Positions 1-64,000 of a stretch of 64,000 nucleotides of DNA are shown piece after piece; positions within the stretch are counted from its first letter, which is position 1; every line of letters starts with the position of its first letter. The stretch lies in NCBI RefSeq assembly GCF_016859125.1, contig NZ_CP069338.1, forward strand, positions 2,542,001 through 2,606,000. The letters are read 5' to 3'. Origin of the DNA: Archangium violaceum. Lineage in GTDB: Bacteria > Myxococcota > Myxococcia > Myxococcales > Myxococcaceae. The position numbers and the translations under genes are program-made. The notes under the pieces were generated by a model. The model did no database searches. It worked only from the letters and a program-made list of their open reading frames with translations, and was not told where the DNA came from.

Positions 1-573
1 TTCGCCATGCTGGCGATGGCGGCCATCGGCAACACGGCGCCGGGGCTGGCCGCGACGATGCCGAACCTGCCCGGCTCGAGACAAGCGGCGGTGCAGGCGG
101 AGACGCAGATGGGTATCCGTCTCGCGGCGGTAGGGGACGTGGAGACGGTGGCAGTAAGCGCCGAGACCGTCACCATCGCGCTTGCGCCTGGTGCTGTCGC
201 CGAAACGGCCCAGGCCATGAGCGGCACCGCCGCCAAGGTTCATCCGAACGGATTCAGGGCTTGGGGGTCGTACAGCGGATTCAAGAGGGCCATGGGCTCG
301 GCGGGCCCAGGAAAAGAGTGGCACCACATTGTCGAGCAGACGCCAGGCAACGTGAAGCGATTCGGAGCTCAGGCCGTTCACAACACCGAGAACATCATCC
401 CGTTGGACAAGGGCATCCACACCCGCATCAGCTCGCTCTACTCGTCCATCCGGCGTAGTATCACGGGCTCGGATAGGCTGACCGTGCGGCAGTGGTTGAG
501 CACACAGTCGTACGAGTCCCAACGCGAGTTCGGGCTGCTGGCCATCGAGAACGTAACGAAGAGGTTCTGGTGA
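1..573 (+). CDS. SitA-like polymorphic toxin, C-terminal part (5' end outside window)
   Basis: The frame is open from base 1, so the gene begins upstream of the window. The last ~110 residues carry a nuclease-like toxin domain with the motif EWHHIVEQ, then NTENIIPLDK and a conserved LYSS, which resembles His-Me finger (HNH/endonuclease VII-type) toxins. The same domain, and the preceding Ala-rich segment, recur in the IS-split lipoprotein toxin at 28866-31998, which has a lipobox and strongly resembles the myxobacterial SitA5 family. By that family's biology it is an outer-membrane lipoprotein passed to neighbours by outer-membrane exchange to poison non-kin. It overlaps the downstream immunity gene by one base (TGATG), so the two are probably co-translated. 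Family assignment is from recall; nuclease activity is inferred. Confidence 0.75.
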   Translation, partial: FAMLAMAAIGNTAPGLAATMPNLPGSRQAAVQAETQMGIRLAAVGDVETVAVSAETVTIALAPGAVAETAQAMSGTAAKVHPNGFRAWGSYSGFKRAMGSAGPGKEWHHIVEQTPGNVKRFGAQAVHNTENIIPLDKGIHTRISSLYSSIRRSITGSDRLTVRQWLSTQSYESQREFGLLAIENVTKRFW

Positions 574-923
574 TGACGCTGGAGGAGCTTGTCGAACAGT
601 TCGCGCAGAACGTGGCCGCGCAGACCGACGCCATCTGGCGGGGAGACGCCAAGACTGGAAACAAGCATGCCAGGAAGTACGGTGCCGCAGTCGATAAACT
701 CCTGACCCACGGCGATTCCGGGCGTGATGCGCTACTCGTGCTGCTCAAACACGAGCGAATGGATGTGCGCGTCATGGCCGCCGCGCATCTGCTCCGCTAC
801 AAGACGGCTGAGGCCAAAGCGGTTCTGGAGGAAGCCGCCAAAGGTCAGGGGCTCGTGCCCTTTGAAGCACAGCAGGCACTGAAGCGGTGGGAAGAAGGAA
901 CCTGGGCCCTGGACCCAGGGTAG
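573..923 (+). CDS. DUF2019-like immunity protein for the upstream toxin
   Basis: A 116-residue helical protein with the HEAT-like stretch GRDALLVLLKHERMDVRVMA, as in the DUF2019 family. Its ATG overlaps the toxin stop codon, the standard toxin-immunity arrangement. It has no signal peptide, so it should act in the cytoplasm, where a delivered nuclease toxin would have to be neutralised. A paralogue at 31992-32471 has the same core (VRVMAA, AKAVLEEAAKGQGLVPF, KRWxEGTWALDP), so the two cassettes are duplicates. The immunity role is inferred from position and from the paired paralogy. Confidence 0.75.
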   Translation: MTLEELVEQFAQNVAAQTDAIWRGDAKTGNKHARKYGAAVDKLLTHGDSGRDALLVLLKHERMDVRVMAAAHLLRYKTAEAKAVLEEAAKGQGLVPFEAQQALKRWEEGTWALDPG

Positions 924-939
924 CCACGCCCAGCGACTT

Positions 940-1689
940 TCATGGAGGAGCTTGCTCAACATCCAGGAAGCGGACCACCCAGTCCGCCGCGTCGCGGATG
1001 GCCTCGTCCCAGTCCGCGGGCCGCATCATGTGCCCAGACAGAGGAAACTCCCGGTAGCGCAGACGCTCGGGAGCCTGGGCGTACAGGGGCTCCAGCCGCG
1101 CGTGGAAGGTCCGCGCCAGGCTGGGATGCACCACCTCGTCCAGACCCGCCGTCTGGCTGAAGAGCGCCACGGGGAAGAAGCGCTCCAGATGGCGGTGAGG
1201 GCTCTCGGGCAGCGGAAGCGCCCACTCGGGTGAAGCGATCAGCGGAGCCGCCACACGCAACCGCCGGTCCACCAACAGGGCCCGGTAGCTGATGAACCCG
1301 CCCAGGGAGGCACCACTGATGCCCAGCCGCTCCGGGTGGGCCCCGAGCGCCACGAGCGCATCGAGCACCGCGGGCACCTCGTTCGCGGTTGCCTGGACCA
1401 CCTGGAGGAACTCCTCTTTCACTCGCGGGTTGTCGTGGGTGAAGCGAGCGCCAAAGTCGAGGTAACACCGCTCGCCATGCCCCACCACGTCGATGCCCAC
1501 CGCGAAGAGTCCCCGGTCCGCGAAGACTCCCAGCTCCCGCTCATTCACTTCCTTGGACCCACCGAGCCCATGGAAGAAGAGTACCGCGCCACGGCGCAGG
1601 GCGTCTTCGCGAGAACCCCGGTGGACGGCCAGGGCGGGGGCTCCCGCGAGGGACTTTCTCGAGGATTGGAGGCTCATACCGGCTCCCAT
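940..1689 (-). CDS. Alpha/beta hydrolase
   Basis: About 249 residues of serine hydrolase fold. Visible are the oxyanion-hole motif FFHGLGGSKE near residue 35, the nucleophile elbow GISGASLGG, and a late SGHMM histidine, which together form a Ser-Asp-His triad. The size and the GASLGG elbow resemble small acyl-peptidase or YqiA/dienelactone-type hydrolases. There is no signal peptide, so it is probably cytoplasmic. An ATG at 1677 (MSLQSS) is an alternative start. It is divergent from the YeiH gene with about 110 bases between them. The substrate cannot be read from the sequence. Confidence 0.8.
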   Translation of the reverse strand: MGAGMSLQSSRKSLAGAPALAVHRGSREDALRRGAVLFFHGLGGSKEVNERELGVFADRGLFAVGIDVVGHGERCYLDFGARFTHDNPRVKEEFLQVVQATANEVPAVLDALVALGAHPERLGISGASLGGFISYRALLVDRRLRVAAPLIASPEWALPLPESPHRHLERFFPVALFSQTAGLDEVVHPSLARTFHARLEPLYAQAPERLRYREFPLSGHMMRPADWDEAIRDAADWVVRFLDVEQAPP

Positions 1690-1800
1690 CCTGCCCCATG
1701 AGAACCCACGAATGCACTGGAGCTGGAGCCATCCAAAAAGCTGATGGCTCATCCCCTCTCCCGTCTGGTTTCCCGAAGGCTTCGGGCGCACCTTGGGAGC

Positions 1801-2763
1801 ATGGACGAGAAACGACACTGGAGCGCCGGGCACGTGCTGGTCCCCCTTGGGGCGGTCGCCAGCCTGCTCCCCTTCGTATCCACCGGTGCCGCCCTGGTGG
1901 CGGGCATCGTCGTGGCCCTGCTCGTGGGCAACCCCTACGTGGAATGGACCCGCCGCGCCACGCACACCCTGCTGTCGCTCGCGGTGGTGGGACTCGGCGC
2001 CGGAATGGATCTGCGCGTCGTCGCGGCCGTGGGCGCCCACGGTATCCTCTATACGGTGGCGAGCATCGCCGTGTGCCTGCTCCTCGGCACCCTCTTCGCC
2101 CGGGCGCTCGGAGTCTCCCGTGAGGCCGGCCTGCTCATCAGCGTGGGCACGGCCATCTGTGGAGGCAGCGCCATCGCAGCGATGGTGCCCGTGCTCCGAC
2201 CCAGGGAGCACGAGGTCTCCGTCGCCCTGGGCACCGTGTTCCTGCTCAACGCCGTGGCCCTCTTCGTCTTTCCCGCCATCGGGCATGCCGTGGGGCTCGA
2301 CGCGAGCCGATTCGGACTGTGGAGCGCCCTGGCCATCCACGACACCAGCTCCGTGGTGGGGGCCGCCCTCCAGTACGGCCCCCAGGCGCTGGAGGTGGCC
2401 ACGACGGTCAAGCTGGCGCGCGCCCTGTGGATCGTCCCACTCACGCTCGCCGTCGGCGCATGGCGGAGCCGTCAGGGTGGGGCAACGAAACCTCGGGGCA
2501 AGGCGCGGCGCCCCTGGTTCATCCTCGGCTTCATCGCCATGGCGGCGCTCGTCACCTGGGTGCCAGCCCTGCGACCCGTGGGGAACCTGGTGGCGGGCGC
2601 GTCCCGGCAGGCGCTGGTGCTGACGCTCTTCCTCATTGGCGCCAACCTCACCCTCGATGCCGTGCGCTCCGTGGGCATACGGCCGCTCGCGCACGGCCTG
2701 GCGCTATGGGTGTGCATGGCGGGCCTGAGCCTGGGCGCCATCGGCTTCCACCTCGTGGAATGA
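1801..2763 (+). CDS. YeiH/UPF0324 family putative sulfate exporter
   Basis: A 320-residue integral membrane protein with about ten hydrophobic segments and the family signature SVGTAICGGSAIAA in the middle, followed by the conserved IHDTSSVVGAA. The family (YeiH, cysteine-related) is annotated as a putative sulfate export transporter in the inner membrane. The ATG at 1801 was chosen because DEKRHWSAGH begins the conserved part; an in-frame ATG lies at 1744. It is convergent with the LysR gene that starts 8 bases downstream on the other strand. In many genomes YeiH and a LysR regulator are paired, so the LysR may control it. Confidence 0.88.
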   Translation: MDEKRHWSAGHVLVPLGAVASLLPFVSTGAALVAGIVVALLVGNPYVEWTRRATHTLLSLAVVGLGAGMDLRVVAAVGAHGILYTVASIAVCLLLGTLFARALGVSREAGLLISVGTAICGGSAIAAMVPVLRPREHEVSVALGTVFLLNAVALFVFPAIGHAVGLDASRFGLWSALAIHDTSSVVGAALQYGPQALEVATTVKLARALWIVPLTLAVGAWRSRQGGATKPRGKARRPWFILGFIAMAALVTWVPALRPVGNLVAGASRQALVLTLFLIGANLTLDAVRSVGIRPLAHGLALWVCMAGLSLGAIGFHLVE

Positions 2764-2770
2764 GGCGCGC

Positions 2771-3685
2771 TCAGGGGTGCAGCAGGGGCGGTGGCGAGGC
2801 ACGCGCGTGGCGCAGGAAGCGGCCCGCGATGCCCGACGGCACATCCACCGGAAGCACCCACGAGAAGGCACGCTCCACGCGCAGGCCCGGCACGGGAAGC
2901 ACCCGCAGCCGCCCCTGGGCCAGCTCGCCCTGGATGCTCCATCTCGACAGGAAGCCCACGCCCAGACCCAGCATCACCGCGCCGTGGATGGCCTCGTTGC
3001 TGCCGAGTTGCAGGTCCCCCGCCTGAGCCCCGTGACGCACTCCGGCCCGCCGCAGGGCGCGCTCCAGCACGGCCCGCGTTCCCGAGCCCGGCTCGCGCCA
3101 GAGCAGGGGCACGGAACGAAGGGCGTCCACCGAGCGCACCCGCAGCAACTCCGCCGGAGCCTGCGCCGAGACGACGGGAACCAGCTCGTCATCGAGGTAG
3201 CGCTCCAACCGGATGCGAGCGGCGCGGGCATGCCCTTCCACCAGGCCCAGCGGGGCGCGGCCCTCGCCCACCCAGGCGAGCACCTGCGTGGTGTTGCCCA
3301 CCTCCACCCGCACCTGCAATCCCCGATGGGAGCGGAGGAAGGAGGCCAGCACCTGGGGCACCACGGAGCTGGCGATCGTCGTGCTCGCCGCCAGCACCAG
3401 CTCCCCACCCGTCTCCTCCTCGGCGGAGATGGCGAGTGCCGCCTCGTCCAGCAGTTGGTGGACGCGTTGGGCGTACTCCAGCAGGGCCCGGCCCGCGTCG
3501 TTGAGGCGCACGCCCCGAGCGGTGCGTACCAGCAGGGGCCGGCCGCACTCGTGCTCGAGCTGGCGCACCTGCGCGGAGACGGCGGGCTGCGACAGGTGCA
3601 GCAGCCGCGAGGCCGCCGACACCTGCCCCGTGGTGGCGACCACGCGGAAGACTTCGAGACGGCGCGGATCAAGTCGTGTGGACAG
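2771..3685 (-). CDS. LysR family transcriptional regulator
   Basis: Typical LysR length (~304 residues). The N-terminal winged HTH contains GQVSAASRLLHLSQPAVSA; a substrate-binding domain of the periplasmic-binding-protein type follows (VRVEVGNTTQVLAWV, EPGSGTRAV). No ATG precedes the HTH. The first GTG in frame (3643) would cut off DPRRLEVFR, which belongs to the domain, so I extend to a CTG at 3685 that has GGAGGG about six bases upstream; the start is uncertain. It ends 8 bases from the YeiH gene and lies beside it convergently, so control of that transporter is plausible. The GSGTRA segment is often seen in CysB/CbbR-like members. Confidence 0.85.
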   Translation of the reverse strand: MSTRLDPRRLEVFRVVATTGQVSAASRLLHLSQPAVSAQVRQLEHECGRPLLVRTARGVRLNDAGRALLEYAQRVHQLLDEAALAISAEEETGGELVLAASTTIASSVVPQVLASFLRSHRGLQVRVEVGNTTQVLAWVGEGRAPLGLVEGHARAARIRLERYLDDELVPVVSAQAPAELLRVRSVDALRSVPLLWREPGSGTRAVLERALRRAGVRHGAQAGDLQLGSNEAIHGAVMLGLGVGFLSRWSIQGELAQGRLRVLPVPGLRVERAFSWVLPVDVPSGIAGRFLRHARASPPPLLHP

Positions 3686-3697
3686 GGAGAGCCCTCC

Positions 3698-6439
3698 TCA
3701 GTCCAACACCTTTACCGCCTTCACCATCGTCTCGCCTATCTCCTGGGGCAGGAGGATTTTGAAGCCCAGCTTGTTGCAGACGTGCTGCATCGCCCCGTTG
3801 CCCGCGAGGATGTCCGCGACGATCCGCTTCAGGCCCCAGTCCCGGCCCACCCTCACCAGCCGGCTCAGCAGCTCCGTGCCCAGGCCCTGCCGCTGCACCG
3901 CGTCGCTGATGAGCATCGCGAACTCGGCATCCTCCGTGCCCGGCAGCTTCGTCAGACGGCCCACCGCGAGAATCTCTCCCCGGCTCGCGCCGTCCACCCG
4001 CTCCACCACCAGCGCCATCTCACGCCCGTAGTCGTTGAAGCAGATGCGCGCCAGCCGCTCGTGTGCCACGCGCTGGTCCAGCTTCATCATCCCCGCGTAC
4101 CGCAGGAACACCGTCTGCTCCGTCAGCGACTTGTGGAACTCCACCATCCTCGGCTCGTCCTCGGGACGGATGGGCCGGATGATCACCGTCTCCCCCCCCT
4201 TCATCCTCCAGCGCTCCACGTACTTCGTCGGGTACGGGAGGATGGCCAGCCGCGGCAGTTGCTCCTCCGTCACCTCCGGGCCGTGCAGCACCACGCGAGC
4301 GTCCAGCGCCACCAGCCCCTCCGCGGACGCCAGCAGGGGGTTGATGTCCATCTCCTTGATGAAGCGCTGCTCCACCACCATCTGGCTGAAGCGCACCAGC
4401 AGCTTCTCCAGGGCGCCCAGGTCCACCGGCTTGCGCCCGCGCACCCCGCGCAGCGCCTCGTGGATGCGCGTCTGCTCCATCATCCGCCGCGCCAGCGTCG
4501 TGTTCAGCGGCGGCAGCCCCAGCGCCCTGTCCTTGAACACCTCCACCAGCGTGCCACCCGCGCCGAACAGCAACACCGGCCCGAACTGCGCGTCCAGGCC
4601 GCTGCCCACGATGAGCTCGTAGCCGTCCAGCCTCACCATGGGCTGCACCGTCACCCCGTCGAACGCATCCGCCAGGCCCAGCTCCTCCAGCTTCTTCCGG
4701 ATGCCCTCGAAGGCCTCGCGGACCTTCGCCTCCGTCTCCAGGTTCAGCCGAACTCCGCCCACGTCCGACTTGTGGGTGATGCGGCGGGAGTGCAGCTTCA
4801 GCACCACGGGGTAGCCCAGCGACTCCGCCTCGCGCACCGCCTCGCCCACGGTGCTCGCCAGCCGCGTCTCCACCGTCGGAATCCCATACGCCGCCAGCAG
4901 CTTCTTGGACTCCAGCTCCGTGAGCACCAGACGGCCCGCCGTGCGCGCCTCGCGGATGAGCGTCTCGGCCTCCTCGCGCCGCTCCGGCTCCTCCGTCAGC
5001 ACCGGCGTCTCGTACAGGCCCGCCAGGTTGTAGCTGTAGCGCCACATGTAATTGAAGATGCGCGCCGCCGTGTCCGGATAGCCGAACGTGGGAATCCCCA
5101 CGTCGTTGAGGATGCGCTCGCCCGCCGCCACCTCCGAGCCGCCCATCCAACTGGCGAGCACCGGCTTGCCCATCTTCACGTAGGGTTTCAGCCGATCCGC
5201 CGTCTGCGTGGGCTCGGTTGCGTCCTGCGGCGTGAGGATGACGAGCAGGCCATCGCTGCTCTTGTCCGCGCCGGCCACCTCCATCGCCTTCGCGTAACGC
5301 TCCGGGTCCGCGTCTCCGAGGATGTCCACCGGGTTGCCGTGGCTCCACTCGGAAGGCAGGAAGGCATTGAGCTCCGACATCGTCTTGTCCGACAGCTTCG
5401 CCAGCTCTCCGCCGCCCGTCACCAGCGCGTCCGTGGCCAGCACGCCCGGGCTGCCCGCGTTGGTGAGGATGGTGAGCCGCCGGCCGTCGGGACGCGGCTG
5501 CTTGGCGAGCACCTCGGCCATGTAGAAGAGGTCCGCGATGGAGTCCACGCGCAGCACGCCCGTGCGCCGGAAGGCCGCGCTCAGCACCTCGTCGCTGCCC
5601 GTCAGCGTGCCCGTGTGCGAGGCCGCCGCCGCCGCCGCCTGCGCCGTCCGTCCCGCCTTGATGACGATGATGGGCTTGTGCAGCGCCACCTCGCGCGCCG
5701 CCGACAGGAAGGCCCGCGCGTCACCGATGGACTCCATGTAGAGGAGGATGCTGCGCGTGCGCGGGTCGTCTCCCAGGTAGTCGATGAGGTCGCCCCACCC
5801 CACGTTCAACATCGAGCCCAGGGACACGCAGGCGCTGAAGCCCACCGATTCGCGCTTGCTCCAGTCGAGGATGGCCGTGAGCAGCGCGCCGCTCTGGCTG
5901 ATGAAGGCCACGTTGCCCGAGCGCGCCATGCCCCCCGCGAAGGTGGCGTTGAGCCCCGTGGTCGGCCGCATCACGCCCAGACAGTTGGGACCGATGATGC
6001 GGATGCCCGCCTGCCGGGCGATCTGAAGCACCTCCTGCTCCAGCTTCACGCCCTCGGGGCCCACCTCCTTGAAACCCGCGGAGACGATGATGGCTCCCCG
6101 GACGCCCGCCTCCGCGCACTCGCGCATCACGCCGGGCACCGAGGCCGCGGGCGTCACGATGACGGCCAGGTCCACCGGCTCGGGCAGCTCCTTCAGTGAC
6201 GGCCAGGAGCGGATGCCCAGCACGTTGGGCCGTTTGGGATTGATGGGATAGACGGTGCCCCCGAAGGGGTTGCTGATGAGGTTCCAGAGGATGGTGCGCC
6301 CCACGCTCCCCTGCCGCTCGCTCGCGCCCACCACCGCCACGCTGCGCGGAGAGAAGATGGCGTCGAGCGGATGACGGCCTCGCTGGTGCAGCAGGTCGTA
6401 CGAAGGATCATTGGGCGGCGCACGGGTCGGCTGGGCCAT
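3698..6439 (-). CDS. Acyl-CoA synthetase (NDP-forming)/GNAT fusion, Pat-like protein acetyltransferase
   Basis: A 913-residue fusion. Residues ~25-160 are a CoA-binding Rossmann domain ([23 protein letters not shown]); ~165-480 are the succinyl-CoA-ligase-like domains with the phospho-histidine motif [11 protein letters not shown]; ~520-735 are an ATP-grasp domain ([21 protein letters not shown]); ~740-913 are a GNAT acetyltransferase (RRQGLG-type acetyl-CoA loop, here [10 protein letters not shown]). This architecture matches ADP-forming acetate-CoA ligase family proteins fused to GNAT, represented by the protein lysine acetyltransferase Pat, which tunes acetyl-CoA synthetase. Both the histidine and the acetyl-CoA loop are intact. 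It lies only 12 bases from the LysR start but on the same strand upstream of it, so co-transcription is possible. Confidence 0.9.
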
Positions 6440-6782
6440 GGGCCCGTTTCTGGTCCCGGCGCCCGTCCTGAATCAACCAATAACTGGATGACACTCACGC
6501 GGTGCGTTGCCTGGGCGGCAGTGGGCGCGAGCTCGCGGAGCCTCATGGCGGAAAGTCAGATAGACCGGGAGAATTGATTGCTCAAACAGGGCAGCTCATT
6601 TTCGCGGAAAGCAATCGGCTGCTCGTGAGTCGCGCGGGGAACCTCCGTACGCCGCGGTGAGGCGGCGGCGCGAGAACTTCGGCTTCTCGAGCTCCTCTTG
6701 ATGTAACTGGCACAGTTACGTATTGGGCGGGTGTCGACTGAAGTGGCCCGAGCCCCCAGCGTCCCGGTAGGCTCGCCCGGCC
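6440..6782. other. Intergenic region, no gene seen
   Basis: About 340 bases between the start of the synthetase/GNAT gene and a divergent small gene. It is less GC-rich than its flanks in places and must carry both promoters. I see no convincing ORF, RNA gene or repeat in it. Confidence 0.6.
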
Positions 6783-7229
6783 ATGGCTCGCCGCAAACAG
6801 GTCGTCGATGAGACCACCGCTCGCGTCCGGAATCTGATCGCCCTCGATGCCGCCAACATCATGCGGCGGCTGGAGGCGCGCCGGAGCGAGATGTTCGTCC
6901 TCTTCTCCCGCCTGCGCAGCCGCGAGCCCATGCTCAGCACCCTCTCCACCCGCTACGCATCGGCCACCTTCCACGACCTGATGCACCTGCCCGTGCGCGA
7001 GCAGTCCGTGGTGGACCACTTCTACGAGTGTCTGGACGCGCTCCGCTGGTACTTCACCTACACCGAGGACATGCCCAGCACCGCGCAGCAGACCTTCAAC
7101 ACCCTGCACCGGCGGCTGGAGGAGGCCCACCGCAAGCTGGTGGCCACGCTGGGACCTCCCGCCTCCCCCGATGGCGTCACCGTGGTGGAGGGCGAGGTGT
7201 TGCGCCGGGAGGACAAGGCCCTCACGTGA
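6783..7229 (+). CDS. Conserved hypothetical protein, 148 residues
   Basis: I do not recognise the family. The protein is helical, charged and soluble, with no signal peptide or membrane segment; residues 20-60 and 100-130 could form coiled coils (RRLEARRSEMFVLFSRLRSR; TLHRRLEEAHRKLVATL). The ATG follows a plausible Shine-Dalgarno region. It overlaps the 3' end of the convergent MerR gene by eight bases. Codon usage (strong GC3 bias) supports a real gene. No function is proposed. Confidence 0.65.
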   Translation: MARRKQVVDETTARVRNLIALDAANIMRRLEARRSEMFVLFSRLRSREPMLSTLSTRYASATFHDLMHLPVREQSVVDHFYECLDALRWYFTYTEDMPSTAQQTFNTLHRRLEEAHRKLVATLGPPASPDGVTVVEGEVLRREDKALT

Positions 7230-7983
7230 GGCGGGGCCTCACGGAGAGCAGCAACTGATACCGGCCCCCGGCTCCGAGCAGGTACCGCTCCAGGTGGAGC
7301 CCCGAGGGCGTGAAGCCAAAGTGGTCCAGGAAGCGGAAGACGCGATGGGCCGCCTTGTCATCGTCCGCCGTGCACTCCAGGGAGGCGAAGAGGGTGGGCG
7401 GCACCTCCTGGACGCGCACCTGGGCCGGGAGGCTCCGCTTGCGTCCCACCTCGATGCGAAACCCGACCTCGCCCACCAGGGTGGATGCCTCCACGTCGAG
7501 CGTTCGCACGTATCCGCCGCTCGCGATGGGAACGCCGAGCTTCTCGAGTTGGCGCCTGCGCTCGGAGATGGCCCGGAGGAAGGGCTGCGGACGGACCGGC
7601 GCGGTGGCGGGGAACCAGAGCAGCTGCGACGGCTTCTCCCAGCGGTGGAGGTGGATGGACGGGCCCTCGGGATGGAGGCCCTGGAGGTACTGTTCCGCGA
7701 GCTGCACGGTCAGCAGGCGCGCGCGAGCCTCGTCCCTCCACCGGGCCAGCAGGGCGGCGCGTTCCTCCAGGCCCAGGCCCAGGAAGTGGCGGATGTCCGC
7801 CAGCCGGACGTCCGCCTGCCGCAGGCTGTGGATGAGCTGCGCATCCCCCACCTGCCGCGGGGAGTAGACGCGGTAGCCATTCTCCAGGCGCCGGGCTGGC
7901 ACGAGCAGCCCCTTGCGCTCGTAGAATCGGAGGGCACTGGGCGAGAGGCCGGTGCGCTCGGCGAAGCGGGCGATGGTCAGCAT
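7222..7983 (-). CDS. MerR family regulator with GyrI-like ligand domain
   Basis: 253 residues. The N-terminal MerR winged helix (TIARFAERTGLSPSALRFYE, then ENGYRVYSPRQV) spans ~1-70, a dimerisation helix follows to ~120, and the C-terminal ~150 residues look like a GyrI-like effector-binding domain, as in BmrR/TipA-type multidrug regulators. The ATG at 7983 opens the HTH; an upstream TTG is less likely. It is divergent from a GyrI-like gene across a 120-base region holding a perfect dyad, so it probably regulates itself and that gene. Confidence 0.87.
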   Translation of the reverse strand: MLTIARFAERTGLSPSALRFYERKGLLVPARRLENGYRVYSPRQVGDAQLIHSLRQADVRLADIRHFLGLGLEERAALLARWRDEARARLLTVQLAEQYLQGLHPEGPSIHLHRWEKPSQLLWFPATAPVRPQPFLRAISERRRQLEKLGVPIASGGYVRTLDVEASTLVGEVGFRIEVGRKRSLPAQVRVQEVPPTLFASLECTADDDKAAHRVFRFLDHFGFTPSGLHLERYLLGAGGRYQLLLSVRPRLT

Positions 7984-8033
7984 GCCGCCATTCAATCGCA
8001 GCCGGAGGCCGGAGGTGGAGCGACGATTCGGCT

Positions 8034-8063
8034 TGAGGTTGAACCAGGTTCAACCCTTAGGGT
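8034..8063 (+). promoter_or_regulatory. Dyad promoter/operator for the MerR protein
   Basis: A perfect inverted repeat, GGTTGAAC (8037-8044), spacer CAG, GTTCAACC (8048-8055), sits between a TTGAGG-like -35 (8034-8039) and a TAGGGT-like -10 (8058-8063). A dyad placed inside the spacer between -35 and -10 is the classic layout of MerR-activated promoters. It faces the GyrI-like gene at 8106. The spacer estimate (17-18 bases) is by eye. Confidence 0.6.
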
Positions 8064-8105
8064 GTCGTTGGTCGGGATCGCGGGAGCATCCACGAAGGGA
8101 GCGTC

Positions 8106-8591
8106 ATGGAAGTCCGGGAAATGTCGCGCGGGGACATCAAGCTGGTGGGTATCAAGGTCGTGGGCCGTAGGCAGGAGCTGAGTCACCGGGCGCCGATGGC
8201 CTGGCTGGAGCTGACGCGGAAGTTGGAGGCCATCCGTCACAAGGTCGATCCGGGGCTGTTCTACGGCGTCACCCCCGAGTCGGACCACCTCAACGACGGG
8301 CAGGGCGGCGTCTACTCCTACTGGGTGGCCACGGAGGTGTCCGCCTTCGAGGAGGTTCCGGAGGGAATGACCACCCTGTCCATACCCGCCCAGCGCTACG
8401 CGGTCGCCACGTGCAAGGGTGGCCCGGAACAGATTGAACCGGCGTACATCGGCCTCGCCCGGTGGGTGGCGGCGGCGGGCCGTCAGGCGCGAGCGGACGC
8501 CTATGGGTTCGAGTTGTATGACGCGCGCCGGCAGCGCCCGACGCCTCCGTACGAGACCTTCGACTACGACATCTACAAGCCGCTCTCTTGA
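8106..8591 (+). CDS. GyrI-like effector-binding domain protein
   Basis: 161 residues with the GyrI/SHV fold hallmarks: an N-terminal VREMSRGDIKLVGIKVVG strand pair, the central FYGVTPESDH, and the C-terminal FELYDARR...FDYDIYKPL. Stand-alone members bind small hydrophobic or drug-like molecules in the cytoplasm, or act as cyclopropanoid hydrolases. It is divergent from a MerR regulator that carries a related ligand-binding domain, and is read from the dyad promoter just upstream. The likely role is drug or metabolite sensing or sequestration. Confidence 0.8.
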   Translation: MEVREMSRGDIKLVGIKVVGRRQELSHRAPMAWLELTRKLEAIRHKVDPGLFYGVTPESDHLNDGQGGVYSYWVATEVSAFEEVPEGMTTLSIPAQRYAVATCKGGPEQIEPAYIGLARWVAAAGRQARADAYGFELYDARRQRPTPPYETFDYDIYKPLS

Positions 8592-8603
8592 CCCTCACCC
8601 CGA

Positions 8604-8624
8604 CCCTCTCCCAGAGGGAGAGGG
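8604..8624. repeat. CCCTCTCCC hairpin, dispersed repeat or terminator
   Basis: CCCTCTCCC, three bases, then GGGAGAGGG form a perfect nine-pair stem 12 bases after the GyrI-like stop codon. It is preceded by CTCACCCCGACC, the usual context of a hairpin dispersed between genes in myxobacterial and other GC-rich genomes. It could end the GyrI-like transcript, although no T tract follows. Confidence 0.6.
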
Positions 8625-8716
8625 AGCGAGCGAGCGGGCGACAGGTTGCTACGTGGGGGTCCTTCGCGGCCGGTTCCTGTCTCGCTTGGAACCTTTCGTC
8701 TAGAGTTCCCGGCCGC

Positions 8717-10228
8717 ATGCTCGAAGCTTCTCGTGGCCGATGGTGGGCGGTCCTCCTGCTCGTTCCGTTCCTCCTCGGTGCGCTCGCGTGGGCGCTCTGG
8801 AATCCCAAGCCGCAACCCCAGGCGTCCCGGCACTCCCGTGCGCCTCGTGGCCCCCGGCCCGCGCAACCCGGAAAGCCCCTCCGGCTCGCCCAGGCCACCC
8901 CGCCCGCGCAGCCCGCTCCGGAGCCCGCCGCTCCGGAGCCCGCCGCCGCGCCCTCCGTCAGACGCTCGCTGCCCGTGCCCTCTCCCCGCGCCATCAAGCT
9001 GTACCTGCTCGGGAAGAAGCTCGGCATCCAGGAGCCCCTTCTGGAGGATCCCTGCGTCGCCCCTTCTGGCGCCTCCTGCTCGCGCACCGCGCTCTCCCCC
9101 TTCTTCGAGTCCCTCGACGCCCTCTCCACCGGCAAGGCCACCTCGCCCGCCGTCATCGCCGCGTTCGGCAACTCGTTGATCGCCGGGGATCGCATCGTCG
9201 ACATCATCCGCGAGGAGCTCGGTGCCACCTTCGGTGACGCGGGCCGTGGCGTGCTCCTGGTGGACCGCCTCGCCCCGTACGGGCCCCGCGACCGCGTCGG
9301 CTTCTCGCGCGGCGGCTGGGAGGCGCGCACCCTGGGCGAGATGACGCTCGCCGAGCTGCCCTTTGGCGTCAGCGGCATCTACCACCGGGCCACCGCCGCG
9401 AAGGCCAGCAGCCGCTTCACCCTGGCGGGCGAGCCCCGCGGCACCCTGTGGTGGCTCGACGTGCCCCGCGCCGGCCCGCTATCCGTCCACGCCGATGGCA
9501 AGGAGCTCGCCCGCGCCGAGCCCGTGGGCAGTGGTCAGGCCCAGACGCTCACCTTCGACATCCCCGAGGGCGCTCGCACCCTGGACGTGGTCGCCGAGGG
9601 CCGTGGCGCCGTGGTGCTCGGCGTGGTGCTGCAGCACCAGCGTCCCGGCATCGTGCTCGACACCCTGGGAGTCCCCTCCGCCGACGCCAACCTCTTCCTG
9701 CGCGCCCGCGAGGACATCTTCCGCGCCCAGCTCGCCGAGCGCTCGCCCCGCCTGCTCCTGTTCATCCTCGGCGGCAACGAGGCCAAGCGGCTCGAGTGGG
9801 GCCGCTCCAAGCTCGACGAGGTCGAGGAAGGCCTGCGCTCCTTCGTACGCCGCTCGCGCGCCGCCGCTCCCGACAGCGCCTGCCTCGTGGTGGGACCCAT
9901 CGACGCGGTCCGCGGGGGCAAGGGCTCCCAGCGGCTCACCCAGCGGCCCTACCTCGACGAGGTCATCTCCATCGAGCGGCAGATCGCCCTCACCGAGGGC
10001 TGCGCCTTCTTCGACATCTTCGCGGCCATGGGAGGCTCGGGCTCGCTCGCCCGCTTCGCCCAGGCCGGGCTCGTCCATGACGACCTCGTCCACCCGCGTG
10101 GCCAGGGGCTCGACATGCTCGGCCAGCTCATCACCGACGCGCTGCTGCGCACCTGGGTGGCGGGTGGAGATCCCCTCCGGCAGGCCGCCATCGCGCCGCG
10201 CCTCCATGCCTCGGAGAAGGCACGGTGA
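8717..10228 (+). CDS. Membrane-anchored SGNH/GDSL-like hydrolase
   Basis: 503 residues. One N-terminal membrane segment (~10-30, WWAVLLLVPFLLGALAWAL) is followed by a Pro/Ala-rich linker to ~85, so the rest is periplasmic. The catalytic part has the block I-like GNSLIAGDRI with the presumed Ser nucleophile, an internal FILGGNE (block III Gly/Asn) and a late DDLVHPRGQG (the Asp-x-x-His pair), which fits the SGNH fold. Such exported proteins often act as O-acetyl esterases or transferases on cell-envelope polysaccharides. The ATG at 8717 precedes the membrane segment directly. It overlaps the serine hydrolase gene by four bases, so the two form an operon. Confidence 0.75.
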   Translation: MLEASRGRWWAVLLLVPFLLGALAWALWNPKPQPQASRHSRAPRGPRPAQPGKPLRLAQATPPAQPAPEPAAPEPAAAPSVRRSLPVPSPRAIKLYLLGKKLGIQEPLLEDPCVAPSGASCSRTALSPFFESLDALSTGKATSPAVIAAFGNSLIAGDRIVDIIREELGATFGDAGRGVLLVDRLAPYGPRDRVGFSRGGWEARTLGEMTLAELPFGVSGIYHRATAAKASSRFTLAGEPRGTLWWLDVPRAGPLSVHADGKELARAEPVGSGQAQTLTFDIPEGARTLDVVAEGRGAVVLGVVLQHQRPGIVLDTLGVPSADANLFLRAREDIFRAQLAERSPRLLLFILGGNEAKRLEWGRSKLDEVEEGLRSFVRRSRAAAPDSACLVVGPIDAVRGGKGSQRLTQRPYLDEVISIERQIALTEGCAFFDIFAAMGGSGSLARFAQAGLVHDDLVHPRGQGLDMLGQLITDALLRTWVAGGDPLRQAAIAPRLHASEKAR

Positions 10229-12219
10229 GAGCGTTCCTCTTCGCGCTCCTCCTCCTCCCGGGTGTCACCGCGCCAGCCGCCCCCCGCCGCCCGGCCCAGG
10301 CGCGCGCGGCCGCCGCCACTCCCGCCGCGCCCCGACAGAAGGACGCGCCCTTTCCCCCCGAGGTGCGGCGCGCGCTGGAGTCGCTCGTACGCGCCGAGCT
10401 CGCCAAGGGACCCCATGCGGGGCTCTCGGTGGGCGTGCTCCACGGCGGCATGCGCTGGGTCGCGGGGTATGGGTACAGGGACCTCGCCCACAAGCTGCCC
10501 GCCACGCCCCGGACGACGTACCGGATGGCGTCCATCACCAAGTCCTTCACCGCCGTGGCCGTGCTCCAGCTCGTCCAGGAGGGGAAGCTGGACCTCGACG
10601 CGGACATCCGCACCCTGGTCCCCACGTACCCCGAGAAGCCCTGGCCCATCACCGTGCGCCAGTTGCTGGGACACCTCGGCGGCGTGCCCCACTACGACGG
10701 CCCCGAGTCCGCGGAGAACACGCGCCACGTGAACACCGCGGGCGCCCTCGCCCTCTTCGCCGACAAGGAGCTGGCCGCCGAGCCCGGCACGAAGTTCGTC
10801 TACACCACCTGGGGCTACAACCTGCTCGGCGCCGCCGTGGAGAAGGCCTCGGGCCAGGGCTATGGCGCCTACTTGAAGACCCACGTCTTCGGCCCCGCCG
10901 GCATGCGCCACGCGGCGCTGGATGACTACCGCACGCGCGACAAGCAGCACGCCCTCGGCTATCGCCAGTCCAAGGGGCAGCTCGTCCCCTCGCACTACCT
11001 CGACGTCTCCAGCCGCTTCGCCGGAGGAGGCACACGCGCCTCGGTGGAGGATCTGCTCGCCTTCGGCCAGGCCATGCTCCAGCACCGGCTCGTCCCGGCC
11101 GGGACCGCGCGGATGATGCAGGCCTCGATGAGCACCCGCGAGGGCCAGCTCACCGACTACGGCATGGGCTTCGCCACCTACCCGCTGCGGGGCCACTACA
11201 CGGTGGCCCACGCCGGAGGCCAACCGGAGACGACGTCGCTGCTCGTGATGCTGCCCGCCGAGGACGTCGTCATCGCGCTCGCCACCAACCTGGAGGGCGA
11301 CGCGAAGCGGCTGCGGCGCGTGTCCACGCGCATCATCGAGACGCTGCTGGAGGACGGGCGCGTGCGCCGCGACGCGCACCTGGCGGACCCGGTGGATGCG
11401 GTGGTGCACGAGGGCCTCGCGCGCCTCTTCACCTACGGGCTCTCGTACCACCTGTGGGCCACCCGGGGGCCCGGCGCGCTCCCCGAACCGGGAGACCTGG
11501 ACGAGGCATTCACGCAGGTGTCCGCATTGCTCGACCGGGCCACCGTCGCGCAGGACCCGCAGGTGGCGCTCGGGAAGGTGCGTGCGGCGCATCAACCCCG
11601 CGAAGGCTCGCTCCTCATCCGCGTGGGGGCGCAGATGGCGCGGACGTTGGAGACGGCAAAGGGCCCCGAGAAGCTCCGCGAGTACCCCGCGCGAGGCCCG
11701 CTCGCCTTCTTCACGGACTACCTCGCCGCCTGCGAGCAGGTGACCTGCCCCGCCCCAAGGCGCTTCAGCGAGTCGCTCCAGAACGACGCGCGGCACTTCG
11801 ACGAGGTGTGGCAGCAGGCGCAGGTCTCCGAGTTGTCACGCCTCCGGCTGGACGAGGTGCGCGACCCCGAGGCGCTGTGGCCCGCGCTGGAGGCGGGCAC
11901 CACCGGCAGGGCGCTGCACCCGGACTACGTGGAGGAGATGCTCCGCGTCGCCGCGCGCTACAGACGACAGGGCAAGCATGAGGAGCAGTTGCTCTGGCTG
12001 GAGCGCGCCGTGGACCTCCACCCCCAGTCGGCCCAAGCGCGCGAGGCGCTCGCCAAGGCGCAGGGCATCGTGACGCAGGCGCCGGAGGTTCCCGCCGCCA
12101 CCGCGCCCCGCCGAGCCACCGATGGAAGCAGCCCCGTGCCCGACGATGCCGGCCTGACACCCACGTCCCGTCCGACGCTGCAGCGCCCACAGGAGCGCGC
12201 CGCGGATCAAGGGGGCTGA
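10225..12219 (+). CDS. Secreted beta-lactamase-fold serine hydrolase
   Basis: 664 residues starting at a GTG that overlaps the upstream stop (GTGA). Residues 1-19 form a signal peptide. The class C beta-lactamase/D-Ala-D-Ala-peptidase domain has SITK (Ser103, Lys106), YTTWGYN in the place of the YxN motif, and HAGG in place of KTG. A C-terminal region of ~270 residues is helical and ends in a Pro/Thr-rich tail; part of it (YRRQGKHEEQLLWLERAVDLH) is TPR-like. The family cleaves peptides or esters in the periplasm; the substrate is unknown. Asn of YxN is replaced by Thr. Operon with the SGNH-like gene. Confidence 0.83.
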   Translation: MRAFLFALLLLPGVTAPAAPRRPAQARAAAATPAAPRQKDAPFPPEVRRALESLVRAELAKGPHAGLSVGVLHGGMRWVAGYGYRDLAHKLPATPRTTYRMASITKSFTAVAVLQLVQEGKLDLDADIRTLVPTYPEKPWPITVRQLLGHLGGVPHYDGPESAENTRHVNTAGALALFADKELAAEPGTKFVYTTWGYNLLGAAVEKASGQGYGAYLKTHVFGPAGMRHAALDDYRTRDKQHALGYRQSKGQLVPSHYLDVSSRFAGGGTRASVEDLLAFGQAMLQHRLVPAGTARMMQASMSTREGQLTDYGMGFATYPLRGHYTVAHAGGQPETTSLLVMLPAEDVVIALATNLEGDAKRLRRVSTRIIETLLEDGRVRRDAHLADPVDAVVHEGLARLFTYGLSYHLWATRGPGALPEPGDLDEAFTQVSALLDRATVAQDPQVALGKVRAAHQPREGSLLIRVGAQMARTLETAKGPEKLREYPARGPLAFFTDYLAACEQVTCPAPRRFSESLQNDARHFDEVWQQAQVSELSRLRLDEVRDPEALWPALEAGTTGRALHPDYVEEMLRVAARYRRQGKHEEQLLWLERAVDLHPQSAQAREALAKAQGIVTQAPEVPAATAPRRATDGSSPVPDDAGLTPTSRPTLQRPQERAADQGG

Positions 12220-12223
12220 GGAG

Positions 12224-12250
12224 GCGGCTTCGATTCCCGCCGCTTCCACT
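12224..12250. repeat. Left attachment site (tRNA/tmRNA 3'-end-like direct repeat)
   Basis: This 27-base block contains TTCGATTCCCGCCGC followed by TCCACT, the pattern of a T-arm and acceptor 3' strand of a tRNA or tmRNA. It recurs at 36363-36389 with one mismatch. It lies just after the serine hydrolase stop and ~120 bases before the integrase start, as expected for the left edge of an island. There is no complete tRNA here, and the arm closing pair is mismatched, so it is a site and not a gene. Confidence 0.7.
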
Positions 12251-12367
12251 AGAAGTTACCCGCCGCTCTGAGCCGCGCCCCCCTCCTAGCAGGGGAGCGT
12301 GGCTTGCTTTTGGGGACCAAATCGGGGCACCTGGGGTCCAAATTCGGACCAAAACGGAGCCCGCGAC

Positions 12368-13549
12368 GTGGGAAACAACAGAGAGTGGACAGGGAAGTGG
12401 AAGGGGGGGCGGACCTTCAACGGCAAGGACGGCCGCCCGGTGTTCGTGCTGCGCAAGATGGTTGAGGGACGGGCCTACACCATCCACCTCGACGCCAGCA
12501 GCGAGACGGAAGCCGAGGCCGAGCTTGCGCTTTTCATGCGGGACCCCGAGGGCTACAGCACCAAGCGGGAAGCGCGGCAGCAACAGCAGGAGTCCGCCGT
12601 TTACGTCAACGCTGAGACCGTGGGCCGCTTCCTCGACTCCATGAGGCGCGCGGGCACTACTGCGCGCTACGTTGGGAATGTCGGCTTCTACTTGGCGACG
12701 TGGGCCGAAGCTCTCGCGGGCCGGGACCTGCGCACCGTCACCCTCCAAGAGCTTCTGCGGGAGTTGGCCCGGCACAAGGCAGGCAGGAAGAACCGCATCA
12801 CGGCGATCAAGTCTTTTGCATCGTGGCTGCGGGAGCAGGGCACGCTCGCCCTGGCCGAAGATCCAACCGTCTCCCTCAAGGTGCCCGCTACCCGCCCCGA
12901 GAAGGCAGTGCGGGAGAAGGGTTACAGCATCGAGACCACCGAGCGGCTTTATCGGGCGATCAGCGGGTGGGAGTTTACGAACTTCCAGCAGGAGGCAACG
13001 CGGCGCACGACGGACGTTCAGTGTGTGCGCGACGTGCTGTGCATTCACGCGAAAACCGGGATGCACGGCACCGAGATCGAGCGGCTAGCCAAGGGAGAGG
13101 GCAAGGTTGCCGTCTTCGAGGACCAAGGCGAGATCGCCGCTACGGTGACGTTCATTCACAAGAGCGGGAACGTTCACCGTCAGAGCATCGACCGTCAGAC
13201 GTTGGCGGCTGTGCGGCGGCTACAGGCGCGCGGTGCGGCGCCGGTTGATAGCCATATCCGCCGGGTTGTGGCTCGCGCCTGTGAATCCCTCGGGATCGAG
13301 CCGGTGAATTTCGGGGAGTACCGGCACAGCTTCGTTACCTGGGCTTCGGAGTGCGGGCAGGAGGTACGGCCCAAGGCGGGAGGGCTGCCGCTGTCTGCGA
13401 TTGCCGCTGTTGTCGGCCACCACTCGGCAAACACAACCAAGCGTTTTTATGACAACGTGAAGGTGCCCCCGATGATCAAGATTCCGATCAAGCTGGAGCA
13501 TCCCGAGGATCCGGCAGACCTGCCGGTCAGGCTTGCCGAATCAGCTTGA
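12368..13549 (+). CDS. Divergent tyrosine recombinase (island integrase)
   Basis: 393 residues from a GTG with GGAG eight bases upstream; the frame is open further upstream but that part repeats GGACCAAA motifs and looks like binding sites. An AP2-like arm-binding start (WTGKWKGGRTFNGKDGRPVF), a core-binding domain (~80-190) and a catalytic domain follow. Box II is EYRHSFVTWA with its Arg; box III is VVGHHSANTTKRFY with His and the Tyr nucleophile. Box I reads KTGMHGTEIERL, with His where Arg is expected, and the first His of box II is replaced by Gly. It sits beside the left att-like repeat, so it probably moves the 24-kb island. Activity is uncertain given the substitutions. Confidence 0.85.
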   Translation: MGNNREWTGKWKGGRTFNGKDGRPVFVLRKMVEGRAYTIHLDASSETEAEAELALFMRDPEGYSTKREARQQQQESAVYVNAETVGRFLDSMRRAGTTARYVGNVGFYLATWAEALAGRDLRTVTLQELLRELARHKAGRKNRITAIKSFASWLREQGTLALAEDPTVSLKVPATRPEKAVREKGYSIETTERLYRAISGWEFTNFQQEATRRTTDVQCVRDVLCIHAKTGMHGTEIERLAKGEGKVAVFEDQGEIAATVTFIHKSGNVHRQSIDRQTLAAVRRLQARGAAPVDSHIRRVVARACESLGIEPVNFGEYRHSFVTWASECGQEVRPKAGGLPLSAIAAVVGHHSANTTKRFYDNVKVPPMIKIPIKLEHPEDPADLPVRLAESA

Positions 13550-13979
13550 GGATCGCGTCCTTCTCAGCCCGCCCGGTGTTCTGCTGGGCGGGTTGCCGCT
13601 TGCGCTTGGGGGCGGGCTCGCGGCTGAAACACTCCTGAACCGCTTCGATACTGTCCAAGGTGATCATGGCGACCTTGCCCACCTTGGGAGCACGGCGCAG
13701 CGCCCCCGAGCGCAACAGCTCGAAAATCCGGGAGCGCCCGCAGCCGAGAAGGGCCTGCGCGGCGTCAATCGAGATGGCACGGGCGGCTTGAACAGGGGCC
13801 GCGTTGGCGATCCGGTTCTGCATGTCTCCGACCATCGCGCGCAGCTTGCACAACTCCGCGTAAATCTCCCGCAGCAGGTGGGGCTCGGCTCCGCTGTCCG
13901 GTGCAGGGTTTGGGGTTGGCTGGCTTTCGTCCTGAATGGCCGCCGAATCAGACGGCGACGTGATGCCTTGCGACTTCAT
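13527..13979 (-). CDS. Excisionase-like HTH protein
   Basis: 150 residues. A Pro/Ser-rich start and a coiled region precede a MerR/Xis-type helix-turn-helix (ISIDAAQALLGCGRSRIFEL, ...GALRRAPKVGKVAMI) at ~90-130, then a basic tail (PAPKRKRQP). Small proteins of this type next to a tyrosine recombinase usually act as recombination directionality factors or repressors. It is convergent with the integrase (23-base overlap) and reads away from the direct repeats at 14034-14090, which may be its binding sites. Confidence 0.7.
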   Translation of the reverse strand: MKSQGITSPSDSAAIQDESQPTPNPAPDSGAEPHLLREIYAELCKLRAMVGDMQNRIANAAPVQAARAISIDAAQALLGCGRSRIFELLRSGALRRAPKVGKVAMITLDSIEAVQECFSREPAPKRKRQPAQQNTGRAEKDAILKLIRQA

Positions 13980-14033
13980 GCCCCATATTTTCCCGCGTCA
14001 TCACAAGCACGGTCAAAGCGTTTCGGGCGTGCA

Positions 14034-14093
14034 GTCCAGTTAGGGCTAGTTAGTGCCAGTTGAGGCCAGTTGCGGATAGGTGCGGGCAGGTTG
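14034..14093. repeat. Six 10-base direct repeats upstream of the excisionase-like gene
   Basis: GCCAGTTGAG-like decamers repeat in exact 10-base register: the CCAGT/CTAGT core recurs at 14036, 14046, 14056 and 14066, then decays (ATAGG, GCAGG). One helical turn spacing puts all copies on one DNA face. Position 55-115 bases upstream of the excisionase-like start suggests an operator or arm-type recombination sites. A small TTGACCATGG/TTGGTCATGG pair follows. Confidence 0.5.
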
Positions 14094-14121
14094 ACCATGG
14101 TTGGGCACCGTTGGTCATGGT

Positions 14122-14456
14122 TTGGTGCGGCCCGAGCTTCGGCTGCCATACCCTAGAACCCCCCACCGCGCCCGAGGCTCGGCTGCTGCCCTGGCGGCGC
14201 CCTGCTTGTTATCGCACCCGGGCTTCGGCTGCCGGAGCGCTGGCGCCCGCCACCGGCCCGAGCTTCGGCTGCCGCGCTGCTGGTGCGCTCCACCGCGCCC
14301 TGGCGTGCTCCACCAGCCTAAGGCTCGGCTGCTGCCCTGGTGGGCTCCACCGGCGCAAGGCTCGCGCCTTGGTGCCTTCCAATGCGCCTTAGGTGCCGCT
14401 CCCGCTGCGCTGGCGGCTCAACCGCGCCGAGCTTCGGCTGCTGCCCTGATGGGCTA
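14122..14456. repeat. GC-rich hairpin repeat array, leading block
   Basis: Degenerate copies of a ~41-base unit built from CCCGAGCTTCGGCTGC, GCCCTGGTG and CTCCACCG. Units here are more diverged than in the main block (for example CCTAAGGCTCGGCTGCTG). The block ends near the 3' end of the small minus-strand gene at 14503. No coding sense is evident. Confidence 0.75.
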
Positions 14457-14502
14457 CTAATTAATTCCATGCAGGATTGGATCGGGAGACGAGGAGACAG
14501 CG

Positions 14503-14826
14503 CTAGAGCGGCCACAAACCGGCGCCTCGCTCTAGCTGACAGATGATCCGCATCATGGACTTGTCGCCCCGCCTGTAGCTGGTGCGGGGCGCTTCGGATG
14601 TTTCGTCGAGAAGCTGAAGTCCGCGTGTCTCGTCGAGGCGCAACAGTTTCCAGCCTGAGTTCTCGCCGCTGGCGCTCCCTCCTCGTACTTGCCAGACGCG
14701 CATCACAGCGTGCCCCTCGCTAGTGTAGCCGCAGGCGTGAACCTCAACGACCCGAGAGAAGCCGTCATACCGGATCTCTAAGCGGCGCTTGGTGCGTAGC
14801 GCCTCACATGCCGTCTGGATGTTCAT
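14503..14826 (-). CDS. Small conserved hypothetical protein inside the repeat array
   Basis: 107 residues from an ATG with AGGAAGG upstream. The sequence has a beta-rich, WYL-like look (RRLEIRYDGFSRVVEVHACG, then GHAVMRVWQVRGG, WKLLRLDE and YRRGDKSM). Its codon use and lower GC differ sharply from the repeats on both sides, so it is a real gene that the array flanks. Similar short proteins occur alone in many bacteria. The role is unknown; WYL-like folds bind nucleic acid or nucleotides, but membership is a guess. Confidence 0.6.
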   Translation of the reverse strand: MNIQTACEALRTKRRLEIRYDGFSRVVEVHACGYTSEGHAVMRVWQVRGGSASGENSGWKLLRLDETRGLQLLDETSEAPRTSYRRGDKSMMRIICQLERGAGLWPL

Positions 14827-14980
14827 AGCTCGATCCTTCCTCTCGTGAAGTGGGGCACCCCATGCTGCTTCTCCAAGATGGGCCCTTGTGAAAGGGAATT
14901 CATATAGGGTCACTACCCTTGTTTGGTTGCTAAGTGCCTGAGGGGGCAGAGATGGGGTCAGGCGATTCGTAGGGCATAAC

Positions 14981-17900
14981 CGGCCCGAGGCTCGGCTGCT
15001 GCCCTGGTAACCATCTACCGCGCCGCTGACGCGCTCCACGGGCCCGGGGCTCGGCTGCCGTGCCCTGATGCCGCTCGCGCCCCTGGTCCGGCGCCCGAGC
15101 TTCGGCTGCCGCGCTGCTGATGCCCTCCCCGGGCCCGAGGTTGGCGCCGTGTCTGCTTTCGCGCCCTTGTGGGCTCCCCTGATCCGAGCTTCGCGCCCTG
15201 GTGCCGCTGCCTGTCTGCCACCGCGCCCAAGGATCGCGCCGCGCCGCGCCGCTAATGCGTTCCACCGGCCCGAGGCTCGGCTGCCCTGGTGCCGCCACCG
15301 CGCCCGAGCTTCGCGCCGCTGGTGGCCGCCACCGCGCCCGAGCTTCGGCTGCCGTGCCCTGGTGGCCTCCACCCCGCCCTGGTGGCCTCCACGGGCCCGA
15401 GGCTCGGCTGCCTGTCCTGGTGGTCTCCACCGCGCCCTGGTGCGCTCCACCGCGCTATGGTGCGCTCCACCGCGCTATGGTGCGCTCCACGGGCCCGAGC
15501 TACGGCCGCCGCGCCGAGGTGCCACTGCCGCCGCTGGTGGCGTTCCCGCCGCGCCCGAGCTTCGGCTGCTGTGCTGCCCTGGCGTGGTCCACCGCGCCGC
15601 TGATGCGCTCCACCGGCCCGAGGTTCGCGCCGTGTCTGGCGCTCTACTGGCGCGGGAATGGCGCCGCGTCCTGGCGCTGTCCCCGAGGTTTGGTCGGCGT
15701 ACCTGGTGCCCTCCACCCGCGCCCGAGGTTCGCGCCCTGGTGCCGCTGCCTGTCTGCCACCGCGCCCGAGGTTCACGCCACGCTGCGCCGCTGATGCGTT
15801 CCACCGGCCTGAGGTTCGCTCCCTGGTGGCCTCCACGGGCCCGAGCTTCGCCTGTTGCCCTGGTCGCACCCTCCACGGCGCCCGAGCTTCGGCTGCCGCG
15901 CCGCTGGTGGCCTCCACCGGCCCAAGGTTCGCGCCGCGCCCTGTCCGCCGCGTCCGCGCTTCAGCCGCCGGTGCTCTGGCACCATCCATGGGCTCCAGGT
16001 TCGCGCCGCGCCTTGGTGGCTCTACCGCGCCCGAGGTTCGCGCCGTGGCTACTGCTGTGCCCGAGGTTTGCGCCGCGTTGTGGAGCCTCCGCTACGCCTG
16101 AGCTGGAGCCATCCCGGGGCGCAATCCACGGGCCCTAAGAATCGGCCGCGGTGCCCTCTGGCGCCATCCACTGGCCCGAGGTTCGCGCTGTGCCCGAGCT
16201 TGGGCTGCCGTGCTCTGGCGTCCTGAGTCCATCCACGAGCCCGAGCTTCGGCTGCCGCGCCCTAGTGGCCAGCGCCGCGCCCTGGCGCCCAACACCGCGC
16301 CGCTGATGCCCACCGTTGGCCCGAGGCCCGTCTGCCGCGCTGCTTGCGCCTTCCACGGGTCCGAGGCTCGCGCCGGGCTTGCCGCTGCGCTTGCCGCCTC
16401 CCGGGTGGCTTCCATCACGTCCGAAGTTCGCGCCGTGTCTGTTGCCGCGCCCGAGCTTCGGCTGCCGCGCTGCTGGCGCCCTCCACCGTGCCCGAGCTAC
16501 GGCTGCTGGTGCGCTGGTGGGCTCCACCGGCCCGAGGCTCGGCTGCTGCCCTGGTGCCGCTGCCGCGCCGCTGGCGCCCCCTCCACCGCGCACCGCGCCT
16601 AAGCTTCGGCTGCCGTGCCCTGGTGGCCTCCACTGCGCCCGAGGTTCGGCTGCCGCGTCGCTGGTGGAACGCCGCGCCCTGGTGCGCTCCACCGGCCCGA
16701 GGTTCGGCTGCCGCGCCCTGGTGGCCTCCACCGCGCCCGAGGTTCGCGCCCTTGCAGCCCTGGTGCCGCTGCCGCGCTCTGGTGCGCTCCACCAGCCCGA
16801 GCGCCGCGCCCTGGCTGCCGCTGCGCCGTGATGCCCGCCGCTGGCCCGAGGCCCGGCTGCCGCGCCGCTGGCGTCTTCCACCGTGCCCGAGGTTCGCGCC
16901 GCGCCCCGGTGGGCAGCACCGCGCCCGAGGTTCGCGCCGTGTCTGCTGCCGCGCCGCTGGCGCTCTCCATGGGCCCGAGGTTCGGCTGCCGCCGCTGCGG
17001 GTGGATCTACCGCGCCTGAGGATCGCGCCGTGCCCTGGCGCCCTGGTTCCCTCCACTGACCCGAGCTTCGGCTGCCGTTACGCTGGTACCCTCCACCCAC
17101 GGCGCCCGAGGATCGCGCCGCGCCCTGGTGCCGCTGCCGCGCCGCTGGCGCTTTCCACGAGCCCGAGGTTCGCGCCGCGCCTCGGTGGCCTCCATCGCGA
17201 CCGAAGCGCGCCGCGCCCTGGTGGCTGGTTCCCACGGCGCCCGAGCTTCGGCTGCCGGTGTGCTGGCGCCCTCCACCGCGCCCGAGCTTAGGCTGCCGCG
17301 CCGCTGCCGCGCCCTGGCGTTGCTCCATCGGCCCGAGCTTCGGCGGTCCCCTGGTTGCCTCCACCGCGCCCGAGGTTCGCGCCGCTGGCGCCCTCCACCG
17401 CCCGAGCGCCGCGCCCTGGCTGCCGCTGCGCCGTGATGCCCACCGTTGGCCCGAGGCGCGGCTGCCGCTGCGCTGGTGCGCTCCACCGGCCGAGGATCGC
17501 GCCGTGTCGGCTGCCGCGCCCGAGCTTCGCGCCGCCCCCGGTGCCCTCGCCGCGTCGCTGGCGCCCTTCGCCGTGCCCGAGCGCGCCGCGTCTGCCGCTG
17601 CGCCGCTGCCGCGCTCCACCGGCCCGAGGTTCGGCTGCCGCGCTGCTGGCGCTCCACCGCGCCCGAGATTTGCGCCGCTGGCGCCCTTCGCCGCGCCCGA
17701 GCTTCGGCTGCCGCGCTGTGGCGCCGCTGCCGCGCCCTGGTTGCGTCCACCGCGCCCGAGGTTCGCGCCGCACCCTGGTGCCACTGTCGCGCCTTGGTGG
17801 CGTCCACCGGCCCGAACTCCGGCTGCCGCGTCCGTCGCGCCCCTGGTGCGCTCCACCGGCCCGAGGCTTGCGCCGCGTACTGGCCCGAGGTTCGCGCCGC

Positions 17901-18665
17901 GTACTGGTGCGCACCATCGGCCCGAGTGCCGCGCCCTGGCGCCTTCCACCGCGCCGCTGATGCCCGCCGCTGGCCCGAGGCTCGGCTGCCGCGCTGCTGG
18001 CGCCCTCCACCGGTCCCGAGGTTCGCGCCGCGCCCCGGTGCCGCCGCCCTGGTGGCCCCCTCCACTGCGCCCGAGCTTCGGCTGCCGCGCCCTGGTTAGG
18101 GCTTTCACCGGCCCGAGGCTCGGCTGCCGCGCCCTGGTGGCCTCCACCGCGCCCGAGTCTCGGCTGCTGCCCTGGTGGGTTCCGCCGCGCCCGAGCTTCG
18201 GCTGCCGCGCCGCTGGTGCGCTCCACCGGGCCCTGGTGTCGGCCACCGGGCCTGAGCTTCGGCTGCCGCGCCGCTTGCGCCCTCCGCTGCGCCCAAGGCT
18301 CGCGCCGCGCCCGGCTGCCGTTGCGCTGCGCTGGGGGCGCTGCTGGCGTCCCACCACGCCCGAGGTGCGCGCCGCGCCGTGTCTGCCGCGCCGCTGGGGC
18401 GCTGCTTCGCCTGGGGTCGCGCCGCGCCCGAGGTTCGCGCCGTGTCCGCTGCTGCGCCGCTGGTGCCCGCCACCGCGCCCGAGCTTCGGCTGCCGCGCTG
18501 CTGGTGCCCGCCACCGCGCCCGAGCTTCGGCTGCCGCGCTGCTGGTGCCCGCCACCGCGCCCGAGGTTCGCGCCGCGCTGTGTCTGCCGCTGCGCCGAGG
18601 TTCGCGCCGCGCTGTATCTGCCGCTGCGCGTGGCCACCGTCGCGCCCTGGCGCCGTACTCGAGCA
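14981..18665. repeat. Main block of the 41-base hairpin repeat array (~3.7 kb)
   Basis: Dozens of degenerate tandem units. Three near-identical copies (GAGCTTCGG or GAGGTTCG at 18481, 18522, 18563) are spaced exactly 41 bases. Each unit has two small palindromes, CCGAGCTTCGG and GGTGGCCTCCACC, that could fold into adjacent hairpins. Half-units also duplicate: CGCGCTATGGTGCGCTCCAC occurs twice in tandem at 15451-15490 after a variant copy. Because 41 is not a multiple of three, the array is not a protein repeat in one frame, yet the minus strand is stop-free for 843 codons (16135-18666). I see no gene in it. Confidence 0.85.
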
Positions 18666-18783
18666 CTCAGGAGCCGCGCCGAATAGCGGCACACTCCAGA
18701 GGCCCGGATTGCCGCGCAACCGGGGCGCCAGGTCTGCGCCCCTGCCCCCAGGGCGCAGCGTCGGACGGAGCGGCCCCGGGCTA

Positions 18784-19010
18784 TCGGCAGCCGAACCTCG
18801 GGCGCGGTGGAGGCACCGGGGCGCGGCAAGCTGAGCCTCGGGCGCGTGGAGCCCACCAGCGGCGCGGCAGCGCCACCAGGGCAGGCAGCCGAGCCTTGGG
18901 CACGGTGGAGGGCACCAGAAGCACGGCGGACCCCTCTGGGGGCAGGGGGCCAGAGGGCGGCAGCCGAGGCTGGGGCGCGGCGGAGGGCTCCAGCGTGGGC
19001 GCACCTCGCC
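18784..19010. repeat. Inverted block of the same repeat family
   Basis: About five units in the opposite orientation to the main block: GCAGCCGAACCTCGGGCGCG, GTGGAGGCACC and so on are reverse complements of the units upstream. A ~120-base non-repeat stretch separates the two orientations. The block ends about 150 bases before the next gene. Confidence 0.7.
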
Positions 19011-19156
19011 CCTCCCGCTCAAGTCGGGTTGCCGTGCTAACCCCCGCAGTCGGGTGGGGCTTCCCCTCCACTGGCCCCGCATGTTACCTGGGGTTCATCC
19101 GTCCTGGTAAACAGAAGGTTTAGACGCTCTCCCGCTGTCCTCACCCCAAGGTGTCC

Positions 19157-19756
19157 ATGCCGAACGCCCCACATGCGTGCCGGATAGGGGCTCGTGTTGC
19201 CCGCGCCCGGCCCCATCCGCTCCTGTCCGCCTTGCTGGCCGTGCTGCTGCTGTGTCCCGTCGCGTGCGCCAGTGGCCAACGCCCCGAGGTGTTCCGCGCC
19301 ATGCGGGACGCGCTCGCGGAGTTGGACGACTTCGGCGCGCTGCTGCTGGAGGCCGGACTCCCGGCGGACACGCTTCCCACCGGCCCGGAGTTGACGCCCG
19401 AGGAGGCCACCCGGCTGCGGGTCTCCTTCGGCCTGTACCCGTCCACCTCCCGCACCTCCGGCCCGAGGCTCGTTGCGGATGTGCTGCTGCGGGAAGTCAT
19501 CGCGGGCGGCGCTCCCGTCATGCGCTCCGCCCTGGACGCTCGCCTGCTGCGCTACCAACACCTGCGGGTCATGGGCCCTGATGGTTTCCTCTCCGCCGCC
19601 CTCACCGGCACCCCCGCGCAGTGCGTGGGCCCGGTGGAGGTGAGAAACGGCGTCCTGCGCGCGGGCGAATTCGAGGTGGGGGGCTTCTACTCGCCCGATG
19701 GAAACGGCGGCTGGGTACACGTCGTCTTTCGTCCCGCTGGCGAGCGCAGCCCGTAG
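19157..19756 (+). CDS. Putative lipoprotein of unknown function
   Basis: About 199 residues. The N-terminus is Arg-rich, followed by a hydrophobic run and a lipobox-like PVACASG, so export and lipidation are likely. The mature part has no family I recognise; it is helical at first (FRAMRDALAELDDFGALLLE) and ends in a beta-rich GEFEVGGFYSPDGNGGWVHV. It opens a run of signalling genes: a pseudokinase starts 38 bases downstream. Start chosen at the ATG at 19157; 19151 (GTG) is equally possible. Confidence 0.6.
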   Translation: MPNAPHACRIGARVARARPHPLLSALLAVLLLCPVACASGQRPEVFRAMRDALAELDDFGALLLEAGLPADTLPTGPELTPEEATRLRVSFGLYPSTSRTSGPRLVADVLLREVIAGGAPVMRSALDARLLRYQHLRVMGPDGFLSAALTGTPAQCVGPVEVRNGVLRAGEFEVGGFYSPDGNGGWVHVVFRPAGERSP

Positions 19757-19793
19757 TCCGCACCCGCAGACTTTCCAAAGACAGGAGTTTCCC

Positions 19794-20990
19794 ATGCCCT
19801 CAACACCAAGAGAAACGCCCCGGCGCGACAGTCCCCGCCGCTACGCCGTCAAATCGGAAGACTACCGTTTCACCTTCGAGGCGGGCGAATACCGTTACGA
19901 GGTGACGGAGCCGCTTGTACTCCATCCCTACTATGACTCGCTTTTCATCGCATGGCGTCGGCTCCTCTCGGGCGGGCCGCGTCACATGGTCGAACTCAAG
20001 AAGGTGAACATGGTTCCCGGGCGCGACGCACGCGCCAGCGCACGGGAAGAGGTTCGCCTTGCGTCGCTGCTGCGTCACCCCAAGATTGCCCGCGTCCATG
20101 ACTTCATCGTCAACAAGGGGATTCCCTATGTCGTCATGGAGCACATGAAGGGCTGTTTCCTTCTCACCGTCACACATGCGGCGGCGCTCGTGGAGAAGAG
20201 GCTTTCCCCTGCCTTCGCCGTCTACGTTGCCGCCGAGGTGGCGGACGCGCTCGAATACGCGCACAACGCCGAGAATGAAACCGGGGCGCCGCTCCGGCTC
20301 GTACACCGGGCCGTGGGGCCCCTGCGCATCCGGCTTGGGGCGGATGGCCGCGTCAAGCTGTGCAACCTCGGAGCGGCTTATTCCGAGCTGGCCGGACGCA
20401 TGGTCACCCCGCGCGATCTGCTGAGAGGAGATCCGGCCTACATCGCCCCGGAACTGCTGCGCTCCATGTGGGCAGCCCTCGAAAGCAAGACGGACCCACT
20501 CACCCCGAGGGAGCTTGACGGCAGGGCGGACATTTTCTCCCTCGGGTTGGTACTGCTGGAGATGCTGACGGCGAAATATCCGCTTGACCCGCTCGGACTG
20601 GTGCCGAGCCGTCCGGCGACGCGCTTTCCCCAGGGCCTGCGCGCCGAGCGGCCGACATGGGTGGAGCTTGAGGTTTTGTTTAATCGCGTCCTCAGCTTCG
20701 GGCCCGAGGAGATAGAGCGCGAAGCGGATTTGGTCCCCGAGCCTTTGCGGAAAATCTTGGGCAAGGCACTACAGCCCAACCCGGAGAACCGCTACAGCAC
20801 TGCCGCCGAGATGCGCGATGACTTGCGTTTCTATCTTCGCGCGTCCGGGGCCTCCAGCTTCGGACGGCCCGAAGTGGCGGCGGAGCGGAAAGCGATTTTA
20901 AACGAGGCGGCCGAGCGCAAGCTGCTGGCGGCGCAGACAGTCGAAAGAGGCGTGCTCCCCAACCCGGAAGAGTTCCTGGACAATGGGTAG
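19794..20990 (+). CDS. Eukaryote-like Ser/Thr pseudokinase
   Basis: 398 residues with AGGAG upstream of the ATG. The kinase fold is recognisable (VELKKVNMV with the VAIK-type Lys, EEVRLASLLRHPKIARVHDF, YVVMEHMKG, DIFSLGLVLLEMLTAKYPLD), but the catalytic loop reads LVHRAVGPLRI, so HRD has lost Asp and the metal-binding Asn is gone, and DFG is replaced by NLG. It should bind but not phosphorylate, and may act as a scaffold or allosteric partner. No membrane segment. Its stop overlaps the next HTH gene by eight bases, so they are co-translated. An active kinase lies two genes downstream. Confidence 0.82.
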   Translation: MPSTPRETPRRDSPRRYAVKSEDYRFTFEAGEYRYEVTEPLVLHPYYDSLFIAWRRLLSGGPRHMVELKKVNMVPGRDARASAREEVRLASLLRHPKIARVHDFIVNKGIPYVVMEHMKGCFLLTVTHAAALVEKRLSPAFAVYVAAEVADALEYAHNAENETGAPLRLVHRAVGPLRIRLGADGRVKLCNLGAAYSELAGRMVTPRDLLRGDPAYIAPELLRSMWAALESKTDPLTPRELDGRADIFSLGLVLLEMLTAKYPLDPLGLVPSRPATRFPQGLRAERPTWVELEVLFNRVLSFGPEEIEREADLVPEPLRKILGKALQPNPENRYSTAAEMRDDLRFYLRASGASSFGRPEVAAERKAILNEAAERKLLAAQTVERGVLPNPEEFLDNG

Positions 20991-21465
20991 ACATACCAAG
21001 CCCCCCGCCGCTGTCGCAGACACTCGACAGCCGACCGAAGGCCCCAAAGCTCCGCCAAGGCTTGCGAAGCACATGGGAGAAGTCGCGCGGAATGCCCGCA
21101 AGCAGGCAAGGCTGACGCAGGCGGACGTGGCCGAGCGGGTTGGGCTTGCTACGGAGGTTTATGGCCGCCTGGAGCGCGGCGGAATGCTTCCGAGCGTGCC
21201 CACCCTGCTAAAGCTGTGCTTTGTCCTCCGGGCGGACGCCAACGCGCTGCTAGGGATTGGCTCCGGCTCGCTGCCGGTACTGGTGGACGAGCCGAAGCAG
21301 GAGAAAGAGGAAGAGGCCCCCCGGGTTCGGCAAGTGCTCCGCCACTTGCGGCGGCTGACGCCTACCCAGCTCAATGCCATTGGACACGTTGCTAGCACCT
21401 TCGCCAAGTCAAACGCGGCCCCGCCAGACGCAAGGGACGAATGCCTACAGGAACAGAGCACATGA
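20983..21465 (+). CDS. XRE-family HTH regulator
   Basis: 160 residues with a Cro/CI-type HTH at ~30-90 (NARKQARLTQADVAERVGLA, then YGRLERGGMLPSVPTLLKLC). A charged linker and a C-terminal helical segment follow. It overlaps both neighbours (8 bases with the pseudokinase, 4 with the next regulator), so all three are one transcription unit. It is a paralogue of the next gene. Targets cannot be read from the sequence. Confidence 0.85.
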   Translation: MGRHTKPPAAVADTRQPTEGPKAPPRLAKHMGEVARNARKQARLTQADVAERVGLATEVYGRLERGGMLPSVPTLLKLCFVLRADANALLGIGSGSLPVLVDEPKQEKEEEAPRVRQVLRHLRRLTPTQLNAIGHVASTFAKSNAAPPDARDECLQEQST

Positions 21466-21881
21466 CCCCCGAGGAGTTGATGACCACCATCGGACCACTC
21501 GCCCGAGAGGCCCGAGAACGGCTGAAGATGAATCAAGCCGAGGTTGCGCGTGCGGCTGGGATTTCGTCTGTCGTCTATGGAAAGATTGAACGCGGGTTGA
21601 TGTTGCCCGCCGTCCCCACACTGCGAAAGATAACCCTGGCGCTCGGCATTTCGTCGGACGTGCTGCTGGGCATCAGTCCGAAAGAAGTAGCGCGGACGAT
21701 GAATGAGCCCGCGCCCGAGGTGCCACTGAGCCCCGAGCTTCGCAAGCTGACGCGCATCCTGCGGGCATGGCCTGACGAAAAGGTCCGCTTCCTGGCCCGT
21801 ATGGCGAAGCTGCTGGACTCGCCTTCCGTGCGGGTGGAGTTCTTGAAGGACTCCGAGAAGGAGTCCGAGCCCGAGGACTAG
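21462..21881 (+). CDS. XRE-family HTH regulator, second paralogue
   Basis: 139 residues if it starts at the ATG within ATGA that overlaps the upstream stop; an in-frame ATG also lies at 21441. The HTH reads REARERLKMNQAEVARAAGI, then YGKIERGLMLPAVPTL, close to the upstream gene. Both share a C-terminal LxxLTRxLR...LARMAKLL type helix. A pair of tandem regulators suggests heterodimer formation or duplicated control of the adjoining kinase/DUF2381/SitA genes. Confidence 0.83.
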   Translation: MTPEELMTTIGPLAREARERLKMNQAEVARAAGISSVVYGKIERGLMLPAVPTLRKITLALGISSDVLLGISPKEVARTMNEPAPEVPLSPELRKLTRILRAWPDEKVRFLARMAKLLDSPSVRVEFLKDSEKESEPED

Positions 21882-22063
21882 GCGCCGCTTTAGCGATGGG
21901 GTTGGAGCGTGGGTAGGGGGCGACCGTGCCCTGCGTGGCCGCATTCGGGAAGGGGGTGCCCACCGCCCCGGCTCCAGCTTCCAACCGGGCGGGCATCCGC
22001 GCGACTGCACCAACCACACCCGCCGGGTTCTGCTAGAGTGGTGAACCTTCGGAGGCTCCCGGC

Positions 22064-24220
22064 TTGGTCATCCACCTTCCCCAGAAAGGCGCCAAGATTG
22101 GCGCTTATGAAGTCATCGAGCAACTTGGCCAGGGCGGCGGCGGCCACGTCTACAAGGCCGAGCGCGGCGGGCGTAATTACGCCGTCAAGGTCCTGGCTAC
22201 CCTGGACGTGGACGGCTGGACGCGGCGCGAGGTCACAGCCCTTGTCAATCTTCCACTCGATAACGTGGTGCGCTTTGTTGGCTATGACAAGTGGCCGGAT
22301 GCCGAGACGGGTTATCCCTGCATCATCATGGAGTTTGTCTCAGGGTTGACGCTCGATTTCTACGTGCTGCGCCACAACCCATCCACCCGGCGGGCGCTCA
22401 CAATCTTCTTGAAGATCGCCCGGGCGCTTCGGGAAGTCTTCCGGCTCGGGGTGCTGCATCGGGACATCAAGGAATCCAACATCATCATTCGCTCACATGA
22501 TGGCGAGCCGATATTGATAGATTTTGGCTTCAGCTCCGTGGCTGGCATGCCCACCGTGACAGAAGCGGGAAGGTTGCCGCCGGGAACGCCAGAGTACCGG
22601 AGCCCCGAGGCCATGCGCTTTCTCGCGAGCATGACGGAAGAGGATTCTTATACATATAGCCTCTCGGACGAGCTGTGGGCGCTTGGGGTGACTCTGTACT
22701 GGCTGCTTACGGACGTGCTGCCGTTTGGCAACCGAAGGGAGCCGGGGCTTAATGCTCGCATCCGCCTGGACTCCCCGCCGCATCCTTGCGTCGTCAATCC
22801 GCGACTGCCCGAATCGGTCAGCCGTTTGTGTCTGCGCATGCTGGAGAAGGATCCACAGTCACGCTTTCAAAACCACGACGAGATATGTGGCGCCGTTGAG
22901 GCGCTGTTGTCTGCACATGAGGGGGATGCTGGCTGGGATGTGCCGTTGATTGATCCGGAGTCCCCCCACCGTGTGACAACAGTGGGGGGGCCGAACGCGG
23001 ACAAGCCGAAGAATGAGCAAGAGAAGGAGGTAGCCCAGTGGATAGGAGAGAAGCCCCGGCGGGGGCTTTGGAGGGAGGGTGATGCACTCCAGCCGCCCGC
23101 GCCGGGCAAGCTGCCGCCGCCCGTGGGTTTCCTGGAAGGGCAAGCGCGGGCCTCGCCCGACGTGCCCGCCGTGGACGTAGCCCCGGGGGAGGTACAGGAG
23201 GACGCAGGCGCCGCACCGCCCCGGGGGGAGCCCGCAGGGCTGGTGGCTGGCGCAGCCGCGCCCCCGGTGCAGGGGCGGGCCGAAGCTCGGGCACCGCCCG
23301 CCCGCCGGGGGGCCTCGGGCGTGCGCCGTTGGGTGTTAGGCGCGGGGCCCTTCCCCACGGGGCGCCTACTGCTGGACTTGCTCAAGCGGCCCCCTCTGGT
23401 CCTGGTGGCGGTGCTCGCCCTGGTGGCGCTCGTGGTGGGCTCCGTGGGCGCGTGGCGCTCGGAGGCTCCGCCCGTTGCGCTGGCAGGGAAGACGGCGCCC
23501 CCACCTAGTGCGTCCGCCGTGGGTGGGCAGACGGAAGGGGCCGCACCCGTCCGCGAAGTGGCGCAGCCGCACAACCCAGCCGAAGCTAACGCGGGCGCGG
23601 CGCCCGTGAGGGCCCAACCCCCCGCGCCTCTTCCTAACGCCATGCCTCGCAAACCTGACACGACGAAAAAGCCGGATGACGCACCCAAGCACCAGACGCA
23701 ACGCGCGGGCAGGCTCCCCGCCTTGAAGAAGGCCGCCGCTGTGAGTGCTACATGTGCGCTGATTGAGGGATGCACCGGAGGCACGGCCCAGGTGCGCCCC
23801 ACGCCCGCGCCCGTCGAATGCCCCGCCGATTGGCAGGCGACACACAAAAGATTAGGCATTGGTAGCGGAACCGTCGTGCTGCAAGGGGAAAGGGGTTATG
23901 CAGGAGATACGGTCCCTCTGCCCGAGGGGCCCGTTAGGGTTGTGACTGACGACGTTACCGGTCTGCCCGAGGGCACCTTGCTTTCGGGGACGTGGCAGCT
24001 TGGAGAAGGCCGCATTTATAGCACCTTCACCCAGGCGCAGATTCCAGGCGGAGACACCTACCCCGTTTGTCTGGTCATTGGCCGAGATACCCCGGCAGCC
24101 ATGCCGAGTGGCCCGGACTGTCCCGAAGGGCTGGGGGATTGCCCCGCGCCCGAAAGCAGACCGGGCAACGTGAAGACTTTCACTGTTCTTGACGTCTACC
24201 CAAAAGGCTATCGGTTCTAG
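22064..24220 (+). CDS. Transmembrane Ser/Thr protein kinase
   Basis: 718 residues from a TTG with GGAGG upstream. The kinase domain spans ~12-290: glycine loop LGQGGGGHVY, Lys in YAVKVL, catalytic loop LHRDIKESNI, DFGFSS and the PEYRSPEA segment, all intact. A Pro/Ala-rich linker leads to one membrane helix at ~443-463 (LVLVAVLALVALVVGSVGAW), then an outer-side Pro-rich region and a C-terminal domain of ~130 residues (CPADWQATHKRLGIG...PKGYRF). It is a sensor-like eukaryotic-type kinase in the inner membrane. It precedes DUF2381 and SitA genes, a layout often met in myxobacteria. Confidence 0.9.
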   Translation: MVIHLPQKGAKIGAYEVIEQLGQGGGGHVYKAERGGRNYAVKVLATLDVDGWTRREVTALVNLPLDNVVRFVGYDKWPDAETGYPCIIMEFVSGLTLDFYVLRHNPSTRRALTIFLKIARALREVFRLGVLHRDIKESNIIIRSHDGEPILIDFGFSSVAGMPTVTEAGRLPPGTPEYRSPEAMRFLASMTEEDSYTYSLSDELWALGVTLYWLLTDVLPFGNRREPGLNARIRLDSPPHPCVVNPRLPESVSRLCLRMLEKDPQSRFQNHDEICGAVEALLSAHEGDAGWDVPLIDPESPHRVTTVGGPNADKPKNEQEKEVAQWIGEKPRRGLWREGDALQPPAPGKLPPPVGFLEGQARASPDVPAVDVAPGEVQEDAGAAPPRGEPAGLVAGAAAPPVQGRAEARAPPARRGASGVRRWVLGAGPFPTGRLLLDLLKRPPLVLVAVLALVALVVGSVGAWRSEAPPVALAGKTAPPPSASAVGGQTEGAAPVREVAQPHNPAEANAGAAPVRAQPPAPLPNAMPRKPDTTKKPDDAPKHQTQRAGRLPALKKAAAVSATCALIEGCTGGTAQVRPTPAPVECPADWQATHKRLGIGSGTVVLQGERGYAGDTVPLPEGPVRVVTDDVTGLPEGTLLSGTWQLGEGRIYSTFTQAQIPGGDTYPVCLVIGRDTPAAMPSGPDCPEGLGDCPAPESRPGNVKTFTVLDVYPKGYRF

Positions 24221-24249
24221 ACAGTGCCGCCGCACCGTTGCAGTCAACA

Positions 24250-24278
24250 CGGGCCCGCCGGTTTCTCACGCGGGCCCG
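24250..24278 (+). terminator. Hairpin between the kinase and DUF2381 genes
   Basis: CGGGCCCGC, an 11-base loop and GCGGGCCCG form a perfect nine-pair GC stem 30 bases after the kinase stop. There is no T tract, so it may act as an attenuator or an mRNA-stabilising stem and not a strong terminator. Confidence 0.5.
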
Positions 24279-24303
24279 CCTGCATTCTGGAGGTTGAATT
24301 TCC

Positions 24304-24687
24304 GTGCTGCCCCCGTCCCCTGGCGCCCTCCTGGCGCTCGCCCTCCTTTCTGGCGCCGCACAGGCCGCCGAGCCGCCCCCCGTCCCCCGCTGCGCGGCTA
24401 CGCCCCGCATTGACGTGTCGGCAGACTCCACGGGGCAGGCGTCCGAGGTGTGTGTCAGACCGGACGAGCCGACCGCATTTGTCTTTGACTCCCGCCTTGC
24501 AGCCGGGGCGGTGGAATTTCAGCCAGAGGGCCGCCTTGCGGATTGGGCCCAAGGCAAAGAGAGTCTGACTCTTCACGTCATTCCCAGGGGTGATTATCTG
24601 CCAGGGGAGAGGGTAAAGGTAACGGTGCGCTTCGCGGATGGCGCGGCTCCGGAAAACGCAACCTTCTGGCTGGTGGGCCATGCGGCG
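24304..24687 (+). pseudogene. DUF2381 family protein, 5' part (split by an insertion sequence)
   Basis: The first 128 codons of a myxobacterial DUF2381 protein: a signal peptide (LLALALLSGAAQAAE) from a GTG start, then the family's VPRCAATPRIDV and ERVKVTVRFADGAAPENATF. The frame is cut at 24687 by an ISAs1-like element and continues at 28125. Removing the insertion and one copy of the 12-base target duplication restores a 322-residue protein with no frame change. The protein would be exported; its function is unknown. Confidence 0.82.
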
Positions 24688-24697
24688 CAGGATTGAT

Positions 24698-26435
24698 CCC
24701 GCCTTATTCACGAGAGGTGCAGGAGGATGACCGGAAAAGGAGGGTGACGCGCCTGACCTCCCGAGTGGTAGAGGGGTGTTGTTCAGACATCCACCACCAC
24801 AAGGCAGGAGGCGCGTCATGGGTGAAATCCTCAACGACTTCGGGCTGGAGTTCAACGGCTCCGTGAAGCTGGAGGCGAGGGCGGAGCGGTTGACGTCGGA
24901 GGCAGGTGCGGTGCTGCTGAGGGAGGTGGACGAGCGGTTGGGGCTGACGCGCTGGCTGGGGGAGATGTTGACGGACACGCGAGACGAGAAGCGGATAACC
25001 CACTCGCTGAGGGAGTTGGTGCGCACGGACCTTCTGCTGTTGGGGCAAGGGTGGAGAGACCACGACGACGCGGACGCGCTCAGGAGGGACGCGGCGTTGA
25101 GGTTGGCGGTGTCGGACAGCAAGAGCAGCGTGCCGCTGAGGGGGAAAGAGGGGGGAGCGGAGGGGTTGGCCTCACAGCCCACCTTGTCGCGGCTGACGGC
25201 CATGTTGGCGCGAGAGGAAAACCGGAAGGTGCTGCACGAGGCGCTGGTGTGGCAGACGGGGCGGAGGCTGAGGGCGCAGCAGCCCAAGGGCCAGAAGCTC
25301 AAGCAGGTGACGGTGGACGTGGACGGGTTGCCGGTGGAGGTGCATGGGCACCAGGAGGGCAGCGCGTACAACGGGCACTACGGAGTACGCATGTACCACC
25401 CGATTGTCGCCAGTCTGGCCGAGACGGGAGACCTGCTGGACGTGAGGTTGCGCGAGGGAAACGTGCACAGCGCCAATGGAGCGCTGGAATTCATCGACGA
25501 GTTGCTGGGGCGAGTGGAGAAGGAGGTGTGTGAGGTGGCGGCGGTGCGCTTCGACGCGGGCTTTCCCGAGGAGAAGCTGCTGGCGAAGCTGGAGGAGCGA
25601 GGCACGCCCTACGTGGCGCGCGTGCGCAACACCAGCGTGTTGCAGCGGGAGGCGGCGCTGCCGCGCTTCATGAATTCGGGAGTGCCGCAGGGGAGCCGGG
25701 CACCCACCTGTACGAATGGGAGTACCAGGCGCAGGGCTGGAGCCGTGCGCGGCGCGTGGTGTTGGTAGTGCTGGAGAGGAAGGACGAGCTCTTCCCGCAC
25801 GCCTTCTGGCTGGTGACGAGCTGGAGCAAGGAGCAGATGCCGGCACAGGCGCTGCTGGAGCACTACCGCCAACGCGGCACGGCGGAGGGCCACTTCGGAG
25901 AGCTCATGGACGTGCTGGCCCCGGCGCTCTCCTCGGCCAGACGGCCCAAGTCCAAGTACCGGGGCAGCCGCCCGTCCAGCGCGCGGTGTCCATCGACGCC
26001 TTCGCCAACAACGAGGTACGCCTGTTGCTCAATGCCCTGGCCTACAACCTGGTGCACGCCGCGCGCGTGCTGATGGAGCAGGCCACGGGCGAGGGCTGGG
26101 GCTGCTCCGTGTGCGCGAGCGGGTGCTCAAAGTAGCCGCGCGGGTGCTGTTACACGCCAGAAGAGTGGTGCTGGTCATTGGCCGGGAGTCGGCCAGCCTC
26201 TGGCAGAAGCTGTGGACGAAGCTGGGCTCGCTGAGCACAGCGCACATCACGTAGCTGCCTGGAGTCAATTGCAGCTCACGTGTCGCACTCTCCCCACTCC
26301 CCTCTCCATCTCCTCCTGCTTGCTACCCGCTGCCCCGGGGCGGGCTTCCTCTGCCTTGTGCCCGATAACTCAACCCAACGCGCTCGACCTCAGCCTTCAT
26401 GCATGTCTTGAGCCAGTCGTCGCGAATATGGTGGG
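24698..26435. mobile_element. IS1380-like element nested in ISAs1-like copy A
   Basis: A 1738-base element with imperfect inverted ends (CCCGCCTTATTCACGA at the left; CCCACCATATTCGCGA as the complement of the right). It sits between direct repeats TTGAT (24693-24697 and 26436-26440), a five-base duplication of the kind IS1380-type elements can make. Deleting it and one TTGAT restores the left end of copy A exactly, which proves the order: first ISAs1 into DUF2381, then IS1380 into ISAs1. Confidence 0.85.
24818..26254 (+). pseudogene. IS1380-family transposase, frameshifted
   Basis: The DDE transposase starts at an ATG (MGEILNDFGLEFNGSVKLEA) and shows the family's LASQPTLSRL, VTVDVDGLPVEVHGHQEGSA and YNGHYGVRMYHP. 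The reading frame breaks at ~25695, again at ~25975 and again at ~26098, after which RERVLKVAARVLLHARRVV leads to the stop. With three shifts it cannot make a full transposase. Confidence 0.85.
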
Positions 26436-26630
26436 TTGATCCAAAGTCCGTAGGAGAGGTTTTGAAGAGGCGGAGAGCAAGTCCAGACATTCACAGGCAA
26501 AGAGGGAGCATCCCTCCGGACGGCGCCTGAAAGAGGGGCGCCGTGGAAGGACAGGAGTGAAGGTACACAGGCCGAACAGCCAGGGGAGAAGAGGCGCGGG
26601 AAGGCCGGAGCGGGAGCAGCTGGCGGGCGC

Positions 26631-27944
26631 TCAGGCAAGTGTGGCCAGACTCTCGGGCAGCACGGCCAGACCCAACAGGCCCTGGTAGAGCACCTCCATG
26701 GTGCGTGCGAAGCTTTGGGGCCGTTTGTCGCGAGTCGGCAGGTGCGTGCGCACCAGGGCCAGCAGGTTGTAGGCCAGCAAACGCAGCCAGCTGAGCACCA
26801 GGGGTGCATTGCCTCGCAGGCTGGGCGAGGCGCTGTCCTCCTCCAGCACCACGTCCGCTGTCCAGTTGGGCCCGTTCTCAATCCCCCAGTGCCGGCGTAC
26901 CAACGTCAGCATCCGCTCCGGGGACAGTTGCCCTGTGGGAATGGAGGTGAGGAACAGCCGCGTCTCCACCTTCGGCAGCTCGCCGTCTCTGGTTCGCGTC
27001 TGCCTCACCCATACCCATTGCTGGGCGCCGGGAAAGTCCTCCTCTGGCGGCTTGTCCACCACCCTCAACTCCCTCTCCACCCACTCCCCGCTCGTCCGCT
27101 CGCGCGTGCGCACCTTCACTGGCGCCACCGCCAGCGCCACCCACGCCTTGTCATGTAGCCGGTGGAAGTTCTCCTTGAGCGCCATCAGGTAGTGCTTGCC
27201 CGCCTCCCTCACCACCCGCGCATTGGCCGCGCTCGTCATTCCCGCGTCCACTGTCACGTACTCGAAATGCCGCCCGAACTTCTCCACCACCCGTTTGAAC
27301 AACTCCGGGAACGCCGTCGCCTCTCCCTGCTTGCCTTCCAGCAACTTCTGGTCGAGCACCGGCTGGGCCGCGCTGCTGGTGAGACTGGCGCGCAGCGCGT
27401 ACGGGTACCAGTACTCCCGCCCCTGCTCATCCTTCGTCGTGTGGCTCGGCTCGCACGGCGGCTGCCCCGGCGTGCTCTCCCCCGCCTTCCCGTCAATGCT
27501 GACGACGCCCCGGGCGAAGAGCTCATGGCGTATCAGCCCCACTTCCAGGCCTCGGTGCACCATCTGGTGCACCTCCTGCTCCAACCCCTCTGGCTCCAAC
27601 TTCCCCAGCAGCCTATCCAACGTCGTGTCGGACACCGGCCGCTTCAGCCCCTCGGGCGCCGTGCCTTCGCGCAGCATGTCCTCCCCCAGCGCCTCGGCAT
27701 GCCTCAACACCCGCCGCCCCACCGCCATCGCCTGCACCAGCAGCATCAACATCGCCGCCAGCGGATGCCTCTGTCCCCGGCGGGCCCGGGGGTCCTTTAC
27801 CTCCTTGAATGTCAGCCCCAGGCTCGCCATCATCCTCTGCACGCGGGAGGGGGTTTCCTGCTCGTCCTTCTTCCCCTTCCCGTTTCCCGCTTGGGGGGTG
27901 GAGGGCCCGCCAGTCCTCCCGCCCCGGTTTTTCTTCCCACTCAT
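26631..27944 (-). CDS. ISAs1-like family transposase, copy A
   Basis: 437 residues, intact. After a basic Gly/Lys-rich leader come the DDE_Tnp_1-associated N-domain (KEVKDPRARRGQRHPLAAML), the first catalytic Asp in VVSIDGKAGE, a second Asp in YVTVDAGMTSAANARVV and the Glu of RRHWGIENGPNW, all features of the ISAs1 (H-repeat) group of the IS4-related families. It is identical in length to copy B and differs at only a few residues. Protein is complete although the element's left end is interrupted. Confidence 0.9.
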   Translation of the reverse strand: MSGKKNRGGRTGGPSTPQAGNGKGKKDEQETPSRVQRMMASLGLTFKEVKDPRARRGQRHPLAAMLMLLVQAMAVGRRVLRHAEALGEDMLREGTAPEGLKRPVSDTTLDRLLGKLEPEGLEQEVHQMVHRGLEVGLIRHELFARGVVSIDGKAGESTPGQPPCEPSHTTKDEQGREYWYPYALRASLTSSAAQPVLDQKLLEGKQGEATAFPELFKRVVEKFGRHFEYVTVDAGMTSAANARVVREAGKHYLMALKENFHRLHDKAWVALAVAPVKVRTRERTSGEWVERELRVVDKPPEEDFPGAQQWVWVRQTRTRDGELPKVETRLFLTSIPTGQLSPERMLTLVRRHWGIENGPNWTADVVLEEDSASPSLRGNAPLVLSWLRLLAYNLLALVRTHLPTRDKRPQSFARTMEVLYQGLLGLAVLPESLATLA

Positions 27945-28124
27945 CCTTCTTCTCCCCGGACCTGTCCGGCCCGTCTCCGGCTCTGTGCTGGCGCTCCCCC
28001 TCGCGATCTGCCCGCGGCTGCTCGCCTCCGGTGGGCGCCTGTAGGCGGGACTATACTTCAGCCGTAGGCCCGGGTGGGATGACCTCTCCCGTGGGACTTT
28101 GAATCAAGCCTGGGCCATGCGGCG

Positions 28125-28709
28125 AGGGGGGCACGGCGCGTGGAGGTGTTCCGCCAACCGCGCCCGGCGGACGTGCTCAAGAAAGAGAAGGACGAAGCAC
28201 AGGCCGAAGCGCGCCAGTGTCAGGAGGACAAAGCGCGGCTTCTGGCCGAGCGCAAGGAGCCCGGCGGACTCATGGGCGCCGCATGGCTGGAGCGTAAGGG
28301 GAAGGTTGCGTCCAAGGACATTTCCCGGGGCTTGAAGCAGTACCCCGAAAATGCACTAGCGGCACGGGAAGCCAAAAGCTACAGCCAGTCCAAAGGCGAA
28401 ACCCACCCGGGAAGCATGGCGGTAAGGCTTCAGCTCGAAAACCCTGGCGCCGAGCCCTGGACAGTGGCGGGGGCCGTGTTGAAGGAGGCGACGGGCGCGG
28501 AGGTGGAGCTTTCTGCGTGGCAAGAGTCGGCCATTGCCCCCGGCGCCCTGGGCTTTGTCGTGGTGGGCGCGGAGAGGGAGCCGGGGCAACTCGCCTGCCC
28601 CTGCACCCTCAAGCTGTGGGAAGCGCAAGGGCCTCGCACCGTTACCCTCGGGGACGTCACGTTCCCGGCTGGGGAGCAAACTGGGAAGCAAGGCGCGGCG
28701 CGCGAGTAG
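28125..28709 (+). pseudogene. DUF2381 family protein, 3' part
   Basis: Continues the reading frame of 24304-24687 after the nested insertions. It includes the family's coiled segment (VLKKEKDEAQAEARQCQEDK), GGLMGAAWLERKGKVASKDI and the C-terminal LACPCTLKLWEAQGPRTVTL, and ends after a basic tail. Alone it lacks the signal peptide. A second, older remnant of this family lies at 40015-40201. Confidence 0.82.
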
Positions 28710-28865
28710 TAGCGCCGCCCCATCAGGCCCCGAGGGAAAGCCAACCTACCCGATGGGTTTTCAGCACCTCACCAGACCCGGCGGCTTGACCTAGCTGTCA
28801 GCCGCTATCTGTAATCGACGGGTTTGGGCTTCCAGCTCGGGCAACTCGCCCGAAGAGGTGCGGCA

Positions 28866-29570
28866 ATGTCTAGACATTCTGTCGATACTCGCCCCGTGGA
28901 CACACGGCGGCCCCTGCGCGCGGGTGCGCTGGCGCTGGCGGCGCTGATGCTGGTTACAGCGTGCGCCACGGGGGCCCCTATGGGTGGAGGGTTGACGGCT
29001 TCCCGTTACCGTCCACCCGTGCCGCACGACTCGCCCGAATCGTGGGCGCTGGAAGCGGAAGCCGAGGACGGGAGCGACGGGGAGGCTTTCTTTGCCAAGC
29101 TGCCCACGGACTTCGCGCCTGTGCAGGTGAGCGATGCAGAGTTTTCGGCGGCCATGACAACGCTTTGGCTCAACATGCCGCTTCGGGTGGCCGTGTCTCG
29201 GCCCCCGTTGTATGTGGGCCGTAGGCTGGCGTTGGCTTCCGCGCCCTTGAGTGGCGAAGCGTGGCAATCAGACCTGGCCCGCTCGTATGGGCGCCATTGC
29301 GAGCGGTGCGGCACCCCGGGAGACTGTCTGACGCTGTTTGAAGATGGGCCCGGTTTCCAGGATGACGACAAGCGCAGCCTTGCGCTTGCCCTGGCGGTGG
29401 GCCCTGCGTTGGAGGGCCTAAACGCGGAAGTGCGGGCCATGCTCGACCCAACGCGGATGCTCGCGATGATTAGCATTAGCATCACGGTTTATATGGCGCT
29501 GCTGTTGGCGCCTGTGCCCGAGCCAATAACAAAGGGCGCGGCCCTGGTGTTTAGCGCCGCCTTGTGGGGC
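28866..29570 (+). pseudogene. SitA-like lipoprotein toxin, N-terminal part (split by ISAs1-like copy B)
   Basis: Starts at an ATG after GAAGAGG. The first 35 residues are a lipoprotein signal (ALALAALMLVTACATG, Cys at the lipobox). The body carries the conserved SitA delivery part (FAKLPTDFAPVQVS, RPPLYVGRRLALASAPLSGE, DPTRMLAMISISITVYMALL). The frame is broken at codon 235 by an insertion and resumes at 31264; precise removal restores 479 residues. In the intact state this would be an outer-membrane lipoprotein toxin transferred between myxobacterial cells. Confidence 0.85.
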
Positions 29571-31252
29571 CAGGATTGATCCAAAGTCCGTAGGAGAGGT
29601 TTTGAAGAGGCGGAGAGCAAGTCCAGACATTCACAGGCAAAGAGGGAGCATCCCTCCGGACGGCGCCTGAAAGAGGGGCGCCGTGGAAGGACAGGAGTGA
29701 AGGTACACAGGCCGAACAGCCAGGGGAGAAGAGGCGCGGGAAGGCCGGAGCGGGAGCAGCTGGCGGGCGCTCAGGCAAGTGTGGCCAGACTCTCGGGCAG
29801 CACGGCCAGACCCAACAGGCCCTGGTAGAGCACCTCCATGGTGCGTGCGAAGCTTTGGGGCCGTTTGTCGCGAGTCGGCAGGTGCGTGCGCACCAGGGCC
29901 AGCAGGTTGTAGGCCAGCAAACGCAGCCAGCTGAGTACCAGGGGTGCATTGCCTCGCAGGCTGGGCGAGGCGCTGTCCTCCTCCAGCACCACGTCCGCTG
30001 TCCAGTTGGGCCCGTTCTCAATCCCCCAGTGCCGGCGTACCAACGTCAGCATCCGCTCCGGGGACAGTTGCCCTGTGGGAATGGAGGTGAGGAACAGCCG
30101 CGTCTCCACCTTCGGCAGCTCGCCGTCTCTGGTTCGCGTCTGCCTCACCCATACCCATTGCTGGGCGCCGGGAAAGTCCTCCTCTGGCGGCTTGTCCACC
30201 ACCCTCAACTCCCTCTCCACCCACTCCCCGCTCGTCCGCTCGCGCGTGCGCACCTTCACTGGCGCCACCGCCAGCGCCACCCACGCCTTGTCATGTAGCC
30301 GGTGGAAGTTCTCCTTGAGCGCCATCAGGTAGTGCTTGCCCGCCTCCCTCACCACCCGCGCATTGGCCGCGCTCGTCATTCCCGCGTCCACTGTCACGTA
30401 CTCGAAATGCCGCCCGAACTTCTCCACCACCCGTTTGAACAACTCCGGGAACGCCGTCGCCTCTCCCTGCTTGCCTTCCAGCAACTTCTGGTCGAGCACC
30501 GGCTGGGCCGCGCTGCTGGTGAGACTGGCGCGCAGCGCGTACGGGTACCAGTACTCCCGCCCCTGCTCATCCTTCGTCGTGTGGCTCGGCTCGCACGGCG
30601 GCTGCCCCGGCGTGCTCTCCCCTGCCTTCCCGTCAATGCTGACGACGCCCCGGGCGAAGAGCTCATGGCGTATCAGCCCCACTTCCAGGCCTCGGTGCAC
30701 CATCTGGTGCACCTCCTGCTCCAACCCCTCTGGCTCCAACTTCCCCAGCAGCCTATCCAACGTCGTGTCGGACACCGGCCGCTTCAGCCCCTCGGGCGCC
30801 GTGCCTTCGCGCAGCATGTCCTCCCCCAGCGCCTCGGCATGCCTCAACACCCGCCGCCCCACCGCCAGCGCCTGCACCAGCAGCATCAACATCGCCGCCA
30901 GCGGATGCCTCTGTCCCCGGCGGGCCCGGGGGTCCTTTACCTCCTTGAATGTCAGCCCCAGGCTCGCCATCATCCTCTGCACGCGGGAGGGGGTTTCCTG
31001 CTCGTCCTTCTTCCCCTTCCCGTTTCCCGCTTGGGGTGTGGATGGCCCGCCAGTCCTCCCGCCCCGGTTTTTCTTCCCACTCATCCTTCTTCTCCCCGGA
31101 CCTGTCCGGCCCGTCTCCGGCTCTGTGCTGGCGCTCCCCCTCGCGAGCTGCCCGCGGCTGCTCGCCTCCGGTGGGCGCCTGTAGGCGGGACTATACTTCA
31201 GCCGTAGGCCCGGGTGGGATGACCTCTCCCGTGGGACTTTGAATCAAGCCTG
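29571..31252. mobile_element. ISAs1-like element, copy B
   Basis: 1682 bases with inverted ends CAGGATTGATCCAAAGTCC and the complement of GGACTTTGAATCAAGCCTG. It is flanked by the perfect 11-base duplication CCTTGTGGGGC (29560-29570 and 31253-31263). Both ends and the transposase are intact, so this is the most likely active copy in the window. Confidence 0.92.
29771..31084 (-). CDS. ISAs1-like family transposase, copy B
   Basis: 437 residues, same architecture as copy A, with VVSIDGKAG, VTVDAGMTSA and HWGIENGPNW all present. The gene lies inside complete element ends. It reads against the split toxin gene. Confidence 0.92.
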   Translation of the reverse strand: MSGKKNRGGRTGGPSTPQAGNGKGKKDEQETPSRVQRMMASLGLTFKEVKDPRARRGQRHPLAAMLMLLVQALAVGRRVLRHAEALGEDMLREGTAPEGLKRPVSDTTLDRLLGKLEPEGLEQEVHQMVHRGLEVGLIRHELFARGVVSIDGKAGESTPGQPPCEPSHTTKDEQGREYWYPYALRASLTSSAAQPVLDQKLLEGKQGEATAFPELFKRVVEKFGRHFEYVTVDAGMTSAANARVVREAGKHYLMALKENFHRLHDKAWVALAVAPVKVRTRERTSGEWVERELRVVDKPPEEDFPGAQQWVWVRQTRTRDGELPKVETRLFLTSIPTGQLSPERMLTLVRRHWGIENGPNWTADVVLEEDSASPSLRGNAPLVLSWLRLLAYNLLALVRTHLPTRDKRPQSFARTMEVLYQGLLGLAVLPESLATLA

Positions 31253-31263
31253 CCTTGTGGGGC

Positions 31264-31998
31264 TATCTCGGTTATGAATTCTTCGACCTGCTGCGGGCCT
31301 ATGCGCAGCTTTACGAGGATGCGCCCCGGGCCTCTACCTTCGCGGAGTTGCGCGAGATTGGCGAGCGTTTCGGGCGTGTCATTGGTCCTAACAGTGTGCG
31401 TATTCTCGTGGTGGTGGCAACAGCGGCGATAGGGGAAACGGCGGCTCTCGCTTCCAAGGCCCCAAAGCTCCCCGGATTTACGCAAGCGTCGGAGAGAGTC
31501 GCGACTCGTACCGGGTTGGGCCTGCTGGAGACGGCAACCGGAGCCGAGCGCCTTATTGTCTCTGTGCCAGAGGGGACGATCCGCGTGGTGTTGGCGCCTC
31601 ATGCCGTGGCCATGGCTGCCCGGGGCGTTGCCGCTGGGAGTCCTGCCCCGAGTCGGGGTAAGCTCCTGCTGAACGGACACAGGGCGTGGGGGTCGTTTGG
31701 TGGCTTCAAGTCGGCTATGGGAAAGGCGGGCTCCGGAAAGGAATGGCATCACATCGTGGAGCAGACTAAAGGCAACGTGAAGCGGTTCGGGGGCAACGCC
31801 CTGCAAAACACCGAGAACATCATTGCACTAGACAAGACTCTTCACACCGAGGTGAGCCGCCTCTATTCTTCGATTCGCTATGATATTACCGGTTCGTCCA
31901 CATTGACCGTTCGGAAGTGGCTAAGCAGTCAGTCTTACGAGGCGCAGCGGGCGTTTGGTTTTCTTGCAATCAAGAACGTTCAGAGTGGGATATGGTGA
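31264..31998 (+). pseudogene. SitA-like toxin, C-terminal part with nuclease-like domain
   Basis: Picks up the toxin frame directly after the duplicated target (…LWG|YLGYEFFDLLRAY). It ends in the toxin domain: GKEWHHIVEQTKGNVKRFGG, then QNTENIIALDKTLH and SRLYSSIRYDITGSS, about two-thirds identical by eye to the toxin tail at 1-573. The fragment has no own signal sequence and could not be exported if translated alone, but the immunity gene overlaps its stop and is still intact. Confidence 0.82.
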
Positions 31999-32471
31999 AG
32001 AGTCTCGAAAAGCTCGTCGAAGAGTTTGCTCATCACGTACAGGCCCAGAATGAGGAGATTTTCAAGGGGGACGCAAGGACCGGAAATAAACATGCGAAAA
32101 AGGCGCTTGCCGCTTTCATGCAACTCCGCTCTCACGGAGATGTCGGGCGCGATGCGCTCGCGGTGTTGTTCTCACATCCTCGCATGGACGTGCGGGTAAT
32201 GGCTGCCGTGTTCCTGCTCCGCCATCGGACGGCAGAGGCTAAAGCAGTTTTGGAAGAGGCAGCAAAAGGGCAAGGGTTGGTTCCGTTCGGAGCTTCCGAA
32301 GCCTTGAAGCGATGGAAAGAGGGCACTTGGGCTCTGGACCCTGCCGAGGATGATGCAGGGTCCTCAGAAGAACCCCGCCCGGCACCGCCGACTAAGCGCA
32401 GCCGACCACGCACGGAGCGCGCCGAGCCTGACAAACGGAGGGGGAGCAAGCGGGGCAAACGCGGCGGTTGA
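31992..32471 (+). CDS. DUF2019-like immunity protein with basic tail
   Basis: 159 residues; the ATG overlaps the toxin stop by seven bases. The first ~115 residues match the immunity protein at 573-923 (FSHPRMDVRVMAAVFLLRHR; EEAAKGQGLVPFGASEALKR). It then continues into a ~45-residue acidic, Pro-rich and finally very basic tail (TKRSRPRTERAEPDKRRGSK) absent from the first copy. It may be kept because it protects against the still intact relative toxin. The tail runs up to the repeat array that begins right after the stop, so it may be array-edge DNA captured in frame. Confidence 0.72.
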   Translation: MVKSLEKLVEEFAHHVQAQNEEIFKGDARTGNKHAKKALAAFMQLRSHGDVGRDALAVLFSHPRMDVRVMAAVFLLRHRTAEAKAVLEEAAKGQGLVPFGASEALKRWKEGTWALDPAEDDAGSSEEPRPAPPTKRSRPRTERAEPDKRRGSKRGKRGG

Positions 32472-32493
32472 GCTTGAGAAGATCGCGCCAATG

Positions 32494-32990
32494 CCGGGCA
32501 GGCGAAGCTCGGGCCGGTGGAGGCCACCAGGGCAGCCACGGCGGGCACCTCGGGCCGGTGAAGGTTACCGGGGGGCACGGTAGGCGAAGCTCGGGCGGGT
32601 GGAGGCCCCCAAGGCGGCCCGGCAGCCACCACGGCGGGCACCTCGGGCCGGTGGAGGCCAGGGCAGCCACGGCGGGCACCTCGGGCCCGGTGGAGGCACC
32701 AGGGCCGGGCGGGCGGTGCTCGGGCCCGGGGTAGAGGCCACCAGGGCGGCCCGGCAGCCACAGCGGGCACCTCGGGCCGGTGGAGGCCACCGGGGCACGG
32801 CAGGCGAAAGCTCGGGCGGGTGGATGCCCCCAGGGCAGCCCAGCAGCCACGGCGGGCACCTCGGGCTGGAAGGCCACCAGGGCGCGGCAGGCGAAGCCCG
32901 GGCCCGGTGGAGGCCACCAGGGCAGCCCGGCAGCCACGGCGGGCACCTCGGGCCGCTGGAGGCCACCAGGGCACGGCAGCACATGCGACG
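32494..32990. repeat. Satellite array related to the 14-19 kb repeats, opposite strand
   Basis: About a dozen units such as GGCACCTCGGGCCGGTGGAG, GCCACCAGGGCAGCCACGG and GGCGAAGCTCGGGC, which are reverse complements of the 41-base units at 14.1-18.7 kb. Two unit types alternate (one with CGGGCACCTCGGGC, one with AGGCGAAGCTCGGGC). It starts about 25 bases after the immunity gene stop. More regular than the main array, so probably younger. No gene seen between 32472 and 33244. Confidence 0.82.
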
Positions 32991-33244
32991 GGACGAGGTC
33001 TGCGGGAGTGGTGCAGCCGAAGTGTGGCCACCCAGCCCCCTGGAACACCGGACGGTTTGACGGGCTTTTCCTCAAGGAAAACAGCCACTTAGAATAATGA
33101 CAATATTTCATATTTCATTGTAACTGGCTGGAATCCTTGAGGTTTCCATCAAACCGGTCGGTGTTCTAGGTCCGTGCTAGATCCGGTTGACCGTTTATCC
33201 AGTATGTAAGGTATAGTTCGCCGTCACTCGCACACGAGGACTAA

Positions 33245-33517
33245 ATGAAGTTTCGCGTCACTTTCCGAAATATAAGTGCGGCTGACTTGAGCGCGCAATG
33301 CCGCTTCATTCCAGAACCCGATAAATTTGAGATGTACTTAAATGCCGTGGCGCAGGACATTGCGGGCCTTGAGGGCATAGCAGATGTAAGCATCGAAGGG
33401 GATAGAGCCCTGATCATCGAGGCGAACGCGGATGTTCCGGCGCTAGAGGCAAAGCTCAAGCCAATTCTTCAGCACAATTTCGAGTTCCTGCGATGGGTAA
33501 GGACCGATGAATTGTGA
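33245..33517 (+). CDS. Small hypothetical protein, AT-richer than neighbours
   Basis: 90 residues from an ATG (MKFRVTFRNISAADLSAQCR), ending RWVRTDEL. A beta-alpha-beta pattern is likely, with AVAQDIAGLEGIADVSIEGD in the middle. It has no signal peptide or known motif. GC content and codon use are lower than in flanking genes, which suggests recent transfer. It follows the toxin/immunity genes and satellite array, so an accessory immunity or antitoxin role is possible but unsupported. Confidence 0.55.
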   Translation: MKFRVTFRNISAADLSAQCRFIPEPDKFEMYLNAVAQDIAGLEGIADVSIEGDRALIIEANADVPALEAKLKPILQHNFEFLRWVRTDEL

Positions 33518-33537
33518 GAGCATGTCAGCGAGCGCTG

Positions 33538-33669
33538 CTCTACGACGCGGACTTCGTGGCGCTGCCGGTGGATCCGGTGAACGCGCCGCCGCAGGACCTG
33601 CTGAAGGCGAAGGTCCTTCTGAACGTGGTGGCGGGAGCGGTCGTGTACGACGGGATGGCGGCCCGGTAG
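33538..33669 (+). pseudogene. Amidohydrolase, C-terminal remnant
   Basis: A 43-codon open stretch ends in a stop: DADFVALPVDPVNAPPQDLL, then KAKVLLNVVAGAVVYDG. This is the typical C-terminus of amidohydrolase-family enzymes (imidazolonepropionase-like or YtcJ-like). No start or catalytic part is present, so it is a recombination remnant. Confidence 0.6.
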
Positions 33670-33830
33670 GCGTGCGTTCCCGTCAGTCGGCGCAGGCGCT
33701 GCGCGTCGGGAGGAGCGCGTTCGTTCTTGACCCTGACGGCGGGGCTTCGTAACTCCCGGCGCGCTTCAGGCAGCCCCACGCCCATAGAGGAACGCGACGC
33801 CATCGTTGACAGGTCAGATCCTAACCGCAA

Positions 33831-34031
33831 CTCTACAACACGCGCCCGGTATGGCTGGATGCTGCCCACCGTGAGATTGATGCGGCTGTTATTGCCGCTT
33901 ACGGCTGGCCCGGTGGCCTTAGTGATAAAGAAACTCTGAAACGTCTTCTCGCTTTGAATCAGCAACGGCCAGGAATCGCGCTCGATTCGACCGTTGATGA
34001 TGATGGGGACGAGGCAAAGGTGGAGGAGTAG
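33831..34031 (+). pseudogene. DNA methyltransferase, C-terminal remnant
   Basis: LYNTRPVWLDAAHREIDAAV, then IAAYGWPGGLSDKETLKRLL and ALNQQ resemble the C-terminal tail of large class I SAM-dependent DNA methyltransferases of restriction or BREX/DISARM-type systems. A one-base frame change lies just upstream of the LYNTRP segment, and the catalytic part is absent. It marks a former defence gene in the island. Confidence 0.5.
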
Positions 34032-34084
34032 CCGTAACCGAGCGCGGCGATGGGGCCGAGTTGTCGATGTGGGGAGGCTTCCAC

Positions 34085-34200
34085 AGCGGCCCCCCTCGGG
34101 CTTAGTGGAGGCCCCCAGCCACGGCGGGCACCTCGGGCCGGTGGAGGCCACCAAGGCACGGCAGCCGAAGCTCGGGCCGGGGGGGCCCACCGGGGCAGGG
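34085..34200. repeat. Third small satellite of the repeat family
   Basis: Two to three units (GGCGGGCACCTCGGGCCGGT, GGAGGCCACCAAGGCACGGC, AGCCGAAGCTCGGGCCGG) in the same orientation as the block at 32494-32990. It lies between the methyltransferase remnant and the group II intron. Confidence 0.7.
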
Positions 34201-34407
34201 GATTAGTAGGCCATGGCATCGGCGCCAGAAGCCCGAGCGAGGGGCAAAGGGCTCGCCACCTATCGCGCGGCGAGGGGTCCAAGGGGAGTAGAGGGGGGCG
34301 GGAGGCGCGGTGCTGCTCGGGTTCGTCGGCGCCAACTGCGAGGGTCCGCTTCCGCTCGCCCTCTCGCCGAGTCTCACCCGCAGCCCGTTTCCTCCTCGCC
34401 TCTCATC

Positions 34408-34440
<33 letters not shown>

Positions 34441-34464
34441 TCGGACAGATTTCACGTGGGGCAT

Positions 34465-35780
34465 TCAGCGTAAGAGGCTTTGCAATTCCAGCACTCCGAG
34501 ATCGCGGTGCACCTCGGCGTACGTGAAACGAGCCGTTGACGACGGCAACTTGTGGCGCCTCCTCAGGAGATTCCTCACCCTCTGCGCGACGTGGATGTCC
34601 ATCACGCGAAAGCTGGGGCGGGGCGTACCATAGGCGAAGTAGCCCGCCCACCCGTGGAGGAACCGGTTGAGCTCATCCCGTATCTCCTCCCAGCGCTCGG
34701 TTCTGCCGCGCCAGAGAAGCTGGCTGAGCCGCTTCCGGGCTGCGCTCATTGCCTTCTTCGAGGGCCGGGCCCCCAGGTACCGGTTGCCGGTCTTCTTATG
34801 CACCATCGGACCAAACTCGTACCCCAGGAACCGGAAGTGTTCCTTCCGCGCGTCGCGAATGCTCGTCTTCTCCTCATTCAACTTCAGCTTCATCCCCTCC
34901 AACCATCCCCTTACCTGCGCCAGGGCCTGCGCCGCGCCTCTGCTACTCAGCACGACGAAGTCATCCGCGTAGTTGACAAGCACCGCTCCGCTCCGCTTCA
35001 TCAGGTCGCTCCTCGCAAAGGCCTTCAGCAGCCGGTTGATGTAGATGTTCGCCAGCAGCGGCGAAATCACACCTCCCTGCGGCGTCTCCTGCTTGGACCT
35101 CTTGCCTCCGCTGTACCTCGGCCGCCCCAGTTCGTCTCTCTCTTCGATTGGCACCTTCAGCCACATCTTCACCAGATGCAGCACCGCCTTATCCGACACC
35201 CTCCTCGCCACGCACTTCATCAACTCGGCGTGGGGAATCGTGTCGAAGTACTTCGAGAGCTCCGCATCGACGACCTCGGTCCTCCCTCTGCCCAGCTCCT
35301 GATGGACCTTCCGCACCGCCTGCACGCCGATGCGCTCGGGGCGATACCCGTACGCCGCATCATCCAGGTCAGCTTCGAAGATAGGCTCCAGGATGAGTTT
35401 GGCTGCCGTCTGAGTGACTCTATCCTTGATGGTCGGAATCCCCAGCGGCCTCTCTCCTCCTCCTGGCTTTGGAATCAGCACCCTGCGCACTGGCTGAGGC
35501 CGTACCGCTTCTCCTGCAACTCGCGTTGCAGCTCTTTGAGCCACCGTTCCTCTCCGTACTCCGCCACCTGCTCGAAGGTCTGCCCATCGACTCCGGCTGC
35601 GCCTCGGTTCGCCTTGGCTCGCTTCAGCGCCTCCACCAGGACATCCCAGCGATAGAGCTTGTCGTACAGTTGGTAGAACCGGAACGTCGGCTCCGCTTTG
35701 GCCTTCACGTAGAGCTTCTCTTGGAACTCTTCAAGCTTCGTAGGGGTTTTCAGGCTCACGCCAATCTCCCGCTCGTCCAT
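34465..35780 (-). pseudogene. Group II intron reverse transcriptase/maturase, frameshifted
   Basis: The N-terminal part (35780-35475) has FYQLYDKLYRWDVLVEALKR and ANRGAAGVDGQTFE; the rest (down to 34465) has VRRVLIPKPGGGERPLGIPT, the RT active site VNYADDFVVL, a maturase domain (GYFAYGTPRPSFRVMD) and an end segment. The two parts join near 35495, where one base seems missing (TACGGCCT in place of TACCGGCCT), giving YGLSQCAGC and a stop. All RT motifs are otherwise present. It is inactive unless the shift is a sequencing error. Confidence 0.85.
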
Positions 35781-36362
35781 TCCTCGAGCAGCACTCTGAA
35801 CCAGGGCCCCTTCCCTCCACGGTCGTTACCCGCTTCCCAGGTACTACGAGCCCCTCCGACTCCTGGGCGTGCCACGCCCTTTCGGCGTGTTCGGTCTTCA
35901 CCCCACACGCACAGGTCTCCCGTGTTGCGCACTCCACCTTTTGCACACATGCCGCGCCCATTACCCCGGTGGGTCACCAGGCTTGGTCGATTGCTGCCAC
36001 CTGGTACCTCGGCCTTCCCCGCTTTTGGGACGGGTCGGCACCCACGCAGTCCTCTCGGGGCCTGCTCAGGCTTCACTCGCGTTGCGGCCTGCGCACTCGC
36101 TCGACCTCCTTTCGGGGCCTTCTTCTTCGGGGCTTCGGCTCAGAGGGTCACCCCTCTTCACCGCCCGATGGCTTCCGAGGTGCATCGACAATTCCTCGGG
36201 TGGGACTTCCACCCACTGGTGACGTGCACCTTTCACGGCGCACCCAAAAAAGGACCAAAACGAACGGACGCGCCTGGACTCGCCCGGACAGATGGGCGCC
36301 CCATTTTCAGAGGGAAAACGGGGGTGTGCCTCTAGTCCCGAGTGGGGGCGGATCCGGCCTTA

Positions 36363-36389
36363 GCGGCTTCGATTCCCGCCGCCTCCACT
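36363..36389. repeat. Right attachment site (tRNA/tmRNA 3'-end-like direct repeat)
   Basis: Same 27-base block as 12224-12250 with one difference (GCC TCC here, GCT TCC there). It has the TTCGATTCCCGCC core and CTCCACTT end. It lies 15 bases from the stop of a second integrase fragment. A GGACCAAAACG motif lies ~110 bases to the left, as it also does beside the left site, so both ends share integrase-binding-like sequence. Confidence 0.7.
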
Positions 36390-36403
36390 TTTTTACGCCG
36401 TGC

Positions 36404-37179
36404 TTATGGGTGGTTAGCAGCTTCCTCCATCCGTGTTGCACGTATGTCGCATGCGGGCGCGGAGGGCCGGTCGAGAACCCCGACCGCCTCTCTGCGCGTG
36501 TCCGGGCTCAGGTGGGCGTAGCGCTCCGTCATGTCGATGGTCGCGTGCCCCATCAGCTCCTTGATGACCGTCAGCGGTATCCCCCTCATGGCGAGGTGGC
36601 TGCCGTAGGTGTGCCGCAGGTCGTGCCAGCCGATGCGGCCCTGCTCGCGGGTGATGCCCGCATGCTGGAGGGCCCGGCGCAGCGGCAGCTTGAGCAGCCC
36701 GTCAGTAAGCGGCCGACCGTCCTCCTGGCAGAATACGTAAGGGCCGCGCAGGTGCCGGTGTCCCTTGAGCGCGTCCACCGCCGAGCCCGGCAGTTCCACC
36801 GTCCGCTCGCGTCCGCCCTTGGGCAAGCCCGAGACGCCGCGCCAGATGGTACGGCGGACGTGCGGCTTGCCTCGCTGGAAGTCCACGTCGCCCCACTGGA
36901 GCCCGATCAGATCCCCTTGCCGCAGCCCCGCCTTGAGCGCCACCAGCAGCAGCGCTCGCCATTCCGGATCGGCGGCGTTCCTCAGGCGCTCGGCCTCCTC
37001 GAAGGTGAGGAAATCAAAGGGCGGCTTCGGCAGCTTCGCGAAGAGCCGCACGCGCGGGGCCTGTTCCATTACCCGCTGTTCCTCCGCGACCGCCAGCAGC
37101 TTGCTCAGCACCGTCAACACGTTGTTGATGGTTTTGAGGCTCAGCGGCTTCGGTTCCTCGCCGCTGCGCTTGCTGAGCC
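36404..37179 (-). pseudogene. Second tyrosine recombinase, 5' end cut off by an IS3 element
   Basis: The last ~258 residues of a phage-type integrase. All catalytic residues are visible: box I GLRQGDLIGL (Arg), box II HDLRHTYGSH, box III MGHATIDMTERYAH with the Tyr. Its N-terminal arm- and core-binding parts are lost upstream of 37180. It belongs to a different element than the integrase at 12368 and points at the same att site, so two islands used this locus in turn. Confidence 0.85.
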
Positions 37180-37233
37180 TGCCCCGGTTTTGTGGACACA
37201 CCTCATAAGTCGGCTACACAGGAGGTAGTGTTC

Positions 37234-37533
37234 ATGGAGCGAAGGAAGAGGCGGAGTTTCACCCCGGAGTTCAGGGCCGAGGCGGTCCGACTGGTGCGCG
37301 AGGGCAGCAAGAGCCTGCCCCAGGTGGCCAAGGACTTGGACCTGACCGAGTCAGCCCTGCGCAACTGGGTGCGCGAGGCCGACGGAGGCGATGGCAAGGA
37401 GTCGGCAGGTGCACTCTCCACGGCCGAGCGGGAGGAGTTGGTGCGGCTGCGCAAGGAGGTGCGTCATCTGGAGATGGAGCGCGACTTCCTAAAAAAAGCG
37501 GCGGCCTTCTTCGCGAAGGAGACCTCGAGGTGA
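37234..37533 (+). CDS. IS3-family transposase OrfA
   Basis: 99 residues, start ATG after GGAGG. An HTH of the HTH_Tnp_1 type (RRSFTPEFRAEAVRLVREGS, DLTESALRNWVREAD) and a leucine-zipper-like C-terminus (RLRKEVRHLEMERDFLKKAA). The sequence CTAAAAAAAGCG at 37488-37499 is a typical slippery A7 run where programmed frameshifting would join OrfA to OrfB. Confidence 0.88.
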   Translation: MERRKRRSFTPEFRAEAVRLVREGSKSLPQVAKDLDLTESALRNWVREADGGDGKESAGALSTAEREELVRLRKEVRHLEMERDFLKKAAAFFAKETSR

Positions 37534-38404
37534 AGTTCGAGTTCATCGACGCGGAGAAGGCCCACTTCCCTGTGGACTTCATGTGCGAGCAGCTGGGTGT
37601 GTCGCGCTCGGGCTACTACGCCTGGAAGGAGCGCCCGGAGTCCGCGCGGGACAAGGCGGACCGGGCCCTGGCCGAGGAGGTGACGCGGATACATCGCGAC
37701 AGCCGCGGCACGTACGGCAGTCCTCGCGTCCACGCGGAGCTGCGTGCCCGGGGGCAGCGCGTGAGTCGAAAGCGTGTGGCCCGGCTCATGAACGAGCACG
37801 ACATCGCTGCTCGCAAGAGACGGCGCTTCGTGCGCACGACGGACTCCCGCCACAACCAGCCCGTTGCCCCCAACATCCTCGAGCGCAACTTCTCCCCGGC
37901 CAGCCCAATAGCACCTGGGCCACGGACATTACCTACGTGGGGACGGGGCAGGGCTGGCTCTACCTGGCCGTCGTCATGGACCTCTTCTCTCGCAAGGTGG
38001 TGGGCTGGTCCATGAGCGAGAACATCGACCGGCACCTGGTGCTCAACGCCCTGGACATGGCCCTCGAGGGACGCCAGCCACCGCAGGGGTTGTTGCACCA
38101 CTCGGACCGGGGCAGCCAGTACGCCAGCACCGACTACCAGCAGGCACTGGCTGCTCGGGGCATCCAATGCAGCATGTCGCGCAAGGGCAACTGCTGGGAC
38201 AACGCCGTGGTGGAGAGCTTCTTCAGCAGCTTGAAGCAGGAGCTCGTCTACACCACCGCCTTCGCCACGCACGAGCAGGCCCGGCTGGCCCTCTTCGAAT
38301 ACATCGAGGTCTTCTACAACCGCCAGCGGCGGCACTCCTCGCTGGGCTACGTCAGTCCAGTGGATTTTGAGCTTGCGGCCTTACCGCAGAAGTTGGCATC
38401 TTAA
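37530..38404 (+). pseudogene. IS3-family transposase OrfB, frameshifted
   Basis: Begins at a GTG overlapping the orfA stop. The N-part (FMCEQLGVSRSGYYAWKERP, GTYGSPRVHAELRARG) and the rve integrase core (STWATDITYVGTGQGWLYLA, LLHHSDRGSQYAS, NCWDNAVVESFFSSLKQE, YNRQRRHSSLGYVSP) with the DDE triad are both present but in different frames; one base is missing at ~37900 (QPNSTWATD is read as SPIAPGPRT). This copy is therefore inactive as read. Confidence 0.87.
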
Positions 38405-38433
38405 CCCTACTGTCCACGTAACCGGGGCAAGCC

Positions 38434-40014
38434 CACCCGTCAAGCAGCAGCATGAAGGGGAGGGGGAGCAGAAGGCAGCAGAGAGGGCGCGCTGTGGCCA
38501 TGAAGCCAAGACTCAACAGCCTGAGTGAGGAAGGGGAGAACGGGACGGTTCTGCAACCGCAGTGTGGTCACGGTGGAGAGAATGCGCTCGATGAAGCGGC
38601 TGCCTTCGGCGCTCTTGGTACCGAAGGACACCTTGCGCATACAGACGGCATGGCGCAGCAGCCGCTCAGCATGATTGTTGGTGGCGGGCACGCTCTCGCG
38701 GTGCATGAATGTCCACAGCGCCTTCCACTGCCTCAGCAGCTCGCTGGCCGCATGGGCGGCTTTCTCATCCGCGCACGCTCGCGCCTGCTCCAACAGCTCA
38801 CGTACCCGCTGGCGCACTTCGTCCATCCGCCGCACCATGGTGCCGCGCTCAAGGGGGCCATCGCGCACCCGGCGCAACAGGTGGAAGAGCGTGGCGGTAT
38901 ATTCCAGCAATTGCTTGCCCACCTCGCACGCCTCCCCGCCTCTGTCCACCCAACTCTGGAAATTGCGTTGCAGGTGACTCCAGCACACCTGCCAGCGCTC
39001 CACTCCCAACCACCCGTGCGCCCTGGCTCTGTCGGCTACCGCTATGCCCTTGAAGCCCTCGCCCAATATCCACTGGGCCACCTTCTTGCTCCGGCCCTCG
39101 GCGATGAGAAAGACAGCCACCAGGGCCGTTGCCGCCACCCACAGCGCCTTGCGCAGGGGGCCTTCATGCCAGCCTGTGTCATCCAGGTGCACCGGGACTG
39201 TCTGCTCCCGGATGTACTGGCGCGCCTGTTCCACCGGCTCGGCCAGCGCCTGGCTCACCTGCGCCTCCACCTTGGAGATGCTGCCCAAGGCCACCTCCAC
39301 CCCCAGCACATCTCGCAACAGCCATTGTACCGGCCGCTTGGGCAGGCGTAGCAGGCCAGTCATATATGCCACCAGGGCCATGAGTCTGGGGCCGAACGCG
39401 CCCGCGGGCACTCCCTCGGGCAACTCGCCCTGCGTCCAATGCTGGCACCCCGCGCAATACCCATACTCCAGCCGCCATTCGGTGACGTGCGGCTTCACCT
39501 CCGGCACCTCCCACACCTGGTGCCTGCTGGCTGGCGGCCCCTCCTGTCTCACCTCCACCGGCCCTCCGCACTTGCTACACGCCCCTGGCACCACAGGCCT
39601 CACCTCATCCACCTCGTCCTCGGCCAGCAACTGTCGCCCGTGCGCCTCGTGCCCTACCTGCCCTCCCGGCCTGCGCCCCGTGCCCCGGGGCTTCTTGTTT
39701 CGCCCTCGTCTTCCCTCGGGCCTGTCCGTGGACGGCGGCTTGTCGGAATTGCTCGAATCGCGCCCCAGTCTCTCTCGCAACTCGGCAATGGTGGCTCGCA
39801 ACTCGGCAATGGTGGCTCGTGCCTGGGCCAACTCCCGTCGCAACTCGGCGATGGTCGCCTGGTCCTCGGCATGCCGCGCTTCCAATTACGCGATTCGCGC
39901 ATCCCTGGGGTCTACTTCTCCCATAGGTCTCTACTGCTCAACTTCTCCCGTCCTGTCTACCCCTGATTGCTCGCCTGCTCGTCTGCTGCCTCGTCCCTCA
40001 ACAATCCAGACGCG
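38434..40014 (-). mobile_element. IS66-family element (edges approximate)
   Basis: A single-transposase IS66-type element lying between the IS3 copy and a DUF2381 remnant. Neither inverted end could be fixed by eye, so the limits are set by neighbouring features. Confidence 0.6.
38440..39885 (-). CDS. IS66-family transposase (premature stop near the N-terminus)
   Basis: 481 residues with the IS66 coiled-coil leader (QATIAELRRELAQARATIAE), zinc-finger CSKCGGPVEV, and the DDE part (VPVHLDDTGWHEGPLR, WSHLQRNFQSWVDRGG, SVPATNNHAERLLRHAVCMR). Upstream, an ATG at 39924 would add MGEVDPRDARIA but runs into TAA where GAA (Glu) is expected, so the ancestral start is cut off; a TTG at 39885 could restart translation. 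All catalytic parts remain. Confidence 0.82.
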   Translation of the reverse strand: MEARHAEDQATIAELRRELAQARATIAELRATIAELRERLGRDSSNSDKPPSTDRPEGRRGRNKKPRGTGRRPGGQVGHEAHGRQLLAEDEVDEVRPVVPGACSKCGGPVEVRQEGPPASRHQVWEVPEVKPHVTEWRLEYGYCAGCQHWTQGELPEGVPAGAFGPRLMALVAYMTGLLRLPKRPVQWLLRDVLGVEVALGSISKVEAQVSQALAEPVEQARQYIREQTVPVHLDDTGWHEGPLRKALWVAATALVAVFLIAEGRSKKVAQWILGEGFKGIAVADRARAHGWLGVERWQVCWSHLQRNFQSWVDRGGEACEVGKQLLEYTATLFHLLRRVRDGPLERGTMVRRMDEVRQRVRELLEQARACADEKAAHAASELLRQWKALWTFMHRESVPATNNHAERLLRHAVCMRKVSFGTKSAEGSRFIERILSTVTTLRLQNRPVLPFLTQAVESWLHGHSAPSLLPSAPPPLHAAA

Positions 40015-40201
40015 TGAACGCGTACAGGCACCCATTCCCGCGAAGGGGGCCGGTGCTGTCGTGGTGGGCATTGAGGGGGAGCGCGCGCGGTAACAGCAGC
40101 TCGGCTGCCCCTGCACCCTCAAGCTGTGGAAGGAAGCCGGGCCGCGCACCGTCACCCTCGGGAACGTCGAGTTCCCGGTGAGCCAGCAGACGGGGCCCTG
40201 A
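40015..40201 (+). pseudogene. Second DUF2381 remnant, C-terminus only
   Basis: VQAPIPAKGAGAVVVGIEGE, an in-frame TAA, and then LGCPCTLKLWKEAGPRTVTL to a stop match the end of the DUF2381 protein at 28125-28709 (LACPCTLKLWEAQGPRTVTL). The 5' part is lost next to the IS66 element. It shows that another kinase/DUF2381-type cluster once stood here. Confidence 0.75.
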
Positions 40202-40353
40202 GCACCGCCACCCCCAGCCGTGCCGAACCTCAAGGGGCTGCGCGCCCGCCGATCTCCGGCAAGCGCTCGTAGGCCCGTTGGAGCGGGTTCAAGTGCGCGG
40301 GGTTGTCCAGGTCGAGCTGCGCGCCCGTGAGCCCGAGGCGCGCGACCTCCGTT

Positions 40354-40986
40354 CTACAACGGCATGCGGTCCTTCGCTCCTCCGAGCAGCTCGAACGCGG
40401 CGTCCCACGTCTGTGAATCGGATTCAGCGCGCGGCGGCAGACGGTAGTGGGCGGGTCGACCGTCCTCGTCCGGGGCCCTCGGATCGGCGCCCGCGTCGAG
40501 AAGCAGCTTGATCATCGGGAGGTCCAGCCGACGTGCCGCGTGCCCGAGCGCGGTGTATCCGGTCAGCCCGCCCCAGTCGTTGATCGTCCGAGTCGCCCCC
40601 GCGCCCAAGAGAAGAGTGGCCATGCCCACATTGCCCCTCTCTACGCACGCCCGCAGCGGCGTGTCCCCCTCGCTGCTGCACACGTTGGGCTCAGCCCCCG
40701 CCTTCAGGAGCGCTTCAACTGCCGCCAGCTCGTTTTCGCAGACGGCTACCAACAAGGGAGTCATATCCCGCTCGACGTCCCAGGCGTTGACGTCCGCGCC
40801 GTGCTCGATGAGCGCCAGGACCACGTCGAATTCGCCTCCATCGGAGAGTTCGTTGATAGCCACCTGCAACGGACGCAACCCCGGCCACTTCGACTGCGGC
40901 TCGTTCGGATCGGCCCCTCCGGCCAGCAGCGCCCTGACCTGGACCGTATCGTGCCTCTTGATCGCTGCGATGAGTTCTTGCGACAT
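40354..40986 (-). CDS. Ankyrin-repeat protein, candidate immunity protein
   Basis: 210 residues of five or six ankyrin repeats (DTVQVRALLAGGADPNEPQS, ALIEHGADVNAWD, AVEALLKAGAEPNVCSSEGD, TLLLGAGATRTINDWGGL, IKLLLDAGADPRAPDEDG) with no signal peptide. Ankyrin proteins often act as cytoplasmic immunity partners of polymorphic toxins. The ATG follows the stop of the lipoprotein gene by three bases, which strongly suggests a coupled toxin-immunity pair. The target is inferred. Confidence 0.8.
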   Translation of the reverse strand: MSQELIAAIKRHDTVQVRALLAGGADPNEPQSKWPGLRPLQVAINELSDGGEFDVVLALIEHGADVNAWDVERDMTPLLVAVCENELAAVEALLKAGAEPNVCSSEGDTPLRACVERGNVGMATLLLGAGATRTINDWGGLTGYTALGHAARRLDLPMIKLLLDAGADPRAPDEDGRPAHYRLPPRAESDSQTWDAAFELLGGAKDRMPL

Positions 40987-40989
40987 AAC

Positions 40990-42015
40990 TTATTTATCCG
41001 CCATCGGATGACCCGGAGCGCAATTCTCCTTTTCGAGCTTCTCGGCCTTTGTGATCGCCCGTTCGAGTTGGAGCATTATTTTCTTGTGGCCCTCATCGGG
41101 CTTTCCTCCAAAGCATTTTTTCTGAATTTCCCATCGCTTATCTACAATTTTCTTCAGAGCTTCGATACGCAGCCGGATGGCAGAGCACGGCGCCTTATCC
41201 ATCTGTTTTGAGTTGGGCGCCTTCGGATTGAAGGGGGGAACTGACGCGCTGAGCTTATCCTTCTCCGCCTGAAGTGTGTCGAGCAGACTGTTCTTGCAGG
41301 TCTGATTCGCATGGCGAGGAATCCGGTCATACTCCTCCACACTGGTGTAGGGATTGCCCGTCGCCGGATTGGTCTCAGTCCGCCAAGAGGTGGGAACCTT
41401 GACCGCCGCAACCGGATCCGAATCAAAGTCCGGCACGACCTCCTCTGCTTCCTGACGCTCAAATTCCTCCATGAGCCGCCGTGACCCCTCCGCTACGTCC
41501 AGCAGTCGCGCCTCGTACTCCCGCTGAGCGTCGACCCACTCCGGGCGACGGTCGATGTCCGGCCCGGCGGTGCTGGAGGGGTAGAGCAGGACGAGGCCCG
41601 CGAGCAACGGGCCCACCCGGGGGAGGAATTCAGCCAACGTCCTGGCGCGTCCCGCCTGCGCGACGCCCTCCGCCCCCCTCACCACCTCGGCGGCCTGCCC
41701 GCTCGCTTTCGCGGCGCGCGAGAAGCGCTCGAAGGCCCGTTCCGCTGCGGTGAGCTTGCGGTTCAACTGTTCCCATTGATGCGGCTCGACGTCTTGGCGT
41801 GCCCGAGATAGCAGTGCCCTGGCGTTATCCAGGTCCGGCTTTCCAATCCACGACCGTTCCGGTGTCGGCTCCATCGGCGCGGAAACGAGCCGGATGCGCG
41901 GGCCCGAGGTGGGAGTCGACGCGAAGGCATGGGGCCGTGGCATCGACCGCGGGGCGGGCGCGCTCGCGCAGGCTGAGACCAAGAGCAGAAGTACAAGGCA
42001 GGCTCGGAAACGCAT
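40990..42015 (-). CDS. SitA-like lipoprotein toxin candidate
   Basis: 341 residues from an ATG with GGAGG 12 bases upstream. A lipoprotein signal (RACLVLLLLVSACASAP, Cys at ~16) leads to a delivery-type N-terminal region with a helical stretch (SRAAKASGQAAEVVRGAEGV) and one hydrophobic segment (VGPLLAGLVLLYPSS). The last ~130 residues, after TNPATGNPYTSVEEYDRIPR, form a Cys- and Lys-rich helical domain (CKNSLLDTLQAEKDKLSAS; CSAIRLRIEALKKIVDKRW; ERAITKAEKLEKENCAPGH) that may be an Ntox16-like toxin. It heads an operon with an ankyrin gene. Toxin function is inferred from this organisation. Confidence 0.65.
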   Translation of the reverse strand: MRFRACLVLLLLVSACASAPAPRSMPRPHAFASTPTSGPRIRLVSAPMEPTPERSWIGKPDLDNARALLSRARQDVEPHQWEQLNRKLTAAERAFERFSRAAKASGQAAEVVRGAEGVAQAGRARTLAEFLPRVGPLLAGLVLLYPSSTAGPDIDRRPEWVDAQREYEARLLDVAEGSRRLMEEFERQEAEEVVPDFDSDPVAAVKVPTSWRTETNPATGNPYTSVEEYDRIPRHANQTCKNSLLDTLQAEKDKLSASVPPFNPKAPNSKQMDKAPCSAIRLRIEALKKIVDKRWEIQKKCFGGKPDEGHKKIMLQLERAITKAEKLEKENCAPGHPMADK

Positions 42016-42033
42016 GGGAGGGTCCTCCATTCT

Positions 42034-42315
42034 AGCCAGGCGGCGCACCTGCAAGGAGGAGAGCCGGTGGTGCTGGAGGGCCTCTCCCCCGACGGGCCCC
42101 TGGCCTTCACCCTTCCCACCTACCGGCTGCTGGCCCGCTGCACCTTCGCCGGACGGAGGGAGAGGCGGCGCATGGTGCTGGACACGGTGCTGCTGGAGCC
42201 GGAGGAGCGCCGACTCGTCCTCACCTGGCGGGCGACGTTTCCAGCGCACCGGCAGTTGGCCCTTCATGAGGTGAGCACCGTGCGGGTGTTGCTGCCCGGG
42301 GAGGAAGCGCCATGA
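42034..42315 (+). pseudogene. DUF2169 protein, C-terminal remnant
   Basis: Open from ~42034 to the stop: GGEPVVLEGLSPDGPLAFTL, then RRMVLDTVLLEPEERRLVLT and WRATFPAHRQLALHE. This is the C-terminus of DUF2169 proteins, which accompany type VI secretion effectors in myxobacteria and other bacteria. The start is missing where the divergent lipoprotein gene begins. It overlaps the ATG of the next gene by four bases, as in intact cassettes. Confidence 0.7.
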
Positions 42316-42845
42316 GTGGAGCGCAGGTGGTGGGGCTGGGCCTGTGCACGCCCGTGGGCACCTCGACGCACATGACGCTGGCCTCGCTGCGCGCAGGCCT
42401 CGTGCGCTTCACACGGACGGAGGTGCTGGACGAAGTGGCGGAGCCCGTGCGGGCCTCGCGGCTGAGTCTCCTCGACGACTCTCTCACTCGCACCCAGCGC
42501 ATGGCGGCCCTGGCCCGGCAGGCCCTCGCCGGAGTGCGGCCATTGCTGGAGTCTCTTCCTCCTGGACGAGTGCTGCCGCTGTACCTCGGGCTGCCCGAGG
42601 CGGGGCTGGGCGCCCCGGTGGAGCAGGAGGCGCTGGTGGCGGCGGTGCTGGCCGAGACGGAGGGACGGCTGGAAGTGGTGAAGGTGCACGAGTCCGGGCG
42701 GGCCGCCTTCTTCGAGGCCCTGGCCTCGGCCCAGAAGGACTTGCACTCCGGCCGCGCGGGGGCGCTGGCCCTGGTAGGCGCGGTGGACTCGCTGGCCGAC
42801 ACTGCTTCCTTGAAGATGATTCGAAGCGCCAAGGAGGAAGCATGA
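42312..42845 (+). CDS. Ketoacyl-synthase-like protein of a type VI accessory cassette, truncated
   Basis: 177 residues. The start MSGAQVVGLGLCTPVGTSTH and the GALALVGAVDSLADTASLKM motif are those of thiolase-fold (beta-ketoacyl synthase-like) proteins that sit between DUF2169 and PAAR/effector genes. Family members are usually about twice as long; here the frame stops at KEEA and the rest, plus the effector, is missing. It has no active-site Cys region. The product may be unstable or a pseudogene. Confidence 0.6.
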   Translation: MSGAQVVGLGLCTPVGTSTHMTLASLRAGLVRFTRTEVLDEVAEPVRASRLSLLDDSLTRTQRMAALARQALAGVRPLLESLPPGRVLPLYLGLPEAGLGAPVEQEALVAAVLAETEGRLEVVKVHESGRAAFFEALASAQKDLHSGRAGALALVGAVDSLADTASLKMIRSAKEEA

Positions 42846-43404
42846 GACTACGTAGGAACCTACTGGCTGGTACGGAGAGAGACAGCCGTAGCCTGTGCCC
42901 AGCGCACCGAGGCCTTCTTCAAGCTGCTCGCCCGATGTGACCCATGCCTCTGCCAATGGTTCGAAAAGGGCGGGACCCAGGAGGAGGCACTGCAACACCG
43001 CTTCGAATCCGATGCGGCGAGCATTGCGAAGGTGTTCAGCCGGCAAGAGACGAGAGAAGGACGCTTCGCCGACGAAGGCTTCTCTCTCTCTCGCTCTCTG
43101 GAGTGGGCAGGCCCACGAAGCGGCAAGCGGCCTCTCCCTGCTTTGCGGCGATGCCTCGGTCTGGGTTTCCAACAACTGCGTGATGAGACCACCCAGAGAA
43201 GGTCTCGCTGCGGAACGCATGCTGCAATCCCCCGTCCTCGCGCGGCTCATGCACGCCATGGCCGTGGCCTTCGAGCCCGAGTGGGGCATCGCCACTTCCC
43301 ATGAGCTTCGCGAGCGGGTGGCGCCAGAATCCGCCGAGGGCGGCACCTTCAATGGAGGAGTCCCCATGTACTCAACCACCGCCATTCGGCCCTTGGTGTA
43401 TTGA
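42846..43404 (+). pseudogene. Imm52-family immunity protein, broken
   Basis: DYVGTYWLVRRETAVACAQR opens without a start codon in its frame. The frame runs to GRFADEGFSLSRS and then shifts within a CT-rich tract (TTCTCTCTCTCTCGCTCTCTGG, 43080-43101), continuing as LWSGQAHEAASGLSLLCGDA, VWVSNNCVMRPPREGLAAER and AFEPEWGIATSHELRERV. This is the Imm52 pattern. It ends early at PLVY. Imm52 proteins protect against effector nucleases delivered by type VI-like systems. Confidence 0.7.
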
Positions 43405-43570
43405 GTACAGTGCCGGGGGGGGCGTGTTACCGCGCACGCTTGTTGATGGAAAATTGGACCGACCGCCTCCCACCTTCCTCATGTCTGGCTGGAATTGATG
43501 CCGGTTCGTCCGTCCCGGTGCGCCGACGGGCGGCAGCATGGGGGCGCTCCTCTCACAGAAGGGAAACCCC

Positions 43571-44206
43571 ATGCACAAGGAAGTCGCCGGCGTCCGCATC
43601 CCCGACAGCAAGCTCGCGCGCGAGGCGACGGAGCTGGTACGGGACGTCTCCAGCCCGCTCGTCTACCACCATGCGCTGCGCTCCTATGTCTTCGCGGAGC
43701 TCATCGGCCGCGCCCGAGGGCTCTCGTACGACTCGGAAGTGCTGTACCTGGGCACGGTGCTGCACGACCTCGGCCTCACCGAGCGCTTCGAGGGTTCCCT
43801 GCGCTTCGAGGTGGACGGCGCCAATGCCGCACGGGACTTCCTCGTCCAGCGCGGCGCCCCACTGCAGACGGTCTCCCGAGTGTGGGATGCCGTCGCGCTC
43901 CACACCTCGGTGGGCATCGCGGAGCACAAGGAGCCAGAAGTCGCGCTGACCCACCTGGGCATCAGCGTCGACGTGGTGGGCAAGGGCGCCGAGCTCGTCG
44001 GACACGAGCGCCTCGCGGGCGTCGTCGCGGCCTTCCCGCGCCTGGCCTTCAAGCGGGACTTCGTCCAGGTGCTCTGCGGCCTCATCCAGCGAAAGCCCCA
44101 CACCACCTTCGGCAACTTCCTCTCCGACGTCGGCCAGCGTCACCTCCCCGGCTTCCGCCCCCTGGACTTCTGCGAAGCGCTCGAAGGGGCCCCCTTCACG
44201 GAGTGA
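43571..44206 (+). CDS. HD-domain phosphohydrolase-like protein
   Basis: 211 residues from the ATG at 43571 after AGAAGGGAAACCCC. The HD signature is present: YHHALRSYVFAELIGRARGL (metal-binding His), LGTVLHDLGLTERFEG (HD pair) and ALHTSVGIAEHKEPEVALTH. The sequence resembles cyanamide-hydratase-like HD proteins of fungi and bacteria. It is cytoplasmic. Its 3' end overlaps the convergent GlxA-type gene by 67 bases. The substrate is not known. Confidence 0.8.
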   Translation: MHKEVAGVRIPDSKLAREATELVRDVSSPLVYHHALRSYVFAELIGRARGLSYDSEVLYLGTVLHDLGLTERFEGSLRFEVDGANAARDFLVQRGAPLQTVSRVWDAVALHTSVGIAEHKEPEVALTHLGISVDVVGKGAELVGHERLAGVVAAFPRLAFKRDFVQVLCGLIQRKPHTTFGNFLSDVGQRHLPGFRPLDFCEALEGAPFTE

Positions 44207-45135
44207 CGGTACTCCGCGGGGCCGGTGCCGTGCTGCCGGAGGAAGGCACGGCGCAGGCCGTTCGTGTTGCCGAACCCCACCCGGTCCGCCACGGTCTGGA
44301 TGGGCAGCTCCGTGCTCTCGAGGAGCCGCCGCGCGGCCTCGACACGGACGGCCTCGACGAACCCGGCGGGCGTTTCCCCGGTCTCCCGCCGGAACACCCG
44401 GGCGAAGTTGCGCGGACTCATGTGGACGCGCCGTGCAAGCCGCTCCACCGAGTGGTCCTCGCGCGGATGGTCGAGGACCCACTGCTGCAGCCCCTGGATG
44501 GCCGGCAGGTCGGAGAATTGGACCGCCAGCTGGTGGCTGAACTGCGACTGGCCGCCAGGGCGCTTGAGGAAGACCACGAGCTCCCGTGCGACGGACAGCG
44601 CGAGCTTGCGGCCGAAGTCCTCCTCGACGAGCGCGAGGGCCAGGTCGATGCCCGAGCTGACGCCCGCCGAGGTGTACGTCGAGCCATCCCGGACGAAGAG
44701 GCTGTCGTGCTCGACGGTGACACGCGGATGGGCGTGGGCCAGCGCCCGCGTGAAGCGCCAGTGCGTGGTGGCCCGCTTGCCGTCGAGCAGGCCGGCCGCA
44801 CCGAGCACGAAGGCCCCCGTACAGATGGAGCCATGGCGCCTGCAGCGAGGGGCCTCCCGGCGTGTCCACTCGAGCACCTCGGCGTCCTTGATGACCGGGG
44901 GGATGCCGGGACTGCCGGCGATGAGCAGGGTGTCCATCCTCCCGAGCTCCTCCGAGATGACCCCCGCGGGATGCAGCGCCATGCTCGAAACGGTCGGGAT
45001 GGGCCCGGGCTTCGTGCCAAGGAGCACGAGCTCATAGCCACCCCCGGTGAGCCGGGCCGCGGCGGCGAAGACCTCCGCCGGGCCGGTGACATCCAGGGCC
45101 GCGACTCCGGGATAGGCGAGAAGGGCGACGCGCAT
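44140..45135 (-). CDS. GlxA/FtrA-type AraC-family regulator
   Basis: 331 residues. Residues ~1-180 are a DJ-1/PfpI-like domain ([40 protein letters not shown]) and ~215-315 an AraC DNA-binding domain ([60 protein letters not shown]). Start chosen at the ATG at 45135; the ORF is open further upstream. Such regulators sense small nitrogenous or aldehyde compounds. It may control the convergent HD gene or a gene on the far side. Confidence 0.9.
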
Positions 45136-45325
45136 GACTCCTTCGCACTGTACCGCCGAGGACCGCGGCCCGGGCGAGCTGCAGTCCATCTGGGTCACCC
45201 GGGACGAGGGCGACGTCACCGCCACGGGACGAATCACCCTCGAGCTGGACGGACAGGTCTTGGTCGACGCCCGGCTCCAGGACGTGGCCAACGGGGCGCT
45301 GGGCGCGCCGTTCGTCGCCCCGTGA
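45134..45325 (+). CDS. Possible small ORF
   Basis: A 63-codon frame ([20 protein letters not shown], then [20 protein letters not shown]) divergent from the GlxA-type gene; its first codon overlaps that gene's start. The end has a regular beta-strand pattern, but the first half could be promoter DNA of the regulator. It may be a remnant of a longer gene. Weak support. Confidence 0.25.
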
Positions 45326-45369
45326 GCCTCAAGTCAGGTGAGCCACCTCCACCACGAGACGGCCCACTT

Positions 45370-45656
45370 TCAGCTCACGCAGCAGCCGATACCCGTGAGC
45401 TGCCTCGTTCGGACCAGGTCACTGCCGTCGTAGCTCTCCCTCCTTATCCATGTTTCGGAGAGAAGGCCTAGCCCGAGCACGTGGCCTTGGGGACAACGGA
45501 ATTTCCCCTGCTCGTCGAGATCGAAGAGGGTGTTGCCAATCAAGGTGGGTGGAACGATGTCCACCGGTGCGGAGGTGATGGTGAGCTGACGCCAGTCATC
45601 GAGCAGCTTCCCCGTCGGATCTCGTACCGGCAGGAACGCGGCTCCTGTGGTGCCAT
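45370..45656 (-). pseudogene. CxxCG-motif hypothetical protein, C-terminal part
   Basis: Second half of a gene split by ISAs1-like copy C. It reads HGTTGAAFLPVRDPTGKLLD, DWRQLTITSAPVDIVPPTLI, RCPQGHVLGLGLLSETWIRR and stops after QLTGIGCCVS. Joining it to 47349-47595 restores 177 residues in frame. The unusual end (GCCVS) comes just where another frame reads like a dehydrogenase C-terminus, so the true 3' end may have been replaced earlier. Confidence 0.65.
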
Positions 45657-45667
45657 GGGCTTGAAGG

Positions 45668-47348
45668 CAGGATTGATCCAAAGTCCGTAGGAGAGGTTTT
45701 GAAGAGGCGGAGAGCAAGTCCAGACATTCACAGGCAAAGAGGGAGCATCCCTCCGGACGGCGCCTGAAAGAGGGGCGCCGTGGAAGGACAGGAGTGAAGG
45801 TACACAGGCCGAACAGCCAGGGGAGAAGAGGCGCGGGAAGGCCGGAGCGGGAGCAGCTGGCGGGCGCTCAGGCAAGTGTGGCCAGACTCTCGGGCAGCAC
45901 GGCCAGACCCAACAGGCCCTGGTAGAGCACCTCCATGGTGCGTGCGAAGCTTTGGGGCCGTTTGTCGCGAGTCGGCAGGTGCGTGCGCACCAGGGCCAGC
46001 AGGTTGTAGGCCAGCAAACGCAGCCAGCTGAGCACCAGGGGTGCATTGCCTCGCAGGCTGGGCGAGGCGCTGTCCTCCTCCAGCACCACGTCCGCTGTCC
46101 AGTTGGGCCCGTTCTCAATCCCCCAGTGCCGGCGTACCAACGTCAGCATCCGCTCCGGGGACAGTTGCCCTGTGGGAATGGAGGTGAGGAACAGCCGCGT
46201 CTCCACCTTCGGCAGCTCGCCGTCTCTGGTTCGCGTCTGCCTCACCCATACCCATTGCTGGGCGCCGGGAAAGTCCTCCTCTGGCGGCTTGTCCACCACC
46301 CTCAACTCCCTCTCCACCCACTCCCCGCTCGTCCGCTCGCGCGTGCGCACCTTCACTGGCGCCACCGCCAGCGCCACCCACGCCTTGTCATGTAGCCGGT
46401 GGAAGTTCTCCTTGAGCGCCATCAGGTAGTGCTTGCCCGCCTCCCTCACCACCCGCGCATTGGCCGCGCTCGTCATTCCCGCGTCCACTGTCACGTACTC
46501 GAAATGCCGCCCGAACTTCTCCACCACCCGTTTGAACAACTCCGGGAACGCCGTCGCCTCTCCCTGCTTGCCTTCCAGCAACTTCTGGTCGAGCACCGGC
46601 TGGGCCGCGCTGCTGGTGAGACTGGCGCGCAGCGCGTACGGGTACCAGTACTCCCGCCCCTGCTCATCCTTCGTCGTGTGGCTCGGCTCGCACGGCGGCT
46701 GCCCCGGCGTGCTCTCCCCGCCTTCCCGTCAATGCTGACGACGCCCCGGGCGAAGAGCTCATGGCGTATCAGCCCCACTTCCAGGCCTCGGTGCACCATC
46801 TGGTGCACCTCCTGCTCCAACCCCTCTGGCTCCAACTTCCCCAGCAGCCTATCCAACGTCGTGTCGGACACCGGCCGCTTCAGCCCCTCGGGCGCCGTGC
46901 CTTCGCGCAGCATGTCCTCCCCCAGCGCCTCGGCATGCCTCAACACCCGCCGCCCCACCGCAATCGCCTGCACCAGCAGCATCAACATCGCCGCCAGCGG
47001 GTGCCTCTGTCCCCGGCGGGCCCGGGGGTCCTTTACCTCCTTGAATGTCAGCCCCAGGCTCGCCATCATCCTCTGCACGCGGGAGGGGGTTTCCTGCTCG
47101 TCCTTCTTCCCCTTCCCGTTTCCCGCTTGGGGTGTGGAGGGCCCGCCAGCCCTCCCGCCCCGGTTTTTCTTCCCACTCATCCTTCTCCTCCCCGGACCTG
47201 TCCGGCCCGTCTCCGGCTCTGTGCTGGCGCTCCCCCTCGCGATCAGCCCGCGGCTGCTCGCCTCCGGTGGGCGCCTGTAGGCGGGACTATACTTCAGCCG
47301 TAGGCCCGGGTGGGATGACCTCTCCCGTGGGACTTTGAATCAAGCCTG
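45668..47348. mobile_element. ISAs1-like element, copy C
   Basis: 1681 bases, same inverted ends as copies A and B (CAGGATTGATCCAAAG... and ...CTTTGAATCAAGCCTG), flanked by the 11-base duplication GGGCTTGAAGG (45657-45667 and 47349-47359). It is one base shorter than copy B because of a deletion in the transposase gene. Confidence 0.92.
45868..47180 (-). pseudogene. ISAs1-like transposase, copy C, frameshifted
   Basis: The same protein as in copies A and B, but a C is missing in the CTCCCCC run at ~46717, so GKAGESTPGQPP is read as GKAGRARRGSRR. The N-terminal frame runs 47180-46491 and the C-terminal frame picks up to 45868. Catalytic Asp1 and the rest are in different frames, so this copy depends on other copies for movement. 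Confidence 0.9.
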
Positions 47349-47595
47349 GGGCTTGAAGGGCGTGGGCCAGCCGGCTCGAGACGACGCTCTCTCTGGCGAT
47401 GGTGAAGCTCAGGTCCCGCTTTGGAATGCTTTCTGGATCCAGGTGTAGAGCCGTGGATTGGCGAGCCCCCGCGCCGCAGAGCGAGCAGGCCTCCGATTCG
47501 TCATATTCCGTCCCGCTTCCCAGACTCCTGCCAGGGTTTCCCGGCAGCATGTTTGCCTCTGGTTCTGGAATCCTGAATTCGATGCTCTCTCTCAT
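47349..47595 (-). pseudogene. CxxCG-motif hypothetical protein, N-terminal part
   Basis: Begins at an ATG one base after the stop of the preceding peptide gene. It reads MRESIEFRIPEPEANMLPGN, then EACSLCGAGARQSTALHLDP and IPKRDLSFTIARESVVSSRL before the insertion. One CxxCG pair here and CPQGH in the second part may bind zinc. No signal peptide. It follows a short secreted-peptide gene, the order expected for a toxin then immunity gene. I do not know the family; an immunity role is inferred only from position. Confidence 0.6.
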
Positions 47596-47596
47596 G

Positions 47597-47880
47597 TCAG
47601 GGCTCGACTCCGATGAGCTGGGGGATGGGATATTGAGAGTAAAGATTGAGTAGGATATCCCGAAGCTCCGTAGGCTCTGGTGGCCGTTTGTCGTAGCTCC
47701 ATGCGAGCCCCATTGGGAGGAAGGTGGCCCATTCATCGCGTCCACCTGCTTGTGTCCAGCCTTGCACCAGAAGGCTCGCCCTCGCTGGAGCCAGGGCCAC
47801 GTCCGTACTCTCTACGTGCGTACGGGAGAGGCTCTGAGCCACCCCAGGAGCATGATGACTCCCAGCAGCAGCAGTCGCAT
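47597..47880 (-). pseudogene. Short exported protein, frameshifted after its signal sequence
   Basis: An ATG with AAGGAG ten bases upstream starts a signal-like MRLLLLGVIMLLG. The frame then hits a stop (RASPVRT), but a one-base shift in the GGGG run at ~47843-47846 opens VAQSLSRTHVESTDVALAPA, GWTQAGGRDEWATFLPMGLA and LLNLYSQYPIPQLIGVEP to a proper stop directly before the CxxCG gene. It is probably the partner of that gene. Confidence 0.5.
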
Positions 47881-48156
47881 CGAAGAGACTCCTTCCGGGC
47901 AGCGTGCAGAAGAGGGCGTTCAGGGTCGCACTGCCAGAAACGAGGGACGAGCCGTTGAATGGGGGGGAGTTGACCTTCTAACGCGGCCGCTCTTCCACGA
48001 GCATAGGACGGAGTGAAGGCCTGTTGAGAGGTGGAGGACTGGAGCGGAGGGGCCGAGGAGGACCGCTGACGGGGGCCGCCCGAGCAGTGCCGCAGTTGAG
48101 GAGACACCGCGACGGCGCGGTCCCGTGCCTCGCCGCGCGGGGACGCCCGGCCGGTG

Positions 48157-48834
48157 CTACTCCCACCCGTTGAGCCATCCTCCGCGAGAAAGAAGGTCGA
48201 TGGCTTCGTCGATGCCGTGGGGGGCCTTCGCCGCCAGCTCGTCCAGATCGTCACCCAGAAGCGCGCGCATTTGAGTCGGTACGAACACCAGGTCGATGAA
48301 CTTGGCGGCGACTGGCAATGCTCGCTCGATGGCCTCGGTGGCTCCTGCTGACTGGCCCCCGATTGCCTCCGCGACGAGTTGTATACCACGGTCCCGTCCA
48401 ATGCCGTCCGTGAGCCGAGCGAGCTCCGGCAGGCGATACGCGGTGGTGATCACCACTCGCATCAGGGCAACCACCCGGGGCTGAAGTGCATGGGCCAGGA
48501 TGCCGCTCGCCACGGTATGCAACCGCTCGCGCAGCGTCAGGCCGGCTGGGAGGTCCATGGACGGTGCGAGCATGCTCGCGACGTTGTGGCGGACGACCGC
48601 GGTGAACAGCTCTTCCTTGTTGGCGTATCGCGCATAGATGCTGGCCTTGCCCGCGCCGGCCTGAACCGCGACCTGATCACAACTCGTCGCATCGAAGCCG
48701 AGGTGCAAGAACAAACGTGTCGCCGCCTCCAGGATACGGCGATCGACTTCGCCGGCCTGCTCCGCCGACGGACGACCACCCCGGCCCCTTCGCGCCGCCG
48801 GAGCCTTGGGGGGAGAGGTGCTTTTCCCTTGCAT
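48157..48834 (-). CDS. TetR-family repressor
   Basis: 225 residues from the ATG at 48834 (MQGKSTSPPKAPAARRGRGG), chosen because earlier in-frame starts overlap the operator. The TetR HTH reads RRILEAATRLFLHLGFDATS, then VAVQAGAGKASIYARYANKE. A ligand-binding helical domain follows. It is divergent from an NmrA-like/epoxide hydrolase operon across a region with a perfect dyad. It probably represses both itself and the operon until a small hydrophobic inducer arrives. Confidence 0.88.
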   Translation of the reverse strand: MQGKSTSPPKAPAARRGRGGRPSAEQAGEVDRRILEAATRLFLHLGFDATSCDQVAVQAGAGKASIYARYANKEELFTAVVRHNVASMLAPSMDLPAGLTLRERLHTVASGILAHALQPRVVALMRVVITTAYRLPELARLTDGIGRDRGIQLVAEAIGGQSAGATEAIERALPVAAKFIDLVFVPTQMRALLGDDLDELAAKAPHGIDEAIDLLSRGGWLNGWE

Positions 48835-48869
48835 GACCGGAGCGCATAGGCTAATTCCCCGCTCATTGC

Positions 48870-48891
48870 AACTGAACGTCATCGTTCAGTT
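48870..48891. promoter_or_regulatory. TetR-type operator
   Basis: AACTGAACG, a four-base spacer (TCAT) and CGTTCAGTT form a perfect 22-base dyad. It lies 36 bases upstream of the repressor start and about 80 bases before the operon. This matches the length and symmetry of TetR-family operators. Confidence 0.75.
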
Positions 48892-48970
48892 TCTTCATCG
48901 AGGGGAGTTGTGACGTGGCCAGGATGACGCTCGAGGAGTGGAGCAGCGCGCACGAAGTTGAGGGGGCGCC

Positions 48971-49876
48971 ATGAGGGACGGGGCTGGCCAGCTCATCGTT
49001 CTCGCGGGGGCAACCGGAGACCTGGGCGGACGGCTCGCGAGCGCGTTGACCCGGAGGCACGCGCGGGTCCACGCACTGGTCCGGGTGGGCACTTCGGAGA
49101 CGAGGAAAGCCGCGGTGCTCGCTACTGGGGCGACCCCCATCGAAGTCGACTTCGACGACGCCGCGGCGCTCGAACGCGCCTGCACCGGCGCCGCCTGCGT
49201 CGTTTCCGTTCTCAACGGGCTGGAACCGACGATCATTGGCCTGCAAAGCCGGCTGCTCGACGCCGCGGTCGCGGCCGGCGTGCCGCGATTCATGCCGTCT
49301 GATTTCTCGCTCGACTTCACCAAGACGCGGCCGGGCGACAACCGCAACCTGGACCTGCGTCGCTCTTTCATGGCTCGGGTCGACCAGGCACCCATTCGCG
49401 CGCACTCCGTGTTGAATGGGATGTTCATGGATCTGCTGACGGGAGATGCCCCCATCATCCTGCGCAACCGCCGCCGGATCCTCTACTGGGGCGATGCCGA
49501 TCAGCTGTTGGATTTCACCACGAAGGACGATGTGGCCGATTACACCGCCGACGTCGCCCTGGATGCCGACGCGCCTCGCTTCCTGCGGATCGCCGGACAC
49601 TCCGCGAGCCCCCGTGACCTGGCGGGCATCATGACGCGACTGAGTGGTCAACGCTACGCGCTGTTCCGGGCGGGCGGGCTGGGGCTGTTCAGTGTTGTCA
49701 TCAAGATTGCCCGCACGCTCACACCCAAGACGGATGAGCCATTCCCCGCTTGGCAGGGGATGCAATATCTCCGCGACATGTCGAGCGGCCGGGGCAAGCT
49801 CTCCCCCCTCGATAATGAACGGTATGGCAAGACGAATTGGACGTCCGTCGAAGACGTCCTCGCCGGCCCCGTGTAA
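48971..49876 (+). CDS. NmrA-like NAD(P)-binding oxidoreductase
   Basis: 301 residues. The Rossmann motif GATGDLGGRLAS begins at residue ~13; ARVHALVRVG and PRFMPSDFSLDF follow in the order of NmrA/isoflavone-reductase-like atypical SDRs. No YxxxK is apparent, so it may be a sensor or a reductase with altered chemistry. It is the first gene after the TetR operator and is followed 27 bases later by the epoxide hydrolase gene, probably in one operon for the handling of an electrophilic or aromatic compound. Confidence 0.85.
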   Translation: MRDGAGQLIVLAGATGDLGGRLASALTRRHARVHALVRVGTSETRKAAVLATGATPIEVDFDDAAALERACTGAACVVSVLNGLEPTIIGLQSRLLDAAVAAGVPRFMPSDFSLDFTKTRPGDNRNLDLRRSFMARVDQAPIRAHSVLNGMFMDLLTGDAPIILRNRRRILYWGDADQLLDFTTKDDVADYTADVALDADAPRFLRIAGHSASPRDLAGIMTRLSGQRYALFRAGGLGLFSVVIKIARTLTPKTDEPFPAWQGMQYLRDMSSGRGKLSPLDNERYGKTNWTSVEDVLAGPV

Positions 49877-49903
49877 CACCCCCCCTGAACTGGAGTGCTC
49901 CTG

Positions 49904-51067
49904 ATGACTGGCCACATCGAGCCGTTTCACCTGTCCGTGCCGCAATCCCAACTGGATGACCTGCGTGCGCGGTTGATGAACACCCGCTGGCCCGATCCAG
50001 AGACGGTGGAGGACACCCGCCAGGGTCCGCCGCTCGCCAGGATCCGTGCGCTCGCGGAGCGGTGGCGCGACGGCTATGACTGGCGCCGGTGCGAGGCGCT
50101 GCTCAACGGCTTCAGCCAGTACCGCACCGAAATCGACGGACTGGGCATCCATTTCCTGCACATCCGCTCGCCCGAACCAGACGCGTTGCCACTCCTCATG
50201 ACGCATGGCTGGCCAGGGTCGGTGCTGGAGTTCCGTGACGTGATCGGGCCCCTCACGAACCCGGCCGCGCACGGCGGCAAGGCGTCCGAGGCATTCCATC
50301 TTGTCATCCCGTCGCTGCCGGGGTTTGGCTTTTCCGACAAGCCCACCGGGCCCGGGTGGCACATCGGGCGCATCGCCGGCGCGTGGATCACGTTGATGCG
50401 GAGGCTGGGCTATGCGCGTTGGGCCGCGCAGGGCGGCGACTGGGGCGCGGGGGTCACGACGATGCTCGGCTACATGGCGCCCGCCGGCCTGATCGGTGTC
50501 CACCTCAATATGGTGATGTTCCAACCGACCGGCGAGGAACGTGCGAACGCTGACGCTCACGAGCAGAAGATGCTCGCTGACGCGCAACGCTATGACGAGC
50601 AGTTCTCCGGCTATTACAAGCTCCAGAACACCCGGCCGCAGTCTGTCGCGTTCAGCCTCGCGGACTCACCTGTCGGACTGGCCGCGTGGATCTATGCGCT
50701 CTTCCAGGACGTCTCGGACAGCGGCGGCGAGCCGGAGCGCGTGTTCACGCTCGATGGGATGCTGGACGACATCATGCTCTACTGGTTGCCCAACGCCGGG
50801 CCGAGCTCCGCGCGCTTGTACTGGGAAAGCGCACAGGCGATGAAGCAGGGTAGCATGCCGGCCCTGCCAATGCCAACGCCGGCCGGCATCAGCATGTTTC
50901 CCGGCGAGCAGGTGCGGCTGTCCCGGCGCTGGGCGGAGCCCCGCTTCGCCCACCTCGTCCACTTCAACGAGTTGGAGCGGGGGGGGCATTTCGCGGCGCT
51001 GGAGCACCCCGCGGCCTTCGTGGAGGAAGTCCGCGCCACCTTTTCTGGCCTCCGGTCGCGCGGGTGA
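49904..51067 (+). CDS. Epoxide hydrolase
   Basis: 387 residues from the ATG before TGHIEPFHLS. The N-terminal EHN domain (SQLDDLRARLMNTRWPDPET) and the alpha/beta hydrolase domain (LLMTHGWPGSVLEFRDVIGP with HGWP oxyanion hole, AAQGGDWGAG with Asp nucleophile, ERGGHFAALEHP with His) are those of soluble and microsomal-type epoxide hydrolases. It opens epoxides to diols. Co-regulated with the NmrA-like gene by the TetR repressor. Confidence 0.92.
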   Translation: MTGHIEPFHLSVPQSQLDDLRARLMNTRWPDPETVEDTRQGPPLARIRALAERWRDGYDWRRCEALLNGFSQYRTEIDGLGIHFLHIRSPEPDALPLLMTHGWPGSVLEFRDVIGPLTNPAAHGGKASEAFHLVIPSLPGFGFSDKPTGPGWHIGRIAGAWITLMRRLGYARWAAQGGDWGAGVTTMLGYMAPAGLIGVHLNMVMFQPTGEERANADAHEQKMLADAQRYDEQFSGYYKLQNTRPQSVAFSLADSPVGLAAWIYALFQDVSDSGGEPERVFTLDGMLDDIMLYWLPNAGPSSARLYWESAQAMKQGSMPALPMPTPAGISMFPGEQVRLSRRWAEPRFAHLVHFNELERGGHFAALEHPAAFVEEVRATFSGLRSRG

Positions 51068-51480
51068 CAGCGCTCACCAGACGGGTCTGGGAAACATTGC
51101 TGTCCATGGCTGTTGGAGCCCCAGGAGAAACCATGTCAAGGGGCTTGGTCGGGGAGCGCCCACCGTATGAGGAAGAGCCGTTTCGAGCCCGCAGGGCTCG
51201 TTCCAGGAGCGCTCGCGCTGCTGCTCGTGCGCGGGAATGAAGCTCCGAGGTGTGTTGGATGGCCGGCCTCTCACAATGACAGGCAGGAGGCTCGGCCCCC
51301 CTTGACGGCTCGAGCGACCGGGGCCGCTGGGCGCTGCGTCAGTAGGCACTGAAGTGCGGAGGGCTCGCTCCCCGGGTGCGTGGCGGGAAAGTTCGTTTTC
51401 TTATATCAAGAAGCTTTCGCATGGACGGCGCATCCAGGCGCATGCGAAACGTATGAGACCTCTGGAACCGAAGAGTGCAC
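51068..51480. other. Intergenic region, no gene seen
   Basis: About 410 bases between the epoxide hydrolase and the cupin lipoprotein. The short frames in it have poor codon bias. I see no RNA or repeat that I can name. Confidence 0.55.
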
Positions 51481-51984
51481 ATGGCTCGTCACGTTCGCCA
51501 CCACTGGCTGGGTCTGGGGTTCATTGCGCTCGCGGGTCTGCTGAGCGCCTGTACGGGCGAGCCCGTGGCGGATGGCTCTGGGAACAAGCCCGATCCGATG
51601 GGGCAGGCGGCCGCGATGATCGTCTACTCGCCTCGGGGCGGGCCCGTGGACGAGTCGGGCTTCATCTCGCTCGGGCCACCGGAGGCACTGGGCGGGCGGG
51701 TGCTCGAGGGTGACCCGCGGATCTTCGCGCGCGTCGACTACAGCGCGAATGGCGTGACGGCGGGGCTCTTCAAGGCGACGACGGGCACGCTCGAGGTGGC
51801 GTTCCCCTTCACGGAGCACGCCACCATCCTCGAGGGGGAGGTCACCATCACGGACGGTACGGGCCAGAGCCACTCGTTCAAGCCGGGCGACAGCTACTTC
51901 ATCCGCCAGGGACAGGTCATCGTCTGGGAGGTGAAGGATAAGCAGGTTATCAAGTCGTTCTTCAACACCGTCGAGCCCCAATAG
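51481..51984 (+). CDS. Cupin-domain lipoprotein
   Basis: 167 residues. A signal peptide with lipobox (LIALAGLLSACTGE-like, Cys ~24) is followed by a disordered stretch and a cupin fold: GTLEVAFPFTEHATILEGEV, TITDGTGQSHSFKPGDSYFI, RQGQVIVWEVKD. This is the Cupin_3 type found in (S)-ureidoglycine aminohydrolase-like proteins. It would sit in the outer membrane facing the periplasm. The first metal-binding His cluster is not obvious, so a binding role is as likely as an enzymatic one. Confidence 0.75.
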   Translation: MARHVRHHWLGLGFIALAGLLSACTGEPVADGSGNKPDPMGQAAAMIVYSPRGGPVDESGFISLGPPEALGGRVLEGDPRIFARVDYSANGVTAGLFKATTGTLEVAFPFTEHATILEGEVTITDGTGQSHSFKPGDSYFIRQGQVIVWEVKDKQVIKSFFNTVEPQ

Positions 51985-51993
51985 GCTGGTGGC

Positions 51994-52170
51994 ATGATCC
52001 GCTCTTCGCCCTACGGGAAACACGCGGTCGAACTCGAGCCCACGGGAGAGACCGTCCAGGGGCAGGCGCTCTTCCGCCTGCGGGTCGATGGCATCCGCAT
52101 GGAGTCCACGCGCTACACCCTGGGGGCGCAGTCCCTTGGGGTACACGTCGGCCTGGCCACGCCCCAATGA
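51994..52170 (+). CDS. Possible short hypothetical protein
   Basis: 58 residues (MIRSSPYGKHAVELEPTGET; LFRLRVDGIRMESTRYTLGA), ending SLGVHVGLATPQ. It lies 9 bases after the cupin gene on the same strand. The beta-strand pattern is regular and codon bias is good, but no family is known to me. Confidence 0.45.
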   Translation: MIRSSPYGKHAVELEPTGETVQGQALFRLRVDGIRMESTRYTLGAQSLGVHVGLATPQ

Positions 52171-52499
52171 GGTGCGCGGCAGGGGCCTGGACCTCTTGGC
52201 TGTCTTGCTCCTCAACACCACGCGGCCTGGTGTGGCCCTCGCGCTGGGGCCAGCCTCGCACCTGCCGGGGGCAGGCCCTGGTGCTCCACACCGCTGCCTG
52301 GGGCTCCACGCTCCCCTCCTCCGCTCCCGCTTGGGGGAACTCGGTTCTGCGCAATGGCGTGGGGATACTCGGTCAGCGGCCTGGACGGGACGCACCGCTG
52401 CCCTCCATGGCGGACGGGCTGGGCGCTGTCCTGGAGTGGTGACGGGGGCGGCGTGGGCGCGCGGACGGTGCGGGAGCTGCACCATTGTGGTCGACCTGC

Positions 52500-52911
52500 G
52501 TTTCGCGTGAGGCAGCCCGGCACTGCTCCCCCCTTGGAGCCACTGCGAGGACTCCAAGGAGGGATAGACGATGTCGACACGGCCGATGACGCCGCTCGGG
52601 AAGGAGGGCTCGCGGAGCGGCGGCTGACCTTCTTGCCGAGCTGGTTGAACAGGACTTCAGGAGCGTTTGGGAACGAGGAGCAGGGTGTGTAGTGGGCGTC
52701 GCCGTTGGCGTTGCGGTCGTTCGGGTATGAATCGGGGGGGGTGCCGCCGAGCAGGATGGCCGAGGCGGTTTCGGCAGGCGCGAACGGGTCGGGGTTTGAG
52801 TTGTTGAGCGTCGAGTTGCTGTTGTACCACCCGAAGAAGGCATGGGAATGCATCCAGCTGTCGCGCTGCAGGTAGAATTACGAAAGCCATCAACATCAAA
52901 AGCCGCGCCAT
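52500..52911 (-). pseudogene. Decayed exported-protein gene, and non-coding surroundings (52171-53180)
   Basis: An ATG at 52911 opens a signal-like MARLLMLMAFVILPAARQLD, then the frame shifts into SWMHSHAFFGWYNSNSTLNN, NPDPFAPAETASAILLGGTP and NGDAHYTPCSSFPNAPEVLF before shifting again near 52620. I do not recognise the family. The rest of 52171-53180 holds no frame with consistent coding character. Confidence 0.35.
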
Positions 52912-53180
52912 TCCGGGCGCGCTGATTGGTCCATGGGAGTGCTGGGATTCTCAGGCCCTGGGTACCCACCAGCCCTCCGCGGCTGCGTTCCGCGGGGACG
53001 CCAGCGCGTCCCGGGACGACGCTTCAGGCGCTGGCGCTCTTCGCCGAGCGGCTCGTGTCGCGCGGTCGCTATCGGCAGGGGTGTGGTTCTCATCCTGAGC
53101 ACGCCCCGAGGGGAGAACGAGACCTCCCCGCCGTCCCGGGGGTGGCGTCCCACCGGTGTTCAGGTGCTCCCCCGTCGGGC

Positions 53181-53609
53181 TCAGGCGTCGTCGCGGGGGA
53201 GGAAGCTGGGGTTGAAGACCACCTCCCAGAGATGCCCCTCCGGGTCCTGGAAGTACCCCGCGTAGCCCCCCCAGAAGGTCCGCCGTGCCGGCTTCACGAT
53301 GGTCGCGCCAGCTTTCCTGGCCTGCTCCATCACCTCGTCGACCTCCCGTTCGCTGGAGACGTTGTGACCGATGGTGACGTCAGGGGAGCCGCGGGCCGAC
53401 CGCGCGAGCCCCGTGTCATACGCGAGGCCATCGCGCGACCAGAGCGCCAGCTTCAAGCCGGGCTGCAAGTCGAAGAACGCGACCGCGCCATGCTCGAACT
53501 CGGTGCCCATGACGCCCTCGGTCGGAAGACCCAGACCATCGCGGTAGAAAGAGAGAGACCGTTCCAGGTCATCGACGCACAGGGTGACGACCGATATCCT
53601 TGGCTTCAC
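53181..53609 (-). CDS. VOC/glyoxalase-fold protein
   Basis: 142 residues from a GTG with GGAGG just upstream. Two beta-alpha-beta-beta-beta modules: RISVVTLCVDDLERSLSFYR, GAVAFFDLQPGLKLALW, and ATIVKPARRTFWGGYAGYFQ, DPEGHLWEVVFNP. The PEGHLWEV end is typical of glyoxalase/bleomycin-resistance/dioxygenase superfamily members. Divergent from the AraC-type regulator, which may control it. Confidence 0.87.
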   Translation of the reverse strand: MKPRISVVTLCVDDLERSLSFYRDGLGLPTEGVMGTEFEHGAVAFFDLQPGLKLALWSRDGLAYDTGLARSARGSPDVTIGHNVSSEREVDEVMEQARKAGATIVKPARRTFWGGYAGYFQDPEGHLWEVVFNPSFLPRDDA

Positions 53610-53612
53610 GTG

Positions 53613-53626
53613 CAACCTCCAGGTTG
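53613..53626. promoter_or_regulatory. Dyad between the VOC and AraC-type genes
   Basis: CAACCT, CC, AGGTTG is a perfect inverted repeat in the 78-base divergent spacer and it overlaps the Shine-Dalgarno of the VOC gene. It could be an operator or an mRNA hairpin that hides the ribosome-binding site. Confidence 0.4.
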
Positions 53627-53687
53627 GGTGTCGAGGTGAGCACCGTGCGGACGCACGGCGGGCACCTCCAATGTCATCGCGTGGGAC

Positions 53688-54572
53688 ATGATGCAGGGCG
53701 GGCATGGTGGCGTCTTGAACGGAGCGGACAATCCCCGGCCGAACGGGGCCACGCTCGCACAGGCAACCGGCGACTACCGGCAGTGGCCGGCCATTGAACC
53801 GCTCCAGGAGGTCTTCGCCTACACGTGGGTCCACCGCTTGCCGGAGGCGAGCGCTCCCGTCCTCGTCGTCCCCGACGGCAGCATCGACCTCCAGTTCGTC
53901 GATGGTTCCTGGCGCATCGCCGGACCGGATTGCGAGCCCCAGGTCGAATGCGTTTCCGCGGGTGCGACCGTGGTGGGATTCCGCTTTCGGCCCGGGTGCG
54001 CGTCCAGGTGGCTGGGGGTCAGCGCGCATGAGCTCCTCAACCAGCGCCCGCTCCTGGAGCAGCTGTGGGGGTCGAGGGTGCGACGCCTCGCCGAGGCCGC
54101 GGAGGAGAGCCGCGACCCGGCAGCCCTCACCCGAGCCGTCGCGTCCCTCGTGGCGCACCACCGCCCGGCGCGCAGCTCGGCCGATGCGTTTATGGGCACG
54201 GCGTTCGCGCTGCTGTCGGGAGGAGCGCCGGAGGGCACCCCGGTCGTTCGCTGGCTCGCGAGTGAGCTCGGAATGGGGGAACGGACACTGCGGCGGAGGT
54301 TCGACGAGCACTTCGGGTATGGACCGAAGACGCTCGAACGCATCCTGCGGTACCAGCGATTCCTCCACCTCGCACGCCAGGCGAAAGGCAGGTCCCCGGC
54401 CGCGCTCGCGCTCGAAGCGGGGTATGCGGATCAGTCGCATCTGAATCGGGAGAGCCGCCGGCTCGCCCGCAGCACACCCGGCGAGGTCGAGAAGCTCCTG
54501 TCCATCACCGGACCCTCGAGCCGCTCATCCGCGACGTCGCCGACGGGAAGCTTCGGATCCTCATCCGCCTGA
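53688..54572 (+). CDS. AraC-family regulator
   Basis: 294 residues. An N-terminal ~150 residues with DUF6597-like features (PVLVVPDGSIDLQFVDGSWR, VGFRFRPGCASRWLGVSAHE) and a C-terminal AraC HTH (VRWLASELGMGERTLRRRFD, YGPKTLERILRYQRFLHLAR, AALALEAGYADQSHLNRESR). The last ~25 residues (Ser/Thr-rich) run into the following broken NTPase region and may not be original. Probable regulator of the divergent VOC gene. Confidence 0.83.
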   Translation: MMQGGHGGVLNGADNPRPNGATLAQATGDYRQWPAIEPLQEVFAYTWVHRLPEASAPVLVVPDGSIDLQFVDGSWRIAGPDCEPQVECVSAGATVVGFRFRPGCASRWLGVSAHELLNQRPLLEQLWGSRVRRLAEAAEESRDPAALTRAVASLVAHHRPARSSADAFMGTAFALLSGGAPEGTPVVRWLASELGMGERTLRRRFDEHFGYGPKTLERILRYQRFLHLARQAKGRSPAALALEAGYADQSHLNRESRRLARSTPGEVEKLLSITGPSSRSSATSPTGSFGSSSA

Positions 54573-54639
54573 AGCTCCCGCTGGCCGAGGCCATCGCCGC
54601 ATCCCCCAGCAGCGTCACCCTCCCCCGCCCCCACGTAGA

Positions 54640-55670
54640 GACAGCTACAGACCTCCTCCTCAACAACGCTCGGAGAGGCCGATTCTCACCCAGGCCAACC
54701 GCTTCATCCATGCGCATCGGCTGGACAATTCGGCGGAGCGGGTGCGGGCGCATTTGTCCAGCGGCTCGAGGTCGGTCGGACTGACAGGTCGCCCGGGTGA
54801 TGGAAAAACGGAGGTCGCCAACCAGCTCGTCGCCACCTTGGAGAATGCCCACCTCGTGAGGCTCCCCATCCAGGAGCTGTCGTACCTGAGTGACCACTGG
54901 AGCGATGCCTTGACCAGCCTCGTCACCCAGGTCACCGGCCATGCGCCGCCTCCCAAGACGGACTTCCGCCTGCTCTTCCAGCTCGCGGCACATGCCTTGA
55001 TGGAGGGGGGGCTGAGGCCTTTCTCGTCATCGACAACGCGGACATCCCTCCGCCGATCCCTCTGCGTGACTGTCTGCCCGCCGGGCCTTTCGCATGTGTT
55101 GTCGTGGGAGCGGGGGCTCAGGACGTGGAGGCCGAGGTCAAGCTGAATCCCCCTTCGGAGTCCGAGTTCGTGGAGATCGCCAGGAAGGATCTCGATACCC
55201 ACGGCCATGCTTCGCTCACGGACAAGCAGGAGGAGCTCCTGCGAGACATCGGAAAGGAGACGAGCTACTGCGCGCTCGTCGCCAAGTGCGTTGCGAGCAC
55301 CTGCGGCATCCAGACGCTGACGACGGATCTGCAAGAGCTACGAAACGAGATGGGGTCCGGCAAGTACACGGATGTCGACCAGAAACTGGAGGTCACTCTC
55401 CAGCGCTGCTGGTGCGCCCTCGATCCGCTCGCACAGGAGCGCGTCGCCTTTGTCGCGGCACTCGGTGAGCCCGAGGTACCGGAGACCTGGCTACCACGCA
55501 GGCTCGTCCTTCAGGGAGGACTGCGGGTATGGCGACTCCTGGACCGGGTGGGCGCGACTGAACGTGACACGTCTCCAGAAGGCATTCGTCTGCGCATTCA
55601 TCGTCTCGTGGCGGCCTGGGTACGCAACCACACGGAAATTGATGTCACGGAGGAGGTGCTCACGACCTGA
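54640..55670 (+). pseudogene. STAND/AAA-like P-loop NTPase, frameshifted and truncated
   Basis: A Walker A motif (LTGRPGDGKTEVANQL) near 54780 and a Walker B-like AFLVIDNADI near 55020 lie in different frames. The shift falls in the seven-G run at 55004-55010. After it, a helical region (KDLDTHGHASLTDKQEELLR; LQRCWCALDPLAQERVAFVA; RLVLQGGLRVWRLLDRVGAT) reaches a stop at 55670. No start or effector domain is visible and the 5' part fuses into the AraC gene. Such NTPases include anti-phage and signalling proteins, but class cannot be set from this fragment. Confidence 0.6.
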
Positions 55671-55682
55671 AGCATCCCCTCT

Positions 55683-56030
55683 GTCAGGCGACAGGAATTT
55701 TTGACCCCCTTACGTCACTAAAACTGACCCCCTCCCGGAGCCCCCTGAACCAGGGAGGTAACCTCGATGGGAGAGACGGCAGCAGTTGTGGCACCCCGCG
55801 CAGCGGAGGTGCCGATGGTCGAGCAGGAAGTGGTGCGGCGGATACGGGTGCTGGCGCAGGCCGGTTGGGGCCACAAGCGGATAGCGCGCGAGATGGGCGT
55901 GGCGGCCACCGGGTGGAGATTCCTGGCGCGCTCGACGCGAATCGGGCCTCCCGCGCCGCGCAGGTGGCTGGCCCCGTCCTCCCAGCCCTCCGACTTCTTG
56001 AACGGGGGTAGAACGGATTCGTAATCCCAG
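55683..56030 (+). mobile_element. IS21-family remnant
   Basis: A terminal-type sequence (TGTCAGGCGACAGG, then TTTTTGACCCCCTTACG) precedes the start of an IstA-like ORF at 55767: VEQEVVRRIRVLAQAGWGHK, RIAREMGVA. The next residues are not IstA, so a deletion removed the integrase core and istB. Only the left end of the element is present. Confidence 0.65.
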
Positions 56031-56385
56031 GACCTTCGCGGCGAACGCGCATCCATTCTGTCGCGTCACGAATGGGTAAACGAAAATCTTTGCTTCAGGC
56101 ATTTCCCCAAGCGACATCACCAGGGGCAAACGGCATCGCCGACACTCCCATCATGCAACGTGTGCGCCCCACTTCCTTTTTCCAAGATATTGATATTCGC
56201 AAGCACACACGGTCGAGCTCCTTTCGTTTGTCTTGCACACGAGCCTCGCTCATCCGGCCAATCACTGCCGGTACTCGAAGAACTCCAGGACCGTAACCCG
56301 AAAAAATCCGAGCTCCCCTCCTTCATCCCGAACAACCCCTCGAAAGAGGAAGACCGGGCGCGCCCGGAGGAAAGGTCAAGAGCCG

Positions 56386-57747
56386 ATGAACAAGATCTGG
56401 AAACCAGGCCTTCTGGCCCTGCTGTCGCTGGTGGTGCCGGCGGGAGAGAGCCTCGCCGGGACGGCGGACTTCACCGTTCAGTACCAGAACTACAATGCCG
56501 CGGGACCCAACGACGACATCGTCGAAGCGGGCATCCAGCTGCGCAACAACACCGCGGCCTCCATCCCCTTGAGCAGTATCGTCGTGCGCTACTGGTTCAC
56601 GAACAACGGTGGGGCGGCATCGCCGGCGTGCTGGTGGTGGAAGACGGCGGACTGCGCGGGCATCACGCTGACGAGCGGGAGCGTGTCCGCCACGGGGGCC
56701 GATCAGTACGTGGAGGTCCGCTTCACCAGCGCCGCCGGGAGCCTGGCGCCGGGCGCGACGAGCGTGCCCATCGATCTGGGCATCACCTTCGGCACCCCCG
56801 TCAACGAGACGGATGACTACTCGTACGGAAACCAGACCACGTTCGCCAACTGGAGCAAGATCACCGTGCACGACGCGGGCTCGGCGCCCCTGAGCGGCCT
56901 GCGCGGCGGCACGCCTCCCAGCGCGAGCGGAGGTGGCGGTGACGGCGGCGGAGGCGGCACGGTGTCGGCCGAGTTCTTCGATGACTTCAGCTACTCGAGC
57001 ACGTCGGATTCCGGGTTCCAGAACTGGTGGCAGTTGCGCAGCTACTCGGGCGGCCCCGGTGTCAGCGGCGCGCAGTGGCTGCCGTCCAACGCCTCGCTGG
57101 TGAATGACGGCACCAGCAGCAACCGGCTGCTGCGGCTGCGGGGGAGCACGAACGGGACCGCGAGCGGCTCGACCCAGGTCGAGGTCCTCTCCAGGGCCCA
57201 GAAGTTCCGCTACGGAACCTACGCGTCGCGGTTCAGGTTCAACGACACGACGCTGTCCGGCCCGCGCCTCTTCGGCGACAAGTACGTGGAGACCTTCTTC
57301 ACCATCACCCCCTACAGCTCTCCCAACTACTCGGAGCAGGACTTCGAGTACCTGCCCAACGGCGGCTGGGGACAGGGCAATACCAGCACCATGTTCCTGA
57401 CGTCGTGGGACCGGAACAAGGGCTCCCGAAGCAACCAGGTCTCGGCGAGCCATGACGGGTGGCACACGCTCGTGCTGCACGTGTCCCCCTCGGGCATCGT
57501 CTACTTCATCGACGGCGTGCAGCGGGCGTCCCACGGCCCCGAGTACGCCCCGACGATCGGCCAGTACATCGCCTACCAGCTGTGGTTCATCGAGCTGGAC
57601 ACGAGCAACAACACCTCGCGCACGTACTACGAGGACGCGGACTGGGTGTACTTCGCCAAGGACGTGCTCCTGTCGCCCAACGAAGTGGCGGCGAAGGTGG
57701 CCGGCTTCCGCTCCGCCTCCGTCACCCGTAGGGACACCGTGCCCTGA
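56386..57747 (+). CDS. Secreted CBM3-GH16-like glycoside hydrolase
   Basis: 453 residues from the ATG at MNKIWKPGLL (signal peptide to ~25). Residues ~28-165 are a family 3 carbohydrate-binding module (VQYQNYNAAGPNDDIVEAGI, RYWFTNNG, WKTADCAGITL). A Gly-rich linker (~180-200) joins a jelly-roll domain of the GH16 type: the motif EQDFE at 317-321 fits the ExDxE catalytic signature, with HDGWHTLVLHVSPSGIVYFI after it. It probably cleaves beta-glucans or similar, using the CBM to bind insoluble polysaccharide. Extracellular. The ~640-base region upstream shows no gene other than the IS21 remnant. Confidence 0.85.
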   Translation: MNKIWKPGLLALLSLVVPAGESLAGTADFTVQYQNYNAAGPNDDIVEAGIQLRNNTAASIPLSSIVVRYWFTNNGGAASPACWWWKTADCAGITLTSGSVSATGADQYVEVRFTSAAGSLAPGATSVPIDLGITFGTPVNETDDYSYGNQTTFANWSKITVHDAGSAPLSGLRGGTPPSASGGGGDGGGGGTVSAEFFDDFSYSSTSDSGFQNWWQLRSYSGGPGVSGAQWLPSNASLVNDGTSSNRLLRLRGSTNGTASGSTQVEVLSRAQKFRYGTYASRFRFNDTTLSGPRLFGDKYVETFFTITPYSSPNYSEQDFEYLPNGGWGQGNTSTMFLTSWDRNKGSRSNQVSASHDGWHTLVLHVSPSGIVYFIDGVQRASHGPEYAPTIGQYIAYQLWFIELDTSNNTSRTYYEDADWVYFAKDVLLSPNEVAAKVAGFRSASVTRRDTVP

Positions 57748-57928
57748 GCGGTCCCGACGCAGAGGGTGCATGCCCGCCGCGAGGAAGCGTCCGACAGCGG
57801 ACACTTCCTCGCCCGCTGGGACACACACTGGGAGTGAAAGCGGAATATAACTCAAGTCGGGTATTTCGGAGTTGCCCCCAGACATCCGAAGTCCCCACTC
57901 CCGCAATCCCTCCCGCGAAGGAGCACCC

Positions 57929-60298
57929 ATGCGACGACTGCTGAAACCAGCCGTTTGTCTCTCATTGCTGCTGACGTCCCAGGCCTGGGCCATCGATCCA
58001 CCCAGGCCCCGCACGTCCAGCTCACTGGCGAGCCGGGCCTTCTTCAAGCCGGAGCTGTCCCTCCCCAGCGGCCATGTTCCGCTCCGGGACGCCCTGCCCC
58101 GCATGAGCCGTGAGAGCGAGAGGGCCTGGGACGACTTCTTCGCGCGCAATGGCCGCGCGTTCGAGGTCTACGTGGACAGCATCACCGGCGCGGCCACCAA
58201 CATCCAGGGCGCCATCCCCCTCATCCCCGGAGACGGCGTGGACAACACGCTCACGCTCTCCGGCCTGAGGCAGCAGCTCGGACGCTCCGTCAGCAAGGTG
58301 GACGAGGCCGTGGTGGCCGACCTGCTCCTCGCGTTCATCCGGGCCAACCACGAGGCCATTGGCGTGGACCTGGAGCAGCTCGGAGAGCCCCGCGTGACGC
58401 AGGTGACGGAGCACCTGTGGCAGGTCTCCATTCCCCAACAATTCAAGGGCATCCCCGTCCGCCATGGGCGGCTGGCCGCCACCATCAGCCACGGCAACCT
58501 CATCCTCCTGGGCACAGAGAACTGGAGCAACGTCGACATCGCTCCCCTCCCCTTCGTGTCCGCGGACGGCGCGGTGGTGACGGGCAACGAGCAACTCGGC
58601 CTCTACGAGAGTCCTCCCGAGCAGTGGCTGGCGCCGACGCTGGAGATCGCTCCCGTGGCCCGGAAGGACGCGCGCTTCGGGAGGGGACAGGGCCACCAGC
58701 TCGTGTGGACGTACGGCTTCCAGAACCCCGACGAGCGGGAGCAGTGGAAGGTGACGGTCGACGCCACCAACGGCGAGGTGCTCGCGCTGGAGGACGACAA
58801 CCACTACCTCGACCAGAACATCCGCGGCGGCGTCTACCCGCTGACCAACACCGGAAGCTGCACCGCCACCGCCACGTGCGGGTCGATGTTCTCCAACACG
58901 CCCATGCCGTGGGCCAACACGGGCCTCGCGTCGCCGAACAACTACACCGACGGCGCGGGCATCTTCGACTACACCTCCGGCACCGCCACCACGGCCCTCA
59001 ATGGAAAGTACATCCGGGTGAGCGACAAGTGCGGCGCCGTCAACGCCTCCGCCTCGGGCTCCATCAACCTGGCGGGCGCCAACAACGACCATGACTGCAC
59101 GGTGCCGGCGGGCACCTCCGCTGGAAACACGGCCGCGGCACGGAGCTCCTTCTATGAGCTGAACCGCATCGCCGAGGTGGCGCGTGGCTGGCTCCCCAAC
59201 AACGTGTGGCTCAAGAGCCAACTCACCGCCAACGTGAACATCGTCAGCACCTGCAACGCGTTCTGGAATGGGTCGTCGGTCAACTTCTACCGGAGCGGCG
59301 GCGGCTGCCGGAACACGGGAGAGCTCGCCGCCGTGTTCGACCACGAGTGGGGCCACGGCCTGGATGACAACGACGCCGCGGGGGTGATGAGCAACTCCAG
59401 CGAGGCCTACGCGGACATCGCGGCCATCTACCGCCTGCCGTCCTCGTGCGTGGGCTATGGCTTCTTCCAGACCGTCGACGACGGCTGCGGCATGACGCCG
59501 GACGGCACGGGCTACAACGTGAACGAGGCCCAGACGGGCGCCGCCTGGTGCACCACCCGCTGCTCGGGCGTGCGCGACGCGGACTGGGGAGCCCATGCCA
59601 ACGCCACGCCCGCCACGCCCCAGAACTTCGTCTGCAGCCGCTGCACCTCCGGCACGGGCCCCTGCGGCAAGCAGGTGCACTGCGCGGCCTCTCCCGTCCG
59701 CCAGGCGGCGTGGGACCTCATCGCCCGGGACTTGAGGGCCGCGCCCTTCAACCTCGACGCCAACACGGCGCAGATCATCGGCAACAAGATCTTCTACCAG
59801 GGCAGCGGCAACGTCGGCGCCTGGCACGCGTGCAGCTGCAGCGCCGGCACCTCGGACGGCTGCGCCGCCACCCATGGCTACAAGCAGTGGCTGGCCGCGG
59901 ATGACGACAACGGCAACCTCAACGATGGCACGCCGCACATGACGGCCATCCACGCCGCCTTCAACCGGCACAACATCGCCTGCACCACGCCGGCGCCGGT
60001 GAACAGCGGCTGTGCCGCCGGCCCCACCGCCGCTCCGACGATCACCGTGACCGCGGGAACCGGCCAGGTCTCCGTGAACTGGGGCTCCGTCGCCGGGGCC
60101 AGCGAGTACTGGGTGATGAAGTCCGAGGGCTTCGCCGCGTGCAGCTACGGCAAGGTGCGCACCGCCACCGTCACGGGCACGAGCTACACGGACGGCGAGG
60201 TGATGAGCGGCCGGCAGTACTGCTACTCCATCGTCCCCGCGTCCTCGAGCGCCTGCTACGGCGCCGCCAGCACCTGCACCTGCGCGACGGCGCTCTGA
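57929..60298 (+). CDS. Secreted zinc metalloprotease, FTP/M4-M36-like
   Basis: 789 residues from the ATG before RRLLKPAVCL (signal peptide to ~21). Residues ~80-290 resemble the FTP/PepSY propeptide (LVWTYGFQNPDEREQWKVTV, NGEVLALEDD). The catalytic domain has HEWGHGLDDND with His472, Glu473 and His476 and a downstream EAYADIAAIY Glu, the M4/M36-type gluzincin layout. Many Cys follow (CSRCTSGTGPCGKQVHCAAS). A C-terminal fibronectin-like domain (~705-789, VSVNWGSVAGASEYWVMKSE) probably binds substrate. Fits a predatory lytic exoprotease. Confidence 0.87.
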   Translation: MRRLLKPAVCLSLLLTSQAWAIDPPRPRTSSSLASRAFFKPELSLPSGHVPLRDALPRMSRESERAWDDFFARNGRAFEVYVDSITGAATNIQGAIPLIPGDGVDNTLTLSGLRQQLGRSVSKVDEAVVADLLLAFIRANHEAIGVDLEQLGEPRVTQVTEHLWQVSIPQQFKGIPVRHGRLAATISHGNLILLGTENWSNVDIAPLPFVSADGAVVTGNEQLGLYESPPEQWLAPTLEIAPVARKDARFGRGQGHQLVWTYGFQNPDEREQWKVTVDATNGEVLALEDDNHYLDQNIRGGVYPLTNTGSCTATATCGSMFSNTPMPWANTGLASPNNYTDGAGIFDYTSGTATTALNGKYIRVSDKCGAVNASASGSINLAGANNDHDCTVPAGTSAGNTAAARSSFYELNRIAEVARGWLPNNVWLKSQLTANVNIVSTCNAFWNGSSVNFYRSGGGCRNTGELAAVFDHEWGHGLDDNDAAGVMSNSSEAYADIAAIYRLPSSCVGYGFFQTVDDGCGMTPDGTGYNVNEAQTGAAWCTTRCSGVRDADWGAHANATPATPQNFVCSRCTSGTGPCGKQVHCAASPVRQAAWDLIARDLRAAPFNLDANTAQIIGNKIFYQGSGNVGAWHACSCSAGTSDGCAATHGYKQWLAADDDNGNLNDGTPHMTAIHAAFNRHNIACTTPAPVNSGCAAGPTAAPTITVTAGTGQVSVNWGSVAGASEYWVMKSEGFAACSYGKVRTATVTGTSYTDGEVMSGRQYCYSIVPASSSACYGAASTCTCATAL

Positions 60299-60361
60299 CC
60301 TGAAGAACCTCGTCGGCGCGACCGCGACTCTCACGCGCGGTCGCGCCGGTACCTCACGTCG

Positions 60362-61699
60362 CTAGAGGTGCTGGAACGTCACCTGCGAATTGCACGGGAA
60401 GTCGCCCACGAGGACATCCGACAGGTCGATGTTGTTGCCCATGGAGTCCTTCGGGAAGCCGACGCCACCCCACGGCGCGCCCGAATCGAACCGGGTGAAG
60501 CCTCCCGAGGGCGTGTAGACGGGATAGCCGCCGACCGCATCGGGCGTGGAGGTGATGGTCATGTTGGCGCAGCTTTCGGGCGCGCCGGGCGGGAAGGTGA
60601 TGCCCACCTCCTGCTCCACGTTCGCCCGCGTGTTGTAGAGGGCGATGAACAGCGCGTCCGACTGCACGGTGTCCGTCCTGGTGAGGTACGTACCCGCGGC
60701 GTTCATGAGCTGCAGGTTGACGGTGATGCCCGGCGGCGTCGGTGAGCCGCTCGGGTTGTAGCAGGACTCGTCGAAGCCCACGAACTGGACGATGGTGCAG
60801 GCGGGGGCCGTCTTCTCGATGTCCGCGTTCCACGTGCCGAGCCCGCCGTTGGTGGGGACGAGGTTGCCGGGCCGGGAGGCCGGGCCTCCGATGAGGGTGA
60901 AGTTGGTGCCCGTGGAGGTGGGGTTGAAGTTGGCGTTCTGCTCGACCCAGCGATTCGTCGTGTTGTCGAACCGCCACATGGCGGCGCGGCACTTCTTCTC
61001 GAGGACACAGGCCGGCATGGTCTTCACCTGCGCGGGGACGCGGAGGAAGACCTGGGCCGTCTTGTTCTGCCCGAGGTTCACCGCGCCTCCCTTGCTGTCC
61101 GTCGCTCCGACGAAGAAGGCGCCGATGGACTCCAGGGCGACCGTCTTGCCGCTCGCGTTCACCGCGGTGAAGTCACCCGGCATGCTGAGCGGGGCATAGG
61201 TCGCGACGGAGACGAGCACCGTGTCCGTCACCGGCTGGCCGGCGGCGTTGACCAGCGAGTTGGCCGGAATGGAGATCTGGACGTCCGCCGTCTCGATGAC
61301 GCTGTTCACCGTCGGGTTGATCTGCCGCACCGTAGCCTGCGGCAGGACATGGACGGCGTTGAGCTTGCCCGCGCTCAGGAACTCCGTCACCGGCCCATAA
61401 CCCGCCTTGTTCACGTTGAGGATGTAGCCCTCGGACGCGGCCGTCACGGAGACGAAATACTTGCCGGAGGAGTCGGTGGTGCGGTTGACGCCGTTGAGGG
61501 TGACGGTGGCGCCGGGAATGGGCTTGCCGTAGGCGTCCTTCACCGTGCCGGTGAAGACCGCCGAGGCCAGGGCCGCCTCTCCCTCGCGGAGCTCCTCGGA
61601 CACGGGCCCGGAGGACCGAGCGTCAGCTCCTTCGAGGCAGCCAAGCGAAAGCATCGCCGGAGCCAGCATCGCGAGCCACCACCTCTTCATCGCTGTCAT
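60362..61699 (-). CDS. Lipoprotein with carboxypeptidase-regulatory-like domain
   Basis: 445 residues; the ATG at 61699 has AGGAGG upstream. A lipobox (LAPAMLSLGCLEG) anchors it. Residues ~48-125 form a CarboxypepD_reg-like fold (GTVKDAYGKPIPGATVTLNG, SSGKYFVSV, KAGYGPVTEF), followed by a large beta-rich region with repeats of a ZU5/Ig-like look (VQISIPANSLVNAAGQPVTD). Function unknown; such proteins are often surface or periplasmic binding modules. Convergent with the metalloprotease gene. Confidence 0.78.
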   Translation of the reverse strand: MTAMKRWWLAMLAPAMLSLGCLEGADARSSGPVSEELREGEAALASAVFTGTVKDAYGKPIPGATVTLNGVNRTTDSSGKYFVSVTAASEGYILNVNKAGYGPVTEFLSAGKLNAVHVLPQATVRQINPTVNSVIETADVQISIPANSLVNAAGQPVTDTVLVSVATYAPLSMPGDFTAVNASGKTVALESIGAFFVGATDSKGGAVNLGQNKTAQVFLRVPAQVKTMPACVLEKKCRAAMWRFDNTTNRWVEQNANFNPTSTGTNFTLIGGPASRPGNLVPTNGGLGTWNADIEKTAPACTIVQFVGFDESCYNPSGSPTPPGITVNLQLMNAAGTYLTRTDTVQSDALFIALYNTRANVEQEVGITFPPGAPESCANMTITSTPDAVGGYPVYTPSGGFTRFDSGAPWGGVGFPKDSMGNNIDLSDVLVGDFPCNSQVTFQHL

Positions 61700-61930
61700 G
61701 ACACGACCTCCTGGGGTGCGAGTGATGTGCGCCGGCGCCAAAGACAGACAGGGCTCCGACACAGCGACTTCAAGCTAGTGAAAAGAAGAACAACCCACAC
61801 TCCGCGTATGTCAATCACTCCCGGTAAATGTCCACTATCGGATAGAGGCGCGCCCTGGCGGTGCGCACGCGAGGGGGAAACCTCAACGTCAAGCTCGGAC
61901 GCGGGGCCTTCCAAGGGAAGTTATGTTGCC

Positions 61931-62803
61931 GTGATGCTTCTGCCGCCCCTGGCTCCCGATGCCTCCTTCGCCCCGCTCGTGCTCGACTCCGACGAGCCCC
62001 AGGCCCGCCGCTTCCGCATGAGCGCGGGCTTCGAGTCCTCACGGAGGGGCGGAACGTACGGTCCCCACTCCTGCTCGGGCAGCGCCCAGTTCTCCCTGGC
62101 GGGCTGGGACGACATCCAGGAACGGCTCGGCCGCCCGGCCCCCGAGAGCCTCTACGTGCTCGATTTGCGCCAGGAGTCCCATGGCTTCCTCGACGGAGCG
62201 GCGGTCAGTTGGTACGCCCGGCACAACTGGGGATGTGTCGGGCTCGCTAAGGACGAGGTGCTTCAGCTCGAGGAGCTGCGGTTGCGGCTCCTGTCACGCG
62301 CGGAGACCGTCTGGGTGGGGGATGCCCGCGCGCTCAAGGAGGGCCGCGGACCTCACTTCACCGAGTGGACACCGGAGCACGTTCGGACGGAACAGGAAGC
62401 GCTGGGCCTGCCCGAGGGACACTACCTGCGCCTTCCCGTCACCGACCACCTGCGCCCCGATGATGCGGTCATCGACCGCTTCATCCACTTCATCCGGGAC
62501 CTGCGGGGCGAAACGCACCTGCATTTTCACTGCCGGGGGGGCAAGGGCCGCACGTCCTTCTTCCTGACGCTCCTGGAGCTGCTCTGGAACGCGGAGCACC
62601 TGCCGCTCGAGGCCATCCTCGAGCGCCAGCAACAGTTCAACGATTACGACCTGCGCAAGAGGCCGCCCCCGGACAGCTACAAGGCGGCCTTCGCCCCCGA
62701 ACGGCTCGACCTGCTCACGCGCTTCCACGACTACGCCCGCGCGAACCCGGGGGGCCGCCCCCTCTCCTGGACGCAATGGCCGCTATCGGAACGAGGCCTT
62801 TGA
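61931..62803 (+). CDS. PTP-like phytase / cysteine phosphatase
   Basis: About 290 residues. The P-loop HCRGGKGRTSFF (Cys200, Arg206, numbered from the ATG at 61934) is the CX5R nucleophile site of cysteine phosphatases. An upstream LPVTDHLRPDDAVIDRFIHF resembles the general-acid segment of PTP-like inositol phytases (TDHxxP). A GTG at 61931 or the ATG at 61934 may be the start, as sequence before it does not look coding. No clear signal peptide. It may remove phosphate from inositol phosphates or act on tyrosine. Confidence 0.78.
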   Translation: MMLLPPLAPDASFAPLVLDSDEPQARRFRMSAGFESSRRGGTYGPHSCSGSAQFSLAGWDDIQERLGRPAPESLYVLDLRQESHGFLDGAAVSWYARHNWGCVGLAKDEVLQLEELRLRLLSRAETVWVGDARALKEGRGPHFTEWTPEHVRTEQEALGLPEGHYLRLPVTDHLRPDDAVIDRFIHFIRDLRGETHLHFHCRGGKGRTSFFLTLLELLWNAEHLPLEAILERQQQFNDYDLRKRPPPDSYKAAFAPERLDLLTRFHDYARANPGGRPLSWTQWPLSERGL

Positions 62804-62865
62804 CCCCCTCTGCGGCCCGTGAAGGCTTGCGTGCGAGACACCTCCTCCATCAACGTCCCACTCCC

Positions 62866-64000
62866 ATGAACTTCCGCGCGCTGCTCACTTCCGCCCTTCT
62901 CCTGCCCGCCTGCGCGGCGCAGAGAGCCTCGACCGCCCCGGCTCCCGAGCCGACGGCGCCCCCGACCGGTCTTCAACGCGAGGCGGGGCCCATCGGTACG
63001 CCCCACCCCATCGTCCTCCAGACCGCCGCCAGGGATGGGCGATGGGTGCTCGCCTGCCAGGCACGCGAGGACACGAATGGTGACGGAAAGCTCGAGGTCC
63101 GCTACGGCCAGCACGGGGGCACCCGCGGTGACGCACTCGTGCCCTACCTGTTCCTCGACCCGGGCGAAGGCGAGCAGCTCGACGACTTCCTCACGGCGGA
63201 CCCCACCGACCGCTACCTCGTGGTGGTCCGCGGGGGTTCGCTCCGGCTGCTCGACACGTACACGCACGCCGACACCGAGCTGGCCGCGCCGGGCACCTTC
63301 CCCGAGAGCAAAGCGCCCCTCTCCGCCCTGCCCGTGTCCTTTTCTCGGGATGGCAAGCACCTGCTCCTGGTAACGCTGACCGGGCTCGACAAGAAGGCCT
63401 CGGCCGTCCTCATCAACCTGGCGGATGGGAGTCGACAGGAGGTGCGGCACGGGCCCGGTGTGCTGGGCGAGGCCTCGCTCGCTCCCGAGGGCAGATGGGC
63501 GATGTTCGGTGTGCTCACGGAGGACACCAATGGCGATGGACAGCTGACCTGGCCCATCGTGAAGACCACGCTCGCGCCCCGGGGCTGCCGGGGTCCCATC
63601 CTCTCGTATGGACAGTACGGCTACACCGGAGACAAGCCCTCCTTCGCCCTGACCCGGGTGAGCGGAGGCCCGCTCGTGCCGGCGGATGACATGCTCCTGC
63701 CCGTGGGCGACCTGGGGCTCCGCCGGGGCGAGCAGGGCGAGCTGTTCGTCGAGGACGCCTCGGGCCAGCGCACCGAGTGGGTGCCCGCGAGCTGCGGCGC
63801 TCAGATCGTCCACGTGGACCTCGAGCATCAACAACTCCTGGTGACCTGCACCGCACAGGGCAACGCGCTCGAGCTGCACGGCGCCCGGGTGCACCAGCCC
63901 CTCGGCCTGTCCGTCGAGCCCCCCCGCCGGCGAAACAAGCTCTCCTCGGAGCCCACCCGTCTGTACCCTGTCACTCCCATGCCCCCGGCCCGGAACCAGA
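62866..64000 (+). CDS. Lipoprotein, 3' end outside window
   Basis: Starts at an ATG (MNFRALLTSALLLPACAAQR; lipobox Cys ~16) and stays open to base 64000, 378 codons. Mature part: Pro-rich linker, then repeats of a beta-propeller-like kind (DGRWVLACQAREDTNGDGKL, RYLVVVRGGSLRLLDTYTHA, EGRWAMFGVLTEDTNGDGQL). Two DTNGDGxL segments look like Ca-binding (EF-hand-like or propeller) loops. This is a probable outer-membrane propeller-like lipoprotein of unknown function. Confidence 0.7.
   Translation, partial: MNFRALLTSALLLPACAAQRASTAPAPEPTAPPTGLQREAGPIGTPHPIVLQTAARDGRWVLACQAREDTNGDGKLEVRYGQHGGTRGDALVPYLFLDPGEGEQLDDFLTADPTDRYLVVVRGGSLRLLDTYTHADTELAAPGTFPESKAPLSALPVSFSRDGKHLLLVTLTGLDKKASAVLINLADGSRQEVRHGPGVLGEASLAPEGRWAMFGVLTEDTNGDGQLTWPIVKTTLAPRGCRGPILSYGQYGYTGDKPSFALTRVSGGPLVPADDMLLPVGDLGLRRGEQGELFVEDASGQRTEWVPASCGAQIVHVDLEHQQLLVTCTAQGNALELHGARVHQPLGLSVEPPRRRNKLSSEPTRLYPVTPMPPARNQ

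What the first reader, a model, noticed from the sequence alone, without database searches (positions are those of the whole stretch)
14122..19010. Large hairpin-rich 41-base repeat array in a genomic island
Most of the DNA between 14.1 and 19.0 kb consists of degenerate tandem units with two palindromes per unit (CCGAGCTTCGG and GGTGGCCTCCACC). Three adjacent units are exactly 41 bases apart. The same unit appears in smaller arrays at 32.5-33.0 and 34.1-34.2 kb in the same island. It does not resemble CRISPR (no unique spacers), a coding repeat or a known satellite that I can name. A structured RNA, a protein-binding array or a recombination substrate would all fit.
Basis: partly seen in the sequence, partly recalled or inferred. 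Interest (0 to 1): 0.75.

Follow-up and report, generated by a model that had tools for sequence, protein, structure and literature searches.

The report
Repeat array in myxobacterial toxin element
A long, fast-changing block of repeated DNA sits inside a mobile element that carries a bacterial rival-killing toxin, apparently at the joint where the element's moving machinery and its cargo have been swapped between species.

Summary
The array is real: 153 modules of ~20 bp (two alternating kinds, hence the 41-bp unit) at 14128-18656, a 0.5-kb interruption at 14.46-14.97 kb, and a short inverted arm at 18785-18979; inverted blocks lie at 32.5-33.0 and 34.1 kb. It is not hairpin-rich: hairpins are below shuffled expectation, pairs do not covary, spacing is not in frame, Rfam gives nothing convincing. 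It is part of an integrative element (12224-36389) bounded by copies of the tmRNA 3' end, with integrase and excisionase-like genes on its left and kinase and SitA5 toxin cargo on its right. 10 of 12 related elements (integrase >=68% identical, several genera) have a self-repetitive GC-rich region there, in opposed arms in 7 of 8 tested, but with lineage-specific units. In the window's lineage the unit recurs inside 21 of 25 right ends that keep the inner terminus (1 of 16 that lack it); another lineage's own unit in 8 of 13. Relationships left and right of the array conflict. Best reading: a satellite flanking the cargo, kept alike by recombination, acting as junction for module exchange. Selection for this, or a binding protein, is not shown.

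The parts
12224..12250 (+). left attachment core (copy of the tmRNA 3' end)
   Evidence: 27 bp, 96% identical to 36363-36389; the 19-mer core is also in the tmRNA gene at G000:C1:6721768-6722131
12299..13549 (+). tyrosine integrase
   Evidence: phrog_1 integrase E 9e-13; Pfam Phage_integrase below cutoff (E 0.0044)
13527..13979 (-). excisionase-like HTH protein
   Evidence: phrog_66 excisionase E 1.5e-4; HTH_17 E 0.0023, below cutoff
14128..14443 (+). main array, first segment
   Evidence: PWM parse
14460..14975 (.). non-repeat interruption of the array (limits approximate)
   Evidence: GC 0.59, no modules
14981..18656 (+). main array, second segment, units in + orientation
18657..18784 (.). 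centre between the two opposed arms, conserved in three species
   Evidence: 93.6% to G001 (94 bp), 82.9% to G005 (129 bp)
18785..18979 (-). short inverted arm
19151..24220 (+). first cargo genes, incl. Ser/Thr kinases (19698-20990, 22064-24220) and HTH (20983-21465)
   Evidence: Pfam
31255..31998 (+). ORF with the last part of a SitA5 escort domain; the window's toxin gene appears interrupted by an insertion upstream
   Evidence: SitA5_escort E 2.3e-17, 63.4 bits (cutoff 160), profile 201-262 only; homologous DNA in L063 is contiguous where the window has an extra ~1.7 kb
32497..32980 (-). right block of the same units, inverted
34105..34178 (-). units next to the right terminus, inverted
34202..34290 (+). 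right terminus, inner part
34291..36243 (-). group II intron with maturase, inserted in the right terminus (limits approximate)
   Evidence: RT/maturase 34465-35544, Rfam RF02003 and RF00029; L067 lacks the insert
36244..36389 (+). right terminus, outer part, ending in the right attachment core 36363-36389

Best explanation
The array is a satellite inside a family of tmRNA-end integrative elements that carry SitA5 toxin-immunity cargo in myxobacteria. Units lie on both sides of the cargo: a large array, usually in two opposed arms, between the excisionase-like gene and the cargo, and one to a dozen units between the immunity gene and the inner part of the right terminus. Shown: its place, polarity, lineage-specific units alike on both flanks, and conflicting relationships of the modules on its two sides. 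Inferred: the units grow and shrink by local duplication and are kept alike by recombination, and homologous recombination in them has swapped mobility modules and cargo between elements. Not shown: that it is selected for this, or that a protein binds it.
For: Element limits and att copies. Int-xis-array-cargo order shared with G005 and G001. Self-repetitive region (>=0.25 repeated 11-mers in a 500-bp bin within 9 kb of int; mark chosen after seeing the table, two elements sit at 0.25) in 10 of 12 elements with int >=68% identical and >=6 kb of sequence, against 1 of 7 with int <=59%. Opposed arms in 7 of 8 arrays by k-mers (L196 has one orientation) and in G001 by PWM. Own-lineage units (>=9 shared 11-mers) inside 21 of 25 g1/g11 right ends that keep the inner terminus, all inverted; in 8 of 13 right ends of g23/g26 with the units of G112/G076/G068. 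Identities to the window: G005 95.4% left and 72.7% right; G001 82.4% and 94.0%. Trees: left, window+G005 split off at 99 and G001+L072 at 97; right, G005+L072 split from window, G001 and L188 at 100. The centre of the window's array is G001-like, so that switch lies within the + arm. Sequence upstream of right ends is unrelated in 164 of 210 pairs, yet 142 of those 164 keep >=100 bp of right-end homology, median 84%. In L191 and L192 the flanks are 96% identical but the arrays align only in pieces.
Against: L072 and L188 (2 of 12) have little or no array (48) though their integrase frames are open, so it is not needed for the element to persist. Units are absent from 15 of 16 g1/g11 right ends that lack the inner terminus. 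Few exchange events are visible, and a neutral satellite at a tolerated spot would also collect breakpoints. In the right tree G001 groups with L188, not with the window alone, although window-G001 is 94.0% and G001-L188 70.4% identical; the alignment is gappy. Orientation of right-end units differs between lineages (inverted in g1/g11, 7 of 8 direct in g23/g26), so no single recombination geometry fits all. One g1 end (L220) shares more 11-mers with the G076 array (15) than with its own genus's, and 3 of 13 g23/g26 ends reach the mark with g1 arrays.
Confidence: 0.5

Rival explanations
1. Neutral satellite: a seed unit in a gene-free spot of the ancestral element expanded by replication slippage and unequal crossing-over; the position is inherited and the recombination is incidental.
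For: Little or no array in 2 of 12 close relatives; fast turnover between otherwise near-identical elements; no sign of structure or coding constraint.
Against: Strict polarity and opposed arms recur in several genera, and units at two separate places resemble each other within a lineage; drift with no recombination between the places should let them diverge.
Confidence: 0.33
2. Protein-binding array: an element protein, for example the excisionase-like or the cargo HTH protein, binds the polar unit to control excision, expression or partition; units and protein co-diverge.
For: A unit is part of most g1/g11 right ends with the inner terminus; polar, many copies, next to an HTH gene; units differ by lineage.
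Against: GGACCAAA-like repeats at both element ends are better placed to be the integrase's own sites (sequence; inference); no binding evidence; many degenerate copies, and loss in some relatives.
Confidence: 0.13
3. Structured RNA or hairpin DNA array.
For: Consensus holds CCGA-n3-TCGG and GGTGG-n3-CCACC dyads (folds); one of 7 pairs predicted on 26 units has changes on both sides (2 sequences); the G068 array has a modest hairpin excess (z 2.5 at arms 4 and 5).
Against: No excess pairing in dyads, fewer hairpins than shuffles in the window, no folding excess, no Rfam match of weight.
Confidence: 0.03

Closest known systems
SitAI toxin-immunity cassettes on myxobacterial mobile elements (Mx-alpha and others; PMC5562445 and PMC8546572, passages read)
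   Same: Cargo is a SitA5-family toxin (SitA5_escort above cutoff in the G005, G112 and G086 elements) on mobile DNA.
   Different: The passages read mention no tmRNA-end element with flanking repeat arrays; Mx-alpha is described there as roughly 100 kb of prophage and mobile elements, this element is 24 kb.
tRNA/tmRNA-targeted integrative genomic islands (Islander, PMC4383910, start of abstract seen in a search listing)
   Same: Tyrosine integrase at one end, att copies of the tmRNA 3' end at both ends.
   Different: Lies away from the tmRNA gene; the genome holds 29 copies of the 19-bp tmRNA end; large repeat array next to int.
Bacterial intergenic palindromic repeats (REP/BIME; recalled)
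   Same: Short, degenerate, GC-rich intergenic units in clusters with alternating modules.
   Different: At E <= 0.001 confined to this element family's places in the genus; no hairpin excess in the window; lineage-specific units.
Integron attC arrays (recalled)
   Same: Repeats next to a tyrosine recombinase gene.
   Different: Units abut with no room for cassette genes, no hairpin conservation, units are not the att sites.
Eukaryotic foldback elements with arms made of subrepeats (recalled)
   Same: Opposed arms made of tandem subunits, variable length.
   Different: Tyrosine integrase and att sites; the arms are internal, not the ends.

Membership tests
tmRNA-targeted integrative element | att direct repeats derived from the tmRNA 3' end flank the element | tested here: met
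tmRNA-targeted integrative element | tyrosine integrase near one att | tested here: met
   Pfam match below cutoff
tmRNA-targeted integrative element | resides in the tmRNA gene | tested here: not met
   tmRNA gene lies at 6.72 Mb; none in the window
tmRNA-targeted integrative element | excises as a circle | not testable with these tools
   needs DNA from cells
SitA5 toxin loci | SitA5 escort domain above curated score | tested here: met
   met in the G005, G112 and G086 elements; the window's own ORF is partial, 63.4 bits against a cutoff of 160
Structured RNA / hairpin array | compensatory changes and folding excess | tested here: not met
   one search shows one pair of 7 with a both-sides change
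CRISPR array | near-identical repeats with unique spacers | tested here: not met
   modules abut and vary
Coding repeat | unit spacing kept in multiples of three | tested here: not met
   A-module spacings by remainder 0, 1, 2: 21, 27, 23 of 71
Integron | gene cassettes each followed by attC | tested here: not met
   modules abut, no room for genes between them

The most novel reading that the evidence does not exclude
The arrays are a selected cassette-exchange platform: polar, lineage-specific satellites on both flanks of toxin cargo that promote swapping of kin-discrimination toxins between elements, with lineage-specific units limiting exchange to compatible elements.
Probability: 0.2. Interest if true: 0.82.

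Novelty: new variant of a known kind. Interest (0 to 1): 0.6.

Why it matters
Myxobacteria define who is kin partly by the SitA toxins they carry, reported at 25 to 80 sitAI loci per genome (PMC8546572, passage). How such cassettes are shuffled is not explained in the passages I read. A position-conserved, sequence-divergent satellite at the joint between mobility genes and toxin cargo, with conflicting relationships on its two sides, gives a concrete and testable place for that shuffling, and would be an unusual bacterial case of satellite-like DNA that stays alike at two distant sites of a mobile element.

Tried and rejected
Structured RNA: dyad pairing, folding, hairpin counts and Rfam negative or nearly so. 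Protein-coding repeat: spacing not in frame. Array as the integrase's attachment or arm sites: att cores and GGACCAAA-like repeats lie at the element ends, the array 1.9-6.8 kb inside; judged unlikely by inference. Phage or plasmid origin: no match at E 1e-5 of the integrase or of 16400-18600 in the phage and plasmid collections. A clear switch at the right block: window and L040 share 98-99% there, but that is the group II intron; the terminus parts beside it are 86.5 and 95.1%, so it is not claimed. Conserved motif in the centre across lineages: only short or weak matches between lineages, longer ones within. Weak matches of the unit model outside the genus (22.0-25.9 bits; 7 matches in 6 of 53 genomes) were taken as chance, except G032:C1:8727714, which abuts a right terminus. 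In the own genome at E <= 0.1 six more loci match weakly; one (9408405) abuts a right terminus and one (12045861) lies about 1.1 kb after a SitA5 gene; not pursued.

Changes on re-check: right ends were first counted only where the inner terminus was present, and two such ends had been left out; one search adds these and the 16 right ends without the inner part. Confidence in the best explanation was lowered from 0.55 to 0.5 for this and for the G001+L188 grouping in the right tree; the weight went to the neutral and binding rivals.
Full report
What is there. A PWM parse of 14.0-19.05 kb finds 81 A modules (GCGCCCGAGSTTCGGCTGCC-like) and 72 B modules (GCGCCCTGGTGSCCTCCACC-like) at score >=8, against 1.1 and 2.2 on average in 20 shuffles. 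A and B alternate loosely, giving the 40-41-bp unit, but runs of A or B alone occur. The parse runs from 14128 to about 18656 in + orientation, with a non-repeat stretch at about 14.46-14.97 kb. From 18785 to 18979 units are inverted, as are the blocks at 32497-32980 and 34105-34178.

Not hairpins, not coding. Of 11 column pairs in the two dyads none pairs more often than shuffled columns (the lowest fraction of shuffles reaching the observed value is 0.116). RNAalifold on 26 units predicts 7 pairs, one with a both-sides change in 2 sequences. A 901-nt stretch folds no better than 20 shuffles on either strand. Perfect hairpins with 5- or 6-bp arms are depleted (34 vs 65, 1 vs 22). Of the eight array segments in that call, G068 shows a modest excess (z 2.5 at arms 4 and 5), the window and G086 a depletion, the other five neither. 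Nine of nine single units fold within 1.6 sd of shuffles. A-module spacings are 21, 27 and 23 of 71 by remainder 0, 1, 2. Stops are fewer than in 100 shuffles (45 vs 64 on average), but the longest open stretch, 841 codons, is inside the shuffled range (maximum 1046). Rfam finds two group II intron parts in the window and, over the array, one match below its gathering score.

The element. A 27-bp sequence at 12224-12250 recurs at 36363-36389 (96%). Its 19-bp core is in the tmRNA gene, whose full copy lies at 6.72 Mb. The core occurs 29 times in the genome and its reversed control not at all. Between the two copies lie a tyrosine integrase and an excisionase-like gene, the array, kinase, HTH and transposase genes, part of a SitA5 toxin gene, the inverted blocks, and a right terminus split by a group II intron.

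Relatives. A sequence-only model of the unit (R1, from 26 of the window's units) was run on 59 genomes. At E <= 0.001 it matches 5 of the 6 genomes of the genus, the window's own counted, and 6 of the other 53, there with one or two weak matches each. Read, the hits in the genus lie in the array position after an integrase, next to a right terminus, or about 1 kb after a SitA5 gene. At E <= 0.1 the own genome has six further weak loci. G005 has a larger array at the same place: 193 modules against 147 in the window at score >=12.

Position conserved, sequence not. 33 of 96 family genomes have integrase matches at E 1e-40, 50 matches in all. I read what follows 23 of them: all 15 that are >=68% identical over most of the protein (one 122-aa fragment at 88% was left out), and 8 of the 34 that are <=59% identical. 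Of the 15, L197, L202 and L203 have under 6 kb of sequence. Of the other 12, 10 reach 0.25 repeated 11-mers in a 500-bp bin within 9 kb (0.25, 0.25, 0.34, 0.52, 0.62, 0.71, 0.79, 0.90, 0.95, 0.98); L072 (0.08) and L188 (0.10) do not. Of the 8 distant ones L200 was too short; of the other seven L201 reaches 0.37 in one bin, the rest 0.01-0.11. The mark of 0.25 was set after seeing the table. In the arrays of other genera the window's modules hit 0 to 4 times per 8 kb at score >=14. Array-to-array 11-mer sharing shows three groups, g1, g23/g26 and g14 with one g15 array, plus G082 (g15) on its own.

Two arms. Units in the first part of an array point one way and those in the second part the other in 7 of 8 arrays tested; L196 is the exception. 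G001's remnant also has opposed arms. G112 has further small blocks downstream in the orientation of its first arm, and a motif that L192 holds 7 times in one orientation is held 3 times in the other by L191. The 128-bp centre of the window is 94% identical to G001 and 83% to G005. I have no explanation for the opposed arms.

Right ends. A 251-bp right terminus was sought in 96 genomes; 30 have a match at E 1e-6, some of them only over the last ~45 bases at the att (at most 8 candidates per genome were scored). I fetched a part of these. In g1/g11 I examined 41 right ends: 25 keep the inner ~90 bp of the terminus, 16 do not. With >=9 shared 11-mers as the mark (set after seeing the table; shuffled ends share 0.35-3.15 on average), 21 of the 25 carry g1 units, all inverted (19 of 23, 2 of 2), but only 1 of the 16. 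None of the 41 reaches the mark with the G112 array; L220 does with the G076 array (15). In g23/g26 8 of 13 carry units of the G112/G076/G068 kind, seven direct and one inverted; 3 of the 13 also reach the mark with g1 arrays. One g14 end shares 11 with a g15 array. The cargo side is variable: of 210 pairs among 21 right ends with enough sequence, 164 have no upstream homology of 150 bp, and 142 of these keep >=100 bp of right-end homology, median 84%.

Exchange at the array. Window-G005 identity is 95.4% left of the array and 72.7% right of it; window-G001 is 82.4% and 94.0%. Left tree: window+G005 against the rest 99, G001+L072 97. Right tree: G005+L072 against window, G001 and L188 100. Within that second group the tree puts G001 with L188 (95), not with the window, although G001-L188 is only 70.4% identical; I take this as an effect of a gappy alignment, but have not shown it. 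The centre is G001-like, so that switch lies in the + arm. This is a small number of events. L191 and L192, 96% identical on both sides, show no switch, but their arrays align only in pieces.

Cargo. Elements of G005, G112 and G086 carry SitA5 genes above the curated score; those of G112 and G086 have AHH nuclease ends, and G086's neighbour gene matches Imm11. 37-55 SitA5 matches occur per genome in the genus at E 1e-10, far more than the right ends found (capped), so probably a minority lie in these elements.

Literature. I read found passages, not whole texts, of PMC5562445, PMC10047993 and PMC8546572. They say sitAI cassettes are numerous, modular and often on mobile DNA; none of the passages shown mentions flanking repeat arrays or tmRNA-end elements.

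Judgement. That the array is part of a SitA5 integrative element family is well supported. That it is where recombination joins and swaps modules is supported by two lines but few events. That it is maintained for that purpose is open.

Noticed in passing
G000 genome-wide: 29 exact copies of the 19-bp tmRNA 3' end are scattered over the genome (reversed control 0), one of them in the tmRNA gene; several carry left- or right-terminus-like sequence, suggesting many past or present elements.
   Followed up: partly
window 12299-13549 and alignment A2: In 11 of 11 aligned integrases the motif where a first catalytic arginine is expected reads TGMH (motif expectation recalled); possibly an altered active site.
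   Followed up: no
window 26631-27944, 29771-31084, 45952-47280: Two ORFs of the same length (437 aa; the first is a DDE transposase by Pfam) and a third set of similar ORF sizes suggest copies of one insertion sequence; the second lies in the SitA5 gene region.
   Followed up: partly
window 34291-36243; L040; L041: Group II intron inserted in the right terminus; 98-99% similar copies at two other sites of the genome, suggesting recent spread.
   Followed up: partly
window 1-920 and G000:C1:2541245-2542039: Another SitA5 gene begins just before the window; window 244-916 is 64-70% similar to the toxin region of this element family.
   Followed up: no
L063, L189, L191, L195: DUF2381/TIGR02268 genes stand near Ser/Thr kinase genes (by search in window and L063; by eye for the others) as recurrent cargo.
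   Followed up: no
L068 5829-9278: A right terminus runs into left-end-like sequence, with another att copy about 3 kb upstream: an element remnant between two att copies in G001.
   Followed up: no
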